This document shows, piece by piece, positions 1 to 64,000 of a DNA stretch of 64,000 bases (positions within the stretch are counted from its first letter, which is position 1; each line of letters opens with the position of its first letter). The DNA lies in NCBI GenBank assembly GCA_016845145.1, contig JAERTE010000073.1, forward strand, positions 49,984 through 113,983. Reading direction: 5' to 3'. The DNA comes from Rhodospirillaceae bacterium. GTDB taxonomy: Bacteria; Pseudomonadota; Alphaproteobacteria; Rhodospirillales; Casp-alpha2. Position numbers and translations under genes: made by a program. Below the pieces are notes generated by a model. The model had not been told where the DNA came from, searched no databases, and worked only from the letters and a program-made list of their open reading frames with translations.

Positions 1-636
1 CACCCGCGGATTGCCGTATTCGGCTTCGTTTTCGCCGTAAAAGATCAGGGGGATTTCATAGGCAATGGACTGTTTCGGAGCCAGCGCCTTCTGACCAAAG
101 ATGAAGGGCTGGAAAGGGTGGAACATATTCTCCGTCGCCAGGCGCGTCAGCAACCGATGGACTCGTCCGTTGGGTGTGGTCAAGATATTGTCGAAGCCCG
201 CGTGAATCCAACGCTGGAAATTGCGCCACCCCCAGTCGGTATAAATATGGGGAGCCCAGGTTACCGTCAGAGGATTCATACCGAATTTGTATTTGAGAAT
301 ATGGGACTGGAAAAAGCTGTCCTTGCCGCCCGAGCCTGGAACGATGCAATCATAACGGCCATCCGTGCGCCGGTGGCGGTCACAGAGCTCGCGAAGTTCC
401 TGTTCCCTCTGTTCCCAGTCGGTGCCAGCCTTATCTTCGGCGACACGACACGCATCGCAAATGCCTTCTTTGTCAATCAACAGGGTTTTTTTTGTGCTGC
501 CCTTGGTGTGCTTGTATTCAACAGCCGAGTTGGGCCGCTGGTTGGACATGTTGCAACGGCGACAGAAAATGATCTCGCGCGGCAGGCCGTACTTAATCTC
601 CAGTTCGTCCTCGTTTTCATTAGTTCCGTCGTGCAT
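1..636 (-). CDS. N-acetyl sugar amidotransferase (WbpG/PseA/PtmG type), C-terminus cut by window edge
   Basis: Probably transfers an amide nitrogen from glutamine-derived ammonia to a sugar N-acetyl group, giving an acetamidino group, as WbpG/PseA/PtmG-type enzymes do for nonulosonic acids. The visible 212 residues carry a CRRC motif near residue 26 and a CDAC motif near residue 60 (a likely zinc pair), followed by a PP-loop of the form PGSGGKDS near residue 100, where ATP would bind. The family is usually about 380 residues, so the C-terminal part lies left of the window. The ATG at 636 has GGAGAG about 8 bases upstream. It is the last visible gene of the legionaminate-type operon and lies 52 bases behind the SDR gene, matching PtmG, which makes the acetamidino form of legionaminic acid in Campylobacter. 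Confidence 0.85.
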   Translation of the reverse strand, partial: MHDGTNENEDELEIKYGLPREIIFCRRCNMSNQRPNSAVEYKHTKGSTKKTLLIDKEGICDACRVAEDKAGTDWEQREQELRELCDRHRRTDGRYDCIVPGSGGKDSFFQSHILKYKFGMNPLTVTWAPHIYTDWGWRNFQRWIHAGFDNILTTPNGRVHRLLTRLATENMFHPFQPFIFGQKALAPKQSIAYEIPLIFYGENEAEYGNPRV

Positions 637-688
637 CAGGTCGTCTCTCCGTTTCGGTTCACAATAATCTGAAAATGTGGCGAAAGGC

Positions 689-1504
689 TCACCAAGCGGA
701 AAAACCGCCATCGACGGCCAAGGTCTGCCCGGTCACATAACTAGCAGCCTCCGAGGCTAGGAAAACCACCGCGCCGATCATCTCATCGGCTTCCGCCATT
801 CGGCCCATTGGAACCTTGGCGCTGTACTTGTCGGTGAATATGTCGTTTTGGCCGCTGGCGACACCACCGGGCACCAGGGTGTTGACCCGGATATTTTGCT
901 CCCCCCAATAGGTCGCCAAGTATTGGGACAAGCCAATCACCGCCGCCTTGGAAGCGGCATACACCGCTGGCAAGCTGATGGTGACGCCCATGTATTCCGA
1001 GCCTTCATAAATCCGCTGGTCCGGAGCGACGATACCGTAAATCGACGATGTCTGAATGATGCTGCCGCCCCGCCCGCGCGCTACCATACGCTTGCCGACG
1101 GCCTGTGATACCAGAAACATGCCATCGATATTGACGTTCATGATATCGCGCCAAGTTTCCGGGCTGTAATCCTCATAAGGTGCGAAAAAAGCCTCCAAGT
1201 TCTCACACTTCATAGCCGCGTTATTCAGCAGGATATCGATTTCACCTATGTCCCGGGTGACGGTTTCGACCATGGCTTCGACCGAAGCCGGGTTGCCGAC
1301 ATCGCATTCGACGGCCAAGGCCTTCCCGTCATGCTTTTCACTAATTCGGCCCGCCAGTTCCGTCGCGGCGACCGCGTCGATATCGACCACGGCGACAGCG
1401 GCGCCATAAGAGGCAAGACCGGAACAGACACAGCTCCCGATAATGCCGGCGCCGCCGGTGACGACCGCGACTTTACCAGAGAGGTCAAAAAGTTCTGGTT
1501 TCAT
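689..1504 (-). CDS. ptmA: SDR-family oxidoreductase, PtmA-like
   Basis: A 271-residue classical short-chain dehydrogenase. It has the N-terminal nucleotide-binding glycine motif (GGAGIIGS, about residue 17), an NNAA motif near residue 93, the catalytic Ser in TSSIYG and the YAASK Tyr-Lys pair near residue 183. It ends in the usual DGG motif. In the Campylobacter ptm locus the SDR PtmA lies next to the CMP-legionaminate synthetase and has been linked to supply of the glucosamine phosphate precursor. The same adjacency holds here, with a 1-base gap to legF. The family is clear. The exact substrate is inferred from synteny, and a general sugar or polyol dehydrogenase remains possible. Confidence 0.85.
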   Translation of the reverse strand: MKPELFDLSGKVAVVTGGAGIIGSCVCSGLASYGAAVAVVDIDAVAATELAGRISEKHDGKALAVECDVGNPASVEAMVETVTRDIGEIDILLNNAAMKCENLEAFFAPYEDYSPETWRDIMNVNIDGMFLVSQAVGKRMVARGRGGSIIQTSSIYGIVAPDQRIYEGSEYMGVTISLPAVYAASKAAVIGLSQYLATYWGEQNIRVNTLVPGGVASGQNDIFTDKYSAKVPMGRMAEADEMIGAVVFLASEAASYVTGQTLAVDGGFSAW

Positions 1505-1505
1505 G

Positions 1506-2207
1506 TCAGGTTTTACTCCGCTGCGACATAATCATTCTTACGATTTCAAAATCCAAAGGGTGATCAATATCGAAAGACCGCTCTTCCGGCATGACAAAAA
1601 TTCCGGTGTCTGGATAAAACACCTGTGGATCTTCGACAAAGACATCGCGCCGCCACACGTATATGGAGGCATTCATGTCGTAACAAGGGGGCGCGTCCTG
1701 GCGGCGCGTCACCGGCCTATCGAGGGTCTTCGAAACATGAACGCAACCGTCAGAAGATTCCTCGACCAGATTGAAATAAGGTGATCGGCGAGCCGGCGAG
1801 CCGGTGATCACGTTGCTCAAACCCTTGTCTTTGAGTAATTGCACGGCGCCGCGGATATCTGCTGGCAGCCTCAGAGGCGAAGTTGCGTCCAGGTCGACCA
1901 GGATGTCGAATGTCTTGCTGGCTTTTTCTTCCGCTGCCAATAGGCAATGGCGGATGGCCGGTAGCTTGCTCGCCGTGTCCGTCGCCATTTCAGCTGGGCG
2001 TTCGATTGGCCAGTCGACCCCATGCTCTTCCGCCACGGATAGAATTTCCATCGAATCGCTGCTCACGGCGATGCCTTCGAACAATCCGCTTTGCTTGGCC
2101 TGCTCGACCGTATGAGCGATCAGAGGAAGGCCTTCGAGAAGTGCGGTGTTTTTTCCGGGCACGCCCCTGGACCCGCCGCGGGCGCAAATAGTGCAAAGGG
2201 TGCTCAT
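1506..2207 (-). CDS. legF: CMP-legionaminic/N-acylneuraminate cytidylyltransferase
   Basis: Activates a nonulosonic acid with CTP to the CMP-sugar used by glycosyltransferases. The 233-residue protein starts with the family signature (ARGGSRGVPGKN, residues 9-20) that binds CTP. It has a DLDATSPLR segment near residue 107 and a Gly/Ser-rich sugar-binding region of the NeuA/PtmB type. The length is normal for a cytidylyltransferase without a fused esterase domain. The start overlaps the end of the upstream oxidoreductase gene by 4 bases, so the two are probably translationally coupled. Legionaminic rather than neuraminic acid is inferred from the GDP-sugar-type neighbours (ptmE, legB, legC, legG). 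Confidence 0.9.
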   Translation of the reverse strand: MSTLCTICARGGSRGVPGKNTALLEGLPLIAHTVEQAKQSGLFEGIAVSSDSMEILSVAEEHGVDWPIERPAEMATDTASKLPAIRHCLLAAEEKASKTFDILVDLDATSPLRLPADIRGAVQLLKDKGLSNVITGSPARRSPYFNLVEESSDGCVHVSKTLDRPVTRRQDAPPCYDMNASIYVWRRDVFVEDPQVFYPDTGIFVMPEERSFDIDHPLDFEIVRMIMSQRSKT

Positions 2208-3130
2208 GGTCTCGCTTCGCCCCGATCAACCCAACGGCCTTCTCGCGCCGCCAGTTCGGCCGCCACGATCAGCGCATCGACCTCAAGCCCCTGGTCCGCC
2301 GAACACAGGCTACTGTCATCACAATCAAGTGCGGTCCGGTGCTGCGCCAGATAACTTTCGTCCCTTTCCACATCAATGTTATTGACATGATCGCCACAGC
2401 TCACGGTGTTGGCGATTAGGTCTGCCCGTACCGTACCGTTATCCATGACGGCGACAATTTCACGCTGTGGCTTGTCCTGTAGATAGTTCATTTGCAGGGT
2501 TACAACCGGGCAGCGTTCAGTTTGCAACAGCACAGAGAAAACATCGTCGCTGTCGATTTCGAGTTTACTGAACCGTCCACCCAGGGCGGCAACTCGGCGC
2601 CACGGACCGCACAGCCAGGTCGCGTAATCCAACTCGTGGCTTAAGTCACGAAGCACGCCTCCGCCAGCCGCGCGGCTGGCCGAATAACTTTGCCGATAGT
2701 CGGTATCGGGCCGCCAATCGGGCAGATACTGACCTGTATGCGCACTGAAAGAAAGAACAGGACGGTCGCCAATTGCTTGTCGTAAGGCCTGCAAAACCGG
2801 GTTAAACCGCAAGTTATACGCCACGTGCAAAGACTTGAACGCGTTGTCGGGCATTTCTTGAACCGACCCGAACAAAGGTTTTTCGACCAGCACCGTTCCC
2901 GTGAAGCCCGCCTCGGCCAGACCTGATAAATTTGCCGCATGTTCGTTGGTTGCGCTGGCGACGACTACGTAATCGGGGTGCCCGTCAGCGAGCGCTTCGG
3001 GGATCGTCTTATAGAGGCGTGACGCCGCCACGTCCCGGCGGCTGACCACGGCGACCTCGGCCTTCAGTTCGCCCAAGAGGCGGGCATGCCGCTGACCGAC
3101 GGAGCCATAACCGATGACAAGGGCCTTCAA
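2204..3130 (-). CDS. Gfo/Idh/MocA-family oxidoreductase in the ptmF position
   Basis: A 308-residue NAD(P)-dependent oxidoreductase. An N-terminal Rossmann motif (GYGSVG, residues 7-12) and the EKP motif near residue 84 mark the Gfo/Idh/MocA family, and the C-terminal half is the alpha/beta substrate domain. It lies between ptmE and legF with 4-base overlaps on both sides. That is the position occupied in the Campylobacter ptm locus by ptmF, whose product has been linked with PtmA to precursor supply. The role here is inferred from position only. A different sugar dehydrogenase is possible. Confidence 0.8.
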   Translation of the reverse strand: MKALVIGYGSVGQRHARLLGELKAEVAVVSRRDVAASRLYKTIPEALADGHPDYVVVASATNEHAANLSGLAEAGFTGTVLVEKPLFGSVQEMPDNAFKSLHVAYNLRFNPVLQALRQAIGDRPVLSFSAHTGQYLPDWRPDTDYRQSYSASRAAGGGVLRDLSHELDYATWLCGPWRRVAALGGRFSKLEIDSDDVFSVLLQTERCPVVTLQMNYLQDKPQREIVAVMDNGTVRADLIANTVSCGDHVNNIDVERDESYLAQHRTALDCDDSSLCSADQGLEVDALIVAAELAAREGRWVDRGEARP

Positions 3131-4185
3131 GGTTTAAAGACCTCGTCAAATTCAATGTTGGCTTGGTTTAGGTCTTCGATTTGTCCGATGTCCAGCCAGT
3201 ATTCCCGAATGGGGAAAACAGTCGGGGCTTGGCCTTTGTCGATCAGGGCCTGAAACAAATCCGGCATGTCCATCGGTTTGCCTGTTTCGATCAGCGAAAA
3301 AGCCTCCGGTTCGATCACGTATATACCGGCGTTGACAAAAAACCTGTGCAGCGGCTTCTCGTCGATCCCGGTAATGTGGGAGTCTTCGATCTGCACCACA
3401 CCGAAGGGAACCTGAACGTCATACTCGCGTACACCCATGGTGGCCTGGCCATCATGTTCGTTATGAAAATTCAGCAGATGCTCAAAATTCACCCGGGTCA
3501 ACAAGTCCCCGTTCATGACAATGATCGGCGCCTCCAGGGTGTCTTCGATCAATCCCAGCGGTCCTGCGGTGCCGAGGGGTTCGTCTTCATGGATGTAGGA
3601 AATCTCAACGCCCCAGCGGCTGCCATCCCCAAAATAGTCTTTGACCATGTCCGCCTTGTAGTTAACCGAAAGATAAAACTTCTGGAAATTTTGTTCGGCA
3701 AAACTTTCCAGAATCGTTTCCAGCACCGGTTTCTGGCCGACCGGGATAAGGGGTTTGGGTATGGTTTCGGTCAACGGGCGCAATCGGTTGCCCTGGCCAC
3801 CGGCCATCAGAACCACCCGATTTGGCCGTCCCGCCAGCTTGCTAAATGCAATTTGGTCGGCCATGTGCTGACCGATCACCTTGCCCTGGTTGTCGATTAT
3901 GGGCATCTGCAGGAATTGCATCCGCGACATGATGTCGCGAATTTCTGATATTTCCATTTCCGGGCTTCCCGTATGGGGCTTGTCGTTCATGACCTTCGAT
4001 ACGGGTTCGGAAAGCGCTGTCTTGCGTAAGATGCCCCGGCGGATATCGCCATCGGTGACCGTTCCCAACAATTTCTGTTCGTCGTCGACCACCAGGCATA
4101 TCTGCAGACCGCCTTCTTCGATGATGCCGATGGCATCGAGGATAGCCGTTTGCGGTCCAATCAGTGTTTTTTTCCAGGCCTTCAT
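3127..4185 (-). CDS. ptmE: CBS-domain sugar-phosphate nucleotidyltransferase (GlcN-1-P guanylyltransferase type)
   Basis: Likely transfers GMP to glucosamine 1-phosphate to open the GDP-sugar route to legionaminic acid, as PtmE does. Residues 1 to about 115 form a CBS pair, which may sense a nucleotide. The nucleotidyltransferase domain follows, starting with MAGGQGNRLRPLTETIPKP near residue 125 (the nucleotide-binding and catalytic loop). A VMNGDLL metal site and a C-terminal WLDIG motif are also present. The ATG at 4185 is preferred because GGAAGG lies 5 bases before it. A start 16 codons upstream has no such site. It overlaps the downstream oxidoreductase gene by 4 bases. Confidence 0.88.
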   Translation of the reverse strand: MKAWKKTLIGPQTAILDAIGIIEEGGLQICLVVDDEQKLLGTVTDGDIRRGILRKTALSEPVSKVMNDKPHTGSPEMEISEIRDIMSRMQFLQMPIIDNQGKVIGQHMADQIAFSKLAGRPNRVVLMAGGQGNRLRPLTETIPKPLIPVGQKPVLETILESFAEQNFQKFYLSVNYKADMVKDYFGDGSRWGVEISYIHEDEPLGTAGPLGLIEDTLEAPIIVMNGDLLTRVNFEHLLNFHNEHDGQATMGVREYDVQVPFGVVQIEDSHITGIDEKPLHRFFVNAGIYVIEPEAFSLIETGKPMDMPDLFQALIDKGQAPTVFPIREYWLDIGQIEDLNQANIEFDEVFKP

Positions 4186-4277
4186 ACTACCTTCCAATGG
4201 TCCTTGGCCGGATTGCCGCAATCTTCTTGTCACCGTTGTCGATGACCCGACAATCCCATTGGCGCCTCAATGATCGC

Positions 4278-5447
4278 TCATTGCGTAGCCGCTTCCTGAT
4301 CGTGGAAGGGTTTGGCAATGATGTTCTCCAGCGACACCGTGGCAAGGATATCCTTGATTTTGGCCGATGCGCCGGAACGACCGTAGGGCGGCTGGGTGCG
4401 CATGGCGTGCTCCATAAACGCCGGATCGATGGCGCGGTTTATGGCCTGCTCGATATCGTCTCTGGTTTCTCCGCAATCGATGACGGAGGCGGCTCGCAAG
4501 CGGCCTTTCTGGCGATCCCCGATGTTCACCGTCGGTGTCGTTGTCGAGGGAGCCTCGACCAAGCCGCTTGAAGAATTGCCGATCACCGCTTCGGCGATGC
4601 TCAAAGCGCTCAAATATCGATGATGGCCGAGACTGTCGACGTACAAGACCCGCCCTTCGTTTTCCGCCGCGAAACGTTGCACGGCTTGGGAAATCTGGCG
4701 ATTGCCAACGTCCGCGTTTACGCCGGTGATGACTACCCGATAGTCGGGAAGGGCGTCAAGGGCAGCCAGCATTTCCCTCACCGCCGCCGCCGGTGCGGCA
4801 TCGGACAAAGTCACCGGATGGTACGTGACCAGGAAAAACCGCGGCCCTAGGTCGAACTCGAGCGATGCCGAAAGCTCATGGCGCGTCATCATCTCCGTTC
4901 GGGAAAGCGCATCCAGCCCAGGCGTGCCGACATTGAAAATCCGTTCCGGCGCTTCGCCCATTTGTTCAACTCGCCGGGCATAAGGTTCGGCGGCGGTGAA
5001 ATGCAAGTGGGCCATCTTAGTGATGGCGTGGCGGATCGATTCATCGAAGGCCCCTTCGGTGACTTCGCCGCCGTGAAGATGCGCCACCGGAATCCGCAAG
5101 ATCAGCGCCGCTGACGCAGCCGCCAGCATCTCATACCGATCACCTAGGATAACCAATATATCCGGACGCAGGAAGTCCAGGGCTTCGGCCAATCCGGTTG
5201 TTGCGACACCAACGGAGCGGGCAATACCGAGGGCTGTATCGTCATCCGGCAGCGGAACCTTGACGCTGATGGTAAATCCATCGGCCTCGATCTCTTTGTA
5301 GGTCTCACCGGAATGAGATGACAAATGCGCTCCCGTCACCAACATCTGCAACTCCAGATCGGCGGCGTCGGCGATGTCACGGGCTAGCCACTGCAGGTGA
5401 CTGTATTCGGCCCGCGATCCGGTAACCAGACAAATCCTGCGGCTCAT
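4278..5447 (-). CDS. legG: UDP/GDP-sugar 2-epimerase (hydrolysing), LegG/NeuC family
   Basis: Removes the nucleotide and epimerises C2 to give the free 2,4-diacetamido-trideoxymannose that a NeuB-type synthase would condense with phosphoenolpyruvate. The 389-residue protein has the hallmark HGGEVTEGAFDE-IRHAITK region (about residues 94-113) of hydrolysing 2-epimerases, and the NSSSG-EAP nucleotide-binding segment near residue 291. It overlaps legC by 4 bases. In related loci a neuB/legI gene normally sits beside this one; none is present here. The 92 bases between it and ptmE hold no gene. Confidence 0.9.
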   Translation of the reverse strand: MSRRICLVTGSRAEYSHLQWLARDIADAADLELQMLVTGAHLSSHSGETYKEIEADGFTISVKVPLPDDDTALGIARSVGVATTGLAEALDFLRPDILVILGDRYEMLAAASAALILRIPVAHLHGGEVTEGAFDESIRHAITKMAHLHFTAAEPYARRVEQMGEAPERIFNVGTPGLDALSRTEMMTRHELSASLEFDLGPRFFLVTYHPVTLSDAAPAAAVREMLAALDALPDYRVVITGVNADVGNRQISQAVQRFAAENEGRVLYVDSLGHHRYLSALSIAEAVIGNSSSGLVEAPSTTTPTVNIGDRQKGRLRAASVIDCGETRDDIEQAINRAIDPAFMEHAMRTQPPYGRSGASAKIKDILATVSLENIIAKPFHDQEAATQ

Positions 5448-6601
5448 TGGCAGAGAATCTCTTTCAGAGCATCGACGACCCGATCCTGATCCGCGTCAGA
5501 CAAGCCCGCCGAGCAGGGCAGCGTCAGGATGTTGCGCCACACCGCTTCACAAACCGGCGTCGCTTCCGCGGGTGCCGAAAGATAGGGGGTTTGCAGATGT
5601 ATGGGTTTCCAGAAGGTCCGCCCGTCAATGCCTTTCGTGCGCAGCTGATCGACGACATCGGCGGCGGCGGGATGACGGTTTTCGCCCAGGGTGATGCCGC
5701 TGAACCAGCAGGCGCCAACCGCCCAGGCCGGATCGGGAAAAAAGCCGATGCCGGGCACGCCCATGAGTGCCTCCCGATAGCGGCCGCTGATGGCCCGTTT
5801 GCGCGCCACCAGATCATCGACCCGCTCCATCTGAGCGCAGCCAACGGCAGCTTGAAGATTGGTCATGCGGTAATTGTAGCCGACCCGATCGTGATCGTAG
5901 CCGGTGTCACTGCGTGCCGTTGTACCCAAATGCCGGGCCAGGGCGACCACGGCCTCGTCTTGGCCTCCGACGGCACCGCCACCGCCGGCGGTGACTGTTT
6001 TATTGCCATTAAAGGAGATAACCGTCAGGTCGGCGCCCAATGCACCAACGGAACGCCCCTTGTAGGTGGCACCAAGCGCCGCCGCCGCATCGGCGACAAC
6101 GGCGAGGCCGAATTCCCGCGCCGTCTCGACAATCGGGTCCATGTCGGCGGGCTGACCGAGAACATATACCGGCATGACCGCCTTGACCCTGCGGTTGCTG
6201 GCCTTGTGAAAAACGTCACTGCCACGCCGCTCCGTCTGGATTTCCAGGGCCTTGCGGAAACTGGCGGGATCGAGCCCCCAGCTATCATATGAAACATCCA
6301 TCAACCAGGGAGACGCGCCACAGTGGGCGATGGCGTTGGCGCTGGCGATAAAGGTCAACGACGGCAGGACCACCAGGTCGTCCCGTTCGACACCAAGGGT
6401 TGTCAGCGCCAGATGCAATCCCGTGGTGCCGGAAGAAACGGCGGTAACCGCCTTGGCGTCGATCGCCTTAGCGACCGCTTCTTCAAACTGCGTGACGAAA
6501 GGCCCGACCGAAGAAACGAAGGTGCTGTCGACACAGTCTTGTAGATATCGGGCTTCGTTTCCGCGCAGGTCCGGAACACAAAGGGGGATCATGTCAGCCA
6601 T
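5444..6601 (-). CDS. legC: PLP-dependent sugar aminotransferase (DegT/DnrJ/EryC1/StrS), LegC-like
   Basis: Adds the C4 amino group to a 4-keto-6-deoxy nucleotide sugar. The 385-residue DegT-family protein has the substrate and PLP-binding Ser-Gly-Thr-Thr motif near residue 60. The catalytic lysine lies in the SFNGNKTVTAGGGG segment (about residue 200), and the C-terminal WKP...HLQ region is as in LegC/PglE-type enzymes. It lies directly after legB with 6 bases between, and the pair dehydratase-aminotransferase is the core of bacillosamine/legionaminic precursor synthesis. The nucleotide (GDP) is inferred from ptmE. Confidence 0.9.
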   Translation of the reverse strand: MADMIPLCVPDLRGNEARYLQDCVDSTFVSSVGPFVTQFEEAVAKAIDAKAVTAVSSGTTGLHLALTTLGVERDDLVVLPSLTFIASANAIAHCGASPWLMDVSYDSWGLDPASFRKALEIQTERRGSDVFHKASNRRVKAVMPVYVLGQPADMDPIVETAREFGLAVVADAAAALGATYKGRSVGALGADLTVISFNGNKTVTAGGGGAVGGQDEAVVALARHLGTTARSDTGYDHDRVGYNYRMTNLQAAVGCAQMERVDDLVARKRAISGRYREALMGVPGIGFFPDPAWAVGACWFSGITLGENRHPAAADVVDQLRTKGIDGRTFWKPIHLQTPYLSAPAEATPVCEAVWRNILTLPCSAGLSDADQDRVVDALKEILCQ

Positions 6602-6607
6602 TGTGTC

Positions 6608-7609
6608 TTAGACCATATACCCACTGTTGGCGCGAACCCGGTCCATGTGGCCGCGCCACCACTCGACGGTGCGTTCGATCCCCTGCTCCAAACTGACTTG
6701 CGAAGACCAGCCTGTAGCCCTTGTCAGGCGACTGGCATCGGCAAGCAGGGTCAAAACTTCGCTGCCAGCGGGGCGCTTGCGATGTTGTTCCTGTACGATC
6801 GGCTTTTCACAACCGGTCACCGCGCGCACCTTGTCGATCATCTCGCCGATGCTGACCATGCGGCCGCTGCCGGCGTTAAAGACCGAGCCAATATGCGAGG
6901 CATCAAGGCTGGCGGCGGCGATAAAGGCTTCGACCGTGTCACCGACAAAATTGAAATCCCGTGTCGGAGTCAGATCACCGACGCGGATGTCCTCGCAACG
7001 ATCATCCAGCACCTGCCGGATCACCGTGCTGATGACGGCGCGTTCGGACTGGCGCGGACCATAGGTGTTGAAAGGACGCAACGTAACCACCGGCAACTCG
7101 AAAGAGCGGGCAAAAGACTCGGTGATCATATCGGCTCCGATTTTGGAAGCCGAATACGGGGACTGACCCTGCAGGGGGTGCTCTTCGGTGATCGGCGTAA
7201 ACAGAGCGGTTCCGTACACTTCGCTGGTCGAGGTATGAACGACGCGGGATGCCCCACCCTCGAGCGCTGCTTTCAGTACATTGACCGTTCCCAGAACGTT
7301 AGTCTGCACACAACTGGAAGGGGCATCGTATGAATAGGGTATCGCAATCAGCGCTGCCAGATGGAACACCACATCCTGTCCCTTGGCCAAAGCCGCCATC
7401 TGATGCGGGTCGCGTACGTCGCCGCGCACGACACGCAGGACCGAACGGATTTCTTTAGAGGCATCGTCGAGCCAGCCAGAGCTGTCGAAGGAGTTATAAA
7501 GGGCCAGCGCTGTGACATCGGCTCCCAACGCGACCAGCCTTTCGGCCAGATGAGAGCCGATGAAGCCGTCGGCTCCGGTAACCAAAACTTTGCGGTTTTC
7601 CCAAGTCAT
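6608..7609 (-). CDS. legB: NDP-sugar 4,6-dehydratase, LegB-like SDR
   Basis: A 333-residue extended SDR. It has the GADGFIGSHL cofactor motif (residues 11-20), a TSTSEVYG segment with the catalytic Thr/Glu pair near residue 130, and YSASK with the Tyr-Lys pair near residue 152. The Phe-Asp-Ser-Ser-Gly-Trp sequence near residue 46 is typical of LegB, the GDP-GlcNAc 4,6-dehydratase that starts legionaminic acid synthesis. It is the first enzyme gene after the antiterminator gene and the ops-like element, so it is the first to benefit from antitermination. UDP-GlcNAc as substrate cannot be excluded. Confidence 0.88.
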   Translation of the reverse strand: MTWENRKVLVTGADGFIGSHLAERLVALGADVTALALYNSFDSSGWLDDASKEIRSVLRVVRGDVRDPHQMAALAKGQDVVFHLAALIAIPYSYDAPSSCVQTNVLGTVNVLKAALEGGASRVVHTSTSEVYGTALFTPITEEHPLQGQSPYSASKIGADMITESFARSFELPVVTLRPFNTYGPRQSERAVISTVIRQVLDDRCEDIRVGDLTPTRDFNFVGDTVEAFIAAASLDASHIGSVFNAGSGRMVSIGEMIDKVRAVTGCEKPIVQEQHRKRPAGSEVLTLLADASRLTRATGWSSQVSLEQGIERTVEWWRGHMDRVRANSGYMV

Positions 7610-7644
7610 CAGTCGATCGTCTTCATTCTTTTCGTAAATCCAGG

Positions 7645-7656
7645 CACGCTACCGCA
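7645..7656 (-). promoter_or_regulatory. ops-like RfaH/NusG-paralogue recruitment element
   Basis: On the transcribed minus strand the leader between the NusG-like gene and legB reads TGCGGTAGCGTG, which differs in one base from the Escherichia coli ops core GGCGGTAGCGTG recognised by RfaH. It lies 66 bases after the stop of the RfaH-like gene and about 35 bases before legB. A U-rich hairpin candidate (CCGGT, seven T, ACCGG at 7685-7701) lies just before it. The match is seen directly. That the neighbouring factor reads it is inferred from position. Confidence 0.6.
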
Positions 7657-7721
7657 GTCCGGGTGAAAGCACTCTCCCAGACGACCGGTAAAAAAAACCG
7701 GAAGCGCGATATGGCCGCCTC

Positions 7722-8225
7722 TTACGCCAAAGCGCCTAACTGTTCCGCATCCACACGAACCTTCACTGCCCGACCTAGAAGGTCGAGCAGGATGAAGACC
7801 CTTTCGCGGTCGTCGACACAATCAAACAGGCCGACCTGATCGGTAAGGGGGCCGCCATTTATATGCACCTTGTCACCCTTCCGGTAGGGAAGGTATTTGT
7901 TCATCAACACCCAGCCGTCAGCGTCCTCACGGGCGTGGATGCTTTGGATGATCTGTTCCGGCACACACACAGGCTCGTTACCATTCGCCACCAGCTGGCT
8001 GACGCCAATGGTTGAATTGACCGCCCGCCAACGCGCCACCTCCATATCCATGCCGACGAACAGATAGCGCGGAAACAGAGGCGTCGGCACGGTATCGGTG
8101 CGGCGGGCGTGACGGCGTATTTTCAGGTACTGCGGCAGGTAAACATCAAAGCCCTGGCGCTCCAGATTCAGCCTAGCCCTAGCCTCGGAGCGGGCACGGG
8201 TGTTGGCAACAAACCATTTCAGCAT
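7722..8225 (-). CDS. NusG-family transcription antiterminator (RfaH/UpxY-like paralogue)
   Basis: A 167-residue NusG paralogue. Residues 1 to about 100 form the NGN domain that binds RNA polymerase, with the typical WFVANT start and PLFPRYLFVG motif near residue 50. Residues about 110-167 form a KOW domain (KGDKV-INGGPLTDQVG). Such paralogues are usually encoded at the head of long polysaccharide operons and prevent premature termination. Here it lies 4 bases behind the regulator gene, and an ops-like element follows before legB. The housekeeping nusG would be next to secE and ribosomal-protein genes, which are absent. Confidence 0.88.
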   Translation of the reverse strand: MLKWFVANTRARSEARARLNLERQGFDVYLPQYLKIRRHARRTDTVPTPLFPRYLFVGMDMEVARWRAVNSTIGVSQLVANGNEPVCVPEQIIQSIHAREDADGWVLMNKYLPYRKGDKVHINGGPLTDQVGLFDCVDDRERVFILLDLLGRAVKVRVDAEQLGALA

Positions 8226-8229
8226 CGCC

Positions 8230-8883
8230 CTATTCCTCCATCAACTGCGGAGGAACCCGGGATATGTGCAGGAATACCGGGAACAGCAGCTGCTCGGGCG
8301 CAAAACTCTCCGACAGAGCATCGAAGGTCTTTTGGGGCTCCTTCATATCGGTGATTACCACCACATCGATACCCCTCAGCGCCTCCGCCGTGACAACGAC
8401 TTTCAAACCGGCAAACCTATCGCCCTCAAAGTCGCTGGCCTCAATGATACCGACAATTTCGATACTATGGTCGCGAGCGCACAATGTTGCGATTTCGGCA
8501 AGATCGCCGATTCCGGCAAGCGCGACCCTATGGGCACCCGCTTGCGCACATTGCTCGAACAGCTCCGTGCACTGGTTACGCGCGGCACGGAAAAAATTAA
8601 AAGACTGGGACAAATATTCTCCGGTGAGACGGCCTTTCTCAGCGAAACCCCTAGGCGTCAGGTAATAAGCGTAGCGATTGCGTGGAATTTGCTGGATCTT
8701 GATAAAACCTTTCTTGGCACACCGCTTGAGATAAGCGTTGGCCAGTCCGAGCGCGATATCCAGGTCTCCAGCCACGGAGCGCTGGGTCACCGAACTGCTT
8801 TTCTCCACCGCATTGAGAACGCCGAGGGTGATCTCGGCCTCATTAACGGTGGCACCTGTTCCGGAATTCGAATTCTCGCTCAC
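8230..8883 (-). CDS. Winged-helix transcriptional regulator of the polysaccharide locus
   Basis: A 217-residue protein. Residues about 15-85 form a winged helix (VTQRSVAGDLDIALGLANAY recognition region, then YLTPRGFAEK). A second domain (about 105-200) looks like a Rossmann/CoA-binding-type fold, with GIGDLAEIA, VGIIEASD and VVVITDM strands. It may sense a small ligand or act as a dimer module. The start is GTG at 8883 and no strong ribosome site is visible. Its own promoter carries two operator-like inverted repeats, and a third lies in the divergent radical SAM promoter, so it probably controls both. Whether it represses or activates is not known; operators inside a promoter spacer suggest repression. 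Confidence 0.75.
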   Translation of the reverse strand: MSENSNSGTGATVNEAEITLGVLNAVEKSSSVTQRSVAGDLDIALGLANAYLKRCAKKGFIKIQQIPRNRYAYYLTPRGFAEKGRLTGEYLSQSFNFFRAARNQCTELFEQCAQAGAHRVALAGIGDLAEIATLCARDHSIEIVGIIEASDFEGDRFAGLKVVVTAEALRGIDVVVITDMKEPQKTFDALSESFAPEQLLFPVFLHISRVPPQLMEE

Positions 8884-8912
8884 GACGGAAGCCCAGTTTC
8901 GTCAATTTCAAT

Positions 8913-8955
8913 GTTCACGCCACGAACACTATCTCGTTCACGCCATGAACGTCAA
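8913..8955 (-). promoter_or_regulatory. Promoter of the regulator/antiterminator/leg operon with two operators
   Basis: Read on the minus strand, a TTGACG -35 box (8950-8955) and a GATAGT -10 box (8928-8933) are separated by 16 bases. The inverted repeat GTTCATGGCGTGAAC (8936-8950) fills that spacer. A second copy, GTTCGTGGCGTGAAC (8913-8927), follows directly after the -10 box, 23 bases away centre to centre, about two helical turns. The regulator gene starts at 8883. The layout fits autoregulation by a dimeric DNA-binding protein. Function is inferred. Confidence 0.65.
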
Positions 8956-9018
8956 GCAATTTCAAATATTTATGAACAAGCACGTCGAATAGGAATAACG
9001 AAACTGAAGATATTTGTC

Positions 9019-9669
9019 CTAGAAATACGGATCATAAATTTTGCGGCTCTTTACCGCCCGGCCCGGGGCGCCAACGACAACCAGATTGGCGCCAACATCC
9101 TGCAGTATAACGGATCCGGCCCCGATCACGGAATTGTCGCCGATCGTGACGCCTTGCTTTATCATGGCGCCGGCGCCGATATACACGTTCTCGCCGATCC
9201 GGCATTCGCCACAAACGATAGCGCCGGGCGCCAAAGACGAAAAATCGCCAACGACACAGTCGTGCTCCAAGATGCTCGATGTATTGATCACGCAAAAGTC
9301 ACCAATCGTCGTATTCGCCGTAAGTGCGGCATTGGGCATAATTACGACGCCCCTTCCAAGGATCGTATCCGGCGCCAACGATGCCGACACATGGGTAAAA
9401 GAAGGAAAGCTATGCTGTCCCATCGCGGTCAGATTTTTGGCCACCCGCTGGCGTTCATCATTGAAGCCAATGGCAACAAAAACAGCTGAATCGTTGTGAT
9501 CCTTTTGCAACCGGCCTTCGGCCATCAATGGCTTTCCAAGGAAGTCGCCGGTATCGGTTTGTTCGTCCACATAAGCCACTATTTCATAGCTATCATCGGA
9601 ATTGATAACTTGGCTCACAACTTTCGCATGACCGCCACAGCCAATGACAAAAACGCTCTTTAGACTCAT
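9019..9669 (-). CDS. NeuD/PglD-family sugar acyltransferase (LegH-like)
   Basis: Probably acetylates the 4-amino group of the nucleotide-sugar intermediate made by LegB and LegC. An N-terminal Rossmann-like domain (FVIGCGGHAKVV, residues 5-16) is followed by left-handed beta-helix hexapeptide repeats from about residue 95. The likely general-base His is in SILEHD near residue 130. Three in-frame starts exist (GTG 9696, ATG 9687, ATG 9669). The last is used here because family members begin just before this first strand, but it lacks a strong ribosome site. It is transcribed towards the regulator promoter. O-acetylation of a nonulosonate (NeuD) is an alternative. Confidence 0.82.
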   Translation of the reverse strand: MSLKSVFVIGCGGHAKVVSQVINSDDSYEIVAYVDEQTDTGDFLGKPLMAEGRLQKDHNDSAVFVAIGFNDERQRVAKNLTAMGQHSFPSFTHVSASLAPDTILGRGVVIMPNAALTANTTIGDFCVINTSSILEHDCVVGDFSSLAPGAIVCGECRIGENVYIGAGAMIKQGVTIGDNSVIGAGSVILQDVGANLVVVGAPGRAVKSRKIYDPYF

Positions 9670-10030
9670 TCCGAGATGCCCATTCATATAGCCCACAGTG
9701 ATTCCCGGCGAGACGTTATCAGGTAATTGGCAAACCGTTCAAGGCCCGCTTGGGCAAGACTGCTGGCCGAATCTTCATCAATCGATTGCCCGTCGGCACG
9801 TGTATCCGAGCAGTTGGAAACCGCAAGAGGTCTATGCGAGTTCTTGACGTTCATGATGTGAACGAGGTAATGTTTGTACGGTGAGTCGTCAGGAATAGCG
9901 GCGAAAGCTATTGAAAAATGCTTCGGCCTGCTTACCTCTCATAGTGGTCGCTTCCGGCAAAGACAAATTCTCGGGACCTTCTGTTTGGCGGGTGTTCTGA
10001 GGCTGTGATAGTAAAGAGAGTTGTGAAGAT
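9670..10030. other. Divergent intergenic region with promoter and long leader
   Basis: About 360 bases between the NeuD-like gene and the radical SAM gene hold no credible gene. The only clear signal is the promoter-operator module at 9844-9886 on the plus strand. From its predicted start (about 9878) to the radical SAM ATG there are about 150 bases of untranslated leader with no obvious ops-like element or open reading frame. No promoter for the NeuD-like gene could be picked with confidence. Confidence 0.5.
9844..9886 (+). promoter_or_regulatory. Promoter-operator module upstream of the radical SAM gene
   Basis: TTGACG (9844-9849), a 16-base spacer and GGTAAT (9866-9871) form a promoter. 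A perfect inverted repeat GTTCATGATGTGAAC (9849-9863) lies over the spacer. A degenerate second site, GTTTGTACGGTGAGT (9872-9886), follows at the same 23-base spacing as in the regulator promoter. Aligned by hand without gaps, 33 of 43 bases equal those of the module at 8913-8955, including the whole -35 box. Shared control of the two divergent units is inferred. Confidence 0.62.
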
Positions 10031-11143
10031 ATGAACCACATCATTTCCGCCCTAGTCCCCGACGCTGTCAAAAACCGGCTGAGGCCTGCCTATACCAAAT
10101 TCCGCAGCCAGCTCTATCACTCCCGGTTCACTAATGCCCATGTTGATTTACCGACCTCGCTGAACTTGGCGGTCACTTTCAAGTGCCTGTCGGCCTGTCC
10201 CCATTGTTATTTTCTGCAAATAGATAACAAGACGTTTCAGGGCGAAAAATTTCTTTCTGATGAACTCTATGACGACATCCTGAATTCTGAATTCTCCACC
10301 GATATTACCTCGTTGGGTTGCGGCGGCGGCGAGGCCCTACAACACCCGAAGCTTTTTGAGTGGATTGACAAGGCCCATGCCAAGGGCATTCCCAATATTC
10401 AGGTGGTCACCAATGGTGTCAGTCTCCAGGACGAAACCATTATGGAAAAAGTCCTGCAGCCCAACCCGGTGACGAATTTTCTGATCTCGCTCGACGCCGT
10501 CGATGAGGCTGCTTACAAGCAGGCCAAGGGGCTGAAGAAAACCAATTTCAACCTAGTTCTGGATAACATTCGCCGCATCGTCAAGGCCCGCAAGCCCGGC
10601 TCGAAGATGGTCGTCGGGGTGTCCTTTGTGGTGTCCGCCGAGAACGTTTCCCGCTCTCCTGAAATGCTCGACCTAGCCCATTCCCTGGGCGTCGATTATT
10701 GCCACTTCACGACGCTGCAGTTGACCGACGAGGGCAATGCCGAACAGCTTGGAGAGACTCTGCTTGAGATGCCCCGCGAGTACCAGGAAATCATGGCCAA
10801 GTCGGATTACGATTTGGATATTTCCATTCAGCCGGCTCTCGATGGCAAGAATTCGAAGTACTGGTGCGCCATGTTGGCCTCGCAGCTGCCCATCGATACC
10901 ACCGGGCGGATCGCTCCGTGTTGCCACATCCCCTGGGATGAGAAATATGGGCGGTTCGAGGATTTCACCGAGAATCCGATTAACAACCCCATGACCGTGG
11001 CCATGCGCGAACAGTTCATTGCTGCAGCCGATGCCGATGATCCGGCGTTACTGCCGACACCCTGCCAGCTTTGCAATCGGCGTTTATCCGGATGCTACAG
11101 TTTCCAGAAAAGCGCCCAGCGTTGGGATTACCTTTATTATTGA
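10031..11143 (+). CDS. Radical SAM/SPASM-domain protein
   Basis: A 370-residue radical SAM enzyme. The CLSACPHC motif (C-x3-C-x2-C, about residues 54-61) would hold the SAM-binding 4Fe-4S cluster, and GCGGGEALQHP near residue 97 is the GGE motif. A C-terminal SPASM-like region has Cys residues around 280-300 (CCHIPW) and near 345-355 (CQLCNRRLSGC) for auxiliary clusters. Enzymes of this type in polysaccharide loci are poorly known. Some act on sugars, others on peptides. The gene stands alone between the shared promoter module and the convergent DUF4956 gene, 30 bases away. The substrate is unknown. Confidence 0.8.
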   Translation: MNHIISALVPDAVKNRLRPAYTKFRSQLYHSRFTNAHVDLPTSLNLAVTFKCLSACPHCYFLQIDNKTFQGEKFLSDELYDDILNSEFSTDITSLGCGGGEALQHPKLFEWIDKAHAKGIPNIQVVTNGVSLQDETIMEKVLQPNPVTNFLISLDAVDEAAYKQAKGLKKTNFNLVLDNIRRIVKARKPGSKMVVGVSFVVSAENVSRSPEMLDLAHSLGVDYCHFTTLQLTDEGNAEQLGETLLEMPREYQEIMAKSDYDLDISIQPALDGKNSKYWCAMLASQLPIDTTGRIAPCCHIPWDEKYGRFEDFTENPINNPMTVAMREQFIAAADADDPALLPTPCQLCNRRLSGCYSFQKSAQRWDYLYY

Positions 11144-11173
11144 TCGCCTTCCCGGTCTTGCCTTTCGTCGGGC

Positions 11174-11869
11174 TCAGTAATCAACATCGCTTTTTGATGC
11201 GACCAGCACCACTTCGGAAATACTGTCTAGAGCCGCCAACCGGCTCGACAAAGCCGCCGGTTCGATTTCCTTTTTCAACCTGATGTCGAAAGTCAGCTTC
11301 GATGAGGCTCCGTCGCCGGAAGCCTCAACGTGCAGCAGGCTGGCACTGCGGGTCAGGTCATCAAAGGCCTCGGTGTAGGGAGGCACGGTCCCGTCGGGTG
11401 CCGTAGCTGTGCGGAACCGAAGGATAAATTCGCTTTTATAGTAGGAGCCGTAATTGCTGATAAAAAGAACGAAGGAAATCAGTGAAAAGAACAGCGTTCC
11501 CGCGACGGCAAGAAAATAACTGGACGTGCCGGCTGCCAATCCCGCTGCCAACGACATGAAGATGAAGGCCATGTCCTTGGTGTCTTTTACCACCGTCCGG
11601 AAACGGATAATAGACAACGCGCCAACCAGAGCGAAGGCCCGGGCCAAGTTATTACCGATGACCATGATGACCATGGCCACGATTATGGCGATGAACACTT
11701 GGGTCACCATGAACGACTGGGAATAGCTCAACCCCTTGTGAGTGACCTTGTAGAAAAAACTGACGATCAACCCGAGCATAAAAGCCAGACTGATATTCAG
11801 CAATACGGATGTCGGGTCGTAAATGATGGTCATACTGACGGAGTTTAATAAGTTGTCGGCATTATCCAT
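11174..11869 (-). CDS. DUF4956 membrane protein
   Basis: A 231-residue inner-membrane protein with about four transmembrane segments in residues 20-140 and a cytoplasmic C-terminal domain from about residue 150. The RFRTVVKDTKDMAFIFMSLAAGLAAG segment, split by the membrane, is the conserved DUF4956 core. Family members usually lie beside VTC-domain and CotH genes, as here: it follows the VTC gene by 11 bases and is last in that unit. Its function is unknown. Confidence 0.82.
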   Translation of the reverse strand: MDNADNLLNSVSMTIIYDPTSVLLNISLAFMLGLIVSFFYKVTHKGLSYSQSFMVTQVFIAIIVAMVIMVIGNNLARAFALVGALSIIRFRTVVKDTKDMAFIFMSLAAGLAAGTSSYFLAVAGTLFFSLISFVLFISNYGSYYKSEFILRFRTATAPDGTVPPYTEAFDDLTRSASLLHVEASGDGASSKLTFDIRLKKEIEPAALSSRLAALDSISEVVLVASKSDVDY

Positions 11870-11880
11870 TAAACAAATAC

Positions 11881-12630
11881 CTATTCGAGGTTGACGGCTA
11901 AATTGCTGACTTCCATTCCCCTGCAGAACTTGGAAATGGACAGGCGCCGCAGGTTATGGGTTTGAAGCGTGCGGTGAAACCATGCTGGTATACGGCGGAA
12001 AAACTTTATTTCGACAATCGTATACCCGGCATCCGATTCGCGCCAACTGGCAGTCTCGGACGGGAAAATCCTGTTGGTCGCCGCGGCTCTCAGGTCGCTG
12101 TCCAGGGTCACCCGGAAGTTCATGTCGTATTCACTGGTGTAGGGACGACGCTTGTAATCAACCAGCACTTTTGGTTTGAGTGCGCGCCGCATGCAATCGG
12201 CAACGAATCGCTCGATCAAGGCTACTCCAGGATAATGATTTAACAACACGTCGTGCCGGTTGGGATCAAGAAAGATACCCACATGCTCTTCGGCGATCTG
12301 GATGCGCGTCTTGTAGGTTCGCTCGTTGTGACGGCCTTTTTCTTCAAGAAAGAAAAGCAGACCTTCGTTGGGGCGAATGTCATAGGTTCTAATCCGAAAC
12401 TTCCGGCGGGTTCGCAGTCCGTCGATCTTTTCATAATAATTGCTCGCCTGATCATTATCGAAATAGAGCGAGCGCACAAAATACTTGTTGTCCAATTCCG
12501 GATGGATGTGGCCGTCATACGTCATGAAATGCCTGATCTCTGCTTCGAATCGGCTAAGTCGGAACCGATTGAGAAGGTATTTAAATTCGTAGCGGTCAAA
12601 CTTTTCAATGGGCGTATTTGTCAGGGTCAT
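11881..12630 (-). CDS. VTC-domain protein (polyphosphate-polymerase-like)
   Basis: A 249-residue VTC domain, the tunnel-fold catalytic domain of yeast vacuolar polyphosphate polymerase. The basic RYEFKYLL motif (about residues 12-19), the SLYFDN segment near residue 56, the Arg-rich RRKFRIRTY strand near residue 78 and EEKGRHNERTYK near 98 would line the tunnel and bind triphosphate and metal. The ATG at 12630 overlaps the cotH stop as ATGA. A start 14 codons earlier lies inside cotH and is unlikely. Whether it makes polyphosphate is unknown. Its constant neighbours CotH and DUF4956 suggest a joint role at the cell surface. Confidence 0.83.
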   Translation of the reverse strand: MTLTNTPIEKFDRYEFKYLLNRFRLSRFEAEIRHFMTYDGHIHPELDNKYFVRSLYFDNDQASNYYEKIDGLRTRRKFRIRTYDIRPNEGLLFFLEEKGRHNERTYKTRIQIAEEHVGIFLDPNRHDVLLNHYPGVALIERFVADCMRRALKPKVLVDYKRRPYTSEYDMNFRVTLDSDLRAAATNRIFPSETASWRESDAGYTIVEIKFFRRIPAWFHRTLQTHNLRRLSISKFCRGMEVSNLAVNLE

Positions 12631-15406
12631 TGTTTTGCGCCCCGAACTTGAGGGGTTGGAGGAATCTTCCACGCCGCCATCAGACGCGCCGCCGAAGGCG
12701 TGTAATGCGAAGATTTTGCCTCCGTTATGCCGTCCGTATCCACGTCAGCGCTCAGCTGTGTGCGCTTGTTCCATTTGCCTGCCGGAAAGATCGTCGAATC
12801 ATTGATCTTGATAAGCGATTTCTTGGCGGCCGCCAATGGCTTGTCGGCTTTGCCCAAAACCATTGATTTATCGACCCGTACGGTTCCGCCGGTCCCATAG
12901 CGCCAGTTTTTCCAGTAGGCGTGAATGTGCTGTCTATTGTCCCTGAGAGTGGAGTGGACGACCTGGACCGTAGAATCATCCTTTGCCTCAATACCGATGG
13001 AACTCTTGGATACCAACGTGTCGACCACCAAAACCTCGGAACGCTCCCCGACTGACAATCCTTTATCCCCAGCGCCTTTCAGGACCGCCCCTTGCACCAT
13101 GGCTCGCGAAGACATGAAATCGATGGCGTCATTTCCCGGGGTTTCAATGCGGGCATTGACGATCCGGACATTGGAAATATCAATATCGAGCGCATCGGAT
13201 CGGGCATCGATGAAAGTCGAGGAGTCGATCAGTATCTTATCTCCGTAGACGATGTGCATCATGTCATCAACACGATGATTGCGGGCTAGGTGTATCCGAT
13301 CAAAGACCAGATCGCGGGAGTTATGGATCGAGAGCATGGCAGTGAAGTTGACGAGGCCCAGTCGGTCGCCACTGCCGTCGCGCATAGTCAGGTTGGCAAA
13401 CCGCGATCCCGCCGTTTCGTGGCCGATCAAAGCGAACGTTCCCCATGGCTGTTGGGGCTCGGCTGAAATAACCCTGATGGGTTTGGAGGGTGTCCCCAGT
13501 GCCGTTACCGGGCGGCGAAAAATCAGACTGACACCGGGACCAAGCGCTAGGGTTGCTCCGGGCAGGATGCGCACTGGTTCGTCGATGATCTGGTCTTGAT
13601 TGAAGACCAATTCGCCGCGCCAGACTTGTTCGGGTTTTTGCGGGCTGTCGAATACAGGATTATTCCAGCGGCTCGGGATCATGCCCGCTGCCTCACCGCG
13701 AGGAAGGTCTTGTCGCTCTCCGGTAAGAGGGTTGCGCCCAGAGATCGACTCGATCGGCAACACAACATCCGACACCAAGGCAAACCGGGTGGCGACGGGA
13801 GATCGAGCGTAAGTGGTTTTAAAGCGAGCCGGTTCATTGTTCGGGGCCACGTTGACCCTGTCGGTCGCTTTCACGAGATTCGCCATAAATGCGGCCCGGA
13901 TAGTAATGGTATTGCCATCCATCACGACCGGCAGTTTTGGGTCTTCCGGATCCAACAGGCCGTTTCTATTTTTGTCCCATGCGATTGCGTTTGGCATCGT
14001 CGCAGCGGTCGCTAACCGTAGCTGGATCTCATCCAAGGCCGAAACCCCTTCGACCCGAAGCAACAAACGATTTTCGGCACTGGCCCACTCTCCCTTCGGA
14101 AAAGCTTTCAGGCGACCAACAATAACTTTTCCCTGGTTTGTGATCCCGGTAAAAAAGTGATCGAGGCGCTTTCGGTAATCGAGGTTCCAATACCAGTCCT
14201 GGAGCACCTTCTGCGCCATGTTCGGGTCTCGATCAACGGCCGAAAACAATTTGCCTTCCATCAAACGAGTCTTTTGAATTTGTTTTTCCAATAAACGCTC
14301 CTGTTCGAGGGCGCGGTAAATATGTGCATATTTCAAGAGCAGAAAATCACTATGGCGCTCGAAGACATCCAAAACACCATGCTGCCATCTTGTCGCACTA
14401 TTGAGAATTACACCCTCGGGATCGGAGAAAATTTCCTCGTGAGGGTCCATCAAAATCGGCAGGACTTTGCCCGACCACGTGTCGACGATCAAACGGGAAT
14501 TCATAAATGAATTGTAAAATGTCTGGGAGATTGTCGCGTAGGCTGAGTATCTGGACCAAGCGTCCATCGGCATCATCCGTTTCAGTTCCTTGGTATCCCG
14601 CTCGCTGGATTCCGCCCCGCGGAGCAGGTTCAAGGCCATCGCTAGATCGTAATTATCCTCCTCCTCAAGGTGATTGTTGACCGCCAATTTGGACCACAGG
14701 GAAGGATTGTTGAACAGATCATTCTCAACGCCATAACGAGTTTCCAGCATTCTCTGTTCACCCTTGTACAGGTTCACAGGCATTCTTCCACTATTTCGCA
14801 AATAGCTCTCGTCGAGTTGTTCTACTTCAACATAAACGCCCTGGTTGCTACCGTTGATATGCAACTCCACAAGCCTCGATTTGGGAACGACTAAGCCGAT
14901 ATCGGAGGCCAATTCCGATAAAAATGCCACGCGATCAAGGAGGGGTCTTGGGGCGTAATGTAATTGAAAACCCGGACATTCCCGATGGTCCGTTTTTTCC
15001 TGGTTTTGACTTTTAAGGATTTCTTGCCGTAAACCCAATTAAACGGATTGTCCCCCCGGTACCTGACCTTGACCCTTCGCAAGGTACTGTCCGGATAAAT
15101 CATATGGGCTTCCTGCCAATGTTTTGTCGACGAGGGGATATTGCTCATCAGATTGTTCTGGGCTTTTTGAGAAATAAAAAGTTGAACGGTGTTCAGGCCC
15201 GGGGTGTTTGCTGATTTGAATTTCGTGACCAGATCATTGACGGCATTGTTTACCTGAAAGCGGGCCCAATCCGTAACGGGAAGCGACTGGTATAAACCGA
15301 TATGCCCGACGCGCCACTCGAGGTGCGTCTTGCTGATGGCAACGGCGGCCACCGACAAACCAAGCGAAACCATTATAAAAAGCAGGGCGCTGCGAAAGGG
15401 AGACAC
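12627..15406 (-). CDS. CotH kinase-family protein with C-terminal beta-helix, split by a frameshift
   Basis: One gene read in two frames. From GTG 15406 (AGGAGG 8 bases before it) the first frame gives a signal or membrane anchor (residues 1-25) and the start of the CotH domain, including RYRGDNPFNWVYGKKSLKVK near residue 117. It then runs into a stop at 14891. The continuation (SELASDIGLVVPK, GVYVEVEQLDESYL and onward) lies in another frame, which stays open from 15038 to 12627. The frames meet at a run of five A at 14920-14924 (plus-strand coordinates). The rest holds the kinase-like core and, in its last 270 residues or so, parallel beta-helix repeats. CotH proteins are atypical kinases. 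The frameshift may be a sequencing error or a real mutation. Confidence 0.8.
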
Positions 15407-15418
15407 TTTGGGCGCCTC

Positions 15419-16441
15419 CTACCGGCAAAATATCTGGTTTGTCATGGGCGCACGCGAGAACGTCATTTCAAAATCGATCTGATCGACTTGTGATTCATGG
15501 CCCGTCACAAGATGAAAATTCATGGTGTCTCCGTCCCGTCCCAATAGCATAAACTTGTTTCCCCCAAGACTGTAACCGGACCGCAATGAAATCGCATAGT
15601 CATCCGGAGAGAGTGCCTGCCTGCCCTCGGCCCCGTCGAGTACAACCTTTTCCAATCGAACGATTGCCGATGGCACGGTGGCGAAGTGAACTCGAAATTT
15701 CCCGGAGTTTACCGGTTTGGGAAATGTAAAAGAATATGACCGTGACTGGTTCAGCTGAATTCCCTTGTTTTCGACCAGATAGGTTGTTTGCTCCGCCCCT
15801 TGGGCCTCGAGAGCCATCTTCCGCATGCCTTTGCCCAGGAAATAGGTATTGTAGTCGTAAGCCTTGACGCCCCCCAACTGGGCCTGCCGGTAGGCCTCGC
15901 ACCACGATCGCAATCTAGCGAAATCCTTTAACATCAGGGCCGCTTCAACGGCCAGCCGATAGGCTCTTTCGTCTGCCGGAACGAGATGTTGGGCGGCTTT
16001 AAGTTCCGAAAAGGCTTGGGTTGGGTCAGTCGCAACCAAAGCACGGGCGAGCCAGATATGCGGCCGGTACAATTTCGGGTTTGAGCGGACCAGCTCACGA
16101 AGAAATGGGATCGTCGCCTTGTGTTCGTCAGAAAAACGGACACGTTCGAGAACGTATTCTGCGTTATCCATCAGGGCTGGAAGAAGAGTGCTCTGTTCCA
16201 AGTTAAACCTGTTGGACCAACCGAGATGCCTTTTCAACGAACGGGATGCGGCGGCAAAGTCATTTCCGAGAACGGACTTGCGAACGGAAAAATAGGTTAC
16301 AATCCCGGGCACCTCGGTTGCCATCCGAAGCATGTTGTGACGGATTCCGGAATGAAAGATGACGGCAAGCGCCGCCAGAACGGCCAGGAAAAACAGGATA
16401 CCGTTGAGCCATAGTATCCCTTTCGCAAATAATGCCTTCAT
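15419..16441 (-). CDS. Membrane-anchored TPR-like protein of unknown function
   Basis: A 340-residue protein with one N-terminal transmembrane segment (residues about 10-30). A helical region (about 55-210) follows with TPR-like periodicity (PFLRELVRSNPKLYRPHIWLARAL). The C-terminal part (about 220-340) is beta-rich and could be a carbohydrate-binding-like domain. The first gene of the cotH-VTC-DUF4956 unit, it ends at the cotH ribosome site, which overlaps its stop codon. A GTAGGAA ribosome site precedes the ATG. I do not recognise the family. Location in the periplasm is inferred from the anchor. Confidence 0.65.
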   Translation of the reverse strand: MKALFAKGILWLNGILFFLAVLAALAVIFHSGIRHNMLRMATEVPGIVTYFSVRKSVLGNDFAAASRSLKRHLGWSNRFNLEQSTLLPALMDNAEYVLERVRFSDEHKATIPFLRELVRSNPKLYRPHIWLARALVATDPTQAFSELKAAQHLVPADERAYRLAVEAALMLKDFARLRSWCEAYRQAQLGGVKAYDYNTYFLGKGMRKMALEAQGAEQTTYLVENKGIQLNQSRSYSFTFPKPVNSGKFRVHFATVPSAIVRLEKVVLDGAEGRQALSPDDYAISLRSGYSLGGNKFMLLGRDGDTMNFHLVTGHESQVDQIDFEMTFSRAPMTNQIFCR

Positions 16442-16568
16442 CGAAACCGTTCCTACTTTCCCTACAGTCGCCTAATATGCGTTTTAGCTTTTTCCGCACC
16501 GGGGCAGCTTGTCGAAAAACCCGCGACGCAAAAAATTCTTAACCTAGAAATTTAGGAAAACCGCGGAA

Positions 16569-17594
16569 TCATTCACTTTTCCCCTCGGGTTTCCGGGCAC
16601 CGATAAACCAAGCGAACCCCATGATCCGCCCCAGCCGCAGCTCCAACTGGGATTGGATCGGCCACGGCTTGCCGTAGGCGAGGACACCGCCCGGATGGGT
16701 GCCGTACTTTCGCATTTGATAGTTTCGGTAAAGGCGCCCCAGTTTTGGAATCAGGTAGAAATAAAACTCGCCCTTGCGCATGGTAACATCCTTAAACTGG
16801 CGAAACAGGCGATGTATTTCGCCTGCCGTGTAGCACCGGGTAAAGGGATTTTCGACCGTTTGGGCGTTCTTTCCCCCCCACTCGGTCACCTGGCCTAGCC
16901 AGTTGGCATTGCCAAAGGCCTTGCCAAGCAAGATTCCCTGACACAGGAACATATTGAACCAGTAGTGCCACGAGCTTTTGCAATAGAGCATGATGACTGC
17001 CTGTCCACCGGGTTTGAGAACCCTGAACACCTCGTCGATACCGCGCCCGGTATCCTGGGAGTGGTGCAGGACCCCGTTCGAATAGACAATGTCGAAGGTA
17101 TCGTCAGCGAAGGGCAGGTTTTCAGCATCCGACTGCAGGGCTAGACAGCCCTCAGCGGCATCGCCCATCAATCGGAACTTAGCTTCCGTCGAGCATGACC
17201 GGTGGAAGGTCAGATCAATGCTGGTCATATGCGCGCCATGCCGGGCAAACAGTGCAGAATGACCGCCGGCCCCAGAGCCGACTTCAAGAATCTGTTTACC
17301 GGCAAGCTCCGCCAGAGGCATTTCGACCACGGCCATATGTTCGCGGAATTGGAACATGTCTTCCAGATCGTCAATGCCCTGGATCAGAGCTTCGCGAGTC
17401 AGGGTCTCGTCCACATCCTCGTAAAGGGAATCGTACAGGGATTTCCAAAAGGCCTGGATATCTTGTTTGCTCGCCTGTTTGTTCATCCGTTCCATCATTG
17501 AATTGGTCAGCACACAGCGTCTTATATGGCCGATCGTTTCCAGCACCAATAAGTTTTTTTGATCGGGTTTGTCCAAAAGGTCCGGTATTGACAC
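16569..17594 (-). CDS. Class I SAM-dependent methyltransferase
   Basis: A 341-residue protein with a Methyltransf_11-type core. SAM-binding motif I is ILEVGSGAGGHSALFA (about residues 99-114), the acidic residue ending strand 2 is in TSIDLT, and motif IV is DIVYSNGVLHHS near residue 168. The N-terminal 90 residues and the C-terminal 100 (FTRCYTAGEIHRLFRQF) are as in glycan-locus methyltransferases that may act on sugars. The listed start is GTG 17594. An ATG about 32 codons in has a better ribosome site (GGAACGG) and may be the true start. The sugar acceptor is unknown. Confidence 0.75.
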   Translation of the reverse strand: MSIPDLLDKPDQKNLLVLETIGHIRRCVLTNSMMERMNKQASKQDIQAFWKSLYDSLYEDVDETLTREALIQGIDDLEDMFQFREHMAVVEMPLAELAGKQILEVGSGAGGHSALFARHGAHMTSIDLTFHRSCSTEAKFRLMGDAAEGCLALQSDAENLPFADDTFDIVYSNGVLHHSQDTGRGIDEVFRVLKPGGQAVIMLYCKSSWHYWFNMFLCQGILLGKAFGNANWLGQVTEWGGKNAQTVENPFTRCYTAGEIHRLFRQFKDVTMRKGEFYFYLIPKLGRLYRNYQMRKYGTHPGGVLAYGKPWPIQSQLELRLGRIMGFAWFIGARKPEGKSE

Positions 17595-17688
17595 TTCTTG
17601 GAGTGGTGCTCGCGTATTTGCGTGTGTTTGATCCGTATTTGTTGATACTGTTTTTCGGCGCAGATATTCGAATATGATGAGGCCATAA

Positions 17689-18939
17689 ATGACAGTCGAT
17701 CACAGATTGAATCGCGAGATATCTTCTTGCCGAGTCTGCGGCAGCCGGAATTTCAAGGACATTTTCGACTTTGGCAATCACGCTCTTTCAGGTCGCTTTC
17801 CCGCCCCCGGCGAACCCGACGTCTCGGCGGCCCCACTGCAGATGATTCTCTGTTGCGATTGCGGGCTGTTGCAGCTCGGGCATGATTTCGACCGCAGCGC
17901 ACTTTACCAGCACGATTACGGCTATCGCTCCGGCATTAATGAATCCATGCGAGCCCATCTGCAGGCGCTAACGCAGGGCATTGTTGCGCGCCTCCCCCTG
18001 AAGGCCGGAGATCTTGTTCTCGACATCGGCAGCAATGACGGAACCTTGCTGAAAAGCTATGCCACTGATCCGGAAATTCGCCGGATCGGCATTGACCCCA
18101 CCGCCAAACAATTCAGCGCCTTTTACCCGCCCGAAATTCCAGTCGTCGCTGATTATTTCTCTGCTGATGTCTTCACAGCTGTTTCGGACGGCCGCCGAGC
18201 CAAGGTGATTACCTCGATCGCCATGTTTTATGGGCTGCCAGACCCCAATGCGTTTGTCGCCGATCTGGCACAGACGCTTGATCCCGCGGGGGTTTGGGTT
18301 CTCGAATTATGCTATCTGCCGCGCATGCTGGAGCTCAACGCGTTCGACGCCATTTGCCACGAGCATTTAGAATACTACGCGTTGGCTCAGATTGAGATTT
18401 TGCTGAACGCGCATGGTCTGCGGGTGTTCGACGTTGCATTTAATGAAGTCAACGGCGGCAGCTTTCAGATCTATGCGTGCCATAATAATGCGCAGTTTGC
18501 AGAGGCCTCGTCCGTGGCCGACACGCGTAAGGCCGAAGCCGGACTCAATCTTGACACGTCGGCTCCCTACGAAGCATTTTGGCAACGCATCACCACGATT
18601 CGCGACCAACTCAGAAGTTTCCTCGACAAGAATGCGCGGCTTGAGAAAACCGTGCTTGGCTACGGGGCGTCCACCAAAGGCAACACGACCTTGCAGTTTT
18701 GCGGCATCACCGACGGTCATATAAAGGCCGTTGCCGATCGAAATCCAGCTAAATGGGGTAGGCGACTGCCAGCAAGCGGCATCCCGATTATTTCAGAAGA
18801 AGAGGCACGGCACATGCAGCCTGACTACTTCATCGCTTTGCCCTGGCACTTCCGCCAATCGTTTCTGCAACGAGAGAAGGCCTTTCTTGAAGCCGGCGGG
18901 CATTTTGTCTTCGCAATGCCGAGCTTCGAAATCATATGA
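17689..18939 (+). CDS. Sugar C-methyltransferase with N-terminal zinc-binding domain
   Basis: A 416-residue protein of the NovU/TylC3 type, which puts a methyl group on a sugar carbon next to a keto group. It has an N-terminal zinc-binding part (CRVCG near residue 14 and CCDCG near 56) and SAM motif I LVLDIGSNDGTLL (about residues 106-118). The ELCYLPRMLE...ICHEHLEYY segment with the catalytic His/Glu region lies near residue 205-225. The C-terminal C-methyltransferase domain has GYGASTKGNTTLQ near residue 325. GAGG lies 6 bases before the ATG. It overlaps the next gene by 4 bases, so it probably acts with the dehydratase homologue encoded there. Confidence 0.85.
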   Translation: MTVDHRLNREISSCRVCGSRNFKDIFDFGNHALSGRFPAPGEPDVSAAPLQMILCCDCGLLQLGHDFDRSALYQHDYGYRSGINESMRAHLQALTQGIVARLPLKAGDLVLDIGSNDGTLLKSYATDPEIRRIGIDPTAKQFSAFYPPEIPVVADYFSADVFTAVSDGRRAKVITSIAMFYGLPDPNAFVADLAQTLDPAGVWVLELCYLPRMLELNAFDAICHEHLEYYALAQIEILLNAHGLRVFDVAFNEVNGGSFQIYACHNNAQFAEASSVADTRKAEAGLNLDTSAPYEAFWQRITTIRDQLRSFLDKNARLEKTVLGYGASTKGNTTLQFCGITDGHIKAVADRNPAKWGRRLPASGIPIISEEEARHMQPDYFIALPWHFRQSFLQREKAFLEAGGHFVFAMPSFEII

Positions 18940-19880
18940 CACGGGCACTTATAGTCGGTTGCGAGGGCCAGGACGGGCAGTATCTAACCGCCCATCTCGG
19001 GCAGCTCGACTACCAAGTGACCGGCGTTGCGCGCGACTGCCTGTATGTCGACGGCAAATATGGCGGACCGGCCATTGATATCTGTGACGGCCAGGCCATG
19101 GGCGAACTGATCGCCTCCTTCGAGCCCGATGAAATATATCATCTTGCAGCTCACCACCACTCCTCGGATGAGGATGCGGGTGACGAGGGAGCACTGTTCC
19201 GTCTGAGCTTTGCCACACATGTCGATGCGCTGCTCGTGTTGCTCGAGGCAATGCGTAAATCGGCACCACAGGCTCGCCTGTTTTATGCCGCTTCATCGCT
19301 GGTATTCGGCGAGCCATCCCAATCACCCCAGAACGAAGAGACCCCGATATCGCCGGTTTGCGCCTATGGCATCACCAAAGCCGCAGGGCTCCAGCTCTGT
19401 CGCTATTATCGGCAAACCCACGGGTTATTCTGCGCCACGGGCATTCTCTACACTCATGAATCGCCCCGCAGACCGGCCTCCTTCATCTCGCGGCGCATCG
19501 TTCAGACCGCAATCGCAATCGCCGAGGGCAAGGCTGATAAATTGGTGCTCGGCGACCCAAAAGCGGTGATCGACTGGGGCTACGCGCCGGATTATGTCAA
19601 TGCCATGCACAGGGTCCTGCAACTGGACGATGCCGAAGACTTCATTGTGGCGAGTGGCAAGGCACGTCGTGTGCGCGAGTTTATCGACGCGGTATTTGCT
19701 GCTATCGATATCCCCTCCGCAGGACACATACACGAAGACGCCTCGTTGTTCGTCCGCAAGCCCCGCAGGGTGCCCCTGGTCGGCGATTATTCGAAGCTCA
19801 GCACGGCAACCGGATGGCGCCCGCAGCGCGACCTCGAAGATATCGCCCAACTTATGGTCGACGCGGAGCGCGGCTCGTGA
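18936..19880 (+). CDS. GDP-mannose 4,6-dehydratase-like SDR
   Basis: A 314-residue extended SDR related to GDP-mannose 4,6-dehydratase. The cofactor motif is GCEGQDGQYL (residues 8-17, where Gmd has TGxTGQDG). HLAAHHHSSDE near residue 70 resembles the NLAAQSHV region of Gmd, the Ser motif is YAASSLVFG, and YGITK supplies the Tyr-Lys pair near residue 143. The first glycine motif is altered (VGCEG), and the protein is about 45 residues shorter than the gmd product encoded near 40 kb. It could be a reductase or epimerase of a GDP-sugar rather than a dehydratase. It is coupled to the flanking C-methyltransferase and GT2 genes by overlaps. Confidence 0.75.
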   Translation: MTRALIVGCEGQDGQYLTAHLGQLDYQVTGVARDCLYVDGKYGGPAIDICDGQAMGELIASFEPDEIYHLAAHHHSSDEDAGDEGALFRLSFATHVDALLVLLEAMRKSAPQARLFYAASSLVFGEPSQSPQNEETPISPVCAYGITKAAGLQLCRYYRQTHGLFCATGILYTHESPRRPASFISRRIVQTAIAIAEGKADKLVLGDPKAVIDWGYAPDYVNAMHRVLQLDDAEDFIVASGKARRVREFIDAVFAAIDIPSAGHIHEDASLFVRKPRRVPLVGDYSKLSTATGWRPQRDLEDIAQLMVDAERGS

Positions 19881-20620
19881 CGACACCTTCTCTGCAGGCC
19901 GATACCCTGGTTTTCCTGCCGACCTACAACGAGGCGGGGACGGTTCGCCAATTGCACGCCCTGATCAGAGCCGAGTTGAGTGATATCGATATCCTTTTCA
20001 TCGATGACGCCTCTCCCGACGGCACAGGGGATATTCTGGAGGCGATGCGCGCGGAAGACTCCCGGCTGTATGTTGAGCACCGGCTCGGCAAGCAGGGTAT
20101 CGGCAGCGCCCATAAAAATGGCATCGCCTGGGCTTATTCCAAGGGCTATCGATTGTTGATCACGATGGACTCCGATATGGCACATTTGCCAAAATATCTT
20201 CACAACTTCATTGAGTTGTCGGATCGTTCTCCGGTTGTCGTCGGCAGCCGTTTTAAAAACAAGGGCAGCCTCGAAGACTGGAACCGTTGGCGTCGTATCC
20301 TCACGCACACCGGTCATATATTGACCCGTATACTTCTCGGCATGGAATATGATGCGACGGGTGCCTATCGCGCCTATCGACTCGATCAAATTCCACAAGC
20401 CGTTTTCTCGCTGATCCGCGCCGACGACTATGCTTTTTTCTTTGAAGGCCTGCACGTCCTGGACATGAACGGAATGTCTGTCGCAGAGGTCCCCATTGAT
20501 CTGCCAGCCCGTACCTATGGCAGTTCGAAAATGCGCTTCCGGGACATCTATTTTGGATTCTCCCGTCTTGTCGGCCAGATGTTACGTGCTCGTTTCAAGC
20601 GTAAAAGCATGACTCTATAA
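19877..20620 (+). CDS. Family 2 glycosyltransferase, polyprenyl-phosphate-mannose-synthase-like
   Basis: A 247-residue GT-A enzyme of the DPM1 type without membrane segments. The start of the fold is TLVFLPTYNEAGTV (about residues 10-23). The sequence FIDDASPDGTG near residue 40 binds the nucleotide, and TMDSDMAHLPKYL near residue 97 is the DxD-like metal site. ARTYGSSKM near residue 217 is the typical C-terminal signature. The GTG at 19877 overlaps the upstream stop as GTGA; an earlier in-frame ATG lies inside that gene. It probably makes a lipid-linked sugar used by a GT-C enzyme. Confidence 0.85.
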   Translation: MTTPSLQADTLVFLPTYNEAGTVRQLHALIRAELSDIDILFIDDASPDGTGDILEAMRAEDSRLYVEHRLGKQGIGSAHKNGIAWAYSKGYRLLITMDSDMAHLPKYLHNFIELSDRSPVVVGSRFKNKGSLEDWNRWRRILTHTGHILTRILLGMEYDATGAYRAYRLDQIPQAVFSLIRADDYAFFFEGLHVLDMNGMSVAEVPIDLPARTYGSSKMRFRDIYFGFSRLVGQMLRARFKRKSMTL

Positions 20621-20644
20621 CGGCAGCAAACGGTGGAGGCTCGG

Positions 20645-21328
20645 GTGACTGGCGCAAAGAATACTCGCGAATCTTGGGACCGGTATTGGCTCGATCAATC
20701 CGACGGAGAGGCCGGAGTGTACCAGGCGATCGCCGTCTTCTATCGAAAGTTCATCATCAAACCCACTCTCGACCGTTTTCTGGAGCAAACTTTTCCGACC
20801 GGGGCGTTTTTGTTGCATGCGGGTTGTGGCGGCGGTCATATGGATGCCGACGCGGTTGCCCGGTATAACGTGACGGCACTCGATATATCATCCAACGCGC
20901 TCGGCCGCTACAACGCCCTTCATGGCGGGCGGGCGAAACTGATCAATGGCGACCTCTTTCATCTGCCCGTTCGCGGCGGAACGTTTGACGGAATCTTCAA
21001 CCTAGGTGTTATGGAACATTTTTCCGACGATGAATTGGACGGTCTGCTTCAGGAATTTCATCGTGTCCTGAACAAAGAAGGCCGGTTGGTGTTGTTCTGG
21101 CCGCCGCAATTCGGGCTTTCGGTAAGAGTGCTGAAGTTCGTTCATTTCGTGCTGAATGACCTATTGCGCAGAAACATTCATCTGCATCCCGAAGAACCTT
21201 CGCTACTTACAAACCGGCACGATATCGAAGCCCGCCTTGCCCGCAACGGCTTCGGCCTTGAAGGGTTTTACTTTGGAGCGAGAGACCTGTTCACGCACGC
21301 CATCGTCGTGGCCAGACGAGACAATTAG
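20645..21328 (+). CDS. Class I SAM-dependent methyltransferase
   Basis: A 227-residue Methyltransf_11-type protein. SAM motif I is FLLHAGCGGGHMDADA near residue 60, the acidic strand 2 is TALDIS, and NLGVMEHFSDDEL near residue 120 is motif IV. The GTG at 20645 is chosen because GGAGG lies 5 bases before it. A GTG 12 bases upstream would bury that site inside the gene. It ends with a 4-base overlap against the convergent membrane-protein gene. The substrate is probably a sugar or lipid-linked sugar, inferred from context. Confidence 0.78.
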   Translation: MTGAKNTRESWDRYWLDQSDGEAGVYQAIAVFYRKFIIKPTLDRFLEQTFPTGAFLLHAGCGGGHMDADAVARYNVTALDISSNALGRYNALHGGRAKLINGDLFHLPVRGGTFDGIFNLGVMEHFSDDELDGLLQEFHRVLNKEGRLVLFWPPQFGLSVRVLKFVHFVLNDLLRRNIHLHPEEPSLLTNRHDIEARLARNGFGLEGFYFGARDLFTHAIVVARRDN

Positions 21329-22602
21329 TTCTGTTCGCGCGCGGGCACGGTTTGTGGCACGAAACGCTTGCCCATTCGATACTCAGAAAATTTTGCTGCC
21401 GCAAGCAGCACCATCAACGTCAACGGCAATACCTGACGCCCCATATCCGAGCTCAAACCGCTTACGAAAAGCCCAATCACCAATGTCGAACCAAAGCCGC
21501 ACACCGAGGCGAATGCGGCGTTGAATTCTGTCCGGAAACGAGTGATCGTCGTATACTTGGCCTTGCGCCGCGCCCATCCGGAAACCGCTCCAAGACACGA
21601 TCCGAAGATTGCCGGGATGCTCACTACTGTAATGAAATTGGCGATGGTGACGTTAAGCCAGGAGAAATTGAAAAACCCGTAGAGCTTCCAGTATTGTCTG
21701 AAGTATTCGATGATGTTGCCGAGCGGTGTCAAGGCAGGCCCTTCCATGCCACGGCCTTCGGAAACAAATTCGATATTCCACGCGAAACACAGTGCCAGGG
21801 CGAAAGACGTTGCGGCGGCAATCGAAATTCTTTGAGCTGCTATCACCAACCGGCATTTTAGCGAACCAAAGTCCGCCTCCATCAGCGTGTAAATGAACAA
21901 GGCAACACCGCATGTGATGCCATTGTTTTCATAAATCAGCTGGCCAAATATCACCATTCCGACGATTTCCCACCAACGTTTGATACGCGCATGGGAAAGA
22001 TAGATCGCCAACAGGCAGATATACCCGATGGTGGCGAAGTCATAAACGTTATGCAATCGCTGGCCAAAAAGGAAATAGGACATAGGCCATTCTGCGACGC
22101 CTGATGCTGCCCAAAAAAACAGGTCAACGATGGGTGGCGGCCATCCCGAAAGGGTCAAGAAGGCCAACAATAGGAAAACCGTTTGACCAAAGAAGCCCTT
22201 GAAGCTTCGAAACGCTAGCCAAAGTAGCGGCAATATACAAATTATCCTCAAGGCCATAAAAACAGCGGTGTGTACCACGAAGGCCTTCTCGCCTTTATCC
22301 GGGGCGGGATATCCCCAGGGCGAGCGGTGGGCCAAGACCGAGGTTTCGGTATCCATGAAAAGAAATTCGACAGCGCCTCTGTATATCGCCCGAATCCCAT
22401 TGCCCAAGACCACACCACCGATGCGCATGCAAGCGATTCCCGCGCACGGCGGCACTTGTTGGGTCTCGGTCCAATTCCGCGTCTGCTCCGTGAACTTTCC
22501 TTTGATCAAAACGAAGACCGACGCAGAGACGAGAAACAAACCGACCACAACCCAAGTTGCGAGAGTGCGTCGAATCGGCGATGCGGCGTTCGATGATTCC
22601 AT
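21325..22602 (-). CDS. Polytopic membrane protein of unknown function
   Basis: A 425-residue inner-membrane protein with roughly nine or ten hydrophobic segments, the first at about residues 12-32. A periplasmic loop after segment 1 holds two Cys (QVPPCAGIACMRIGG), a possible disulfide. Size and layout suggest a GT-C-type glycosyltransferase or a repeat-unit polymerase or flippase-like protein, but no signature was recognised. ATG 22602 is chosen because the preceding 47 in-frame codons are polar and unlike a leader. The 236-base divergent region upstream shows no clear promoter. Confidence 0.6.
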   Translation of the reverse strand: MESSNAASPIRRTLATWVVVGLFLVSASVFVLIKGKFTEQTRNWTETQQVPPCAGIACMRIGGVVLGNGIRAIYRGAVEFLFMDTETSVLAHRSPWGYPAPDKGEKAFVVHTAVFMALRIICILPLLWLAFRSFKGFFGQTVFLLLAFLTLSGWPPPIVDLFFWAASGVAEWPMSYFLFGQRLHNVYDFATIGYICLLAIYLSHARIKRWWEIVGMVIFGQLIYENNGITCGVALFIYTLMEADFGSLKCRLVIAAQRISIAAATSFALALCFAWNIEFVSEGRGMEGPALTPLGNIIEYFRQYWKLYGFFNFSWLNVTIANFITVVSIPAIFGSCLGAVSGWARRKAKYTTITRFRTEFNAAFASVCGFGSTLVIGLFVSGLSSDMGRQVLPLTLMVLLAAAKFSEYRMGKRFVPQTVPAREQN

Positions 22603-22838
22603 GGCCGGAACGATACTTAAAGCCCTCGGCGATGGCAAATGGCCGTACCGGCCTTTCGCCGCCGACAGGTCCGGTTGCCAACCGCCGGGGGTCAAAGGTG
22701 TCCGGGCGCACTGCCTATGGTACAAAGGCTTGACAATAACCATGAAAAAGATTTCTTAAAACCGACGACTGAAGAATGGAACACCGCCCTGCGGGGCGAT
22801 AGCCATTTCTGCCCATTTGGCTTGTATGTGAGAAGAAA

Positions 22839-24719
22839 TTGGCCAAACCGCCTGACGCTCCATTATCGGTTTTACAACTTCCGCCACATTTGAATAAGCG
22901 CTATGAGCACCTGACCCTGGTTTCCTGTCACGACCAAGCCATTGCTGCAGGGGATCGCGGGGGCAAGGACTTAATCGTCACCAGTGACTGGATGTCGTGG
23001 AGAAGGCTGACCGACGCGGGTATCCATTGCCTGCATTTTGAATCAATGTTGGGAACATGGTCAGACGCAAGGGGCGACGAGAACCAGCTGATCTTGGATG
23101 CCAACACTTGGCATTATAGCCAGGAAAGGGACATGTCGAAGTTTTACGGTGTTTCTCTGGGCAACAACATTTCGCGCCATATGACATTCGTACGAAACAC
23201 CTATTTGCGGATTTGGCAATCCATCGACATGTTGTGTAAAAAATTTCGGCCAACTGTGATCTGTTTTCATGGCTTGCGCACGGAAACCGACATTCTCGAT
23301 TCAGACATCATTCGGATTCTTCTTGCTGACATCGCCGCCATCCACAACTTGGAAGTTCAGGATATCGGAGAGCCTGGCGGTTCCGGTGCCGGCACCTATC
23401 CGATCGGCCGGTTTCTTGAAACCGCGCGTTCCTGGAAGGAGCAAAAGCCAAACAAACCGAAAATGGTTTTGAGGGAATTGTATATCGCGACAGTCGCTTT
23501 TCTGTTCATGCTCAGGAGCAGCTTTAGTCCGAAGAAGCCCCGGGTTTTTCTTTTTCTCAACTGGCTCGGCATTCGCAACCTCATTGAAAACTTTGACCAT
23601 ACGGAATTGACGCCGGTTATTCTGGTCGAGCCGTGGCCAAAGTCATTTTCCTTCCTGATAAAATGTTTGCGTAAGAACATACTGGTTTCCCGGCTTCCAA
23701 AAACCACGCTGAACCGGGCCGAACGCCAGCAGGTTACGGAAATAATCGCTCGATTCGAGGCCTCCTGGGAATCCCCCAGGGATTCTTTGCACAAAGCGCA
23801 AAGGCATTTTGTGCGTGAAAACTATATTCGCAACGGTTTGATTTTCGAGCGCGCCCTTGTCATCAAAAAATATCATCTGCTGTATAAAAAACTGGGCCTT
23901 GATAGGGTCTTGGTCGGGGATTCGGAAAGCTGGCTTTGCAGTACAATTGTCGAGTTGGCGGCCTGCCAGGATATTTCCGCCGACGAGCTGCTAAATGGCC
24001 TTTTCCTATCCAACCAGAAGACCTTAAACCGCTGTCACAGGCTGGATTCCGCACCACCGCTTTCAAGATTGTTAAGCTGGGGAAGCGTCAACAAGCAATG
24101 GTTAGAAGCAACGGATTCTCCGTTGCCTGCAGTGCTTACAGGATATCCTGCCCTGAAAGACCTGTATGTTGAAAAGTCGGCCTACAAAGGCAGCATCAAT
24201 AATGCCTTGATATTGCCTATCATTCCCGGAGGCGACGACCCAGCGGCTTTGTATTGTGAAACCTTCACTCATCTAGTTTCCACGGCGCGGCTTCTGAACA
24301 AGCTTGGCTCAAAGAACTTGCGTTTGAAAATTCATCCCGGACATATATCGACGAAACCCTACTTTGAAGACGTACTGCGTTACCATGATATCGACTGCTT
24401 GGTTGTTGTCGACGGGGACCTGCAGGAACAGGTGACCTGGGCCGATATCGTTGTCGGCGGCGTAAACTCCGGCAGTTGCGTCGAGGTGCTGGCGCAAGGG
24501 AAGCCATATTACCCTTGCCTCATTCTGCCTTCTTCACTGGACTCGCAATTGTTTTCATTCATGCCCGTGTTTTCGTCCACGGAAAGTCTGGAAAGAGCCC
24601 TAGTGGACGGATATGTTCCGGACAGGGAAATGATTCTGGAAAAATTTTGCAGCATTCATTCGATAGACAACCCGGTCAAGACAACGTGGGATGCCCTGGC
24701 GCAGGGTTTAATAAGTTAG
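22839..24719 (+). CDS. Putative GT-B-type capsule/surface-glycan glycosyltransferase
   Basis: A 626-residue soluble or peripheral protein. The C-terminal half has features of GT-B surface-glycan enzymes: the LRLKIHPGH strand (about residue 505), then WADIVVGGVNSGSCVEVLAQGKPYYPCL near residue 545, which resembles the nucleotide-binding EAL-GKP segment of capsule transferases. The N-terminal half is unfamiliar. The start is uncertain: TTG 22839 with a weak AGAAG before it is the longest, and the next Met is 51 codons in. It is divergent from the membrane-protein gene and heads the plus-strand run to 30.8 kb, with 80 bases to the next gene. Confidence 0.55.
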   Translation: MAKPPDAPLSVLQLPPHLNKRYEHLTLVSCHDQAIAAGDRGGKDLIVTSDWMSWRRLTDAGIHCLHFESMLGTWSDARGDENQLILDANTWHYSQERDMSKFYGVSLGNNISRHMTFVRNTYLRIWQSIDMLCKKFRPTVICFHGLRTETDILDSDIIRILLADIAAIHNLEVQDIGEPGGSGAGTYPIGRFLETARSWKEQKPNKPKMVLRELYIATVAFLFMLRSSFSPKKPRVFLFLNWLGIRNLIENFDHTELTPVILVEPWPKSFSFLIKCLRKNILVSRLPKTTLNRAERQQVTEIIARFEASWESPRDSLHKAQRHFVRENYIRNGLIFERALVIKKYHLLYKKLGLDRVLVGDSESWLCSTIVELAACQDISADELLNGLFLSNQKTLNRCHRLDSAPPLSRLLSWGSVNKQWLEATDSPLPAVLTGYPALKDLYVEKSAYKGSINNALILPIIPGGDDPAALYCETFTHLVSTARLLNKLGSKNLRLKIHPGHISTKPYFEDVLRYHDIDCLVVVDGDLQEQVTWADIVVGGVNSGSCVEVLAQGKPYYPCLILPSSLDSQLFSFMPVFSSTESLERALVDGYVPDREMILEKFCSIHSIDNPVKTTWDALAQGLIS

Positions 24720-24799
24720 CGACTTGAACATCCAGCCGCATCGTCGCTTGCTCATTGATGCACTACATTTTGTGTGAACATTGATAAGAGTGGAAGCTC

Positions 24800-26113
24800 A
24801 TGATTGTTTATATTGTCCACAATATTGATACCGAAGGTCCGCTGGCGGAAAACTGTGTCAAATTTGACGATGATTGCAATTTCAACAACTTCGAGAGTAT
24901 CCGCGCCGATTTTGACAGTGAGGACATAGCAGACATCACGGCAAGGCATCGGGCGCGAACGCTTGCTTCCTGGGCCGAGATTTCCGGCATGCTGCAAAAA
25001 GCGACGTCGGAGAAACAACGGACAACATTACGCGACAGCTTCGGCGGCGGCTGGGTCTTCAACTGGTTTTGTATGGATCATTTGGGTTTCACGGATAATC
25101 CGCGCCAACGCGCCATGGGGATTCACCAAATCTACGATTTCTATGATGATATGGCGAAACGCCAAAATATGGGCGATACTATCCATTGGCATTTTCATCC
25201 CATGAGCACTTACAAAGAAGCCAACAAGTGTGCGACTTCTTACATCAACAGCCCACACTTGTGGGAAATTCTCGGGCGCCGTTTGCTTGATCGTGGTTGG
25301 TTCCCAAAGGCAAACCGCCCCGGCTTCCAGGATGAGCGCCCCGACAGTCACTGGTTTCTGGAACAATGGATACCGTTTGATTTCGGCAACGCAGCTTCTG
25401 GCGACATCGACATGGAACAGAATCCGGACATGACCGACGGACGGTTCAGCGACTGGAGGTGGGCTCCAAAAGATTGGCGAACCTATCATCCCCATCATGA
25501 CTGCCATCAATTGGAAGGGAATTGCCGGCGCAAAATAGCCCGAAGCCTGACCCTTCTGAGCCGTTTTGCAAACCTGACCGAGGGCGAGCTCGAACTGGGT
25601 TTCAAACGTGCAGCATCGGGGCAGCCGACGATGGTTGCCGTCGAGAGCCACGATTGGCGCGATCTCAACCTTGAAATGGATTATTTTAGATCACTTTTGG
25701 CGCGGGTTTCGGCAAAGTACCCTGACGTGAAATTCAGATTTTCAGACTCGGTGACAGCTTTTAATGCCGTTCACCCGGCCCCTGCCGCTGACAATGTGCA
25801 GCTGTCCTGTAACCTGCTTTTCGGCAAGGATGGCCTCCCTCAAAGGGTCAATGTAGAGGTTCCGTGCGGGAAAATTTTCGGGCCGCAGCCGTTTTTCGTC
25901 GTGCGCACGAGGTCCGGAAGAATAATTCACGACAACATGAAATACTGGCGTTCCCTGCAGGATTTCAATTACGTTTTTGATGATGAAAGCGTTCATCCGT
26001 CAGATGTCAAATCCATCGGCATTGCAACAAACGATTCCGCCGGAAATCAAAGCATCCACACGATTGAAATTGATGATCATTTAAATGGCGGCGCCGCCGC
26101 CGTCTCGTTTTAG
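24800..26113 (+). CDS. Polysaccharide-deacetylase-like protein
   Basis: A 437-residue protein with a likely NodB-like (beta/alpha)7 fold: the first strand ends in HNIDTEG (residues 7-13, candidate metal Asp), and HWHFHP near residue 133 would give the metal-binding His pair. YHPHHDCHQ near residue 230 and VAVESHDWRD near residue 280 are further polar motifs. The last 100 residues look like a separate beta domain. Catalysis is inferred; the match to known deacetylases is partial. GTGGAAG precedes the ATG. The GNAT gene follows after 20 bases, suggesting removal and replacement of a sugar N-acyl group. Confidence 0.55.
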   Translation: MIVYIVHNIDTEGPLAENCVKFDDDCNFNNFESIRADFDSEDIADITARHRARTLASWAEISGMLQKATSEKQRTTLRDSFGGGWVFNWFCMDHLGFTDNPRQRAMGIHQIYDFYDDMAKRQNMGDTIHWHFHPMSTYKEANKCATSYINSPHLWEILGRRLLDRGWFPKANRPGFQDERPDSHWFLEQWIPFDFGNAASGDIDMEQNPDMTDGRFSDWRWAPKDWRTYHPHHDCHQLEGNCRRKIARSLTLLSRFANLTEGELELGFKRAASGQPTMVAVESHDWRDLNLEMDYFRSLLARVSAKYPDVKFRFSDSVTAFNAVHPAPAADNVQLSCNLLFGKDGLPQRVNVEVPCGKIFGPQPFFVVRTRSGRIIHDNMKYWRSLQDFNYVFDDESVHPSDVKSIGIATNDSAGNQSIHTIEIDDHLNGGAAAVSF

Positions 26114-26133
26114 TCCGCGTTTCAGGAAACACT

Positions 26134-27213
26134 ATGGATATTCGCAACGTAACCGCAGACGACCTGCCATCGCTTGATCTGTTTGCCGAGCGCATTCAGG
26201 CGACCAGGTCTCTAAATTTCACCGAGGATTTCTTCAATTGGCAGTTTGAGGAGTCCGCTGCGATTGCCAACGCTGGCGACAACGGGTTTCTAATCGGAAT
26301 GGAAGGCGACAAAATCGTCTCCTATCTTGCGGCCAATAAAATGGTTGTGTGGTACGAGGGCCAAAGAATTGAAGGTGCCTGGAACCACGAATGGTATTCC
26401 GACCCGGAAGCCGCCGGTGGCGGATTGTTTTTAATGCGTCAGCAAATTTCCCGGAATCAGTTTCTCGGTATCTCGGGACCAAGCGCGCAATCGATCAACG
26501 TCTTCTCCCGGCTTCGACCGACAACTTGGATTGAATTGGAACGGCTGTTTGCCGTCGTCGATGTCGAAAGCACGCAAGACTTGATGGCCATTTCCAATGA
26601 GGATGTTACCCGGTTGTTGTCCGGCTTTAAGATCGCATCCCCCAAAGCGGGAGTGACATTGCATGAGCTGAGCGAATTCGACGACGAATATGATCGTGTG
26701 TGGCAAAGCTTTCAAAAGAATGTGTCTCTGTGTGCTGATCGCTCGAGCGCATTCATGCAATGGCGCTATTGCGATCACCCAAAAATCAAATATCGCGTCG
26801 TGCGGACTTCGGGGCAGGCGGGAACAGCCTATTTCGTGTGGCGAGAGGAGCAAGTCAAGAACCGATCTGAAATCGTCGCACGGCTTTGCGAGGTTATCGG
26901 CACGCCCGAGGCCGTGGCGGCCGGGTTCCCCCTCGTCTGGGCCGAGTGGAAAAAGGCTAATGTCGCTTTCGGTGATTTTTTCAACTGCCACGCACCGACC
27001 CTTTCGGGATTGATAGTGGCGGGAATGAGCCCGGCCATGATCCTCGATGACTTTGACCTACCCAGGCTTTTTTCTCCGCTCGCAACCGACCCGCGAAAAC
27101 GCCTGGGTTTTCCGTTTTCCCTTACCCGTGAACTTGGTGCGCTTGCACCCGGGCGCCATCCCTTCATCTATATCACCAAAGGTGATGGCAACCAGGATTG
27201 GCCAAGCTCATGA
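26134..27213 (+). CDS. GNAT-like N-acyltransferase
   Basis: A 359-residue protein that begins like a GNAT domain (DIRNVTADDLPSLDLF). It has two alpha/beta halves, which suggests a tandem GNAT or FemAB-like fold. The tail (YITKGDGNQDWPS) is typical of a group of GNAT proteins encoded in polysaccharide loci. It could transfer an acyl or aminoacyl group from a carrier (CoA or the nearby carrier protein) to an amino sugar. The gene lies between the deacetylase-like gene (20 bases) and asnB (27 bases) in one orientation, so one transcript is likely. Confidence 0.6.
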   Translation: MDIRNVTADDLPSLDLFAERIQATRSLNFTEDFFNWQFEESAAIANAGDNGFLIGMEGDKIVSYLAANKMVVWYEGQRIEGAWNHEWYSDPEAAGGGLFLMRQQISRNQFLGISGPSAQSINVFSRLRPTTWIELERLFAVVDVESTQDLMAISNEDVTRLLSGFKIASPKAGVTLHELSEFDDEYDRVWQSFQKNVSLCADRSSAFMQWRYCDHPKIKYRVVRTSGQAGTAYFVWREEQVKNRSEIVARLCEVIGTPEAVAAGFPLVWAEWKKANVAFGDFFNCHAPTLSGLIVAGMSPAMILDDFDLPRLFSPLATDPRKRLGFPFSLTRELGALAPGRHPFIYITKGDGNQDWPSS

Positions 27214-27240
27214 CACTGATAGTCCCGGATTGATCGCGTT

Positions 27241-29226
27241 ATGTGTGGCATTGCCGGTTTTTTAAACAACCCGACTGCAGACTCCGTTTCGACGTTGGGC
27301 GATATGCTGACTCTGATCGCCCACCGCGGGCCGGATGCCGCCGGTGGTTTTGTCGATAACACAGCGGCCATTGGCAGCGTTAGGCTTAGCATTGTCGATA
27401 TCGAGGGCGGCTCGCAACCCGCTGTCAATGAAACACGCGATGTCGCCGTAGTCTTCAATGGCGAGATCTTTAACTACCTTGAGCTTCGCTCCCGTCTCGT
27501 CGAGCAGGGCGTCCACTTCAAGACCCGCTCGGAAGTCGAACTAATTCTCCAGTTGTATCTTTTGCAAGACAAAGCGGTTTTTGAAAGTCTGGAAGGGCAG
27601 TTTGCGATCGCCATTTGGGATGCAAGGATAGACCGATTGCTGCTGGCACGGGATCGTGTGGGCATACGCCCCTTATTCTGGAGCCAGGTGAATGGCACAT
27701 TCGCTTTTGCATCCGAAATAAAATCGTTTCTCGCACTACCAGGATTTGAGCACCGTCTCGACAAAAAGGCTTTGCTGCAAACGCTCAAGTTCTGGACCGT
27801 CGTCGGCAACCGGTCGGCGTTTGAAGGCGTTCAGCAAATTCCACCAGGGCATTTCTTAAGCGTCGAAAACAACGGCGCTCAGCTTTCGCGCTATTGGGAC
27901 AACCTTTCCCCGTTTATGGCCGAGCCCCTCAAGCTGAATTCCGATGAAGAATATGTCGACCTTTTCAGGGAGACCCTGATTGATTCAATCGACCGACAGT
28001 GCATGTCCGAGGTTGAAGTCGGGAGCTACCTTTCGGGCGGCCTCGATTCAACCGTGATCGCCACCGGACTCGGCAAAATTTTGGGCCACAAGGGCCTACG
28101 CACATATTCCGTCGAATTTGAAGATGCCGAATACGATGAATCTGAAGCCCAGCGGCAAGTCGTGGAAAAAAATTCTTTCCAACATACATCGGTTCGAATT
28201 CAAGACGGGGATATTGCCTCGGTTTTTCCTTCCGTCGTCTACCATGCGGAAACGCCGATTTTCCGTTCGGCCCCGGCGCCGTTGTTCCATCTTTCGTCGA
28301 AAGTACATGACGATGGCATCAAAGTCGTGCAAACCGGCGAGGGTGCCGATGAAATCCTTCTCGGCTATGATTTGTTTAGGGAAGTGGCGATTCGCCGGTT
28401 TTGGTCAAGGCAGCCCGATTCCAATTGGCGCGGGCACCTGATGAGGCGCTTGTACGCCTATTTGCCGCAATACAGGAATCCGAGGTATTTTAATCTGATT
28501 CTAGATTTTTATCGCAGCACCCTGCAGGACAGTTCCCCGCATTACGCCATGGCCGTTAGGTGGAATAATGCTGACGCTTTTTCTCTCTATCTACACCCGG
28601 ATATGCAAAATCTGGCCAATACCTATGACCCCGTCGCCGATCTCGATTCCTGGCTTCCGAAACGCTACGAGGACGGAGACGACATCATGCGCGCCCAGAT
28701 CATCGAGATGCAAACCCTACTCGCCAATTACCTACTTTCCAGCCAGGGCGACAGAATGTCCATGGCTCATAGTGTCGAAGGGCGATACCCGTATCTCGAT
28801 GAGAAATTCATGGCCCTGTCGGGACGGCTTCCCAGATCTCTGAAGCTACGCGGCCTCAAGGATAAATTCATCTTGAGAGAGGCCTTTTCCGATGTCGTTC
28901 CCGAGACAATCCGACGGCGCCCGAAAATTGCCTACCAAGCACCGGATATAAGTGGTTTTGTCACGGATGGAAAATTCCCGGATTATGTGGAAGACTTAAT
29001 GTCGCCTTCGCGAATTAATAGCGTCGGGATATTTGATATTGAGCAAGTCCAACGATTGATGCAAAAAGCAAAAAATTACAATCTTTCCCGTGTTGGCTAC
29101 CGCGACAATATGGCATTCATAATTGTTCTCTCGACAATGCTGCTTGATGATCTGTACGTCCGTGGCAATGCAAGATCCGATATGATTATCAACAATAAAC
29201 TGCACTTAAATGTCATCAGAGGCTGA
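27241..29226 (+). CDS. asnB: Asparagine synthase (glutamine-hydrolysing) homologue
   Basis: A 661-residue AsnB-type amidotransferase. Cys2 in MCGIAGF is the glutaminase nucleophile, and NGEIFNY near residue 77 belongs to the same Ntn domain. YLSGGLDST near residue 263 is the PP-loop for ATP. In O-antigen loci such enzymes commonly amidate hexuronic acids to uronamides rather than make free asparagine. The neighbours (carrier protein and a second AsnB-like gene) instead suggest an amide-forming step on a carrier-bound acid. Both readings are inference. The carrier-protein gene follows directly. Confidence 0.85.
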   Translation: MCGIAGFLNNPTADSVSTLGDMLTLIAHRGPDAAGGFVDNTAAIGSVRLSIVDIEGGSQPAVNETRDVAVVFNGEIFNYLELRSRLVEQGVHFKTRSEVELILQLYLLQDKAVFESLEGQFAIAIWDARIDRLLLARDRVGIRPLFWSQVNGTFAFASEIKSFLALPGFEHRLDKKALLQTLKFWTVVGNRSAFEGVQQIPPGHFLSVENNGAQLSRYWDNLSPFMAEPLKLNSDEEYVDLFRETLIDSIDRQCMSEVEVGSYLSGGLDSTVIATGLGKILGHKGLRTYSVEFEDAEYDESEAQRQVVEKNSFQHTSVRIQDGDIASVFPSVVYHAETPIFRSAPAPLFHLSSKVHDDGIKVVQTGEGADEILLGYDLFREVAIRRFWSRQPDSNWRGHLMRRLYAYLPQYRNPRYFNLILDFYRSTLQDSSPHYAMAVRWNNADAFSLYLHPDMQNLANTYDPVADLDSWLPKRYEDGDDIMRAQIIEMQTLLANYLLSSQGDRMSMAHSVEGRYPYLDEKFMALSGRLPRSLKLRGLKDKFILREAFSDVVPETIRRRPKIAYQAPDISGFVTDGKFPDYVEDLMSPSRINSVGIFDIEQVQRLMQKAKNYNLSRVGYRDNMAFIIVLSTMLLDDLYVRGNARSDMIINNKLHLNVIRG

Positions 29227-29233
29227 ACCAGAA

Positions 29234-29485
29234 ATGAACGATATTCTAGGTGTGTTGTGTGCTTATGTTACTGAAAACTATGCCACCACATACACCGTCG
29301 ACACCCTTCCAAAAGAAAAATCTCTCATTGAATTGGGCATTTTGGATTCATTTGGAATAATTGAATTGATTTCCTTCATCGAAGAGAATTGGTCTATTTC
29401 AATTGAAGACGATGCAATAACAAAAGAGAATTTTGGCTCGATCAACGCCATGGTGAACTTCGTGAAACGTAAGACGAACGCCTGA
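29234..29485 (+). CDS. Acyl/peptidyl carrier protein
   Basis: An 83-residue carrier protein. Ser39 in the ELGILDSFGIIEL segment is the 4'-phosphopantetheine site, and the acidic helix 2 around it is typical. It lies between asnB (7 bases) and the AsnB-like gene (40 bases), so those enzymes may use a substrate tethered to it. An in-frame ATG at 29210 overlaps asnB; ATG 29234 gives the usual family length and is preferred. It is distinct from the carrier protein at 35.7 kb, which has a WDS motif. Confidence 0.85.
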   Translation: MNDILGVLCAYVTENYATTYTVDTLPKEKSLIELGILDSFGIIELISFIEENWSISIEDDAITKENFGSINAMVNFVKRKTNA

Positions 29486-29525
29486 CTTTCCGCTACAATT
29501 GCAAACGAGCTGTTCGGTCAAATCA

Positions 29526-30842
29526 ATGCAAGTCCTCGACCTCAGAGACGTACCCAACATTCATTTCGACCCCTTAAATGAAAATGATCTGGTCGACGAT
29601 ATCGTTCAAAGGGGGGCTGTGCCGGCAGGTCAGTACGGCCTTTTGATTCACGGTTCCGATCACGTTGATTTGGTCCGGGACAAAATAGGCTGCAACAAAC
29701 TTTTTTTCGGATTCAACCCAATCGGTACGCTGGTCGTCGGCAACCGGATTAACACGTTGATTCGCGAGGGCGTAACCATAGACCATGTTCAATCGTGCCT
29801 GCCTGGCCATGCCGTGCGCGTCAGAGACAAAAGTGACATTTCTGTATTGGGTGGCGTTGATATATCCATGACGCCAGAAGATCCGGATTGGGATATCGAT
29901 AAGTTTAAAGCTGACGTATCGGGTAAATTGCGCACCTTGTTCGGACGGCTCGCGGAAGATTACCCGGACGCCAAATTTGTCGTCTGTTTGTCTGGCGGCT
30001 TGGATAGTTCGGTGATCGCCTCTTTCGCTACGCAGTTCTTACCCAACGTGACGGCCGTCAGTTTTTCTTATACCGATCCCGAAAGTATCTGCGGTGACAT
30101 CAAGGGCGAGGTCGATAAATCAAACGGCCGCGGGCTGTCGGAAGATTTTGTATCCGCATGCAACGTCGCCGACCTGCTCGGTATTCCCCTGGTGCCTATC
30201 CTTCGCCCCTACGATGCCGTCGTCGGCGCTATCAAAGACAGCATCTTGCTTGGCCAGGATTGGCGTGACTTCAATGTCCATTGCGCCGTCGTCAATTTGT
30301 TTCTGGCACAATCGATCCGGGCCTTGTATCCGGAGAAAGATGTTGTCGTTCTGACCGGCGATTTAATGAACGAATATGTCTGTGATTACCGCTCAGAAGA
30401 AATAGACGGTACTGCGTACTACCAGCAGCCACGCATCAGTCTGGCGCGCCGGCGCCGCTTTTTCGTCAGGGGGCTGGACGCCGGAGACCGCGAAATCGGG
30501 GTTTTCTCCGCCTTCCGGCTCAAGGTCGTGCAGCCTTTTTCCGTCGTCGCCAAAAACTATATGGAGGTTCCCGCTTCTTTACTTGAAGACGAGGAAATCA
30601 AGTACACGCTAAACGGCCATCTTTTGAATGATCAAATTCACGACGCCATCAACAAAAGCAAGACGCGCGCGCAAGTCGGCGGTAAAGACAAGGGAACGCT
30701 CGGCGCTTTTCATCGATTGGGAATCAATCAGAAAGACCTTGAAGGATATTGGTCACGGATGTTTTCCAATGATGGGGACAACCCAACCGACATAATCCAG
30801 TTCGGTCGCTACAGGCACCCGGCCTCTACATCGCCATCATAG
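29526..30842 (+). CDS. AsnB-like amide synthetase lacking the glutaminase cysteine
   Basis: A 438-residue member of the asparagine-synthase group. The PP-loop CLSGGLDSS (about residue 155) is intact, and the preceding domain keeps an Ntn-like outline (KLFFGFNPIGTLVVGNRINTL). It starts MQVLDL and lacks the Cys2 needed to hydrolyse glutamine. Known members with this loss, such as beta-lactam synthetase, use an amine other than glutamine-derived ammonia. Next to a carrier protein it may form an amide from an adenylated acid. The ATG at 29526 is chosen over an upstream TTG. Its 3' end overlaps the convergent KAS III-like gene by 34 bases. Confidence 0.72.
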   Translation: MQVLDLRDVPNIHFDPLNENDLVDDIVQRGAVPAGQYGLLIHGSDHVDLVRDKIGCNKLFFGFNPIGTLVVGNRINTLIREGVTIDHVQSCLPGHAVRVRDKSDISVLGGVDISMTPEDPDWDIDKFKADVSGKLRTLFGRLAEDYPDAKFVVCLSGGLDSSVIASFATQFLPNVTAVSFSYTDPESICGDIKGEVDKSNGRGLSEDFVSACNVADLLGIPLVPILRPYDAVVGAIKDSILLGQDWRDFNVHCAVVNLFLAQSIRALYPEKDVVVLTGDLMNEYVCDYRSEEIDGTAYYQQPRISLARRRRFFVRGLDAGDREIGVFSAFRLKVVQPFSVVAKNYMEVPASLLEDEEIKYTLNGHLLNDQIHDAINKSKTRAQVGGKDKGTLGAFHRLGINQKDLEGYWSRMFSNDGDNPTDIIQFGRYRHPASTSPS

Positions 30843-31840
30843 CGCAGCAAAAGCCCGCCCCATTGCGCCGTAAAAGCGGGGGTCATGACGATATACCGGG
30901 CGTCATGCTGCGGCGGGTTGTCTTTCAGATACTGGTCAAGAAAAAACATCACGTCGACGCCCCCCATATGGGCATAGCGGAAATCTGATCTAACCTTTTC
31001 GCTGAACGCCTTGTGCCGGCCCAGTAAATGGGGAACTCGATTGGCCCCGATGGAAGGCAAAAGCAAGGCGTCAAGGTCGTCCTGATCAAGGCCTTCGGCA
31101 TCCAGGAGGGTATCGATCAGACCACCGCATCTCGATTGTTCGCCAACGACATAGTCCATCTGTGCCCGATCATCGGCAAAGTCGACGACGACTTTCAGGT
31201 CGTCGGCAGGGTCACAGCTGGCATGCGGGCGGGCGTCGCCGTGGCGCAGGCGCATGGCGCCCCAGTCCTGCTCCGAGTTTTTTTCACCGTAGGCCGCGAC
31301 CCGCAAGCCCGCACCCGGTGTCCTGGTCAGAACCGCCGCCGCAGCAGCATCAGCCCAAAAGAAGGCACCGTGGGTAAGGTTTTCCATCAGGGTCGATGCC
31401 TTGCACGCGGTGACGACCAGGACATCGCCGCGCCCTTCGTTGGTCGCCAGATACTGGTCGGCAAGACGCATGGCGGCAAGAAACCCGACGCAACCCTGCG
31501 CCACATTAAGACATTCCGCGTTTTCCAAACCCAGGGCCACCCGAATGGCGATAGCAGGAATTTCAAACCCGTAGGAGGTCGATAGTGTTGGGGCCGATAT
31601 GATCAGGCCAATGTCGCGGGCTTCCATGCCGGCGCTTTGCAACGCCTTGCGTGCGGCAACAATGGACATCTCGGTCGAGTTTTCATCCGACCTGAAAGTA
31701 AACTTCTGCCCGATGCCCGACAGCTTCTCGCGCATGTCGTCGGTCATGTCGATGTCGGCCAGGGGAATCGGCTCACCGGGGAGTTGGAATTCTAGACTGC
31801 GCAATCGAACGTCACACTTGGTCGCTACGGTTGAGGGCAT
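30809..31840 (-). CDS. KAS III-like (FabH-type) acyl-transfer protein with altered catalytic triad
   Basis: A 343-residue thiolase-fold protein. Cys117 in LNVAQGCVGF sits where FabH has its nucleophile. The FabH His (in HQAN) appears replaced: the matching segment reads SIGAN near residue 265. The FabH Asn (in GNTS) appears replaced by His (YAHMGGVD). Such changes occur in KAS III relatives that transfer acyl groups without condensation, so an acyltransferase using an acyl-carrier substrate is likely. The alignment is by eye. It is last in the minus-strand run, 12 bases behind the amino acid:carrier ligase gene. Confidence 0.75.
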   Translation of the reverse strand: MPSTVATKCDVRLRSLEFQLPGEPIPLADIDMTDDMREKLSGIGQKFTFRSDENSTEMSIVAARKALQSAGMEARDIGLIISAPTLSTSYGFEIPAIAIRVALGLENAECLNVAQGCVGFLAAMRLADQYLATNEGRGDVLVVTACKASTLMENLTHGAFFWADAAAAAVLTRTPGAGLRVAAYGEKNSEQDWGAMRLRHGDARPHASCDPADDLKVVVDFADDRAQMDYVVGEQSRCGGLIDTLLDAEGLDQDDLDALLLPSIGANRVPHLLGRHKAFSEKVRSDFRYAHMGGVDVMFFLDQYLKDNPPQHDARYIVMTPAFTAQWGGLLLRYDGDVEAGCL

Positions 31841-31852
31841 AATGCTCGATCT

Positions 31853-33103
31853 TTATATCTCGGGAGGACCATCAAACGAGGCGCTGTCTGGTGAATGCCA
31901 TTTTGCCGCGGCCGCCTGCACATGTTTCCGAACCGCGTCCGGCCACTGGGCCGAGTCGGGTCCATGCTGGGCAATGAACGCGAAGGCCAGCCGTTCACAG
32001 CCAAACCCCACGCACCCTGTTTCCGCCGGCGCCCCATCGGGCAGCAAAATATCCAAGCTCCGTCCGAAAAAATCACGGTGGCGATTATAGGATCCCGCCG
32101 CCAGGGTATCATTCTTATACGGCAAGGACATCCGGACCTCAAACTTCAACTCGAAGGCGCTTTGGTAGGCGGCCTGATCCCTGTAGCTTCCGATAAAAAA
32201 CGGATCGTTGGCAGTTTCAATCAGGTAGGATAGATCCATTTCATCGAGAATCTCATTCAGGGCAACCTGCGCCCGGTCCAATCCATCCTGAACGAAATCA
32301 GCGGTTCCGACAAAAATGATCTCCCGCATGGAGAAATTCCACAGGCGTTCGAGCGACACCATGTTGGAGGACTCATAACGGAAACAGTTTCCAAAAGCCG
32401 TCGCGACAATACCGTCTTCCGGCACCACCGAATTGGCCAGCGCCATGTAAAGGTGGTGACAAACCGTTGGTGACAGCATCGCCTGCACCTTAGCGAAGGC
32501 ATCATTGTCCGTATGAATGCATCCGTCATGTGTATGCGCTTCTTCGGAAAACTTGGCGATAACGTCCAGATCTTCTCGAAGGTGCGTCACGAATGACAGG
32601 GAATGAGGGAAGTTGTCGAAGTATTTGACTTTCTCCAAATAGGCCGGAGAAATCAACGCCGGGAATCGATAGGGCCGGGCACCCATATCGACGGCCACAG
32701 CATGGTAGCGATCTTCGAAATAATCGAGCAGCCCGGCCATCAGAGGTCCGAGCGAAAAATAACCATGTCCTTCGACGACAACTTCCCGGCTTGAGGCCAG
32801 GGCCACCATCGGGTCCTTGTCGTACTTGACTGGGCGGTCGGTTTTATCCAGCACGACCCGCAGGTGCGGCTCGAAGGCACCCTTGACCAAGGAAGAGACA
32901 ACCAGATTAACCTGTTCGATCAAGTGCGCCGCCTTGGCATCATCAGGCTTTTCGGTGAGCCGCAGGGTGATGCCTTCAAGGCCGTTCAGGACTTCCGACC
33001 CAGTGACTGTATCATCCACATAGGCCAACTTGGTGCGAATTTCCTTGGTTAGAAAACCCGGGATTTCCATTTCGGGAATGACATGAATAGATGCGTTCGA
33101 CAT
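31853..33103 (-). CDS. Amino acid:[carrier protein] ligase (class II aminoacyl-tRNA-synthetase-like)
   Basis: Predicted to activate an amino acid with ATP and load it on a carrier protein, as the seryl-tRNA-synthetase-like ligases of Bradyrhizobium do. Class II motif 2 is FRYES (residues 241-245) and motif 3 is GCVGFGCERLAF (about 363-374). Cys215, Glu261 and Cys364 have the spacing of the zinc site known in that family. No tRNA-binding domain is present. At 416 residues it has about 100 N-terminal residues more than I recall for characterised members. It lies in one run with a carrier protein, an MBOAT and an SGNH protein. The amino acid (Gly or Ala in known members) cannot be read from sequence. 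Confidence 0.82.
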   Translation of the reverse strand: MSNASIHVIPEMEIPGFLTKEIRTKLAYVDDTVTGSEVLNGLEGITLRLTEKPDDAKAAHLIEQVNLVVSSLVKGAFEPHLRVVLDKTDRPVKYDKDPMVALASSREVVVEGHGYFSLGPLMAGLLDYFEDRYHAVAVDMGARPYRFPALISPAYLEKVKYFDNFPHSLSFVTHLREDLDVIAKFSEEAHTHDGCIHTDNDAFAKVQAMLSPTVCHHLYMALANSVVPEDGIVATAFGNCFRYESSNMVSLERLWNFSMREIIFVGTADFVQDGLDRAQVALNEILDEMDLSYLIETANDPFFIGSYRDQAAYQSAFELKFEVRMSLPYKNDTLAAGSYNRHRDFFGRSLDILLPDGAPAETGCVGFGCERLAFAFIAQHGPDSAQWPDAVRKHVQAAAAKWHSPDSASFDGPPEI

Positions 33104-33134
33104 AGCTTAAACCCAATGCGGTTAAGGTTCCGTA

Positions 33135-34349
33135 TTATGACCAGAAAATCTTAAGTGATCTAACCACTTCCACGAATGTATTGTTAAGAAAAAGGAAAGT
33201 CGCACAGGTGAAATTAAAACAAACTGCGATGGCGAGCCATTGCAGCCCCCGGCTCGCTTCAATGGTTTTATAGCGATCCCGACCGACTCTGCGCTTTAGC
33301 CAACGACCGAACCCGGCGGATATAACGACACCGCTCCCCTGCAGCAGACCAAAGACGACAAAATTGGAAGTCGTCCCGTGCCACGCGCCGACCAGATAAA
33401 ACGTAACCAGCACAGTGATCGCCATCATCAGGCCGTCCAGACGGGCCGGTGCCCGCTTGATCAAAAAGGCGCTCATGGGCGTGAATACGTAATGCCGGAT
33501 CCAGATCCCGAAGGACATATGCCAGCGCGTCCAGAAATCAGCAGGGTTTCGTGCCAGGTAGGGCCGATTGAAGTTCTCCGGTAATGTGGTGAACCCACAC
33601 AGGCGAGCCGCGCCGACAACGATATCCACATAACCGGAGAAATTCAGATAGAGGTAGATCGGATACCCGTACAGAACGATCAGGAAGTCAATCCCGTCTG
33701 CCCCTGTGACGGCCAGATTGGTTATGGCCGAGGGTGCCAGAAAAATCGGGGCAACAACGAAGGCCTTCAACAGGCCATTGACAATCCGATGCGCTGCCTT
33801 GCGAATGTCAACATGTTCGGGTCGGCCGATTTGGTCTAGTCCGGCGCAAAAACTGTCGTAACGCTGGATTGGGCCGGCAATCAGTGTCCAGGGCGACACC
33901 GTAAAGGCCAGGTACCGCAAAAAACTGAAGGGCAAGTGCGTCAGATAGGGGGCATCGACAACCAGATGGATTTGCCGAAACAGAATATAGGAGACCCCAA
34001 TCAGCGTTACCGGATATCCGAGGTCGCCCAGAACGTCGAAGCTGCTGTAACGCTTGACGACGAGAAAAAGAAGGATCTGCCATGCCAGGACAATCCAGAT
34101 GATGTTGCCACCCCCGGTTTCCTTGCGGCCCCACAACACCCTGACCACCAAAAACGGTCCGGCCAGGAAGACCAAAAGGGCGATAAGATCGAGCGGCCTC
34201 AACCATGTGGCCAGCATCAGAGTTGCCGCCAGGGCCAGTCCTTGAAGAAACCGCGCCCGCCACGGAGACCATGCGAGCAACACCAGGCATCCGGCCAGGG
34301 CCAGAAAGCCGACGGTATTGGGTGTCATGTTATGAACGCCGTCGATCAT
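33135..34349 (-). CDS. MBOAT-family O-acyltransferase (DltB-like)
   Basis: A 404-residue polytopic protein with about 10-12 membrane segments. The conserved MBOAT block is NFNRPYLARNPADFWTRWHMSF with IRHYVFTPM (about residues 258-290). The catalytic His is in GAWHG (about residue 324). This is the DltB/AlgI/PatA pattern: an acyl or aminoacyl group is taken from a carrier on the cytoplasmic side and passed across the membrane. The ATG at 34349 overlaps the SGNH stop as ATGA, and 31 bases separate its end from the ligase gene. The acyl group is inferred to be an amino acid from that neighbour. Confidence 0.88.
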   Translation of the reverse strand: MIDGVHNMTPNTVGFLALAGCLVLLAWSPWRARFLQGLALAATLMLATWLRPLDLIALLVFLAGPFLVVRVLWGRKETGGGNIIWIVLAWQILLFLVVKRYSSFDVLGDLGYPVTLIGVSYILFRQIHLVVDAPYLTHLPFSFLRYLAFTVSPWTLIAGPIQRYDSFCAGLDQIGRPEHVDIRKAAHRIVNGLLKAFVVAPIFLAPSAITNLAVTGADGIDFLIVLYGYPIYLYLNFSGYVDIVVGAARLCGFTTLPENFNRPYLARNPADFWTRWHMSFGIWIRHYVFTPMSAFLIKRAPARLDGLMMAITVLVTFYLVGAWHGTTSNFVVFGLLQGSGVVISAGFGRWLKRRVGRDRYKTIEASRGLQWLAIAVCFNFTCATFLFLNNTFVEVVRSLKIFWS

Positions 34350-35536
34350 AGATCGGGATCCAGGCCAAGTTTTCTGGGCAACCATGCAGCGATTTCCTCG
34401 GCGACAATTCTGTGCGCCGTGGCATTCATATGCCCGTCATCGGGAAAGGACAGAAACTTGTCGCTTGCCATCAGGGCTGGTGCCGTGTCCAGAACCGTTA
34501 TTCCCCTGGCGGTCAGGCCCCTGAGTAAAAGCCGGTACGGGCGGGACGCATCCAGTTCGCCTTGCTTGAATCCCAAGTGTCGTTCGTAGCGGGCAAAGCT
34601 TGCTCCATCCAGTTGGTGATGACTGGGAATCAGGACGACACCAAAGGGCACCCCCAATGTGCTGTCGATCCAGTCCTTGAGAGCAACGGTAAAATCCACC
34701 GTTGAATGGATCACATTGTCCTCGGGTGTCTTTGTCAGATTTCGAAGAACATCCGGAGGCGCTGAATCTTTCAGGGCGACATCTTCCCGAAGCCCGGCCT
34801 TGAGCGCCCACTTGCGGAACATGGGAACGCCGTTGATGCCGACCTTCAGCCAGCAATAGATCGCGCTATTGTTGATCAGTCGACCCTTTATTCCAATCTT
34901 GCTGACCTCAAATGATTCGAGCAACTTGCCGAGTTGGCTCTTTAACTGAGCGGTGGCCGTGCTGGCCGGTTTGGCGGGCGCATTCAGCTCTGGAATCTTC
35001 AACGGCTGCTTCATATCGGCGATGGCTTCGTCGTATCGGCCGAGCACATTGTTCAGAGTCATTTCAAAAACAATCGCCCGCGGCCGATATCCCTGGGATG
35101 TCAAATGACGAACGACCTTGACTTGGTTGCCCAGCCTGTGCCCTTCGGAACTGAAATTAGCGATCTTGTATCCCATGTCCTGAAGCACCGAAGGGAATGC
35201 TTCGTGATCCTCGACGAATCCGCCATAGGCGTTGGAGGCCCCGGCGGCCCAAATTCCGGCGAGATCTTCTTCGAAACCTTCCTCCCGGTCACGGAAGCCC
35301 AACGAATTGGTGCGGTTGATGACATCGTAGTTCGGAGGATTGAGTCGGCGGACCTCAAGATTGGGCTTCTGAAAGGTGTCGTATATCGGGTGATGAACGA
35401 AAGTCGCCTGGGAGACGGCCTTCCAATCCGGAAAGACCGCAATTCGGAAAACAACCTCCGCCAGAGCAACGCCGACAACCACGGCGATGATAGCCGGAAT
35501 AAGCCTTCCAAAGGGTTTTGGAGGCGTTCGATCCAT
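34346..35536 (-). CDS. Membrane-anchored SGNH-hydrolase-like protein (DltD/AlgX-like role)
   Basis: A 396-residue protein with an N-terminal anchor (about residues 12-33) and a periplasmic SGNH-type domain. The nucleophile is probably Ser101 in WAAGASNAYGG, an Asn lies in FEMTLNN near residue 160, and Asp366-x-x-His369 (PDDGHMN) is the C-terminal pair. Such partners of MBOATs move the group from the MBOAT to the glycan. It starts 3 bases after the small DltX-like gene (ATG 35536; a TTG just before it is possible) and overlaps the MBOAT gene. Confidence 0.8.
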   Translation of the reverse strand: MDRTPPKPFGRLIPAIIAVVVGVALAEVVFRIAVFPDWKAVSQATFVHHPIYDTFQKPNLEVRRLNPPNYDVINRTNSLGFRDREEGFEEDLAGIWAAGASNAYGGFVEDHEAFPSVLQDMGYKIANFSSEGHRLGNQVKVVRHLTSQGYRPRAIVFEMTLNNVLGRYDEAIADMKQPLKIPELNAPAKPASTATAQLKSQLGKLLESFEVSKIGIKGRLINNSAIYCWLKVGINGVPMFRKWALKAGLREDVALKDSAPPDVLRNLTKTPEDNVIHSTVDFTVALKDWIDSTLGVPFGVVLIPSHHQLDGASFARYERHLGFKQGELDASRPYRLLLRGLTARGITVLDTAPALMASDKFLSFPDDGHMNATAHRIVAEEIAAWLPRKLGLDPDL

Positions 35537-35539
35537 CAA

Positions 35540-35659
35540 TTAAAACTGCTGATAGGCAACCACGACGACTTCCACCGAATTCAGCGAAAGCAGAAGGAAT
35601 ATACCCGCCTTCACGGCCAGCCAGGCCCAGGAAGCTCTGTCTCTCACGGCATCATTCAT
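35540..35659 (-). CDS. 39-residue single-pass membrane peptide, DltX-like
   Basis: A small gene overlooked by length cut-offs. ATG at 35659 overlaps the carrier-protein stop as ATGA, and the gene ends in TAA 3 bases before the SGNH start, so it is tightly packed. The peptide has a polar N-terminus, one hydrophobic segment (about residues 12-35) and the C-terminus VVAYQQF. DltX peptides of Gram-positive dlt operons are about 50 residues with one membrane span and end in a conserved aromatic motif with Tyr-x-x-Phe, whose Tyr relays the acyl group. Tyr36 would take that role here. Coding status is inferred from packing and motif. Confidence 0.68.
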   Translation of the reverse strand: MNDAVRDRASWAWLAVKAGIFLLLSLNSVEVVVVAYQQF

Positions 35660-35904
35660 TGATTGCCGATCTTTTCCGCAACCAAATCCGCAAGTTGTCC
35701 GATATTTTCGAATTGGGCAATCTCAGGCGTTGCGAACTTGACCCCGAAGGCCTGCTCCACACCAAGAACGATCCGAATATGGCTAAAGCTGTCCCATTCC
35801 TCTACATCACTTGCCGTCATTTCGGGCTTGGCTTCGACGGTTTCGTTATCCAGAACATCCTGTAGAACGGTGCTTATTTTCGCGTAAATTTCTGTCGTTT
35901 CCAA
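35656..35904 (-). CDS. Acyl/aminoacyl carrier protein of the Dlt-like unit
   Basis: An 82-residue carrier protein. Ser39 in EEWDSFSHIRIV is the 4'-phosphopantetheine site, followed by the acidic helix and the AFGVKF turn typical of stand-alone carriers beside MBOATs. The best start is TTG 35904 with GGGA 5 bases before it. The open frame reaches 36057, but those extra residues overlap the upstream radical SAM gene and look unlike a carrier protein. It overlaps the DltX-like gene by 4 bases. It is the probable acceptor for the ligase at 31.9-33.1 kb (DltC role). Confidence 0.85.
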   Translation of the reverse strand: METTEIYAKISTVLQDVLDNETVEAKPEMTASDVEEWDSFSHIRIVLGVEQAFGVKFATPEIAQFENIGQLADLVAEKIGNQ

Positions 35905-35986
35905 TGCAATCCCAATTAACAAATTAGCCAAAATGTGGTCAAAAACTAACAGAGTTAATACTGCCGGACAAGCGTCGAACTCGGCC

Positions 35987-37513
35987 TCAGGATTTCGCCT
36001 TTTCGAGCCGTTTCCACCGCAGCCTTGTATAGATTCGATCAACGAACCATTTAGCATAACGGGTATCTTCCTGCCCGGTCAGAATCCCCTTCATGAGTGT
36101 GCTGAAGGTTCTGATCGGGTGCAGCGCAAACGAGATCAAGTAAAAGTTATAGAACATATAAATCATCCACCAATAGAGCGTGCGCGAGCTCATGGCATCG
36201 CAATAGCTATCTGCATCCTTGATGTAGAAATCCATTGGTGAGTGAAAGAAGTCGTTATCGAGGGATATCTTGCCCGTTTTTTGAAGCTTGTGGAAAAGGT
36301 CAGAGCCCGGATAAGGCACAAACTTGGTCACGGCGACGTCCCAAAGGCCAATCATCGCCAGACGGCGGATTAGTTTAAGCGTCTTACGTAAAGTCTCCGG
36401 CGTGTCGTCTGGAAAGCCGATAACGAAGAAACAGGAAACCTTCATGCCGTGCTTCATGGCGATTTGCGCGCTGGCGACCAGTTTATCCAGATCCACCTTC
36501 TTTTTGACGGATTCGAGGATTTCCGGGGCGCCGCTTTCCGGGGCAAACGCCAGAGCGCGGCAGCCCGACCGATAGAGCAACTCGGCAACTTCGTCGTCGA
36601 ACACTTCCGAGCGGGTGCCGCTTGGCATCTGCCAAGTAATATTCAATCCGCGATCGATAATTTCATTGCAAAAACTGATCGCCCATTTGCGATTGACGAT
36701 GGCGGTCAGGTCCTGAAAGTCAAAGTTGGTGACGTTATAGGTCGTCATGTAGCTTTGCATTTCGTCGACTACCAGCTTGGGGTCACGGGTGATGTAGCGG
36801 GTCGTCCACATTTGTTCGTTGGAGCAAAACGTGCAGCGATAGGGGCAGCCACGGGTCGAAATAACAGGCATCGAGCGTCCGATGTTAACCCCGTTGCTCT
36901 GATGTCGCGCGATGTATTCTTCCAGGGGGATTAGATCCCAAGCCGGCCAGGGCAATTCATCTATGGAGCGCCGGCGTGTCGACAGTCCGGTGTTGACATA
37001 TTCTTCGCCGTCGAGGAAGGCGACACCCATGACATCATGCCACGCAGCCCGGTCGGCCCGCGCCTTGAGCAAGGCGAGCAGGGTGTCCTCTCCTTCGCCC
37101 ATAACCAGAATATCGATACTCGAATTTCGGCAAACATACTCCGGCACCGCTGTAGCGTGTTCCCCGCCACCAATAATCAGCGTATCGGGATAAGCCTCTC
37201 GCAATCTGTCGACAATAATATTGGTCAGCGGCCACTGGCTGGAAAACATGCACGACACGCACAATACTTCCGTTTCCTTCGGGACCTGCTCGATGATTTC
37301 CTCTGGCGAGAGGCCCTGAATCATGAAATCCGACCGGCCGGGATAAACGGAGATATTGTCCAACGCCTCGCCAACGCCGTCGACGATGCAAACATCGTAT
37401 CCGGCCTCGCGGGCCACGGCCGCGATATAGGCCAACCCGATCGGCGGATTGGGAGTGTGCATTTGGAGGCCGGAAAAACTCTTGAGCCCCGGCGTGTTAA
37501 TGAAGGTAATCAT
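35987..37513 (-). CDS. B12-binding-domain radical SAM protein
   Basis: A 508-residue enzyme. Residues about 1-150 form a cobalamin-binding-type domain (GLAYIAAVAREAGYDV, IIGGGEHATAVPE). The radical SAM core follows with CPYRCTFC (C-x3-C-x2-C) near residue 222. The C-terminal 100 residues have hydrophobic stretches that may lie at the membrane (WWMIYMFYNFYLISF). B12 radical SAM proteins methylate unreactive carbon or phosphorus or rearrange skeletons. The target here is unknown. It is upstream of and in line with the Dlt-like unit (82 bases to the carrier start), so it may be co-transcribed. Similar to the gene at 50.1 kb. Confidence 0.8.
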   Translation of the reverse strand: MITFINTPGLKSFSGLQMHTPNPPIGLAYIAAVAREAGYDVCIVDGVGEALDNISVYPGRSDFMIQGLSPEEIIEQVPKETEVLCVSCMFSSQWPLTNIIVDRLREAYPDTLIIGGGEHATAVPEYVCRNSSIDILVMGEGEDTLLALLKARADRAAWHDVMGVAFLDGEEYVNTGLSTRRRSIDELPWPAWDLIPLEEYIARHQSNGVNIGRSMPVISTRGCPYRCTFCSNEQMWTTRYITRDPKLVVDEMQSYMTTYNVTNFDFQDLTAIVNRKWAISFCNEIIDRGLNITWQMPSGTRSEVFDDEVAELLYRSGCRALAFAPESGAPEILESVKKKVDLDKLVASAQIAMKHGMKVSCFFVIGFPDDTPETLRKTLKLIRRLAMIGLWDVAVTKFVPYPGSDLFHKLQKTGKISLDNDFFHSPMDFYIKDADSYCDAMSSRTLYWWMIYMFYNFYLISFALHPIRTFSTLMKGILTGQEDTRYAKWFVDRIYTRLRWKRLEKAKS

Positions 37514-37549
37514 GTTGTTATGGCTGGCCCTGAATCATAGTTCGCTCAA

Positions 37550-39670
37550 TCAGCTATCCCATTTATGAGATGGGGTGTAGCGGCATTGAATTGAAGTCGT
37601 TTTTTTGGGGACCAACACGCCAATGAAAATATGGTCGATAGGAAACGTCGCCAATGTATTGGCCTTCGTCATGCAGCTCCAGTCCGGGGTATAGTTTTGA
37701 CCGACGACCAAAATGCCGTCGCCGGACAGTTCTGTCGATAATTCAATCCTGTCAGCTTCGTATTTTGTCACCTTAACTTTCCCCGATGACAGAGACTTAA
37801 GGCTTTCTAATTGGGAAGGCAAGAGATCTCGCTCGACATATCCCGTAGTCCGCAGGTTCGGCAGATCGGCCGCCGCCAGGGCATCCAGAGACTTTGCCTT
37901 CCCGTCAAACCGCTCAAGTCGTTGAACGAAAAAGGCGCGTGGCAAGGCTTCTGCATTTTCATAGAGATAGAGATGAGTCCTACCTGTGAAGTTACCTTTC
38001 AGATTGGACAGGATTTTCTCCCGGGTACTCATTCCGGCCCACGGACGGCTTGCCTGATGGATCTCGTGCCACCCCGAAGCGACAACGGGATCCCGACTGA
38101 CAAAGTATTTTACGTTTGCCAAACTCAACAGCGGCATCCGGTAGAGATCATCCAACGGCCATGGGCTGGTGTCCGGTCTCTTGACGGGGTTGAGGAATAT
38201 GCGATCAATATCCAGCGCCCCCTTCTGAGGTGGCCCACCGCTGTTGCGTCGCAAAACCTTACCCCAGAATTCTGCAAACCGTTTGGTGTGAAAGACCTGA
38301 TAGCCGCCAATCGTTTCGATTCCATAGGCGTGTAAATAATTGGGGTACATTTCAAACGAGGCCGCCCGATAAGGCTGATCCTGGTTCTCGATCCGCTCGG
38401 CAAGAGATTGCAGAACCGGGCTTTCAAACAGAAATTTATAGCTGCCCTGACTCACCCAATCCATCGCGCTTGAGTATTTTTGCGGCAGCGAAAGCACCAA
38501 CAGGCCGCCAACCAGAATCAAGGGTGCGCGCCGGGCAACAACTACCGTCGTATTTCCCTTGGCGCCGGGGTGCTTTTTCTCAAGATAGGTCAATAGCGCA
38601 GGCCACACCATACTAAGCCCTATGGTTCCGCCCAAGGCTATGAACACCCAAAGATAAATAGCCAGACGGCCAAGATTGAATGATTGAAGGAGGCTGATGT
38701 GATCAATCAGCACCGGTTTGACAATCGGCAGAAGAACAACAGCTCCCATGGCTAACCCGGTCGCAACTAGCAGTTTTATTAGGTATTTTCCGCCGATTAA
38801 GTCTTCCCCATCGGCCTTCCTGGGGAAGAACATGATGGCGAGCCCGGAAAACAGGAATGCTGCCATCAAAGCCGCATTCCATGGCGCCAGATAGTGCTGA
38901 ATTACCACCTCAAACAGGTCGTCGCGCATTCGTTCCTGTCCGTAGGTGATGTATCGCTGGGACAGCAAGGCAAAATTCTTGACGGCGACCACCTCCTGCA
39001 GTCGGGGCACGACGGATAGCACCGATCCGAAACCGATCACGGCCCAGTCTGCAACTGATTTACGAGGCCGGACAATAGCGAACCACAGCGCTAGAATAAT
39101 CAACATAAACGGCTGAATTCGGGACAAATAGACGATGCACCCGTAATAAAGTATGGCCAGAACAAACAAGGCCCAGGCGAGGCCTTTTCGCTTATTGTCG
39201 AGTACATATTCAGTCGCCAGAATAACCATCGGCAACAACACGACCGCCGCGGCGACCCAGTGGTTCGGGTGCTGATTGTAGAAAAAAATGAACGCCCCGG
39301 CGGCAGCGGCCCAGTGGGGAATGTCCAGCGTGCGTCGCGCCAGAAAATAGAACCCCACTATAGCTACGGTCGCGACGGAAACCCAGTGGATAGCATAGGC
39401 CACCCAACCTGGCAGAAATCCGAACAATAACCTGTCGAGCACATTGGTGAAAGCCAGGGCCGCTCGGTCCGTCCCCAGGGTCGAATAAGGGTGCCAAAGG
39501 CTGCTTTGCCAGCCTTCGAGCGTACTTGCGATGAGAGCTGGGATAAACAACTCGCCGCCATCGCCGGCCGAGGTAAAGGCGAATTTACCGAGCAACAAAA
39601 CCTCGGCGGTGAACCAGATGACGATAAGGGCAAGAAGGCGGACAGGACGACCAAGAACGAAAGAAATCAT
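37550..39670 (-). CDS. Large polytopic membrane protein (YfhO/GT-C-like)
   Basis: A 706-residue protein with about 11-13 membrane segments in residues 1-410 and a soluble, probably periplasmic C-terminal domain of about 290 residues. An acidic loop after the first segment (TSAGDGGELF, about residues 34-43) could hold the catalytic Asp/Glu of GT-C enzymes, which use lipid-phosphate sugars. YfhO-like proteins share this size and layout. It is divergent from gmd across 189 bases and lies 36 bases ahead of the radical SAM gene in the same direction. The donor and acceptor are unknown. Confidence 0.65.
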   Translation of the reverse strand: MISFVLGRPVRLLALIVIWFTAEVLLLGKFAFTSAGDGGELFIPALIASTLEGWQSSLWHPYSTLGTDRAALAFTNVLDRLLFGFLPGWVAYAIHWVSVATVAIVGFYFLARRTLDIPHWAAAAGAFIFFYNQHPNHWVAAAVVLLPMVILATEYVLDNKRKGLAWALFVLAILYYGCIVYLSRIQPFMLIILALWFAIVRPRKSVADWAVIGFGSVLSVVPRLQEVVAVKNFALLSQRYITYGQERMRDDLFEVVIQHYLAPWNAALMAAFLFSGLAIMFFPRKADGEDLIGGKYLIKLLVATGLAMGAVVLLPIVKPVLIDHISLLQSFNLGRLAIYLWVFIALGGTIGLSMVWPALLTYLEKKHPGAKGNTTVVVARRAPLILVGGLLVLSLPQKYSSAMDWVSQGSYKFLFESPVLQSLAERIENQDQPYRAASFEMYPNYLHAYGIETIGGYQVFHTKRFAEFWGKVLRRNSGGPPQKGALDIDRIFLNPVKRPDTSPWPLDDLYRMPLLSLANVKYFVSRDPVVASGWHEIHQASRPWAGMSTREKILSNLKGNFTGRTHLYLYENAEALPRAFFVQRLERFDGKAKSLDALAAADLPNLRTTGYVERDLLPSQLESLKSLSSGKVKVTKYEADRIELSTELSGDGILVVGQNYTPDWSCMTKANTLATFPIDHIFIGVLVPKKTTSIQCRYTPSHKWDS

Positions 39671-39859
39671 GTTTTTGATTTAGCGGTCAATTTCGTGGCC
39701 AAACACGCTTCGAAGCCAATCCCCGGGCGGGAGAGAACTTGCTAAAATACTGCCCACTGGGCTAAGTGATGTTTAGGTGTCAAGTTCGCGATACAATGGA
39801 TAGTCAACCCGCGAAGCATATGTTAAGAGAACACCGTCGTCAACGAGACAGGAATTGCT

Positions 39860-40942
39860 TTGGTGAGTCGAAACATAGCTTTAATAACGGGCGTTACAGG
39901 CCAGGATGGTGCCCTATTGGCAAAATTTTTGCTGGACAAAGACTACGATGTCCACGGCATCAAACGCCGCTCTTCTTCCTTCAATTCGGCCCGGGTGGAT
40001 TCCCTGTATACCGATCCTCACGAGCAAAATGTCCGCTTCAATCTACATTATGGGGACATGACGGATTCGACCAATCTGATCCGCCTGCTGCAGGAAATTC
40101 AGCCGACGGAAATTTATAATCTTGCCGCCCAAAGCCATGTCAAGGTGAGCTTCGAGACCCCCGAGTACACGGCCAATGCCGATGCCCTGGGCCCGCTGCG
40201 TTTACTTGAGGCCATTCGCATCCTCGGCATTCAGGACCAGGCTCGGTTTTACCAAGCCTCGACATCAGAATTGTTCGGCCTCGTTCAGGAAGTTCCGCAG
40301 ACAGAGGCGACGGCTTTTTACCCGCGCAGTCCCTATGCCGTCGCCAAGCTATACGGCTACTGGATCACCATCAACTATCGGGAGGCCTATGGTTTTCACG
40401 CTTCGAACGGCATTTTGTTCAATCACGAAAGCTCCGTTCGGGGAGAAACCTTCGTAACCCGCAAGATCACGCGCGCCGTCGCGGCCATGGAACAGGGACA
40501 TGACAACAAGCTTTACCTGGGCAACCTGGATGCCAAGCGTGACTGGGGACATGCTGTCGATTTCGTTGAAGGTATGTGGCTGATGATGCAGCAGGAAGAA
40601 CCCGACGATTATGTCATGGCCACGGGTGTCGTCCATTCCGTCCGGGACTTCGTCGAAAAGTCGTTCAATGTGGTTGGGCGGGCCATCGAATGGCGCGGCG
40701 AAGGAGAGGATGAACAGGGCCTGGACGCCAAAACTGGTGAGGTCTTGATAAAAATCGACCCACGATACTACCGACCAACAGAGGTCGACTTCCTTCAGGG
40801 AGACGCCTCGAAAGCCAAAAAAGTATTGGGCTGGGAGCCGAAAATAACGTTCGAAGAAATGGTCGAAGAGATGGTCCTGCATGACATTAATCAAATGAAA
40901 CAGGGACTGGATCATGTCCGAGAGTCGTACGACACCGTTTGA
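39860..40942 (+). CDS. gmd: GDP-mannose 4,6-dehydratase
   Basis: Converts GDP-D-mannose to GDP-4-keto-6-deoxymannose, the precursor of GDP-L-fucose and related sugars. The 360-residue SDR has [11 protein letters not shown] (residues 10-20), the NADP loop [25 protein letters not shown] near residue 88, STSELFG near 137 and YAVAKLYG with the Tyr-Lys pair near 160. AGGA lies 7 bases before TTG 39860; a GTG follows at once, so the start is one or the other. It overlaps fcl by 29 bases. No strong promoter is visible in the 189 bases upstream. Confidence 0.95.
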
Positions 40943-41867
40943 TCTGACCGGCAAAAAAATCTGGGTTGCCGGCCACAAAGGAATGGTGGGCAGCGCATTG
41001 GTGCGCCGCCTCGCCTCGGAAAACTGTGAAATTCTCACCTGTGATCGGCAAACAGTCGATCTTGCCTGCCAGACAGACGTCAACGCCTGGTTATCGCACA
41101 ACGCACCGGACGCCATCATCATGGCCGCCGCCAAGGTTGGTGGAATTCACGCTAACTCCACCTATCCAGCCGATTTCCTCTATCAGAACCTGATTATCGA
41201 GGCCAATGTCATCCACGGCGCCTATCAGACAGGGGTGGCAAAGTTGTTGTTTTTGGGCTCGTCATGCATCTATCCCCGCATGGCCGATCAGCCAATGACC
41301 GAAAGCGCCCTTTTGACCGGTCCGCTGGAACCAACCAACCAGTGGTACGCGGTGGCAAAGATCGCCGGTATTAAATTGTGTGAAGCCTATCGCAAACAAT
41401 ATGGGTGTAACTTTATTTCAGCCATGCCGACCAACCTATTTGGCCCCGGTGACCACTACGATCTGGAAAACTCCCATGTCCCCGCCGCAACCATCGCCAA
41501 ATGCCATCTGGCCAAGGTGTCCAACGACAAAACCATGACGGTGTGGGGCTCCGGCACGCCCCTGCGTGAATTCATGAGCGTCGATGATCTGGCCGATGCC
41601 CTGGTCTTTCTTTTGCAGAACTATTCCGACGAAAGCTTCATCAACGTCGGGTCCGGAAAAGAAATATCGATTAAGGACTTCGTTGAAACCGTCGCGGCTG
41701 TCGTCGGTTTTGAAGGGAACTTTGTTTTTGATACGTCCCGGCCCGATGGCATGCCCCGTAAGATGATGGATTCAACTGTACTGAATAATCTTGGCTGGCG
41801 CCCCAGAGTTGGGCTAGAGGAAGGCCTCAAACAGGCGTACGCCTGGTACCTGGAGAATGCCGCATGA
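40914..41867 (+). CDS. fcl: GDP-L-fucose synthase (3,5-epimerase/4-reductase)
   Basis: Epimerises and reduces the Gmd product to GDP-L-fucose. The 317-residue SDR has the cofactor motif [11 protein letters not shown] (about residues 19-29) and [10 protein letters not shown] near residue 80. FLGSSCIYP near residue 118 carries the Ser and Cys that act in epimerisation, and the Tyr-Lys pair is in WYAVAKIAG near 145. GPGDHYD near 182 belongs to the substrate site. It directly follows gmd and overlaps the methyltransferase-GT2 fusion gene as ATGA, so GDP-fucose is probably used by that unit. Confidence 0.95.
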
Positions 41868-43318
41868 CCATTGCAGGCGACAAACCATCGAACCGGCGCA
41901 AAACAGCCATCCTCGAACATGCGGATAAGTATGCCAGCGAGCGTCGCTCCTGGATTCAGCGGACCGACTACTTCCACGAGGCTGATACCGAGTACATGCG
42001 CTTTCTGGTGCCCGAGAACGCGAGGGTGCTGGATATCGGCTGCGGTGCCGGCGACCTGCTGGCCGCACTGAAGCCGAGCCACGGCGTCGGCGTCGATATC
42101 AGCCCAGCGATGATCAAGATTGCCCAAAATAGCCACCCCGACCTGACCTTTGTTACGGGAGATATCGAAAACCCGGCCGTCATCAAGACCCTTGAAGGCG
42201 AACCCTTCGACTTCATCGTGCTGTCGGACACCATCGGCGTTCTCGATGATATCCAGCGCGCCCTGCAATCTCTGGTCGGCTTGTGCCATCCCGATACCCG
42301 GGTCATTGTCAGTTACTATAATTATGCCTGGAGCCCGATCCTGAAACTTCTGGAACGCCTGAAGCTAAAGATGCCCCAGGTCGAACTGAACTATCTGCCG
42401 CCTGCCGACACCGCGCATATCATGGACTTGGCCGGCTTTCAGCTGGTTAAGCAGGAGTGGCGCACTTTGTTACCGATGAAGCTTCTGGGCCTCGGCCCGC
42501 TGATTAATCGCTACATTGGCTCGCTGCCCTATTTACGCCGCCTCGGCGTGCGCAATTTTACCGTCGCCCGGCCGATGTCGATCGCACCACTTCCGCCGCA
42601 GACCGTATCCGTTATCATTCCGTGCCGTAATGAAAAAGGCAATGTCGAGGCCGCCTTGATGCGGCTGCCAAAGTTCGGCAAGGATCTGGAGGTCGTCTTT
42701 ATCGAAGGCCACAGCCAGGACGGGTCTTTTGAGGAAATAGAACGTGTGGCCGAAGCCTATAAGGACCAATTCAATATTCAATTCGCCCGCCAGGACGGCG
42801 TTGGCAAGGGCGATGCCATGCGCAAGGGTTATGCCATGGCCACCGGCGAGGTCCTGATGATCCTGGATGGCGACCTGACGGTACCGCCCGAGGACTTGCC
42901 GAAATTTTACGATGCCCTGGTCAGTGGCAACGGCAACTTTATCAATGGCAGCCGCATGGTCTACCCCATGGAAGACGCTGCCATGCGTTTCTTGAACTTG
43001 ATTGCAAATGCCGTTTTCGCATGGATTTTTTCCTGGTTGCTGAATGAGCGGATCACCGACACCCTGTGCGGCACCAAGGTCTTCACCAAGGCGCACTACA
43101 AGCGGATTGAAGAGGGCCGTTCGTACTTTGGTGACTTCGACCCGTTTGGTGATTTCGACCTGATTTTTGGGGCCAGCAAACAGAACCTGAAAATTATCGA
43201 CATGCCCATTCGGTACGCCAGTCGGACCTATGGCGAGACGCAGATTTCACGTTTTCGTCATGGCGTGCTTCTCTTGCGTATGGTCGTTTTTGCGTTCCGC
43301 AAACTCAAGCCATCCTAG
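41864..43318 (+). CDS. Fusion of SAM methyltransferase and family 2 glycosyltransferase
   Basis: A 484-residue two-domain protein. Residues about 30-230 are a class I methyltransferase (RVLDIGCGAGDLL near residue 54, VGVDIS, LSDTIGVLDDI near 123). Residues about 245-484 are a GT2 of the polyprenyl-phosphate type (VSVIIPCRNEKGNVE, a substitution in the usual ND motif near FIEGHSQDGS, then MILDGDLTVPPEDLP as metal site). The two halves correspond to the separate GT2 and methyltransferase genes at 51.6-53.1 kb but in the opposite order. Both domains look intact. They may modify and transfer one sugar in sequence. Confidence 0.82.
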   Translation: MTIAGDKPSNRRKTAILEHADKYASERRSWIQRTDYFHEADTEYMRFLVPENARVLDIGCGAGDLLAALKPSHGVGVDISPAMIKIAQNSHPDLTFVTGDIENPAVIKTLEGEPFDFIVLSDTIGVLDDIQRALQSLVGLCHPDTRVIVSYYNYAWSPILKLLERLKLKMPQVELNYLPPADTAHIMDLAGFQLVKQEWRTLLPMKLLGLGPLINRYIGSLPYLRRLGVRNFTVARPMSIAPLPPQTVSVIIPCRNEKGNVEAALMRLPKFGKDLEVVFIEGHSQDGSFEEIERVAEAYKDQFNIQFARQDGVGKGDAMRKGYAMATGEVLMILDGDLTVPPEDLPKFYDALVSGNGNFINGSRMVYPMEDAAMRFLNLIANAVFAWIFSWLLNERITDTLCGTKVFTKAHYKRIEEGRSYFGDFDPFGDFDLIFGASKQNLKIIDMPIRYASRTYGETQISRFRHGVLLLRMVVFAFRKLKPS

Positions 43319-43329
43319 GATCAGCCCCC

Positions 43330-44058
43330 GTGGGCCAGAACGAACGACTCATCGATCAACACCGCGCGGGATGGACCGCGAAGCCCTCCTTGCGATCTGT
43401 CTATGAAGACCTGCACCAACGCTCTCTCGCCTGGTGCACGGAGGGAGCGCTTCTGGAGATCGGTGGCGGGTCGGGACACATCAAGGCTTTCGCGCCCCAT
43501 GCCATCTGTCTTGATATTCAGCAGGCTCCCTGGCTCGATGTGGTGGCCGACGCCCATCACCTACCCTTTGCCGATGCCAGTTTCGAAAATCTCGTGATGC
43601 TCGACGTCCTACATCATCTGGCTTTTCCCCGCGCTTTTCTGGCCGAAGCCCTGCGCGTTCTCAAGCCGGGCGGGCGGCTGGTCCTCATGGAACCGGGCGT
43701 CTCTCCGGTCAGTTGGCTGGTCTACAATTTGTTGCACGACGAGCCGGCAACCCTAAGTGCCGATCTGTGGCAGGACGGCCCCCAAACCGGCGCTTTGCCC
43801 GAACAAGCCAATCAGGCCATTCCGCACTTGTTATTCTATAGCAATGCCAGAAGACTGGCCGAAGAGTTCCCCAATCTGAAGATCCTGAAACGCCGCCGCC
43901 TAAGCCTCTGGGCCTATCCCCTTTCCGGCGGCTTCAAACCGTGGTGCCTGATTCCTTCGCGGTGGGTGAAGCCGGTCTTAAAAATCGAAGAAGCGGTGAT
44001 GCCAGTCCTCGGCCCGCTGGCCGCCTTTCGTATGATGGTAGTGGCGGAAAAAAGATGA
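43330..44058 (+). CDS. Class I SAM-dependent methyltransferase
   Basis: A 242-residue Methyltransf_11-type protein. The SAM site is LLEIGGGSGHIKAF (about residues 41-54), and motif IV is FENLVMLDVLHHLAFPRAFL near residue 87. LRVLKPGGRLVLMEPGVS is the usual post-motif strand. The start is GTG 43330 with AGGA about 10 bases before it. It lies 11 bases after the fusion gene and overlaps the heparinase-like gene as ATGA. Target probably a sugar hydroxyl or lipid-linked glycan, inferred. Confidence 0.8.
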   Translation: MGQNERLIDQHRAGWTAKPSLRSVYEDLHQRSLAWCTEGALLEIGGGSGHIKAFAPHAICLDIQQAPWLDVVADAHHLPFADASFENLVMLDVLHHLAFPRAFLAEALRVLKPGGRLVLMEPGVSPVSWLVYNLLHDEPATLSADLWQDGPQTGALPEQANQAIPHLLFYSNARRLAEEFPNLKILKRRRLSLWAYPLSGGFKPWCLIPSRWVKPVLKIEEAVMPVLGPLAAFRMMVVAEKR

Positions 44059-45764
44059 CCGCGCCGAACGCGTTCCTTCGCAAATTTCGGCAACTGGCTT
44101 CCGATCCGGTGCTCCGACGCTGGTTGGCCGGGCGGGCCGTTGGCCGTTGGCCGGGCGAGCCGTCCTACACCGCCCATCGCCCACCCTATCTTTCTGAACC
44201 AGGTGTGCTCCCATCAGAACCCGGCACCATGGATTTTGCTGAATTGCCGACGGCGATGCCAACGAGCCCGTTGACCCTGTCGCTGGCCGGTCACGAAATA
44301 CGCCTGGAACCGGGCGATGAAAACAACGTGTTCGATCGCAGATTCGACGACCAGGAGATATACTTGGCGCTGCATCGGTTCGCCTGGTTGCCTATCATCG
44401 ACGAAGGATTCACTCCGGCATGGCTCGGCGCCTTGTGGAAGGCCTGGCGGGATTCGCATGGCGAGCCGTACGATGGTTGGTCGTGGCATCCTTATACCGC
44501 GAGCGAACGCTTGGTAAATATGATCCGCTACGGGCGCCGCCACGGCCTGCCCGCCCCCCTGGCCGACACACTGGCCATCCTCGGGCGACATGGGCCGGTT
44601 ATTTTGGCGCGCCTTGAATACTTCGGCGCGCAGTACACCGGCAATCATTTGGCCAACGACGGCCGGGGTCTTTTCCTCGGTGGACTGGCGCTCGACATCC
44701 CTGAATGGGCTGACATTGGCGGTCGGATTCTGACCGCCGAGGCGGAACGCATTTTTTCACCCTCCGGCATCCTGCGCGAAGGATCGTCGCATTATCATCT
44801 ACTGCTCACCCGTTCTTACGCCGAATGCTGGCTGGCGGCGCGAGCGGCGGGACGCCCCGATACCCATGACCTTGAGGCCATCACCGAAAAGGCCCTATCC
44901 GTCATTCCGGCGCTTTCTCTGCCGGGCGGTTTTCCCCTGGTTGGCGACATCTCGCCTGATTGCCCGCCGGAACATCTCTTGGGCCTGCTCGACACGAGCC
45001 TCGACGTCGGCTGGATCGGCCGCCTGGAACCCGCCGACCGGTTAGCCCTACGGCAATTGATGTCCGGCGTCGTGCCCGACGACCCCCACGCCGACGGATG
45101 GCTGCGAGCCGATATTCAGGGTTGGGCCGGGCTCTGGCACGCTGCACCGCACGGATGGTCCACCATGCCGGGCCATGGCCATCAGGATTGCGGCAGTTTC
45201 GAAATGCACTTCGATGGCGAGGCGGTGTTTGTCGATCCCGGCCGCGGTGCTTACGGCGAGAACGGCGAAGCGGTACGCTATTGCTCTGCCGCTGTTCACA
45301 ACAGCCTAATCGTTGATGACGACAATCCCTATGCCGCCAATCGACCCTATTATGACGACACCTTCCGCCGCCTTGTCGGTGGTGAGGCTCCTGTTTTAAG
45401 CCTCCAGGATGACGTCATCACCTTGTGCCATAGCGGCTTTGGCCGCCTGCGGGGGGGCGGGAAAATTTGCAGAAAATGGCTGCCTGGTCCGAACGGTCTC
45501 GACATCGTCGACCGGGTAGAGGGTCGGGGCCGGCATCGGGTCAGGCGACACCTAGTCACACCCCACGCTGTCACCGAGGAAAACGATGGCGTGCTCATCA
45601 CCGGCGACAAAAACAGCTACCGAATTCGCGCCGATACTGCCCCCTCGGTGTCGGCTATGATGGCCTGGCGGGCCTATGGACAGGGACTTCCGGCGACATC
45701 CATTTGTTTCGATGTGAACGCCCGATTGCCTTGGGAGGGCCGTATCAACGTGACGATTGCCTGA
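44055..45764 (+). CDS. Heparinase II/III-family protein
   Basis: A 569-residue protein with an N-terminal alpha-helical toroid. The LYW-N-H-type region is GAQYTGNHLANDGRGLF near residue 195, and REGSSHYHLLL lies near residue 238. The C-terminal beta-sandwich has GHGHQDCGSFEMHFDGEAVFVDPGRGAY, about residue 375, characteristic of heparinase II/III lyases. It could cleave uronic-acid glycans during export or turnover, or act as a glycan-modifying protein. No clear signal peptide is seen, so location is unclear. ATG 44055 overlaps the upstream stop; an earlier frame start lies inside that gene. Confidence 0.82.
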   Translation: MTAPNAFLRKFRQLASDPVLRRWLAGRAVGRWPGEPSYTAHRPPYLSEPGVLPSEPGTMDFAELPTAMPTSPLTLSLAGHEIRLEPGDENNVFDRRFDDQEIYLALHRFAWLPIIDEGFTPAWLGALWKAWRDSHGEPYDGWSWHPYTASERLVNMIRYGRRHGLPAPLADTLAILGRHGPVILARLEYFGAQYTGNHLANDGRGLFLGGLALDIPEWADIGGRILTAEAERIFSPSGILREGSSHYHLLLTRSYAECWLAARAAGRPDTHDLEAITEKALSVIPALSLPGGFPLVGDISPDCPPEHLLGLLDTSLDVGWIGRLEPADRLALRQLMSGVVPDDPHADGWLRADIQGWAGLWHAAPHGWSTMPGHGHQDCGSFEMHFDGEAVFVDPGRGAYGENGEAVRYCSAAVHNSLIVDDDNPYAANRPYYDDTFRRLVGGEAPVLSLQDDVITLCHSGFGRLRGGGKICRKWLPGPNGLDIVDRVEGRGRHRVRRHLVTPHAVTEENDGVLITGDKNSYRIRADTAPSVSAMMAWRAYGQGLPATSICFDVNARLPWEGRINVTIA

Positions 45765-45779
45765 ACCGGAGGTGGATTG

Positions 45780-45807
45780 CGGGCCGTAGTTTTCTGTTTA
45801 CCGGCCC
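45780..45807 (+). terminator. GC-rich hairpin after the heparinase-like gene
   Basis: CGGGCCG (45780-45786) and CGGCCCG (45801-45807) form a 7-base stem with a 14-base loop, 16 bases after the stop codon. There is no T run behind it, so it is at best a weak or factor-assisted terminator or a transcript-stabilising hairpin. It is within the 122-base gap before the next GT2 gene, the largest gap in this run. Confidence 0.3.
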
Positions 45808-45886
45808 GTGGCGTCACGTTAAGAGACCTTGTATTCTTGTTGAAGCCGCTATTGGCATCCTTCAAACACAATGAGTTTTTCGCTCG

Positions 45887-46876
45887 ATGCCGCCTCAATC
45901 AAGCCCGTTCTCCGATGTAAGCGTCATCGTTCCAGCCTACCGGTCCGCCCAGACCATCGGTCGAACGTTGAAAAGCATTGCCCGACAAACGGCTAAGCCT
46001 CGTGAAGTAATCGTTGTCGATGACGGCTCCGACGACGATACCGCCCAAGTCGCGCGATCTTTCGCGGGTACCTTAAACGGCATTGAGCTTCAAGTTATCG
46101 AACAGCAAAACGGCGGTGCCGGAGCGGCCCGCAACCGAGCGCTGAAGGCGGCGGCGGGCAAGCTGGTTGCCTTCCTGGACGCCGACGACGAATGGCTGCC
46201 GGAAAAACTCGAGCGCAGCCTGGACATTATGGCGAAAACCGATGCCGGATTGGTGTCCCATAATTTTATCATGGTCGAAAACGACAAAGAGCACGTGGTC
46301 GATTGCACCCGGCATTTTGAGGGTCACGCCAATCCCTTCGTTTCACTTTACCTGCGCGGCAACATCGCGACATCGACCGTGTTGGCCAAACGCCACCTGA
46401 TCGACCAAGCCGGCGGGTTCAACGCCGACTTGCGTTCCGGACAAGATGTCGATTTATGGCTTGGCATTACGGCCAACAAAGAGGTCAGCTTTCATATCTT
46501 CAGTGGAGCCTTGACTCGCTATCATGTCACGGCGAACAGTATTTCCAGCCGGGTGGCGGAACGGCGACGGTGCGCAATGGCCATTTTGTTGCGTCACGCC
46601 GACGCCCTCAAGGGCCAGGGGATCTGGGGCCGGTTGAACGCGCTGCTGCGGGCCGCCATCGTCGCACGGCAGGCCAGCGCGTCGTTTCAGGCCCAGGGAA
46701 AAACCGCTGCCGCCCTCAGCGTCCTGGCCTTAGCACCGCTGTCTGTCTTAAAGGTCGGGGCCACCGTTTATGCTGTACCGCTAGCCTGGCTTTGGATCGG
46801 CGGCATCAGCCTAGCTTACCTAGCCCAGTTTCGCGTTTACATTGACCCCCTCTTGTCATTGGCCGGGCTCAAATGA
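45887..46876 (+). CDS. Family 2 glycosyltransferase
   Basis: A 329-residue GT-A enzyme. VSVIVPAYRSAQTIGRTL (about residues 10-27) starts the fold, VVDDGSDDDT near residue 45 binds the nucleotide, and AFLDADDEWLPEKL near residue 93 is the metal site. GQDVDLWLG near residue 187 resembles the acceptor or catalytic-base region of inverting GT2 enzymes. The C-terminal 60 residues contain hydrophobic stretches that may attach it to the membrane. It overlaps the GT-C-like gene by 4 bases. The sugar transferred is unknown. Confidence 0.85.
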   Translation: MPPQSSPFSDVSVIVPAYRSAQTIGRTLKSIARQTAKPREVIVVDDGSDDDTAQVARSFAGTLNGIELQVIEQQNGGAGAARNRALKAAAGKLVAFLDADDEWLPEKLERSLDIMAKTDAGLVSHNFIMVENDKEHVVDCTRHFEGHANPFVSLYLRGNIATSTVLAKRHLIDQAGGFNADLRSGQDVDLWLGITANKEVSFHIFSGALTRYHVTANSISSRVAERRRCAMAILLRHADALKGQGIWGRLNALLRAAIVARQASASFQAQGKTAAALSVLALAPLSVLKVGATVYAVPLAWLWIGGISLAYLAQFRVYIDPLLSLAGLK

Positions 46877-48774
46877 CAGCGTTGCTGACACTAGCATTTC
46901 TAATCACCTCCTGCACCGGTTTCGGTGCGGCGACGTTGCGCGCCGCCGGGGTTCTCGGTGATTTGACGAAACGGGAACGACTGACCTGGGCCTTCGTGAT
47001 TGGTTACGGCATCCTTGGCTGGTTATTGTTCTTTGTCGGCATCGTCGCCTTGTACCAGTCTTTACCTTTGCTGTTGTTGCTTGGCATTGGCACGCTCGGT
47101 CTGTTCGCCTTTGTTGGCGCCCCGGCGCCGACCGCCGATGCAACCGAAGTGGCGGCGTGGGGCTCGCTGGACGGTATTTTGGCCACGGCACTGGCGATCG
47201 TTGTCGCATTCGACATCATAGAGGGGCTAGCGCCGCCCGCCGACGCCGATTCCCTCGCCTATCACTTCGCCCTGGCAAAACAATTCATTGCCGCGGAACG
47301 GCTGTTTTTCGTCGAACGGGCACTGGATGGCGCGACACCACTGCTCAACCAGATGACCTACATTCCCGCATTGGCGTTTGGCGGCGAAAAAGGACTGACA
47401 CTGTGGGCCATGGTTTCGGGATGGGGCGCCACGGCGCTGCTCTATTCGATTTCCCGGCGCTATCTTGACAGGCGCTGGTCGCTGGCCGTGGCTGTTGTCT
47501 TTCTGTCCACGCCGGCCATCGTCTATGGTGGCGGCAGCGGTCAGGTAGAGGTTCGCAACGCCATGTTCGCGACGTTGGCTGCACTTTCGGCTGCCCGCGC
47601 CGTAACCTTGAATAGCCAACGCTACGCCGTTTTGGCCGGCCTCGGCGTCGGGTTCTTTATGGCCGGGAAGTACATTGGTCTGCTTTTCGCATTTGCCTGC
47701 GGATTGTCAATATTGCTGCAACGGCGCTGGTTTGTGCAGGGTTTGATACTTACCGTCGTTGCGTTGATTGCAGGCAGTCAGTGGTACATCTGGAATACCA
47801 TTCATACGGGGGATCCCTTTTTCCCGCTGTTGATGGATCTGGTCGGCACCGGCAACTTGGCGTTTTGGAATCCGGAACAGCAAGCCACCCTGAAAAAGAT
47901 GTTGCTCGACGAAGGGCAAGGCGTCCCCCTCAACGTTTTGTGGCTTGTTCTCTATCCTTTCTTCGCGACGCTTTCGGGCTATCGCGAGTTTGAATCCGGA
48001 CGCACCGGGTTTGGCCCGTATGTCCTGTTACTATTGCCGTTTGCGGTCGCAGGTGCATGGAAATTTCGACAACGGCTAAGGCATCATTCCCTGTTTATTG
48101 TGGCTTTTGCCGCCATTCTTTTCTACGTCGTCTGGTTCTTTACCGGTTCGTCTCAGCGGGTCCGGCATCTGGTCCCCGTCATGCCGCTTGTCGTACTTAT
48201 CTTCACCGTTGCCGCACATCGGTGCGCGCGCGACCGGGGCTTGTTAAAGCCACTGATGGCAGCAACCCTGGTAACCGTCAGCATTCAATTAGCCGGTCTC
48301 GCCGTGTTCGGCCAAAACTATGTTCGATACTTTACGAGCGGAGAGTCGCGTGAAGCGTTTTTGCTGCGCAATGTTGACGGTTTTGGTGTCGTGCCCTGGA
48401 TCAACAACAACCTGAAACCCGATGATCGCTTGTATCTCATTTCCCGCCAGCTGAACTATCATCTCGATATTCCCTATTTTTATGCCCATGTGCAGGGTGA
48501 AGGTTGGATAGATATCCGCCAGGAGGCCAACAATCCTCTGTTGTTTCTCGATCAGCTCCGGGGACGCGGAATTTCCCATCTTCTTGTCGATGGCGACATT
48601 TCACCCGATGGCCCCGTCAATGGCCTTTACCAATGGCGCCCCTTGCTGCACGCTGGCTGCCTTGAGGTCGCCAAGTCATTTGAAACATTATCCATTGGGT
48701 CGCGTTCCCTAGGGCGCGCAAAACCAAACATTGCGCATGTCCTGAAAGTAAAAAACAAGAAATGTATCTTGTAA
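46873..48774 (+). CDS. GT39/ArnT-like polytopic glycosyltransferase
   Basis: A 633-residue membrane protein with about 11-13 hydrophobic segments in residues 1-460 and a periplasmic tail. After an early segment lies APPADADSLAYHFALAKQF (about residue 120), where the acidic residues fit the catalytic loop of GT-C enzymes of the PMT/ArnT clan. VYGGGSGQVEVRN near residue 220 is a second polar loop. These enzymes take a sugar from a polyprenyl phosphate donor on the periplasmic side. The donor could come from one of the polyprenyl-phosphate GT2 enzymes here. Starts as ATGA on the preceding stop. Confidence 0.72.
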   Translation: MTALLTLAFLITSCTGFGAATLRAAGVLGDLTKRERLTWAFVIGYGILGWLLFFVGIVALYQSLPLLLLLGIGTLGLFAFVGAPAPTADATEVAAWGSLDGILATALAIVVAFDIIEGLAPPADADSLAYHFALAKQFIAAERLFFVERALDGATPLLNQMTYIPALAFGGEKGLTLWAMVSGWGATALLYSISRRYLDRRWSLAVAVVFLSTPAIVYGGGSGQVEVRNAMFATLAALSAARAVTLNSQRYAVLAGLGVGFFMAGKYIGLLFAFACGLSILLQRRWFVQGLILTVVALIAGSQWYIWNTIHTGDPFFPLLMDLVGTGNLAFWNPEQQATLKKMLLDEGQGVPLNVLWLVLYPFFATLSGYREFESGRTGFGPYVLLLLPFAVAGAWKFRQRLRHHSLFIVAFAAILFYVVWFFTGSSQRVRHLVPVMPLVVLIFTVAAHRCARDRGLLKPLMAATLVTVSIQLAGLAVFGQNYVRYFTSGESREAFLLRNVDGFGVVPWINNNLKPDDRLYLISRQLNYHLDIPYFYAHVQGEGWIDIRQEANNPLLFLDQLRGRGISHLLVDGDISPDGPVNGLYQWRPLLHAGCLEVAKSFETLSIGSRSLGRAKPNIAHVLKVKNKKCIL

Positions 48775-48891
48775 CAATGGCAATGTCCGCTGCACCGCAA
48801 TATGTTAAACAACCGCCGGCCAAGAGGGTTATCCATCTTTGTGTATGATTGATCTATTCCAAACTCTCTTGATGTTTCTGGAGTACCAAAC

Positions 48892-49758
48892 TTGAAGGGT
48901 AGAACTAACGGTCAGGACGATACCGTCTTCATACGAACCAAGACGGACGTCGGAAAGGTTGCGCAAGACACCCAAGACAGCAACAGGATGTGGTGGGAAC
49001 GACTGCCGATGACCTACGCTGATTGGGAAGGCCAGAACCGTATTCCGAAAACGGAACTGGACTTTAAGGGAATCGAAGACGAAGTGTTCTCTCAGAGCCC
49101 GTTTCTTCGTACCAAATTCGATTTTTCACGTTTCAAGGGGCAACGTGTCCTTGACCTTGGCTGCGGGTCCGGAGTTTTTAGTTGTTGTTTGGCCAAGCAC
49201 GGAGCAGTGGTAACCGGCATCGATTTAACCGAGGCCGGCATCAATATGGCAAAAAGCAATACGCGCGCTCAGGGGCTCAATGTCTCAATCATACGGATGG
49301 ACGCCGAAAAGATGGCCTTCGCAGACGCTAGCTTCGATTATGTATTTTCATGGGGCGTTCTGCATCACACCAAGCACATGAATGATGCATTGACCGAGGT
49401 TCATCGAGTCCTCAAGCCCGGCGGTAGAGGATTGATGATGGTTTATCACAAGAACAGTGTTGTTTATTACGTGCACGGGCTTTTCTGGCTACTTTTGAAG
49501 GGGAAATTATTTTCCGGCTATTCGCTGAAAAGCGTTCAGGATTTCTACACTGATGGCTATTACCATCGCTATCTGAGCAAAAGCGAGTTGGCGATGCGGT
49601 TGAAATCAGTCGGTCTCAAGTCTAACCGGTTTTTTGTGACTCAATATCGCAAAAAGATTCTCCCGCTTATCCCTAATTGGCTCGACCAAGCCCTCAAAAA
49701 CCGATTTGGCATGTGTCTGATTGTTGAATTTGAAAAGGCTGCGGATGAGTCTGCTTAA
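48892..49758 (+). CDS. Class I SAM-dependent methyltransferase
   Basis: A 288-residue protein. SAM motif I is VLDLGCGSGVFSCCLA near residue 85, strand 2 ends in VTGIDLT, and DYVFSWGVLHHTKHM near residue 147 is motif IV. The HRVLKPGGRGLMMVYHKNS strand follows. It resembles the methyltransferase at 16.6-17.6 kb in layout and in its C-terminal Tyr/His-rich part. The TTG at 48892 is used because GGAG lies 8 bases before it. It stands alone, with a remnant insertion element behind it. Confidence 0.78.
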   Translation: MKGRTNGQDDTVFIRTKTDVGKVAQDTQDSNRMWWERLPMTYADWEGQNRIPKTELDFKGIEDEVFSQSPFLRTKFDFSRFKGQRVLDLGCGSGVFSCCLAKHGAVVTGIDLTEAGINMAKSNTRAQGLNVSIIRMDAEKMAFADASFDYVFSWGVLHHTKHMNDALTEVHRVLKPGGRGLMMVYHKNSVVYYVHGLFWLLLKGKLFSGYSLKSVQDFYTDGYYHRYLSKSELAMRLKSVGLKSNRFFVTQYRKKILPLIPNWLDQALKNRFGMCLIVEFEKAADESA

Positions 49759-50085
49759 AAACTCTAAAAAAACTTTGATTAGATCGGTGGTTCTTTGATA
49801 TCCGCGGTCTTTTGGCCCGCCTCCTGCTCCTTCAAAATCCCGATGATCTGCTCTTTGGTGAGCCTTGATCATTTCATCACCCTTCTCCTCTCATGATGAC
49901 GGACTCTACATAATTCTAGCGGAGAAAACGGAGCTTAGGTCAGTTCTTCTTATCAATGAGCTCGACCGACTAAAAATCCTAAAATAAAGAAAAGACTTAC
50001 TGGCCTTCCTTGTTGTTAGTCTAAACTTGCTATCGCGAGTTTTGATCTTATATACATAAGGAGATTTTCCAGGGGTCGGCCATTT
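49759..50085. other. Intergenic region with IS remnant and possible promoter
   Basis: The 327 bases between the methyltransferase and the B12 radical SAM gene hold a degraded IS3-family end (49797-49942) and about 140 AT-rich bases. In those, CTTAT-ATAC-ATAAG at 50047-50060 is a short inverted repeat next to a possible -10 box for the radical SAM gene. No intact gene is present. Confidence 0.5.
49797..49942 (-). mobile_element. Remnant of an IS3-family insertion sequence (start of orfA)
   Basis: Read on the minus strand, the segment begins near 49942 with TGACCTAAG, a plausible terminal repeat. A GAGGAGAAGGG ribosome site follows and then ATG at 49877. The frame from there gives M K stop S R L T K E Q I I G I L K E Q E A G, where IS3-family OrfA proteins have M K R S R F T. 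A TGA replaces the expected CGA Arg codon. Similarity ends after T A D I near 49797, where the rest of the element is missing. It is non-functional and marks past insertion and deletion. Confidence 0.72.
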
Positions 50086-51531
50086 ATGCGTGTTTTGTTG
50101 ATCTTTAAGGATTCCGTCGCCGTCGAGCGGATGGCCGTTATCCAAATCAGTGCCGCCTTAAAAAGGGCTGGCCATGACGTGCGCATGTGGATCGCTTCGG
50201 TAAACGAGCCCGCTGCTTTGCATGAGATAATGGCCGAATTCAAGCCTCAGATCCTGGGGTATAGCGCCATGACCGGAGAACACATTCCGCTGGTGGCTCT
50301 CAACATCGAGCTTCGGAAACAATACGATTTTTATACGGTTTTCGGTGGCCCACATGCCACCTTCTGTCATGATTTCATTGAAGAGCCTAGCGTTGACGCC
50401 ATCTGCATCGGCGAAGGGGATGTGGTGTTTCCTGCCTTCTGCGATAGCATGGAAAGTGGCGGGGAATATTGGAAAACGCCAACGTTCCACGTTAAGCACG
50501 AGGGCGAAATTTTCCGAAATCCGCTGAATGACCTTGTCCCCGAGCTTGCGGAACTGGAGTTTCCCGACCGCAAGCTGCTTTATGACCTCGACCCCAACAT
50601 GGCCAAGATGGGGACCAAATATTTTATGGCGGCGCGGGGTTGCCCGTACAAATGTTCGTACTGCTTTAACATAAAGTATAATGAAAACTACAAGGACAAA
50701 GGCAAGGTTGTTCGCAGCCGCACACCACTTCAGGTTATCGAGGAAATAGAATGGGTGCGGGAAAGATATCCGCTTGATCACGTCTCGTTTCTCGATGATT
50801 TGTTTATCCTCAAGCCCCGTGACTGGTTGCTCGAGTTCTCTGCGCTTTACAAAGAACGAATTGGGCTGCCTTGGTCATGTACAGTTCGCGCCAATACCGT
50901 CAAGAACGACATGATCGCCATCCTCAAGGATTGCGGCCTTGCCTGGGTCTGGATGGGTGTCGAGTGTGGCGATGAGGAAATTGCCAACAATGTTCTGGCG
51001 CGCGGCCTTACAAACCGGGAAATCATCGCCGCATCCCGCGTTTTGGAATCCAACGGTGTCGGCCTGATTGCGCAAAACTTGATCGGCCTGCCGGTGCCTG
51101 ATCCAATTGCCGCCGATTTAAAAACACTTGATCTGAACATCGAGCTTCGGCCCAGCTTAGGCTGGTCTTCCATTCTTTATCCTTATCCAGGTTCACCTGT
51201 TGAGAGATACGCCCGGATGACAGGCCATCTGAAGGGCGAGCCTATCTATATGGAAACCAACAAACGGTCTTCCATGCTGGATTTCGGGTCTGATTCAAAA
51301 CGGCGCAAAATCGAAAATATCCATAAGCTGTTCGGGATCATTGTCCGGTTTCCTTGGTTGCGACCGCATGCGGAATTTCTGGCTAGCCTGCCACTAACGG
51401 GCCTTTACAGGTTCATATGGTACGCTTGGTACGGATACTGTATTAAGATTAAATTGACACGAATTAAGTCATACCGTCGCGAGCTGCCCTACTTCATGGG
51501 TCTCTTCTTTCGAATGCTCGTCAAAAGTTAG
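50086..51531 (+). CDS. B12-binding-domain radical SAM protein
   Basis: A 481-residue enzyme. The N-terminal cobalamin-type domain includes VERMAVIQISAALKRAGHDV and VFGGPHATFCHDF (about residues 85-97). The radical SAM core has CPYKCSYC (C-x3-C-x2-C) near residue 186. The C-terminus is basic and hydrophobic. It is a relative of the enzyme at 36-37.5 kb but clearly diverged. It heads a unit with a GT2 (38 bases after) and a methyltransferase. Possible jobs are C-methylation of a sugar or lipid carrier. The substrate is unknown. Confidence 0.8.
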   Translation: MRVLLIFKDSVAVERMAVIQISAALKRAGHDVRMWIASVNEPAALHEIMAEFKPQILGYSAMTGEHIPLVALNIELRKQYDFYTVFGGPHATFCHDFIEEPSVDAICIGEGDVVFPAFCDSMESGGEYWKTPTFHVKHEGEIFRNPLNDLVPELAELEFPDRKLLYDLDPNMAKMGTKYFMAARGCPYKCSYCFNIKYNENYKDKGKVVRSRTPLQVIEEIEWVRERYPLDHVSFLDDLFILKPRDWLLEFSALYKERIGLPWSCTVRANTVKNDMIAILKDCGLAWVWMGVECGDEEIANNVLARGLTNREIIAASRVLESNGVGLIAQNLIGLPVPDPIAADLKTLDLNIELRPSLGWSSILYPYPGSPVERYARMTGHLKGEPIYMETNKRSSMLDFGSDSKRRKIENIHKLFGIIVRFPWLRPHAEFLASLPLTGLYRFIWYAWYGYCIKIKLTRIKSYRRELPYFMGLFFRMLVKS

Positions 51532-51569
51532 ACAACCGTTTTTTGTCGTTTCGAGATTCCGCAAATATT

Positions 51570-52280
51570 ATGACATCGATTTCAATTCTGGTTCCTGCCT
51601 ACAACGAGCGTGAGAGCATTCTAGCAGTGCTGACGCAAATCCAAGACCAGTCTGTTCAAGGCTTCGAATACGAGGTCATCGTTGTCGACGACGGGTCAAC
51701 CGATGGTACGGGCGACTTGCTTGAACAGAACCCCGATCTCTACAACGTCCTTATTCGTCAGCCGGAAAATCGCGGTAAAGGCGCCGCTGTCAAGGCCGGC
51801 CTCAAGAAGGCCACGGGTGACTATATTCTGTTTCAAGACGCCGACTTGGAATACGATCCGTCGGATTATTACAAGCTGTTTTTACCCATATCCCGCTTTG
51901 AAGCCGACCTTGTGATGGGAAGCCGAATGGTTGCCCCGGAATATACCCGTGTTTCCTATTTCTGGAATAAGGTCGGCAACCGGGTGATTACGTTGGCTTT
52001 CAATGTGTTGAACAACACTACGTTCACGGATATCTATTCATGCTATCTGATGTATCGTAGAGGCTTGGTCGATCCCGACAGTCTTGTTTCGGAGGGCTGG
52101 GAACAACACGCTGAAATCCTGTCTATTGCGACAAAAAATGCCAAGAACATGTACGAGGTTCCGGTTAGCTATCATGGCCGCACTCATGAAGAAGGTAAAA
52201 AAATCCGTGCTCATCACGCCATCGCCGTGATCTTGATGATTATGAAAATGCGGCTTTTTGGCTCGAAATCAACCTCGTGA
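51570..52280 (+). CDS. Family 2 glycosyltransferase, polyprenyl-phosphate type
   Basis: A 236-residue DPM1-like GT2. ISILVPAYNERESIL (residues 4-18), VVDDGSTDGTGDLL near residue 40 and FQDADLEYDPSDYYKL near residue 88 (metal site) are all intact. The C-terminal VSYHGRTHEEGKKI is the signature of undecaprenyl-phosphate glucose/mannose-type synthases. ATG 51570 is preferred over a TTG nine codons upstream. It is coupled to the following methyltransferase by a GTGA overlap. The degraded gene at 59.6 kb seems to be a remnant of such a pair. Confidence 0.87.
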   Translation: MTSISILVPAYNERESILAVLTQIQDQSVQGFEYEVIVVDDGSTDGTGDLLEQNPDLYNVLIRQPENRGKGAAVKAGLKKATGDYILFQDADLEYDPSDYYKLFLPISRFEADLVMGSRMVAPEYTRVSYFWNKVGNRVITLAFNVLNNTTFTDIYSCYLMYRRGLVDPDSLVSEGWEQHAEILSIATKNAKNMYEVPVSYHGRTHEEGKKIRAHHAIAVILMIMKMRLFGSKSTS

Positions 52281-53080
52281 AATCGCCGGAAATGACAACC
52301 CAGATACCTAACTCCAACCACGAAGCATCCATCGACCGGAACTCACCCTCCATGCCCCAACCCGAATACGAAGGTCGGGATCTGGAGGTTTTGTTCAACC
52401 TGCCGCATTACTACGACTGGATTGTCAGTACATTTCGACCTTGGTTAAGTGGCCATACCATGGAAATTGGAGCGGGAATTGGGACAATATCCACACGGCT
52501 GGTGGACAATGTTGATCGTCTCGACATTGTCGAGCCTTCCGCCCATCTTGCCCCGCGCTTTCCGAAATCTTTGACCGACAATCCAAAAACTTCGTTTTTT
52601 TTTGAGACTCTGGAACGACACTTGCCACAAGTCGCCGATATTGCCTGTGATAGCGTGGTTATGGTCAATGTCCTGGAGCACATCGAAGATGACGCAGCGG
52701 CCGTACGCGAACTTCACCGGGTATTAAAACCGGGCGGGCATTTGTTGTTGTTCGTTCCAGCGTTGGCATTTCTGTTCAGTGAGCTTGATCGCCTGCATGG
52801 CCATTATCGTCGTTATCACTTGCGCCCGTTGGCCGACTTGTTAGAGCGCAACGGCTTTCAGATTGTGTTGAAACGGTATTTTGATATGGCCGGCGTGTTA
52901 CCCTGGTGGTTGGTCAACACGATTGGCAGAAAGGCTACTTTCGACCCAGGCATGGTCAAGCTCTATGACCGGTTTGTCATCCCGGTGAGCCGGTTTGTCG
53001 AGAAAAAATTGTCCCCTCCCATTGGCCGAAACATCATCATTGTCGCGGAAAGACTGCCGACCAGAGAGGCGGGTTCGTGA
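52277..53080 (+). CDS. Class I SAM-dependent methyltransferase
   Basis: A 267-residue protein. SAM motif I is TMEIGAGIGTISTRL near residue 60, motif IV is DSVVMVNVLEHIEDDAAAVREL near residue 120, and HRVLKPGGHLLLFVPA follows. The C-terminal third (LPWWLVNTIGRKATFDPGMV and the KLYDRFVIP strand) is diagnostic for methyltransferases that pair with GT2 enzymes. The start is GTG on the preceding stop. The next gene is convergent, 36 bases away. Confidence 0.82.
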   Translation: MKSPEMTTQIPNSNHEASIDRNSPSMPQPEYEGRDLEVLFNLPHYYDWIVSTFRPWLSGHTMEIGAGIGTISTRLVDNVDRLDIVEPSAHLAPRFPKSLTDNPKTSFFFETLERHLPQVADIACDSVVMVNVLEHIEDDAAAVRELHRVLKPGGHLLLFVPALAFLFSELDRLHGHYRRYHLRPLADLLERNGFQIVLKRYFDMAGVLPWWLVNTIGRKATFDPGMVKLYDRFVIPVSRFVEKKLSPPIGRNIIIVAERLPTREAGS

Positions 53081-53116
53081 TGAGGCGAGAGGGCGTGTGC
53101 CGATTCAAGGCCCATT

Positions 53117-54469
53117 TCAAGTAGGCTGTGGGCGTTGCCCCAGGCTAACTGCAAGAAAAACCAGCGGCGACATAATCAAAAAGAATTTCACGGCATTCGC
53201 CACGTACAGCGCGAAGTCCTGATCGAAATCGATCAACCACGGCAACAACGCCACGACCGTCATCGCGGAGATACTGTAGGGATTTCTTCCAATCCACATC
53301 AAACCACCCAGGCATCCTAACAATATCCCCCCGTGCAACAATAATCCGATTAGGCCACCATGGATCACTGGCTGGCCCAGCAACGTGATCGAGGCGGAAT
53401 GAGCGTTCTTGACTTTCGAACCGCAATAATCGCGTGAATATTCCGCGCCCAATGACAGGTTTGGCTTCTCCGGCCAGAGCACGCGTGGAACAAGCCCCTT
53501 CAACCAAAAAAATTGATTGGTCGCGGTAAACGGCTGCTCTCGATGTTTTTCGAGAACTTTCTGGAAGCAATACTTGGTTGCTGTCTGACGTAAGACGAGC
53601 TTGCCGCTCAAGACTTTTCCGAACATTACCGCGGGAGTGTAAGCTTTGTTACCTAGGGCTGAACTCTTCGGCATGCGCATGATCTGTGCGATTTGAACAA
53701 GGCTGACAAAGATGACTATCGAAACCAAGCCAGCTCCTAAGATCGCTCTAATGGAAGCCTTATTCAGTCTTAGCCAATATAACAATCCGGCAAATATCAT
53801 GAATGCCGGCTTTTTCGCTTCTTGAATGAACACCTGTCCGGCAATCACCAACACGATAACCGCAACGATCAACAGTTTGTTCTTTCCCAGTGCTCCGGCC
53901 GCTTGATAGACGAGAAAGACAAGACAAAACGCGAGCACCGGCGGTGAAATGGAACGGATCGCTCCGAAGTTCGGCCCGCCGGATTGTTGGGACACGTAGT
54001 TGGCAACATTGACCAAAGACACGGTGACGGCGATGAGGGCAAATAAATAGACATGTTTGTCTGCTCTATTTACCCGGCTCAGGCCTTTCTCACTCGACGG
54101 GCTTGTGTAAACGGAAATGAAACTGTGAAACGCAGTGCACCATAACCCAAAAACGACAATCGTCCGTTCAGCATCGCTGCCATAAAATCCTTCAACCAAA
54201 TGGAACGGCAGTAGTTTATAATCGATGTCAAAAATCCCTAAAATAAGGGAATAGAAAACAATTGATATAGCGCCAAGCAAAAACAGTGGTGATGTCAGAA
54301 ACCAGCTGTTCCCTTTTCTCAGTTCCAGAATAATCTGGACAAACAGTGCCAGGGCCGCACCAAGCCTAACCGCTGCGATGGGCAGCATTTCCAGCATGGT
54401 TCCGGTAGCAACGATCCCGGCAATGATGACAGCCGACCATTGGGTCAGTGGCGAGAGAACTCCCATCAA
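53117..54469 (-). CDS. Putative oligosaccharide repeat-unit polymerase (Wzy-like)
   Basis: A 450-residue membrane protein with about 11-12 segments and a large periplasmic loop (about residues 265-370). The loop carries KGLVPRVLWPEKPNLSLG and the AEYSRDYCG stretch, where Pro-Arg and Pro-x-Lys-Pro residues recur in O-antigen polymerases and ligases. Wzy proteins are poorly conserved, so the call rests on size, topology and this loop. The start is TTG 54469 or ATG 54466 behind AGGAGG. Divergent from asnB. It would join repeat units in the periplasm. Confidence 0.65.
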   Translation of the reverse strand: MMGVLSPLTQWSAVIIAGIVATGTMLEMLPIAAVRLGAALALFVQIILELRKGNSWFLTSPLFLLGAISIVFYSLILGIFDIDYKLLPFHLVEGFYGSDAERTIVVFGLWCTAFHSFISVYTSPSSEKGLSRVNRADKHVYLFALIAVTVSLVNVANYVSQQSGGPNFGAIRSISPPVLAFCLVFLVYQAAGALGKNKLLIVAVIVLVIAGQVFIQEAKKPAFMIFAGLLYWLRLNKASIRAILGAGLVSIVIFVSLVQIAQIMRMPKSSALGNKAYTPAVMFGKVLSGKLVLRQTATKYCFQKVLEKHREQPFTATNQFFWLKGLVPRVLWPEKPNLSLGAEYSRDYCGSKVKNAHSASITLLGQPVIHGGLIGLLLHGGILLGCLGGLMWIGRNPYSISAMTVVALLPWLIDFDQDFALYVANAVKFFLIMSPLVFLAVSLGQRPQPT

Positions 54470-54806
54470 TTTGCCATCTCCCTCCTAAACCAAATGCTCA
54501 TTGCGAGCCGTCACACTCGCTTGTTTGATTAATACAGTTCATCGGGTTCGCTGACCAGTCCGACACCACGCGCCCCTGGCCCGGATAGAGCAGCTTCCGC
54601 TCCGGCTCCCGCGGTTTCTAAAATAGCATCATCGAGCGGTCTGAAGTACTCCCCGTAGTAACTCCGGTGTATACCAATGTTGCGCTTGGTTTGTGAATTC
54701 AGCGGGCCGTTATTATAGTATCCCGTCAATCACTTGAGCCAACATCTGATACCGAGTGGCAAAGCTGTTTCCCTGGAGCAGAAAGATCGTCGAGGAGAAC
54801 ATCTGA
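54470..54806. other. Divergent intergenic region
   Basis: The 337 bases between the Wzy-like gene and asnB contain a TATAAT at 54712-54717 on the minus strand with only a weak -35 match (TTGGCT) at a 19-base spacing. It would give a leader of about 240 bases for the Wzy-like gene. A 66-codon minus-strand frame (54529-54729) starts only at TTG and was not accepted as a gene. No ops-like element or copy of the 43-bp operator module was found. Confidence 0.4.
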
Positions 54807-56705
54807 ATGTGCGGTATCGCTGGCTTGTTTCTCCCCCGCAACGCGCCATCGGCAGAGGCTGACCTGGACGCGATGATTAAAGTCATGGCGCATCGCGGGC
54901 CCGATGGTGTTGCGCGTCACGTCAGCGCCGACAAGCGTTACCAGTGCGGCTTCGCCCGTCTCGCGATCATTGATCTTGAGACCGGCGATCAACCGATCGT
55001 CGAAGAGGGTGGCGCGCGGGTTCTCACCGGCAACGGGGAGATTTACAATTACCGGGAACTTCGCCAATTGCCGCAGGGAAAGGCCTACCGGTACCAAACC
55101 AAGGGCGATATGGAGGTGGTGTTGCCGCTGTCTCGCGCCCTCGGCAGGGATTTCGTCCATGAATTGAACGGCATGTATGCGCTGGCGCTATATGACCAGG
55201 ATGACGACAGCCTGCTTCTGGTGCGGGACCGCCTCGGCATCAAACCCTTATACTGGACCAAACTGATGTCCGGCGGGATCGTCTTTGCGTCTGAAATCAA
55301 AGCCTTGTTCGCCTCTGGCTTGCTCGAAGCCGAGGTCGATGAACAGGCTGTTTCCTCCTATCTCGCGCATGGCTATGTTCCCGCGCCGAAAACGCTGTTC
55401 AAGGGCATCAACAAGTTGCCGCCCGGCCATATGCTTGAGGCCTCGGGTGACGGCTCGTTGAAGATAGAGCGTTACTGGCGGGCACATATGGCGGCTGATT
55501 TGCCCGAAGGTCGGGACGCTATTGAAAATCACCTCGTTGACCTGCTTCGCGATAGCGTTCGGCTGCAACTGCGCAGCGACGTGCCGATTGGCGTGCTGCT
55601 CTCGGGCGGTCTCGATTCAGGGTTGGTGGTCGCTCTTGCCGCCGAGCAATCAGACCAGGCACTCAACACCTTTACCGTTCGTTTCGAAGGTGCGCCGGTC
55701 GATGAATCGCCGCTGGCGGCAAGCGTCGCAAAACGCTATGGCACACGCCACGAAGAGCTGCTCCTGTCGACCTCTTCGGTCACACGGCTGTTACCGAAAC
55801 TTGCATGGTTTTGCGACGAGCCCCTAAGCGACCCCGCGCTGCTGCCCAACTACCTGATTGCGGAGCAATTGAGTTCCCGAACAACGGTCGCCCTAAACGG
55901 CACTGGTGGTGATGAATTGTTTGCCGGCTATGGGCGATATTTCCAACTGCCCATTGAGCGGCGATATCTGAAGGCCCCCGGCTGGATACGGCGCCGGCTC
56001 GTCGAGCCGACCATCGGAGCCGTCTCGCCGATGAATGCCTGGCGCCTGTCCCGCGCCGAGAAGTTTTTCGATGACCCGGGCGCCTACTTGCACGACCACT
56101 CGACCCTGTTTCCGCCGCCGATCTTAAAGCTCATGGGCAACGAGACTGCGCCTATCGGCGCCGCCCAGAGAAAACCCTTCTCGGAATTTGACGGCCCGGC
56201 CCAAACAGGAGCGTTGATCGCCGATTTGGAGACTTATCTTCCCGAAGATCTGCTGACCCTGCTTGACCGCTCATCCATGGCTGTCAGCGTCGAAGGCAGG
56301 GTGCCGTTTCTGGATCACCGACTGGTCGAGGCGGCGCTGGCGGTGCCCCCCGAAATTCGCACGAAGGGCGGCGAACAAAAGTATCTTGAGCGCCGAATTG
56401 CCAAGAACTTTCTTCCTGATGGCGTTGTTAACGCTCCCAAGCAGGGATTTGCCTCACCTGTCCCTGCCTGGATGAACGGAGATTTGAAGGCGCTTTCCCA
56501 ATCTATTTTGACGAGCCGGGAATCGCTTGAACGCGGATGGTGGTCAGCAGCGGGGATTGAACGCCTCCTTGCCGATCCGGCGCGCCATGCCTTTCGTCTC
56601 TATTCCCTGTTAATGCTCGAACTGGTCATCCGCATTCATGTCGAACATAGACCCTTGGCGACACCCCCGAACGGCGACCTTGCCGACTTTGCGCTCGCGG
56701 GTTAA
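54807..56705 (+). CDS. asnB: Asparagine synthase (glutamine-hydrolysing) homologue
   Basis: A 632-residue AsnB-type enzyme. Cys2 (MCGIAGLF) and NGEIYNY near residue 77 form the glutaminase domain. LLSGGLDSG near residue 265 is the PP-loop, and NGTGGDELFAGYGRY near residue 365 is the second ATP-site loop. It is a separate lineage from the asnB at 27.2 kb. It is followed by 98 bases and then the cupin gene. In surface-glycan loci such proteins are thought to amidate uronic acids. Free asparagine synthesis cannot be excluded. Confidence 0.87.
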   Translation: MCGIAGLFLPRNAPSAEADLDAMIKVMAHRGPDGVARHVSADKRYQCGFARLAIIDLETGDQPIVEEGGARVLTGNGEIYNYRELRQLPQGKAYRYQTKGDMEVVLPLSRALGRDFVHELNGMYALALYDQDDDSLLLVRDRLGIKPLYWTKLMSGGIVFASEIKALFASGLLEAEVDEQAVSSYLAHGYVPAPKTLFKGINKLPPGHMLEASGDGSLKIERYWRAHMAADLPEGRDAIENHLVDLLRDSVRLQLRSDVPIGVLLSGGLDSGLVVALAAEQSDQALNTFTVRFEGAPVDESPLAASVAKRYGTRHEELLLSTSSVTRLLPKLAWFCDEPLSDPALLPNYLIAEQLSSRTTVALNGTGGDELFAGYGRYFQLPIERRYLKAPGWIRRRLVEPTIGAVSPMNAWRLSRAEKFFDDPGAYLHDHSTLFPPPILKLMGNETAPIGAAQRKPFSEFDGPAQTGALIADLETYLPEDLLTLLDRSSMAVSVEGRVPFLDHRLVEAALAVPPEIRTKGGEQKYLERRIAKNFLPDGVVNAPKQGFASPVPAWMNGDLKALSQSILTSRESLERGWWSAAGIERLLADPARHAFRLYSLLMLELVIRIHVEHRPLATPPNGDLADFALAG

Positions 56706-56803
56706 GAAGGGCGATCAGCGCCGGAGGCTGCGAGATCTTGGTCTGGACAATCCGCGCGTTCCCTCTAGATTTGCTGCCCCGAACCGGTTGAGGCAATCAC
56801 GTT

Positions 56804-57301
56804 ATGGTCACCCCCCACATCCCTCCCGTCACGGCGGAAGAAAAAGCCAGTTGGCCGGCGCACGGCGTGGTCAAGCTGGAAAAACCGTTTATCGACGCAC
56901 GTGGTAAAATCCAGCCCCTTGTCGATGAAATGATGCGTTCGGCCGTGATGATCGAATCCAAGGCCGGATCGATTCGCGCCAACCATTATCACAAGACGGA
57001 TTGGCACTATTGTTATGTGATATCCGGCCAACTTGAGTACCTGCATCGGCCAACGGGCTCCGATGCCGAACCCGCCGTCATCGTAGTCGATGAAGGAGAA
57101 ATGGTGTTCACGCCGCCGATGGTTGATCACGGCATGCGGTTTCCGGTTGATACGGTATTTCTCACGCTGGGCCGCAATCCGCGCGATCAAGCGACCTATG
57201 AGGCCGATGTCGTTCGAGTGGATTTCGTTCCCACGGAAGGCTGGACCTCCTGGAAGCCCGGCGAGACTCAATCACGGGATGCAGGGGACGACCAGGCTTG
57301 A
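56804..57301 (+). CDS. Cupin-domain sugar epimerase/isomerase-like protein
   Basis: A 165-residue single cupin. RANHYHKTDWHYCYVISG (about residues 61-78) supplies the first metal-binding His pair and the conserved Tyr. TPPMVDHGMRF near residue 104 is the second cupin motif. It resembles dTDP-4-keto-6-deoxysugar 3,5-epimerase-like or isomerase cupins encoded beside C-methyltransferases. Its stop overlaps the TTG start of the C-methyltransferase gene, which suggests both act on the same keto sugar. Confidence 0.75.
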   Translation: MVTPHIPPVTAEEKASWPAHGVVKLEKPFIDARGKIQPLVDEMMRSAVMIESKAGSIRANHYHKTDWHYCYVISGQLEYLHRPTGSDAEPAVIVVDEGEMVFTPPMVDHGMRFPVDTVFLTLGRNPRDQATYEADVVRVDFVPTEGWTSWKPGETQSRDAGDDQA

Positions 57302-58554
57302 GGCACGCCGCCTGTCATCGCCGCTCCACCTGCCGGCTTTGCGGCAGCGATCAACTGTCGGAAGTGTTATCTCTGAAGCCGACTCCGCCGGCGAACGCCT
57401 TCGTCCCGGAATCCGAGTGTGGCACCGACCAAGAAAAATTCCCGTTGGATATTTTCTTTTGCGACGCATGCGCTCATGTCCAATTGCTGGATATTGTCGA
57501 TCCGGAGGTGCTTTTCGCCAACTATGTCTATGTGTCAGGCACTTCACCAGTGTTCGTCAAACACTTCCAGGATTACGCCGCCGACATTGTTAAGCGGTTC
57601 GCGCCCCAAACCAAAGACCGGCTGGCCATTGATATCGGCTCCAATGACGGGACGTTGCTGACACAATTCGAGGCTTTGGGTCTAAGCGTTCTGGGCATTG
57701 ATCCGGCCCGCGATATCGCCCGGCAAGCAACGGCCAATGGCATCGAGACATTGGCGGCCTTCTTCTCCTCCAGCCTCGCTGGCGAAATCAAGGCGTCGCG
57801 TGGAACGGCCCAGGTTGTTACCGCGAACAATGTCTTTGCCCACGCTGACGACCTCGCCGATATCGCGGAAGGTGTCCGCACGCTGCTGGCACCCGATGGA
57901 GTGTTCGTGTTCGAGGTCTCTTATCTGGTCGACGTATTCGAAAAAACACTGTTCGATACCATCTACCACGAACACCTCGCTTATCATTCAGTGAAACCGC
58001 TAGTCCGGTTTTTTGCGTCCCATGGGATGGAATTGATCGCTACGGAACGGGTTGCTTCGCACGGCGGCAGTTTACGCGGTATCGCGCAACTGGCGGACGG
58101 GCCACACTTGGCGGACGGTACGGTTGACGCCATGGTCGCCCGAGAGAATCAATTGGGCCTGCATGAAGCAGATACGCTCAGGCAGTTCGGCGGAAAAATC
58201 GACGCCATTCGTGATGAACTGACCGCGATACTCGCGGCTCTGAAGCAGGCTGGCAAAACCGTTGCCGGATTTGGCGCGCCAGCCAAGGCAACCACATTGA
58301 TGTACCATTTCGGGATTGGGCCGGACGTGATAGATTTCATCGTTGACGACAGCCCGCTCAAGCAAGGGCTCTTTTCGCCCGGTATGCACATTCCTGTCTT
58401 GCCGTCGACGGCCATTTACAGCAAAAAGCCGGATGCCGTGGTTATTCTGGCATGGAACTTCGCAGAACCCATCATGCGGAATCATGTCCGTTACTTGGAA
58501 CAAGGCGGGCAATTTATCGTACCCCTGCCGACAGTTGAGGTAGTTGAACAGTGA
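57298..58554 (+). CDS. Sugar C-methyltransferase with N-terminal zinc-binding domain
   Basis: A 418-residue relative of the gene at 17.7 kb. The zinc part has CRLCG near residue 12 and CDACAH near 55, and SAM motif I is LAIDIGSNDGTLL near residue 106. The EVSYLVDVFEKTLFDTIYHEHLAYH catalytic stretch lies near residue 205, and the C-terminal domain has GFGAPAKATTLMYHFG near residue 323. It adds a methyl group to C3 or C5 of a keto sugar in known relatives. Its start is TTG on the cupin stop and its end overlaps the SDR gene as GTGA, so the three are coupled. Confidence 0.86.
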   Translation: MRHAACHRRSTCRLCGSDQLSEVLSLKPTPPANAFVPESECGTDQEKFPLDIFFCDACAHVQLLDIVDPEVLFANYVYVSGTSPVFVKHFQDYAADIVKRFAPQTKDRLAIDIGSNDGTLLTQFEALGLSVLGIDPARDIARQATANGIETLAAFFSSSLAGEIKASRGTAQVVTANNVFAHADDLADIAEGVRTLLAPDGVFVFEVSYLVDVFEKTLFDTIYHEHLAYHSVKPLVRFFASHGMELIATERVASHGGSLRGIAQLADGPHLADGTVDAMVARENQLGLHEADTLRQFGGKIDAIRDELTAILAALKQAGKTVAGFGAPAKATTLMYHFGIGPDVIDFIVDDSPLKQGLFSPGMHIPVLPSTAIYSKKPDAVVILAWNFAEPIMRNHVRYLEQGGQFIVPLPTVEVVEQ

Positions 58555-59612
58555 GTGAATTTCTTCTCCAATCCGATATCACCGAAATCGTTGAGCGCCT
58601 GCGAGACGACGCCCAGGCATTTTCGGGCAAGACCGTCCTGCTTACGGGAGGGCGCGGCTTTCTCGGACGCTACTTCATGGAAGTATTCGGTGCACTGAAT
58701 GACGGCATCCTCGAAGAGCCGGTCAAATTGGTCGCCATGGACAACATGATCACGGCGGGCAAAGAAGGTGCGCAAATTCCCGATCTTGCCAACGTCGAAT
58801 TCATTGAGCACGACGTTATTCAGCCGTTTGAATGGGATCGACCGCTGGATTACGTCATTCACGCCGCCGGCATTGCAAGCCCGTATTACTACCGCGCCTA
58901 CCCCTTGGAAACACTAGAAGTGGCCATCACCGGCACCAGACGCATGCTGGAACTTGCCGATAAGCACGGTGCGCGTTTCACATTTTTCTCGTCGAGTGAG
59001 ATTTATGGCGACCCCGACCCCAAGCACGTCCCGATGGCGGAAAGCTATCGCGGCAACGTCTCGTGCCAGGGGCCGCGCGCCTGCTACGACGAGAGCAAGC
59101 GTGTCGGAGAAACATTGTGTTATATTTTCCATGGCACCAACGGCACGCACACCAATACCATTCGCCCGTTCAATGTTTTCGGCCCCGGCATGCAAGAGAC
59201 CGACTATCGCGTGCTACCCAACTTTGCTAGCCGCATCAAAGGTGGCCTGCCGCTGCATGTCTACGGCACCGGCAACCAAACGCGCACATTCTGCTATATT
59301 ACCGATGCCATTGTCGGATTTATGCAAGTTGTCCTCAAAGGTGTTGCTGGAGAGGCCTACAATATCGGCAATCCGGAACCGGAAATCTCCATGCTTGATC
59401 TGGTGAAGCGGATCGAAAAAGTGGCTTCCGGTCGCGTGGAGTACGACGTGGTCGAGTACCCCGACAGTTATCCGGCGGACGAGCCCAACCGCCGCGCGCC
59501 GGATATCCGCAAAGCACGATTGCAGCTGGAATATACCCCGACGGTTGACCTCGATGACGGCCTGAAACGCTTTCTCGACTGGTCCGACAGCGTCTACTCG
59601 GGCAAGCAATAA
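58551..59612 (+). CDS. NAD-dependent SDR, UDP-glucuronate-decarboxylase-like
   Basis: A 353-residue extended SDR. It has a 25-residue N-terminal helix, then LLTGGRGFLGRYF (about residues 30-42), HAAGIASPYYYRAYP near residue 105, SSSEIYGDP near 145 and GPRACYDESKRVGET near 180 with the Tyr-Lys pair. The last motif and the SPYYY segment are typical of UDP-xylose synthase and close relatives that act on UDP- or GDP-hexuronate or 4-keto sugars. Context (cupin, C-methyltransferase) favours reduction or epimerisation of a branched sugar. The substrate is uncertain. Confidence 0.8.
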   Translation: MSEFLLQSDITEIVERLRDDAQAFSGKTVLLTGGRGFLGRYFMEVFGALNDGILEEPVKLVAMDNMITAGKEGAQIPDLANVEFIEHDVIQPFEWDRPLDYVIHAAGIASPYYYRAYPLETLEVAITGTRRMLELADKHGARFTFFSSSEIYGDPDPKHVPMAESYRGNVSCQGPRACYDESKRVGETLCYIFHGTNGTHTNTIRPFNVFGPGMQETDYRVLPNFASRIKGGLPLHVYGTGNQTRTFCYITDAIVGFMQVVLKGVAGEAYNIGNPEPEISMLDLVKRIEKVASGRVEYDVVEYPDSYPADEPNRRAPDIRKARLQLEYTPTVDLDDGLKRFLDWSDSVYSGKQ

Positions 59613-59633
59613 GTCTCGCTTGCGGAATTACTG

Positions 59634-59909
59634 ATGCCAAAAATTTCCGTCATCGTCCCTGCATATAACGAGGAGAAAACCATTGTTCCGATTCTGGAGC
59701 GTGTGAATGCCCAAAAGATCGACGGCGTCGCGCTCCATGGTTATTTCGGTTTTATCAGCACTCACCGTTGGTGGATATTAGACACCTTCGGTAGTGCGGC
59801 GACCGTTAATCCCAGATTCGTGAACATATATGATTTGGTTCTCGTGCAGGTTACGCGCTGGCTGGAGACGTGGATCAATCCACTGGTCGGCAAAAGCGTC
59901 AAGGATTGA
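59634..59909 (+). pseudogene. In-frame deletion remnant joining a GT2 N-terminus to a methyltransferase C-terminus
   Basis: A 91-codon frame. Residues 1-32 match the first strand and helix of GT2 enzymes (MPKISVIVPAYNEEKTIVPIL) but lack the nucleotide and metal motifs. Residues 33-91 match the C-terminal region of the methyltransferase at 52.3-53.1 kb: YF...WW, T-x-G-x-x-A-T-x-x-P, YD, V-x-R and P-x-x-G align in order. The junction is near 59730. An ancestral GT2-methyltransferase pair with the 51.6-53.1 kb layout has lost about 1.3 kb of its middle, leaving the frame open. It can have neither activity. Confidence 0.75.
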
Positions 59910-59912
59910 GAG

Positions 59913-61343
59913 ATGGACTTTGCATTCACAAACGCCGTGATTCACCCGATCATTCTATCTGGCGGTTCCGGCACACGGTTATGGCCTTTGTCGAGGCGGC
60001 TTCGGCCGAAACAGTTTCTCGATGTACATGGGGCCTCCAGCATGTTTTCGCAAACCTTGTCGCGGGTGAAAGGTGATGGCTTCGCTGCACCGATGATCAT
60101 CTGCAACGACGACCACCGATTTCTGGTGGCAGAGGAGCTGCGCCAACTTGGCACCAGTGCCGGCGAAATCATTCTCGAACCCGTTGCGCGCTCAACGGCG
60201 CCGGCTATCGCCGCGGCGGCAATCCGCTGCCTTGAGCGCGATGAGGACGCTATCATGCTGGTGCTTTCGTCGGATCACGTGATCATCGACCTCCAGGCAT
60301 TTCACGCTTGCGTCGAGTCTGCGGTCGAGCTCGCCACCGAAGGCTATCTGCTGACATTTGGCGTCACCCCCGACCAGCCGGAAACCAGCTACGGCTACAT
60401 CAAGCAAGGCGAGGCCTGTGGCGAAGCTGGTTGGCGTGTCGCGCGGTTCGTTGAAAAACCAAACCGCGCAACCGCTGAAGCCTATCTTGCCGAAGGTGGG
60501 TATCATTGGAATTCCGGCATGTTCGTTTTTCGGGCTCGGGACTACCTCGACGAAATTGAGAAATTTCACCCCGAGATATTGACCGCCGCGCGGGCGGCGA
60601 TGGAGGCGGGCGAGCGAGACTTGGATTTCTTCCGCCTCGATAAAACCGCTTTCGCCGCCGCGCCGGCGATCTCCGTCGATTACGCAGTGATGGAGAAAAC
60701 CGAGCGCGCGGCCATGGTGCCGCTGGCCTCTCAGTGGAACGATGTCGGCTCATGGGCCAATCTTTGGAACCTGGGTGACGCAAACGACGACGGAAATGTG
60801 ATTGAAGGCCGGGCAATCGTGCTCGATGCCCGCGGCAACTACATCCGATCCGAAAAGCCTCTGGTGGCGGCGCTCGGCGTCAATGATCTGGTTATCGTCG
60901 CCACCGATGATACCATACTGGTAATACCCAAGGATCGCGCGCAAGAAGTCAAGGACCTGGTCTCTGCCCTTGATTCCGCCGGGTATGAGGAAACCATAAG
61001 TCACACCCGGGTCTATCGGCCGTGGGGCCATTACCAGAACCTGGAGGGCGGCAACGGCTATCTGGTGAAGCGAATAGGCGTCAATCCGGGCGCCAAACTC
61101 AGTTTGCAGTATCACCATCACCGCGCCGAACATTGGATTGTCGTCGCCGGTACCGCGCGGGTCACCAACGATGGCGAGACTTTCGATCTTGGCCCCAACC
61201 AGTCCACCTACATTCCGAAAGGCGCTTCGCACCGCTTGGAAAACCCGGGCACAGAGCCCTTGCATTTGATCGAGGTGCAATCCGGCGACCATATCAGCGA
61301 GGATGACATCGTCCGCCTGGAGGATACCTACGGCCGAAACTAG
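59913..61343 (+). CDS. manC: Mannose-1-phosphate guanylyltransferase/mannose-6-phosphate isomerase
   Basis: A 476-residue bifunctional type II enzyme that makes GDP-mannose, the substrate of Gmd. The guanylyltransferase domain begins PIILSGGSGTRLWPLSRRLRPKQFL (residues about 11-35). FVEKPN near residue 178 is the sugar-binding motif. The C-terminal cupin (about residues 370-476) has LSLQYHHHRAEHW and a GTARVTNDGE strand, the isomerase metal site. No phosphomannomutase gene is in the window, so mannose 1-phosphate must come from a gene elsewhere. It lies 3 bases behind the deletion remnant. Confidence 0.95.
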   Translation: MDFAFTNAVIHPIILSGGSGTRLWPLSRRLRPKQFLDVHGASSMFSQTLSRVKGDGFAAPMIICNDDHRFLVAEELRQLGTSAGEIILEPVARSTAPAIAAAAIRCLERDEDAIMLVLSSDHVIIDLQAFHACVESAVELATEGYLLTFGVTPDQPETSYGYIKQGEACGEAGWRVARFVEKPNRATAEAYLAEGGYHWNSGMFVFRARDYLDEIEKFHPEILTAARAAMEAGERDLDFFRLDKTAFAAAPAISVDYAVMEKTERAAMVPLASQWNDVGSWANLWNLGDANDDGNVIEGRAIVLDARGNYIRSEKPLVAALGVNDLVIVATDDTILVIPKDRAQEVKDLVSALDSAGYEETISHTRVYRPWGHYQNLEGGNGYLVKRIGVNPGAKLSLQYHHHRAEHWIVVAGTARVTNDGETFDLGPNQSTYIPKGASHRLENPGTEPLHLIEVQSGDHISEDDIVRLEDTYGRN

Positions 61344-61421
61344 TTGCTTGCCGAGACTGGTTTTTTCACACCCGGTCTTGCCGTGCTTGGGCTGACCGGC
61401 GCCGGGCGTTAGACTGCGATC

Positions 61422-62435
61422 ATGATAACTTCATTCGCCTTGCCAATGGCCGCGCTCATGGCCGCCGTTGTGTTCTTCGTATCCTATCTTGGAACACGGC
61501 TTTTGGTCGGTATTCTGGCCCGGCGCGCCATTCTCGATCACCCCAATCATCGCTCCAGTCACGACGTCCCGACCCCGCACGGCGGTGGCATCGCCGTACT
61601 TGGCGCGCTGCTGCCGGCATGGCTGCTGACTGAGCAATTCATGCCCGGCACGCCAGATGGCTTGTTGGTGGTTGTTGGCGGCGCCATCTTTTTGGCTGTC
61701 GTGTCGTGGATTGACGACGTGCGAGGATTGGGGCCGGTAGTGCGGCTTTTGGCGCAAGCCGCTATGGTCGCTGCCGTGCTTTTTCTGGCGCCATTCACAG
61801 CGCCTGTGTTCGGCGGTTGGCTGCCGCCGACAGCGGATTTGGTTGTGGCCGCGCTGCTTTGGATCTGGTTCATCAACCTGTTCAATTTCATGGACGGCAT
61901 TGATGGCATCGCCGGCGTACAGACGGCAGGCATCGGTATGGGTGTGTTCGTCACCGCCAAGGTGGGCAAGCTTGATGCCGGTTGGCTGGCACTCGGGTTG
62001 AGCGCGGCCGCCGCGTCCGTCGGCTTCCTACGCTGGAACTGGCATCCGGCGAAAATTTTTCTGGGCGATGTCGGCTCCATCCCGTTGGGCTTTCTGTTAG
62101 GCTGGCTGTTACTGGGCCTTGCCGCGGCCGGGTATCCGGCGCCGGCGATCATCTTGCCGGCATATTTTCTTGCTGACGCGACCATCACTTTGGTGCGGCG
62201 GTTACTGCGCGGCGAGAAAATCTGGGAGGCGCACCGCGAGCATTTTTATCAGCTCGCTGTACAAAGCGGCCTGCGTCACGACCAGGTCAGCGGCATCATC
62301 GCGGTTGCCAATATCTTTCTGATTGCCTTGGCCATGGTCGCCATGCGCGGACTGCCGTGGCCAGCGGTGTCTGGCGCCGCCGCAGCGGTCGCGCTTTTGC
62401 TGTTCCTGCTCGCCAAGGGTGGCCCCACGGAATGA
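61422..62435 (+). CDS. Undecaprenyl-phosphate sugar-1-phosphate transferase, WbpL/WecA type
   Basis: Starts the lipid-linked repeat unit by moving a HexNAc-1-phosphate to undecaprenyl phosphate. The 337-residue protein has about 10-11 membrane segments. The metal-binding SWIDDVRGLGP is near residue 90, and FNFMDGIDG (about residue 151) and FLGDVGS near 213 are catalytic loops. HREHFYQ near 272 is the sugar-selective loop typical of the WbpL group. It overlaps the GT4 gene as ATGA, and an SDR follows, the same trio as in Pseudomonas O-antigen loci. The sugar may be FucNAc or QuiNAc, inferred only. Confidence 0.9.
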   Translation: MITSFALPMAALMAAVVFFVSYLGTRLLVGILARRAILDHPNHRSSHDVPTPHGGGIAVLGALLPAWLLTEQFMPGTPDGLLVVVGGAIFLAVVSWIDDVRGLGPVVRLLAQAAMVAAVLFLAPFTAPVFGGWLPPTADLVVAALLWIWFINLFNFMDGIDGIAGVQTAGIGMGVFVTAKVGKLDAGWLALGLSAAAASVGFLRWNWHPAKIFLGDVGSIPLGFLLGWLLLGLAAAGYPAPAIILPAYFLADATITLVRRLLRGEKIWEAHREHFYQLAVQSGLRHDQVSGIIAVANIFLIALAMVAMRGLPWPAVSGAAAAVALLLFLLAKGGPTE

Positions 62436-63688
62436 TTGGCCAAAGTGATCGGCGCGGCATGAAAATCCTGTTTCTGACCGAAAATTTTCCACCGGAGACC
62501 AATGCCGCCGCGACACGGGTCTATGAGCGCGCCTGCTATTGGGCGAAGTGGGGGCACCAGGTCACGGTCCTCACATCGGCGCCCAACTTTCCCGAAGGCC
62601 GGCTATACCCGGGCTATGAAAACCGCTGGCGTCAGGTCGAAGATATGGACGGACTGCGTGTTGTCCGGGTCAAGACCTACATGGCGGCCAATCGCGGCAC
62701 CGTGAAACGCATGCTCGATTTCCTGAGCTTCATGGCGAGCGCTTTTGGGGCCGGTCTGTTCGAGCACCGACCCGATGTCGTCGCCGCCACCTCACCGCAA
62801 TTCTTCGCTGCCGTAGGCGGTTGGGCATTGGGCTGGGTACGGCGCGTACCGTTCGTGTTTGAATTGGGTGACCTGTGGCCGGCGTCGATCGTCGCCGTTG
62901 GCGCCATGCGCCCGAGTTTTGGCCTGCGCATGATGGAAAAGCTCGAGCTTTTCTTGTACCGCCGCTCCGCCGCCGTTGTGGCGCTGACTCACGCGTTCAA
63001 GCAAAACCTTGTCGGGCGCGGCATTGATGCGGACAAAATCAATGTCGTCATCAACGGCGTCGACACTTGGCGCTACGGCCCGCGCGATCGTGACGCCGAC
63101 CTCGCCAGTAGCGCCGGCCTCGCAGACAAATTTGTGGTCGGTTACGTGGGCACCCACGGCATGGCGCACGCGCTTTCCAATGTGCTCGATGCCGCCGAGC
63201 GGCTTGCCGACAACCCCGCCATTGCCTTTATGCTGGCCGGCGGCGGCGCCGAGCGCGACGATCTGGTCGCAGACGCCAAACGGCGCGGCCTTACGAACGT
63301 CGTTTTCCTCGTGCGCCAACCGAAAGACCGCATGCCCGTCGTATGGAGCCTTTGCGACGTTGCGCTTGTGCACCTCAAAAATTCTGACGTCTTTCGCGAT
63401 GTTATTCCGTCGAAAATGTTCGAGGCCATGGCCATGGGCCTGCCCTTGCTGATGGCATCGCCCGCCGGCGAAGCCAGCGACATTCTTGCCGCTGACGGCG
63501 CCGGCCTGCACGTCCCCGCTGAGGACCCTGAAGCCCTTGCCGATGCCGTGCGACAATTGCACGACGATCCGGCCCAACTCGCCCGCCTGGCCGCCGCCAG
63601 CCTCAAAGCCGCACCAGGCCATAGCCGCGAAACCCAGGCCCGGGATATGATCTCTGTGTTGCAGCGTGTCGGAGGAGAAACATCGTGA
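62432..63688 (+). CDS. Family 4 glycosyltransferase, WbuB-like
   Basis: A retaining GT-B enzyme of about 410-418 residues. The N-terminal domain begins MKILFLTENFPPETNAAATR, followed by the PNFPEGRLYPGY segment typical of WbuB-like transferases. The C-terminal donor site has VGYVGTHGMAHALSNVL near residue 240 and PSKMFEAMAMGLPLL near residue 332 (the E-x7-E region). ATG 62432 couples to the preceding stop; ATG 62459 gives the more usual N-terminus and is a fair alternative. It likely adds the second sugar to the lipid-linked primer, often L-FucNAc in this family. Confidence 0.88.
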   Translation: MIGQSDRRGMKILFLTENFPPETNAAATRVYERACYWAKWGHQVTVLTSAPNFPEGRLYPGYENRWRQVEDMDGLRVVRVKTYMAANRGTVKRMLDFLSFMASAFGAGLFEHRPDVVAATSPQFFAAVGGWALGWVRRVPFVFELGDLWPASIVAVGAMRPSFGLRMMEKLELFLYRRSAAVVALTHAFKQNLVGRGIDADKINVVINGVDTWRYGPRDRDADLASSAGLADKFVVGYVGTHGMAHALSNVLDAAERLADNPAIAFMLAGGGAERDDLVADAKRRGLTNVVFLVRQPKDRMPVVWSLCDVALVHLKNSDVFRDVIPSKMFEAMAMGLPLLMASPAGEASDILAADGAGLHVPAEDPEALADAVRQLHDDPAQLARLAAASLKAAPGHSRETQARDMISVLQRVGGETS

Positions 63689-64000
63689 AGGTTCTGGTCA
63701 CCGGCGCCACCGGATTCGTCGGTCGGCAACTATGTCCGATGCTGATTGATGCCGGCCACCAGGTCATCGCCGCCACCCGCTCGGATACCGCGCCGCATTT
63801 GCCGACTGGCGTCCGTTGCATCAATGTCGGCGATCTGACGCCCGGCACGCTATGGCGTGACGCGCTCGATGGCGTCGATGCCGTGATCCACTTGGCGGCA
63901 CGCACCCATGTCATGCATGAGACCGAGGCCAATCCGGAAATGGCATACCGCCGCATGAACGTCGAAGTCACCCGGCGCCTCGCAACCGAGTGTGCGGTTC
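63685..64000 (+). CDS. NAD-dependent epimerase/dehydratase, cut by window edge
   Basis: The first 105 residues of an extended SDR: KVLVTGATGFVGRQL (residues 2-16) is the cofactor motif, and VIHLAARTHVMHE near residue 70 is the next conserved strand, as in WbpV/WbpK-type enzymes that make 6-deoxy-HexNAc nucleotides. GTG 63685 overlaps the GT4 stop. The catalytic Tyr-Lys pair lies beyond the window, so activity cannot be judged. It probably makes the sugar used by the WbpL-like transferase or the GT4. Confidence 0.82.
   Translation, partial: MKVLVTGATGFVGRQLCPMLIDAGHQVIAATRSDTAPHLPTGVRCINVGDLTPGTLWRDALDGVDAVIHLAARTHVMHETEANPEMAYRRMNVEVTRRLATECAV

Follow-up and report, generated by a model that had tools for sequence, protein, structure and literature searches.

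A candidate Dlt-like surface aminoacylation cassette with a class II tRNA-synthetase-like ligase in the place of DltA

Described systems and the layout of the locus

In Gram-positive bacteria Dlt-type aminoacylation governs surface charge and resistance to cationic peptides, and the activating enzyme encoded in their dlt operons, DltA, is an NRPS-type protein. For the microprotein DltX, a 2023 study in Nat Chem Biol reportedly published the C-terminal motif FxYxxF. The dlt operon (DltXABCD, D-alanylation of teichoic acids) is the closest described system to the locus presented here, both combining a carrier protein, a DltB-like MBOAT, a separate microprotein with a C-terminal Tyr and an SGNH protein in one cluster. 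The Bordetella dra locus is likewise said to have a dlt-like gene content. According to the portion of PMC4448142 available it adds D-alanine to the surface, and in the available portion of PMC3783018 AlmEFG puts glycine on the LPS of Vibrio cholerae by means of a DltA-homologous activator and an LPLAT-type transferase; both place an amino acid on a Gram-negative surface, as proposed for our locus, AlmEFG by a carrier route. A sequence-only reading of the same DNA had known of no described Gram-negative system working this way, a view that these two precedents, as far as the excerpts go, take back in part, the activating enzyme standing as new. Searches of an open-licence library yielded no report of a synthetase-like ligase together with an MBOAT or DltX. 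Other MBOAT-SGNH systems (PatAB, AlgI-type) have an MBOAT, an SGNH protein and the Tyr shuttle logic in common with our locus; as described in the available part of PMC12148441, they use acyl-CoA as donor, carry the motif on the MBOAT and have neither carrier nor microprotein.

In the window (the whole stretch analysed, 64,000 nt of Rhodospirillaceae contig JAERTE010000073.1) the ORFs for a carrier, a membrane peptide, an SGNH protein, an MBOAT and a ligase are packed together on the minus strand (Table 1), the microprotein gene overlapping the carrier gene by 4 bp and TTG being the start chosen for the carrier ORF. These coordinates bear out the earlier claim of five tightly packed minus-strand genes. 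All five are present, but the unit as first described was incomplete and lacked a sixth ORF for a KAS-III-like protein, 12 bp downstream of the ligase gene. The cassette differs from dlt in several respects: its activator is class II synthetase-like and not DltA, the point at which membership fails; the added KAS-III-like gene has no place in Dlt; SGNH protein and carrier are not DltD and DltC by sequence models; the C-terminal hexapeptide reads VAYQQF; and the acceptor is presumably other than teichoic acid. The surroundings are polysaccharide-like, with genes for a GDP-mannose dehydratase, further epimerases, a ManC-type protein, GT2 enzymes, methyltransferases and asparagine synthases.

Table 1. 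Genes of the cassette, with window positions and the basis of each assignment
Feature	Coordinates	Strand	Basis
Carrier protein (DltC role), 82 aa	35656..35904	-	PP-binding and acyl carrier models, WDSFSH site
Membrane microprotein (DltX role), 39 aa	35540..35659	-	C-terminus VAYQQF; Tyr36 codon 35552-35554
SGNH acyltransferase (DltD role; predicted)	34346..35539	-	PF00657, conservation, structure model and fold
DltB-type MBOAT without fused shuttle motif	33135..34385	-	PF03062, TIGR04091, PDB matches
Class II synthetase-like amino acid:carrier protein ligase (DltA's place)	31853..33103	-	NF005479, 3mey alignment
KAS-III-like protein	30809..31840	-	Profile matches, alignment with the genome's own FabH

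Proteins of the cassette

The best family of the window ligase in the profile search is amino acid:ACP ligase (NF005479); as it reaches 166.4 of the 357 bits of this curated equivalog and hence stays below the cut-off, we regard it as a distinct subfamily. Cys215, Glu261 and Cys364, which we take to be zinc ligands on a SerRS-like core, had been singled out by their spacing in the sequence-only reading, and they do align to the Cys/Glu/Cys site of 3mey and are invariant in 30 aligned relatives (30 of the 120 listed). Catalytic core, Cys/Glu/Cys site and a nearby carrier gene are shared with the amino acid:[carrier protein] ligases of the Bradyrhizobium Bll0957 type, from which the window ligase differs by a longer N-terminus and by the adjoining MBOAT-SGNH export set. 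Gly or Ala is reportedly a substrate of Bll0957. A rhizobial short-form ligase (L109) has acyl-CoA dehydrogenase and DUF1839 genes as neighbors. In a ligase tree built from 34 of 81 ligases and two of five intended outgroups, the pairing with MBOAT may have arisen once or more than once.

The carrier scores 20.6 bits with PP-binding (cut-off 20.8) and also matches acyl carrier models; DltC models gave no match to it at E <= 0.01. Ser39 in WDSFSH is the predicted pantetheine attachment point, and the WDS site is common to the window carrier and those of the loci L002 (a Rhodospirillaceae MAG), L044 (Sphingopyxis bauzanensis), L049 and L050 (Acidobacteria) and L053 (Magnetococcales). In the microprotein the YxxF expected of a DltX-role peptide is kept, as claimed earlier, but the first Phe of FxYxxF is replaced by Val, and by Ile in the L002 counterpart, which ends IAYQQF; the full FxYxxF end is found in the Sphingopyxis and Paenibacillus peptides. 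A micropeptide scan covered 82 regions (80 ligase loci, window positions 26001-42000 and an L. curvatus control), using a shuttle-motif pattern that was broadened after the window peptide had been seen. Thirty-three of 10,852 small ORFs end in (F/V/I/L/M/Y/W)xYxxF, and 26 of these lie within 1.5 kb of a same-strand MBOAT, a distance within which the scan holds 614 small ORFs; the 26 include the terminus of the L053 MBOAT itself. The other seven comprise three from Paenibacillus with the MBOAT further off or absent from the locus, the control DltX, and one each in L024, L042 and on the minus strand of L053. The genuine DltX of L. curvatus was thus recovered by the same scan. The ORF in L042 (12964-13125, minus strand) encodes 54 aa ending YIYAMF and precedes a 397-aa protein with no Pfam match and a 376-aa protein with a weak GNAT match; no MBOAT was found in this locus.

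The window MBOAT, the only one in this genome of 5.46 Mb, has DltB as its sole PDB match, reaches 182 of 375 bits with TIGR04091 and aligns His289 and His336 with the histidines of DltB. It branches apart from the three DltB entries in a tree of 17 of the 30 cassette MBOATs and six others. The MBOATs encoded beside this ligase family fall into five separate groups in the tree, and because its backbone is weak and its branches long we claim separate groups and no order of events. The SGNH protein (PF00657, 28.8 bits) has an N-terminal membrane helix and the residues Ser102, Asp367 and His370; fold and catalytic residues are supported by the predicted structure and by conservation among 46 aligned matches of 97. 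DltD is absent among the structure matches listed for this protein, and present among those of the Paenibacillus SGNH-fold partner.

Recurrence in other genomes

A contig scan retained 80 of 161 ligase relatives as loci, which were then tallied with iterated profiles. Of the 80, 75 have a carrier no more than 1.5 kb from the ligase (L042 and L043 assigned by hand); the exceptions are L002, where the carrier heads the cassette further off, L037, L054, L055 and L066. An MBOAT occurs in the fetched stretch of 29 loci and in none of the other 51. AAC(3)-type genes were found in 42 loci, never together with an MBOAT, and nine loci have neither; the presence of this ligase alone therefore does not imply Dlt-like export. 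The 42 AAC(3) loci are all labelled Chloroflexota and hold ligase and carrier, mostly with a GNAT as well (for example L008, 2305-10583), and NeuB is nearby in 30 of the 80 ligase loci. Possibly the AAC(3)-type loci serve cytosolic aminoacylation of nonulosonic-acid-type sugars.

The 29 MBOAT loci are L002, L044, L049-L051, L053 and 23 from Paenibacillus. The C-terminal shuttle motif is present in 26 of them, either carried by a micropeptide or as part of the MBOAT; in the acidobacterial L049-L051, which have MBOAT, carrier and ligase, the micropeptide scan found none. L002 keeps the gene order of the window between carrier and ligase, the KAS gene being divergent, and identities amount to 52% for the carrier, 55% for SGNH, 57% for MBOAT, 58% for the ligase and 70% over 27 aligned residues for the microprotein. 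L044 combines ligase, carrier, GNAT and MBOAT with a 36-aa peptide ending FVYGGF and a 361-aa protein that has GNS and DEGH motifs and no Pfam match. L053 is a hybrid with ligase, carrier and KAS as in the cassette and an MBOAT with fused FIYFQF as in the PatAB and AlgI-type systems. A sister ligase in a Magnetospira MAG (L003, 815-3807, minus strand) is accompanied by a divergent carrier, then a DHQ-synthase-like gene and an O-antigen ligase-type Wzy_C protein; no MBOAT occurs in the 3.5 kb up to the contig end.

In a large protein set we infer that 14 contigs > 5 kb, the window's included, hold both the ligase (best 120 of 1437 matches) and the SGNH protein (97 listed); among 23 ligase entries on contigs of this size 13 are shared with the SGNH list and ten are not. 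The tags ACTSV1_05030 (ligase) and ACTSV1_05040 (SGNH) are spaced as would fit one gene between them. Rare co-occurrence of the five genes, which would have spoken against the earlier reading, is not seen in the close clade (L002 as one collinear locus, and 13 further contigs predicted to carry ligase and SGNH protein), but distant ligases often have other partners. Among plasmid records no further cassette was seen in three non-dlt MBOAT contexts and three DltB controls (of 133) or in one ligase context (of 82). A plasmid of Ligilactobacillus murinus carries a lone dltB (L110, 3609-5017, plus strand) beside a bactofencin-type bacteriocin gene.

The arrangement had been framed as Gram-negative, but it is not confined there and takes its most uniform form in Gram-positive Paenibacillus. 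In one Paenibacillus genus all 30 genomes have ligase and MBOAT as direct neighbors, DltA being found in none of them, and a carrier and a 36-aa peptide ending FIYE(G/K/D)F are present in all 25 Paenibacillus loci. The cut-off of TIGR01734 (DltA) was exceeded in none of 25 cassette genomes, all of which give weaker matches; besides the new set, P. filicis encodes a DltA that falls just short of it (544.9 of 559.85 bits) and has a DltB-like neighbor. An FG-GAP repeat protein precedes the carrier in all 17 Paenibacillus loci resolved by the gene caller (about 1080 aa in L065, 4303-7536, plus strand), eight others being unresolved.

Within the window's own lineage the ligase is an accessory, patchy trait. 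Counting the window's own genome, five of the order's 297 carry it at E <= 1e-30. For the class the figure at E <= 1e-20 is 15 of 385, with at most 167 bits for the remaining 14, and in the family the ligase is present in 1 of 48, the window's own. The window assembly is 7.19% contaminated, so that the contig may be foreign.

Proposed route, alternatives and neighboring genes

Gene content, order, families, conserved catalytic positions and recurrence were observed, and from them we infer the chemistry of every step and which amino acid and acceptor are involved. We favor, with a probability of roughly 0.7, a Dlt-like route of surface aminoacylation in which a class II tRNA-synthetase-like ligase acts as activator instead of NRPS-type DltA. 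That the ligase takes DltA's place in a Dlt-type set, as had been proposed from the window, has strong comparative support in the five MBOAT groups and the DltA-less Paenibacillus genus; support for the pathway is partial. The ligase would form an aminoacyl-AMP, probably of Gly or Ala to judge from Bll0957, and load the pantetheine arm of the carrier. In what is the weakest step, the KAS-III-like protein, whose place is probably held by a GNAT in several related sets, might alter the amino acid on the carrier, for instance by N-acylation. Through the membrane the MBOAT would then transfer the acyl group to Tyr36 in the microprotein, which would pass it to Ser102 of the SGNH protein. The latter would esterify a surface glycan that the neighboring polysaccharide genes probably make. 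Only tentatively do we extend this to ligases recruited as a plug-in replacement of DltA in Proteobacteria, Acidobacteria and Paenibacillus alike, where they would supply an acyl-Tyr shuttle with a separate or MBOAT-fused Tyr peptide, and to a KAS-III-like transacylase yielding an N-acylated aminoacyl ester on the surface in the window's lineage.

The KAS-III-like protein is also the basis of an alternative, which we consider unlikely, in which ligase, carrier and KAS build more than a simple aminoacyl group (on the carrier, either an N-acyl-amino acid or a lengthened acyl chain) for export by MBOAT, peptide and SGNH protein. KAS occurs with ligase and MBOAT in L002 and L053, and since window, L002 and L053 share KAS, ligase and carrier, KAS stays with these though the MBOAT type changes; at 66% identity between window and L002 it is also the best conserved of the full-length proteins. 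Under a loose rule, 47 of the 80 loci have a GNAT in the vicinity of the ligase (L042-L044 assigned by hand), never alongside KAS. KAS and GNAT may each N-acylate the amino acid on the carrier, or the GNAT could instead be a transferase to sugar. This alternative is weakened by the Cys-His-Asn triad of KAS III (FabH), which is not intact: an alignment of three copies with the FabH of the window genome shows the Cys kept in each, with Ser in place of His and His in place of Asn, making decarboxylative condensation unlikely. In the Paenibacillus operons neither KAS nor an adjacent GNAT was seen, apart from an opposite-strand GNAT in L057.

Ordinary O-acetylation from acetyl-CoA by MBOAT and SGNH, with the ligase-carrier pair serving a neighboring pathway, appears improbable to us. 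Acyl-CoA is the donor in most MBOAT-SGNH systems described in the available part of PMC12148441, and the 51 loci without MBOAT would suit a ligase working elsewhere, but the MBOAT is DltB-like and has no fused motif, a microprotein is present, the five genes are collinear in L002, and the adjacency repeats in five MBOAT groups and throughout one genus. We give hardly any credence to a seryl-tRNA synthetase, or a relic of one without a carrier role: the archaeal-type SerRS models and structures that the ligase also matches score lower than the amino acid:ACP ligase family, the SerRS match begins only at model position 173 of 518, and a carrier accompanies the ligase in nearly all loci. An ordinary SerRS was ruled out, as the genome encodes a separate normal one (528 bits).

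If the Dlt-like reading holds, the pathway is modular and a translation-derived enzyme can substitute for the NRPS-type activator, which would assign a role in the cell to one branch of the amino acid:carrier ligases. Cultured DltA-less Paenibacillus species would then be usable as a model. Systems with carrier plus microprotein would also reach beyond dlt, the other MBOAT systems in the available part of PMC12148441 having neither.

A B12 radical-SAM gene (35987-37513) and a DUF6044 membrane gene (37550-39670) on the same strand were left outside the unit; in L002 the divergent KAS gene precedes the carrier. The radical SAM protein is closest to BchE, below its cut-off, and its gene stops roughly 80 bp short of the carrier gene; a second B12-binding radical SAM protein is encoded at 50086-51531 on the plus strand. 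Convergent to the cassette, positions 27241-30842 of the plus strand may hold another carrier-based system: they encode an asparagine synthase, an AsnB-like protein and, at 29210-29485, a further carrier protein, for which cispentacin AmcB is the nearest NCBIfam model (43 of 80 bits).
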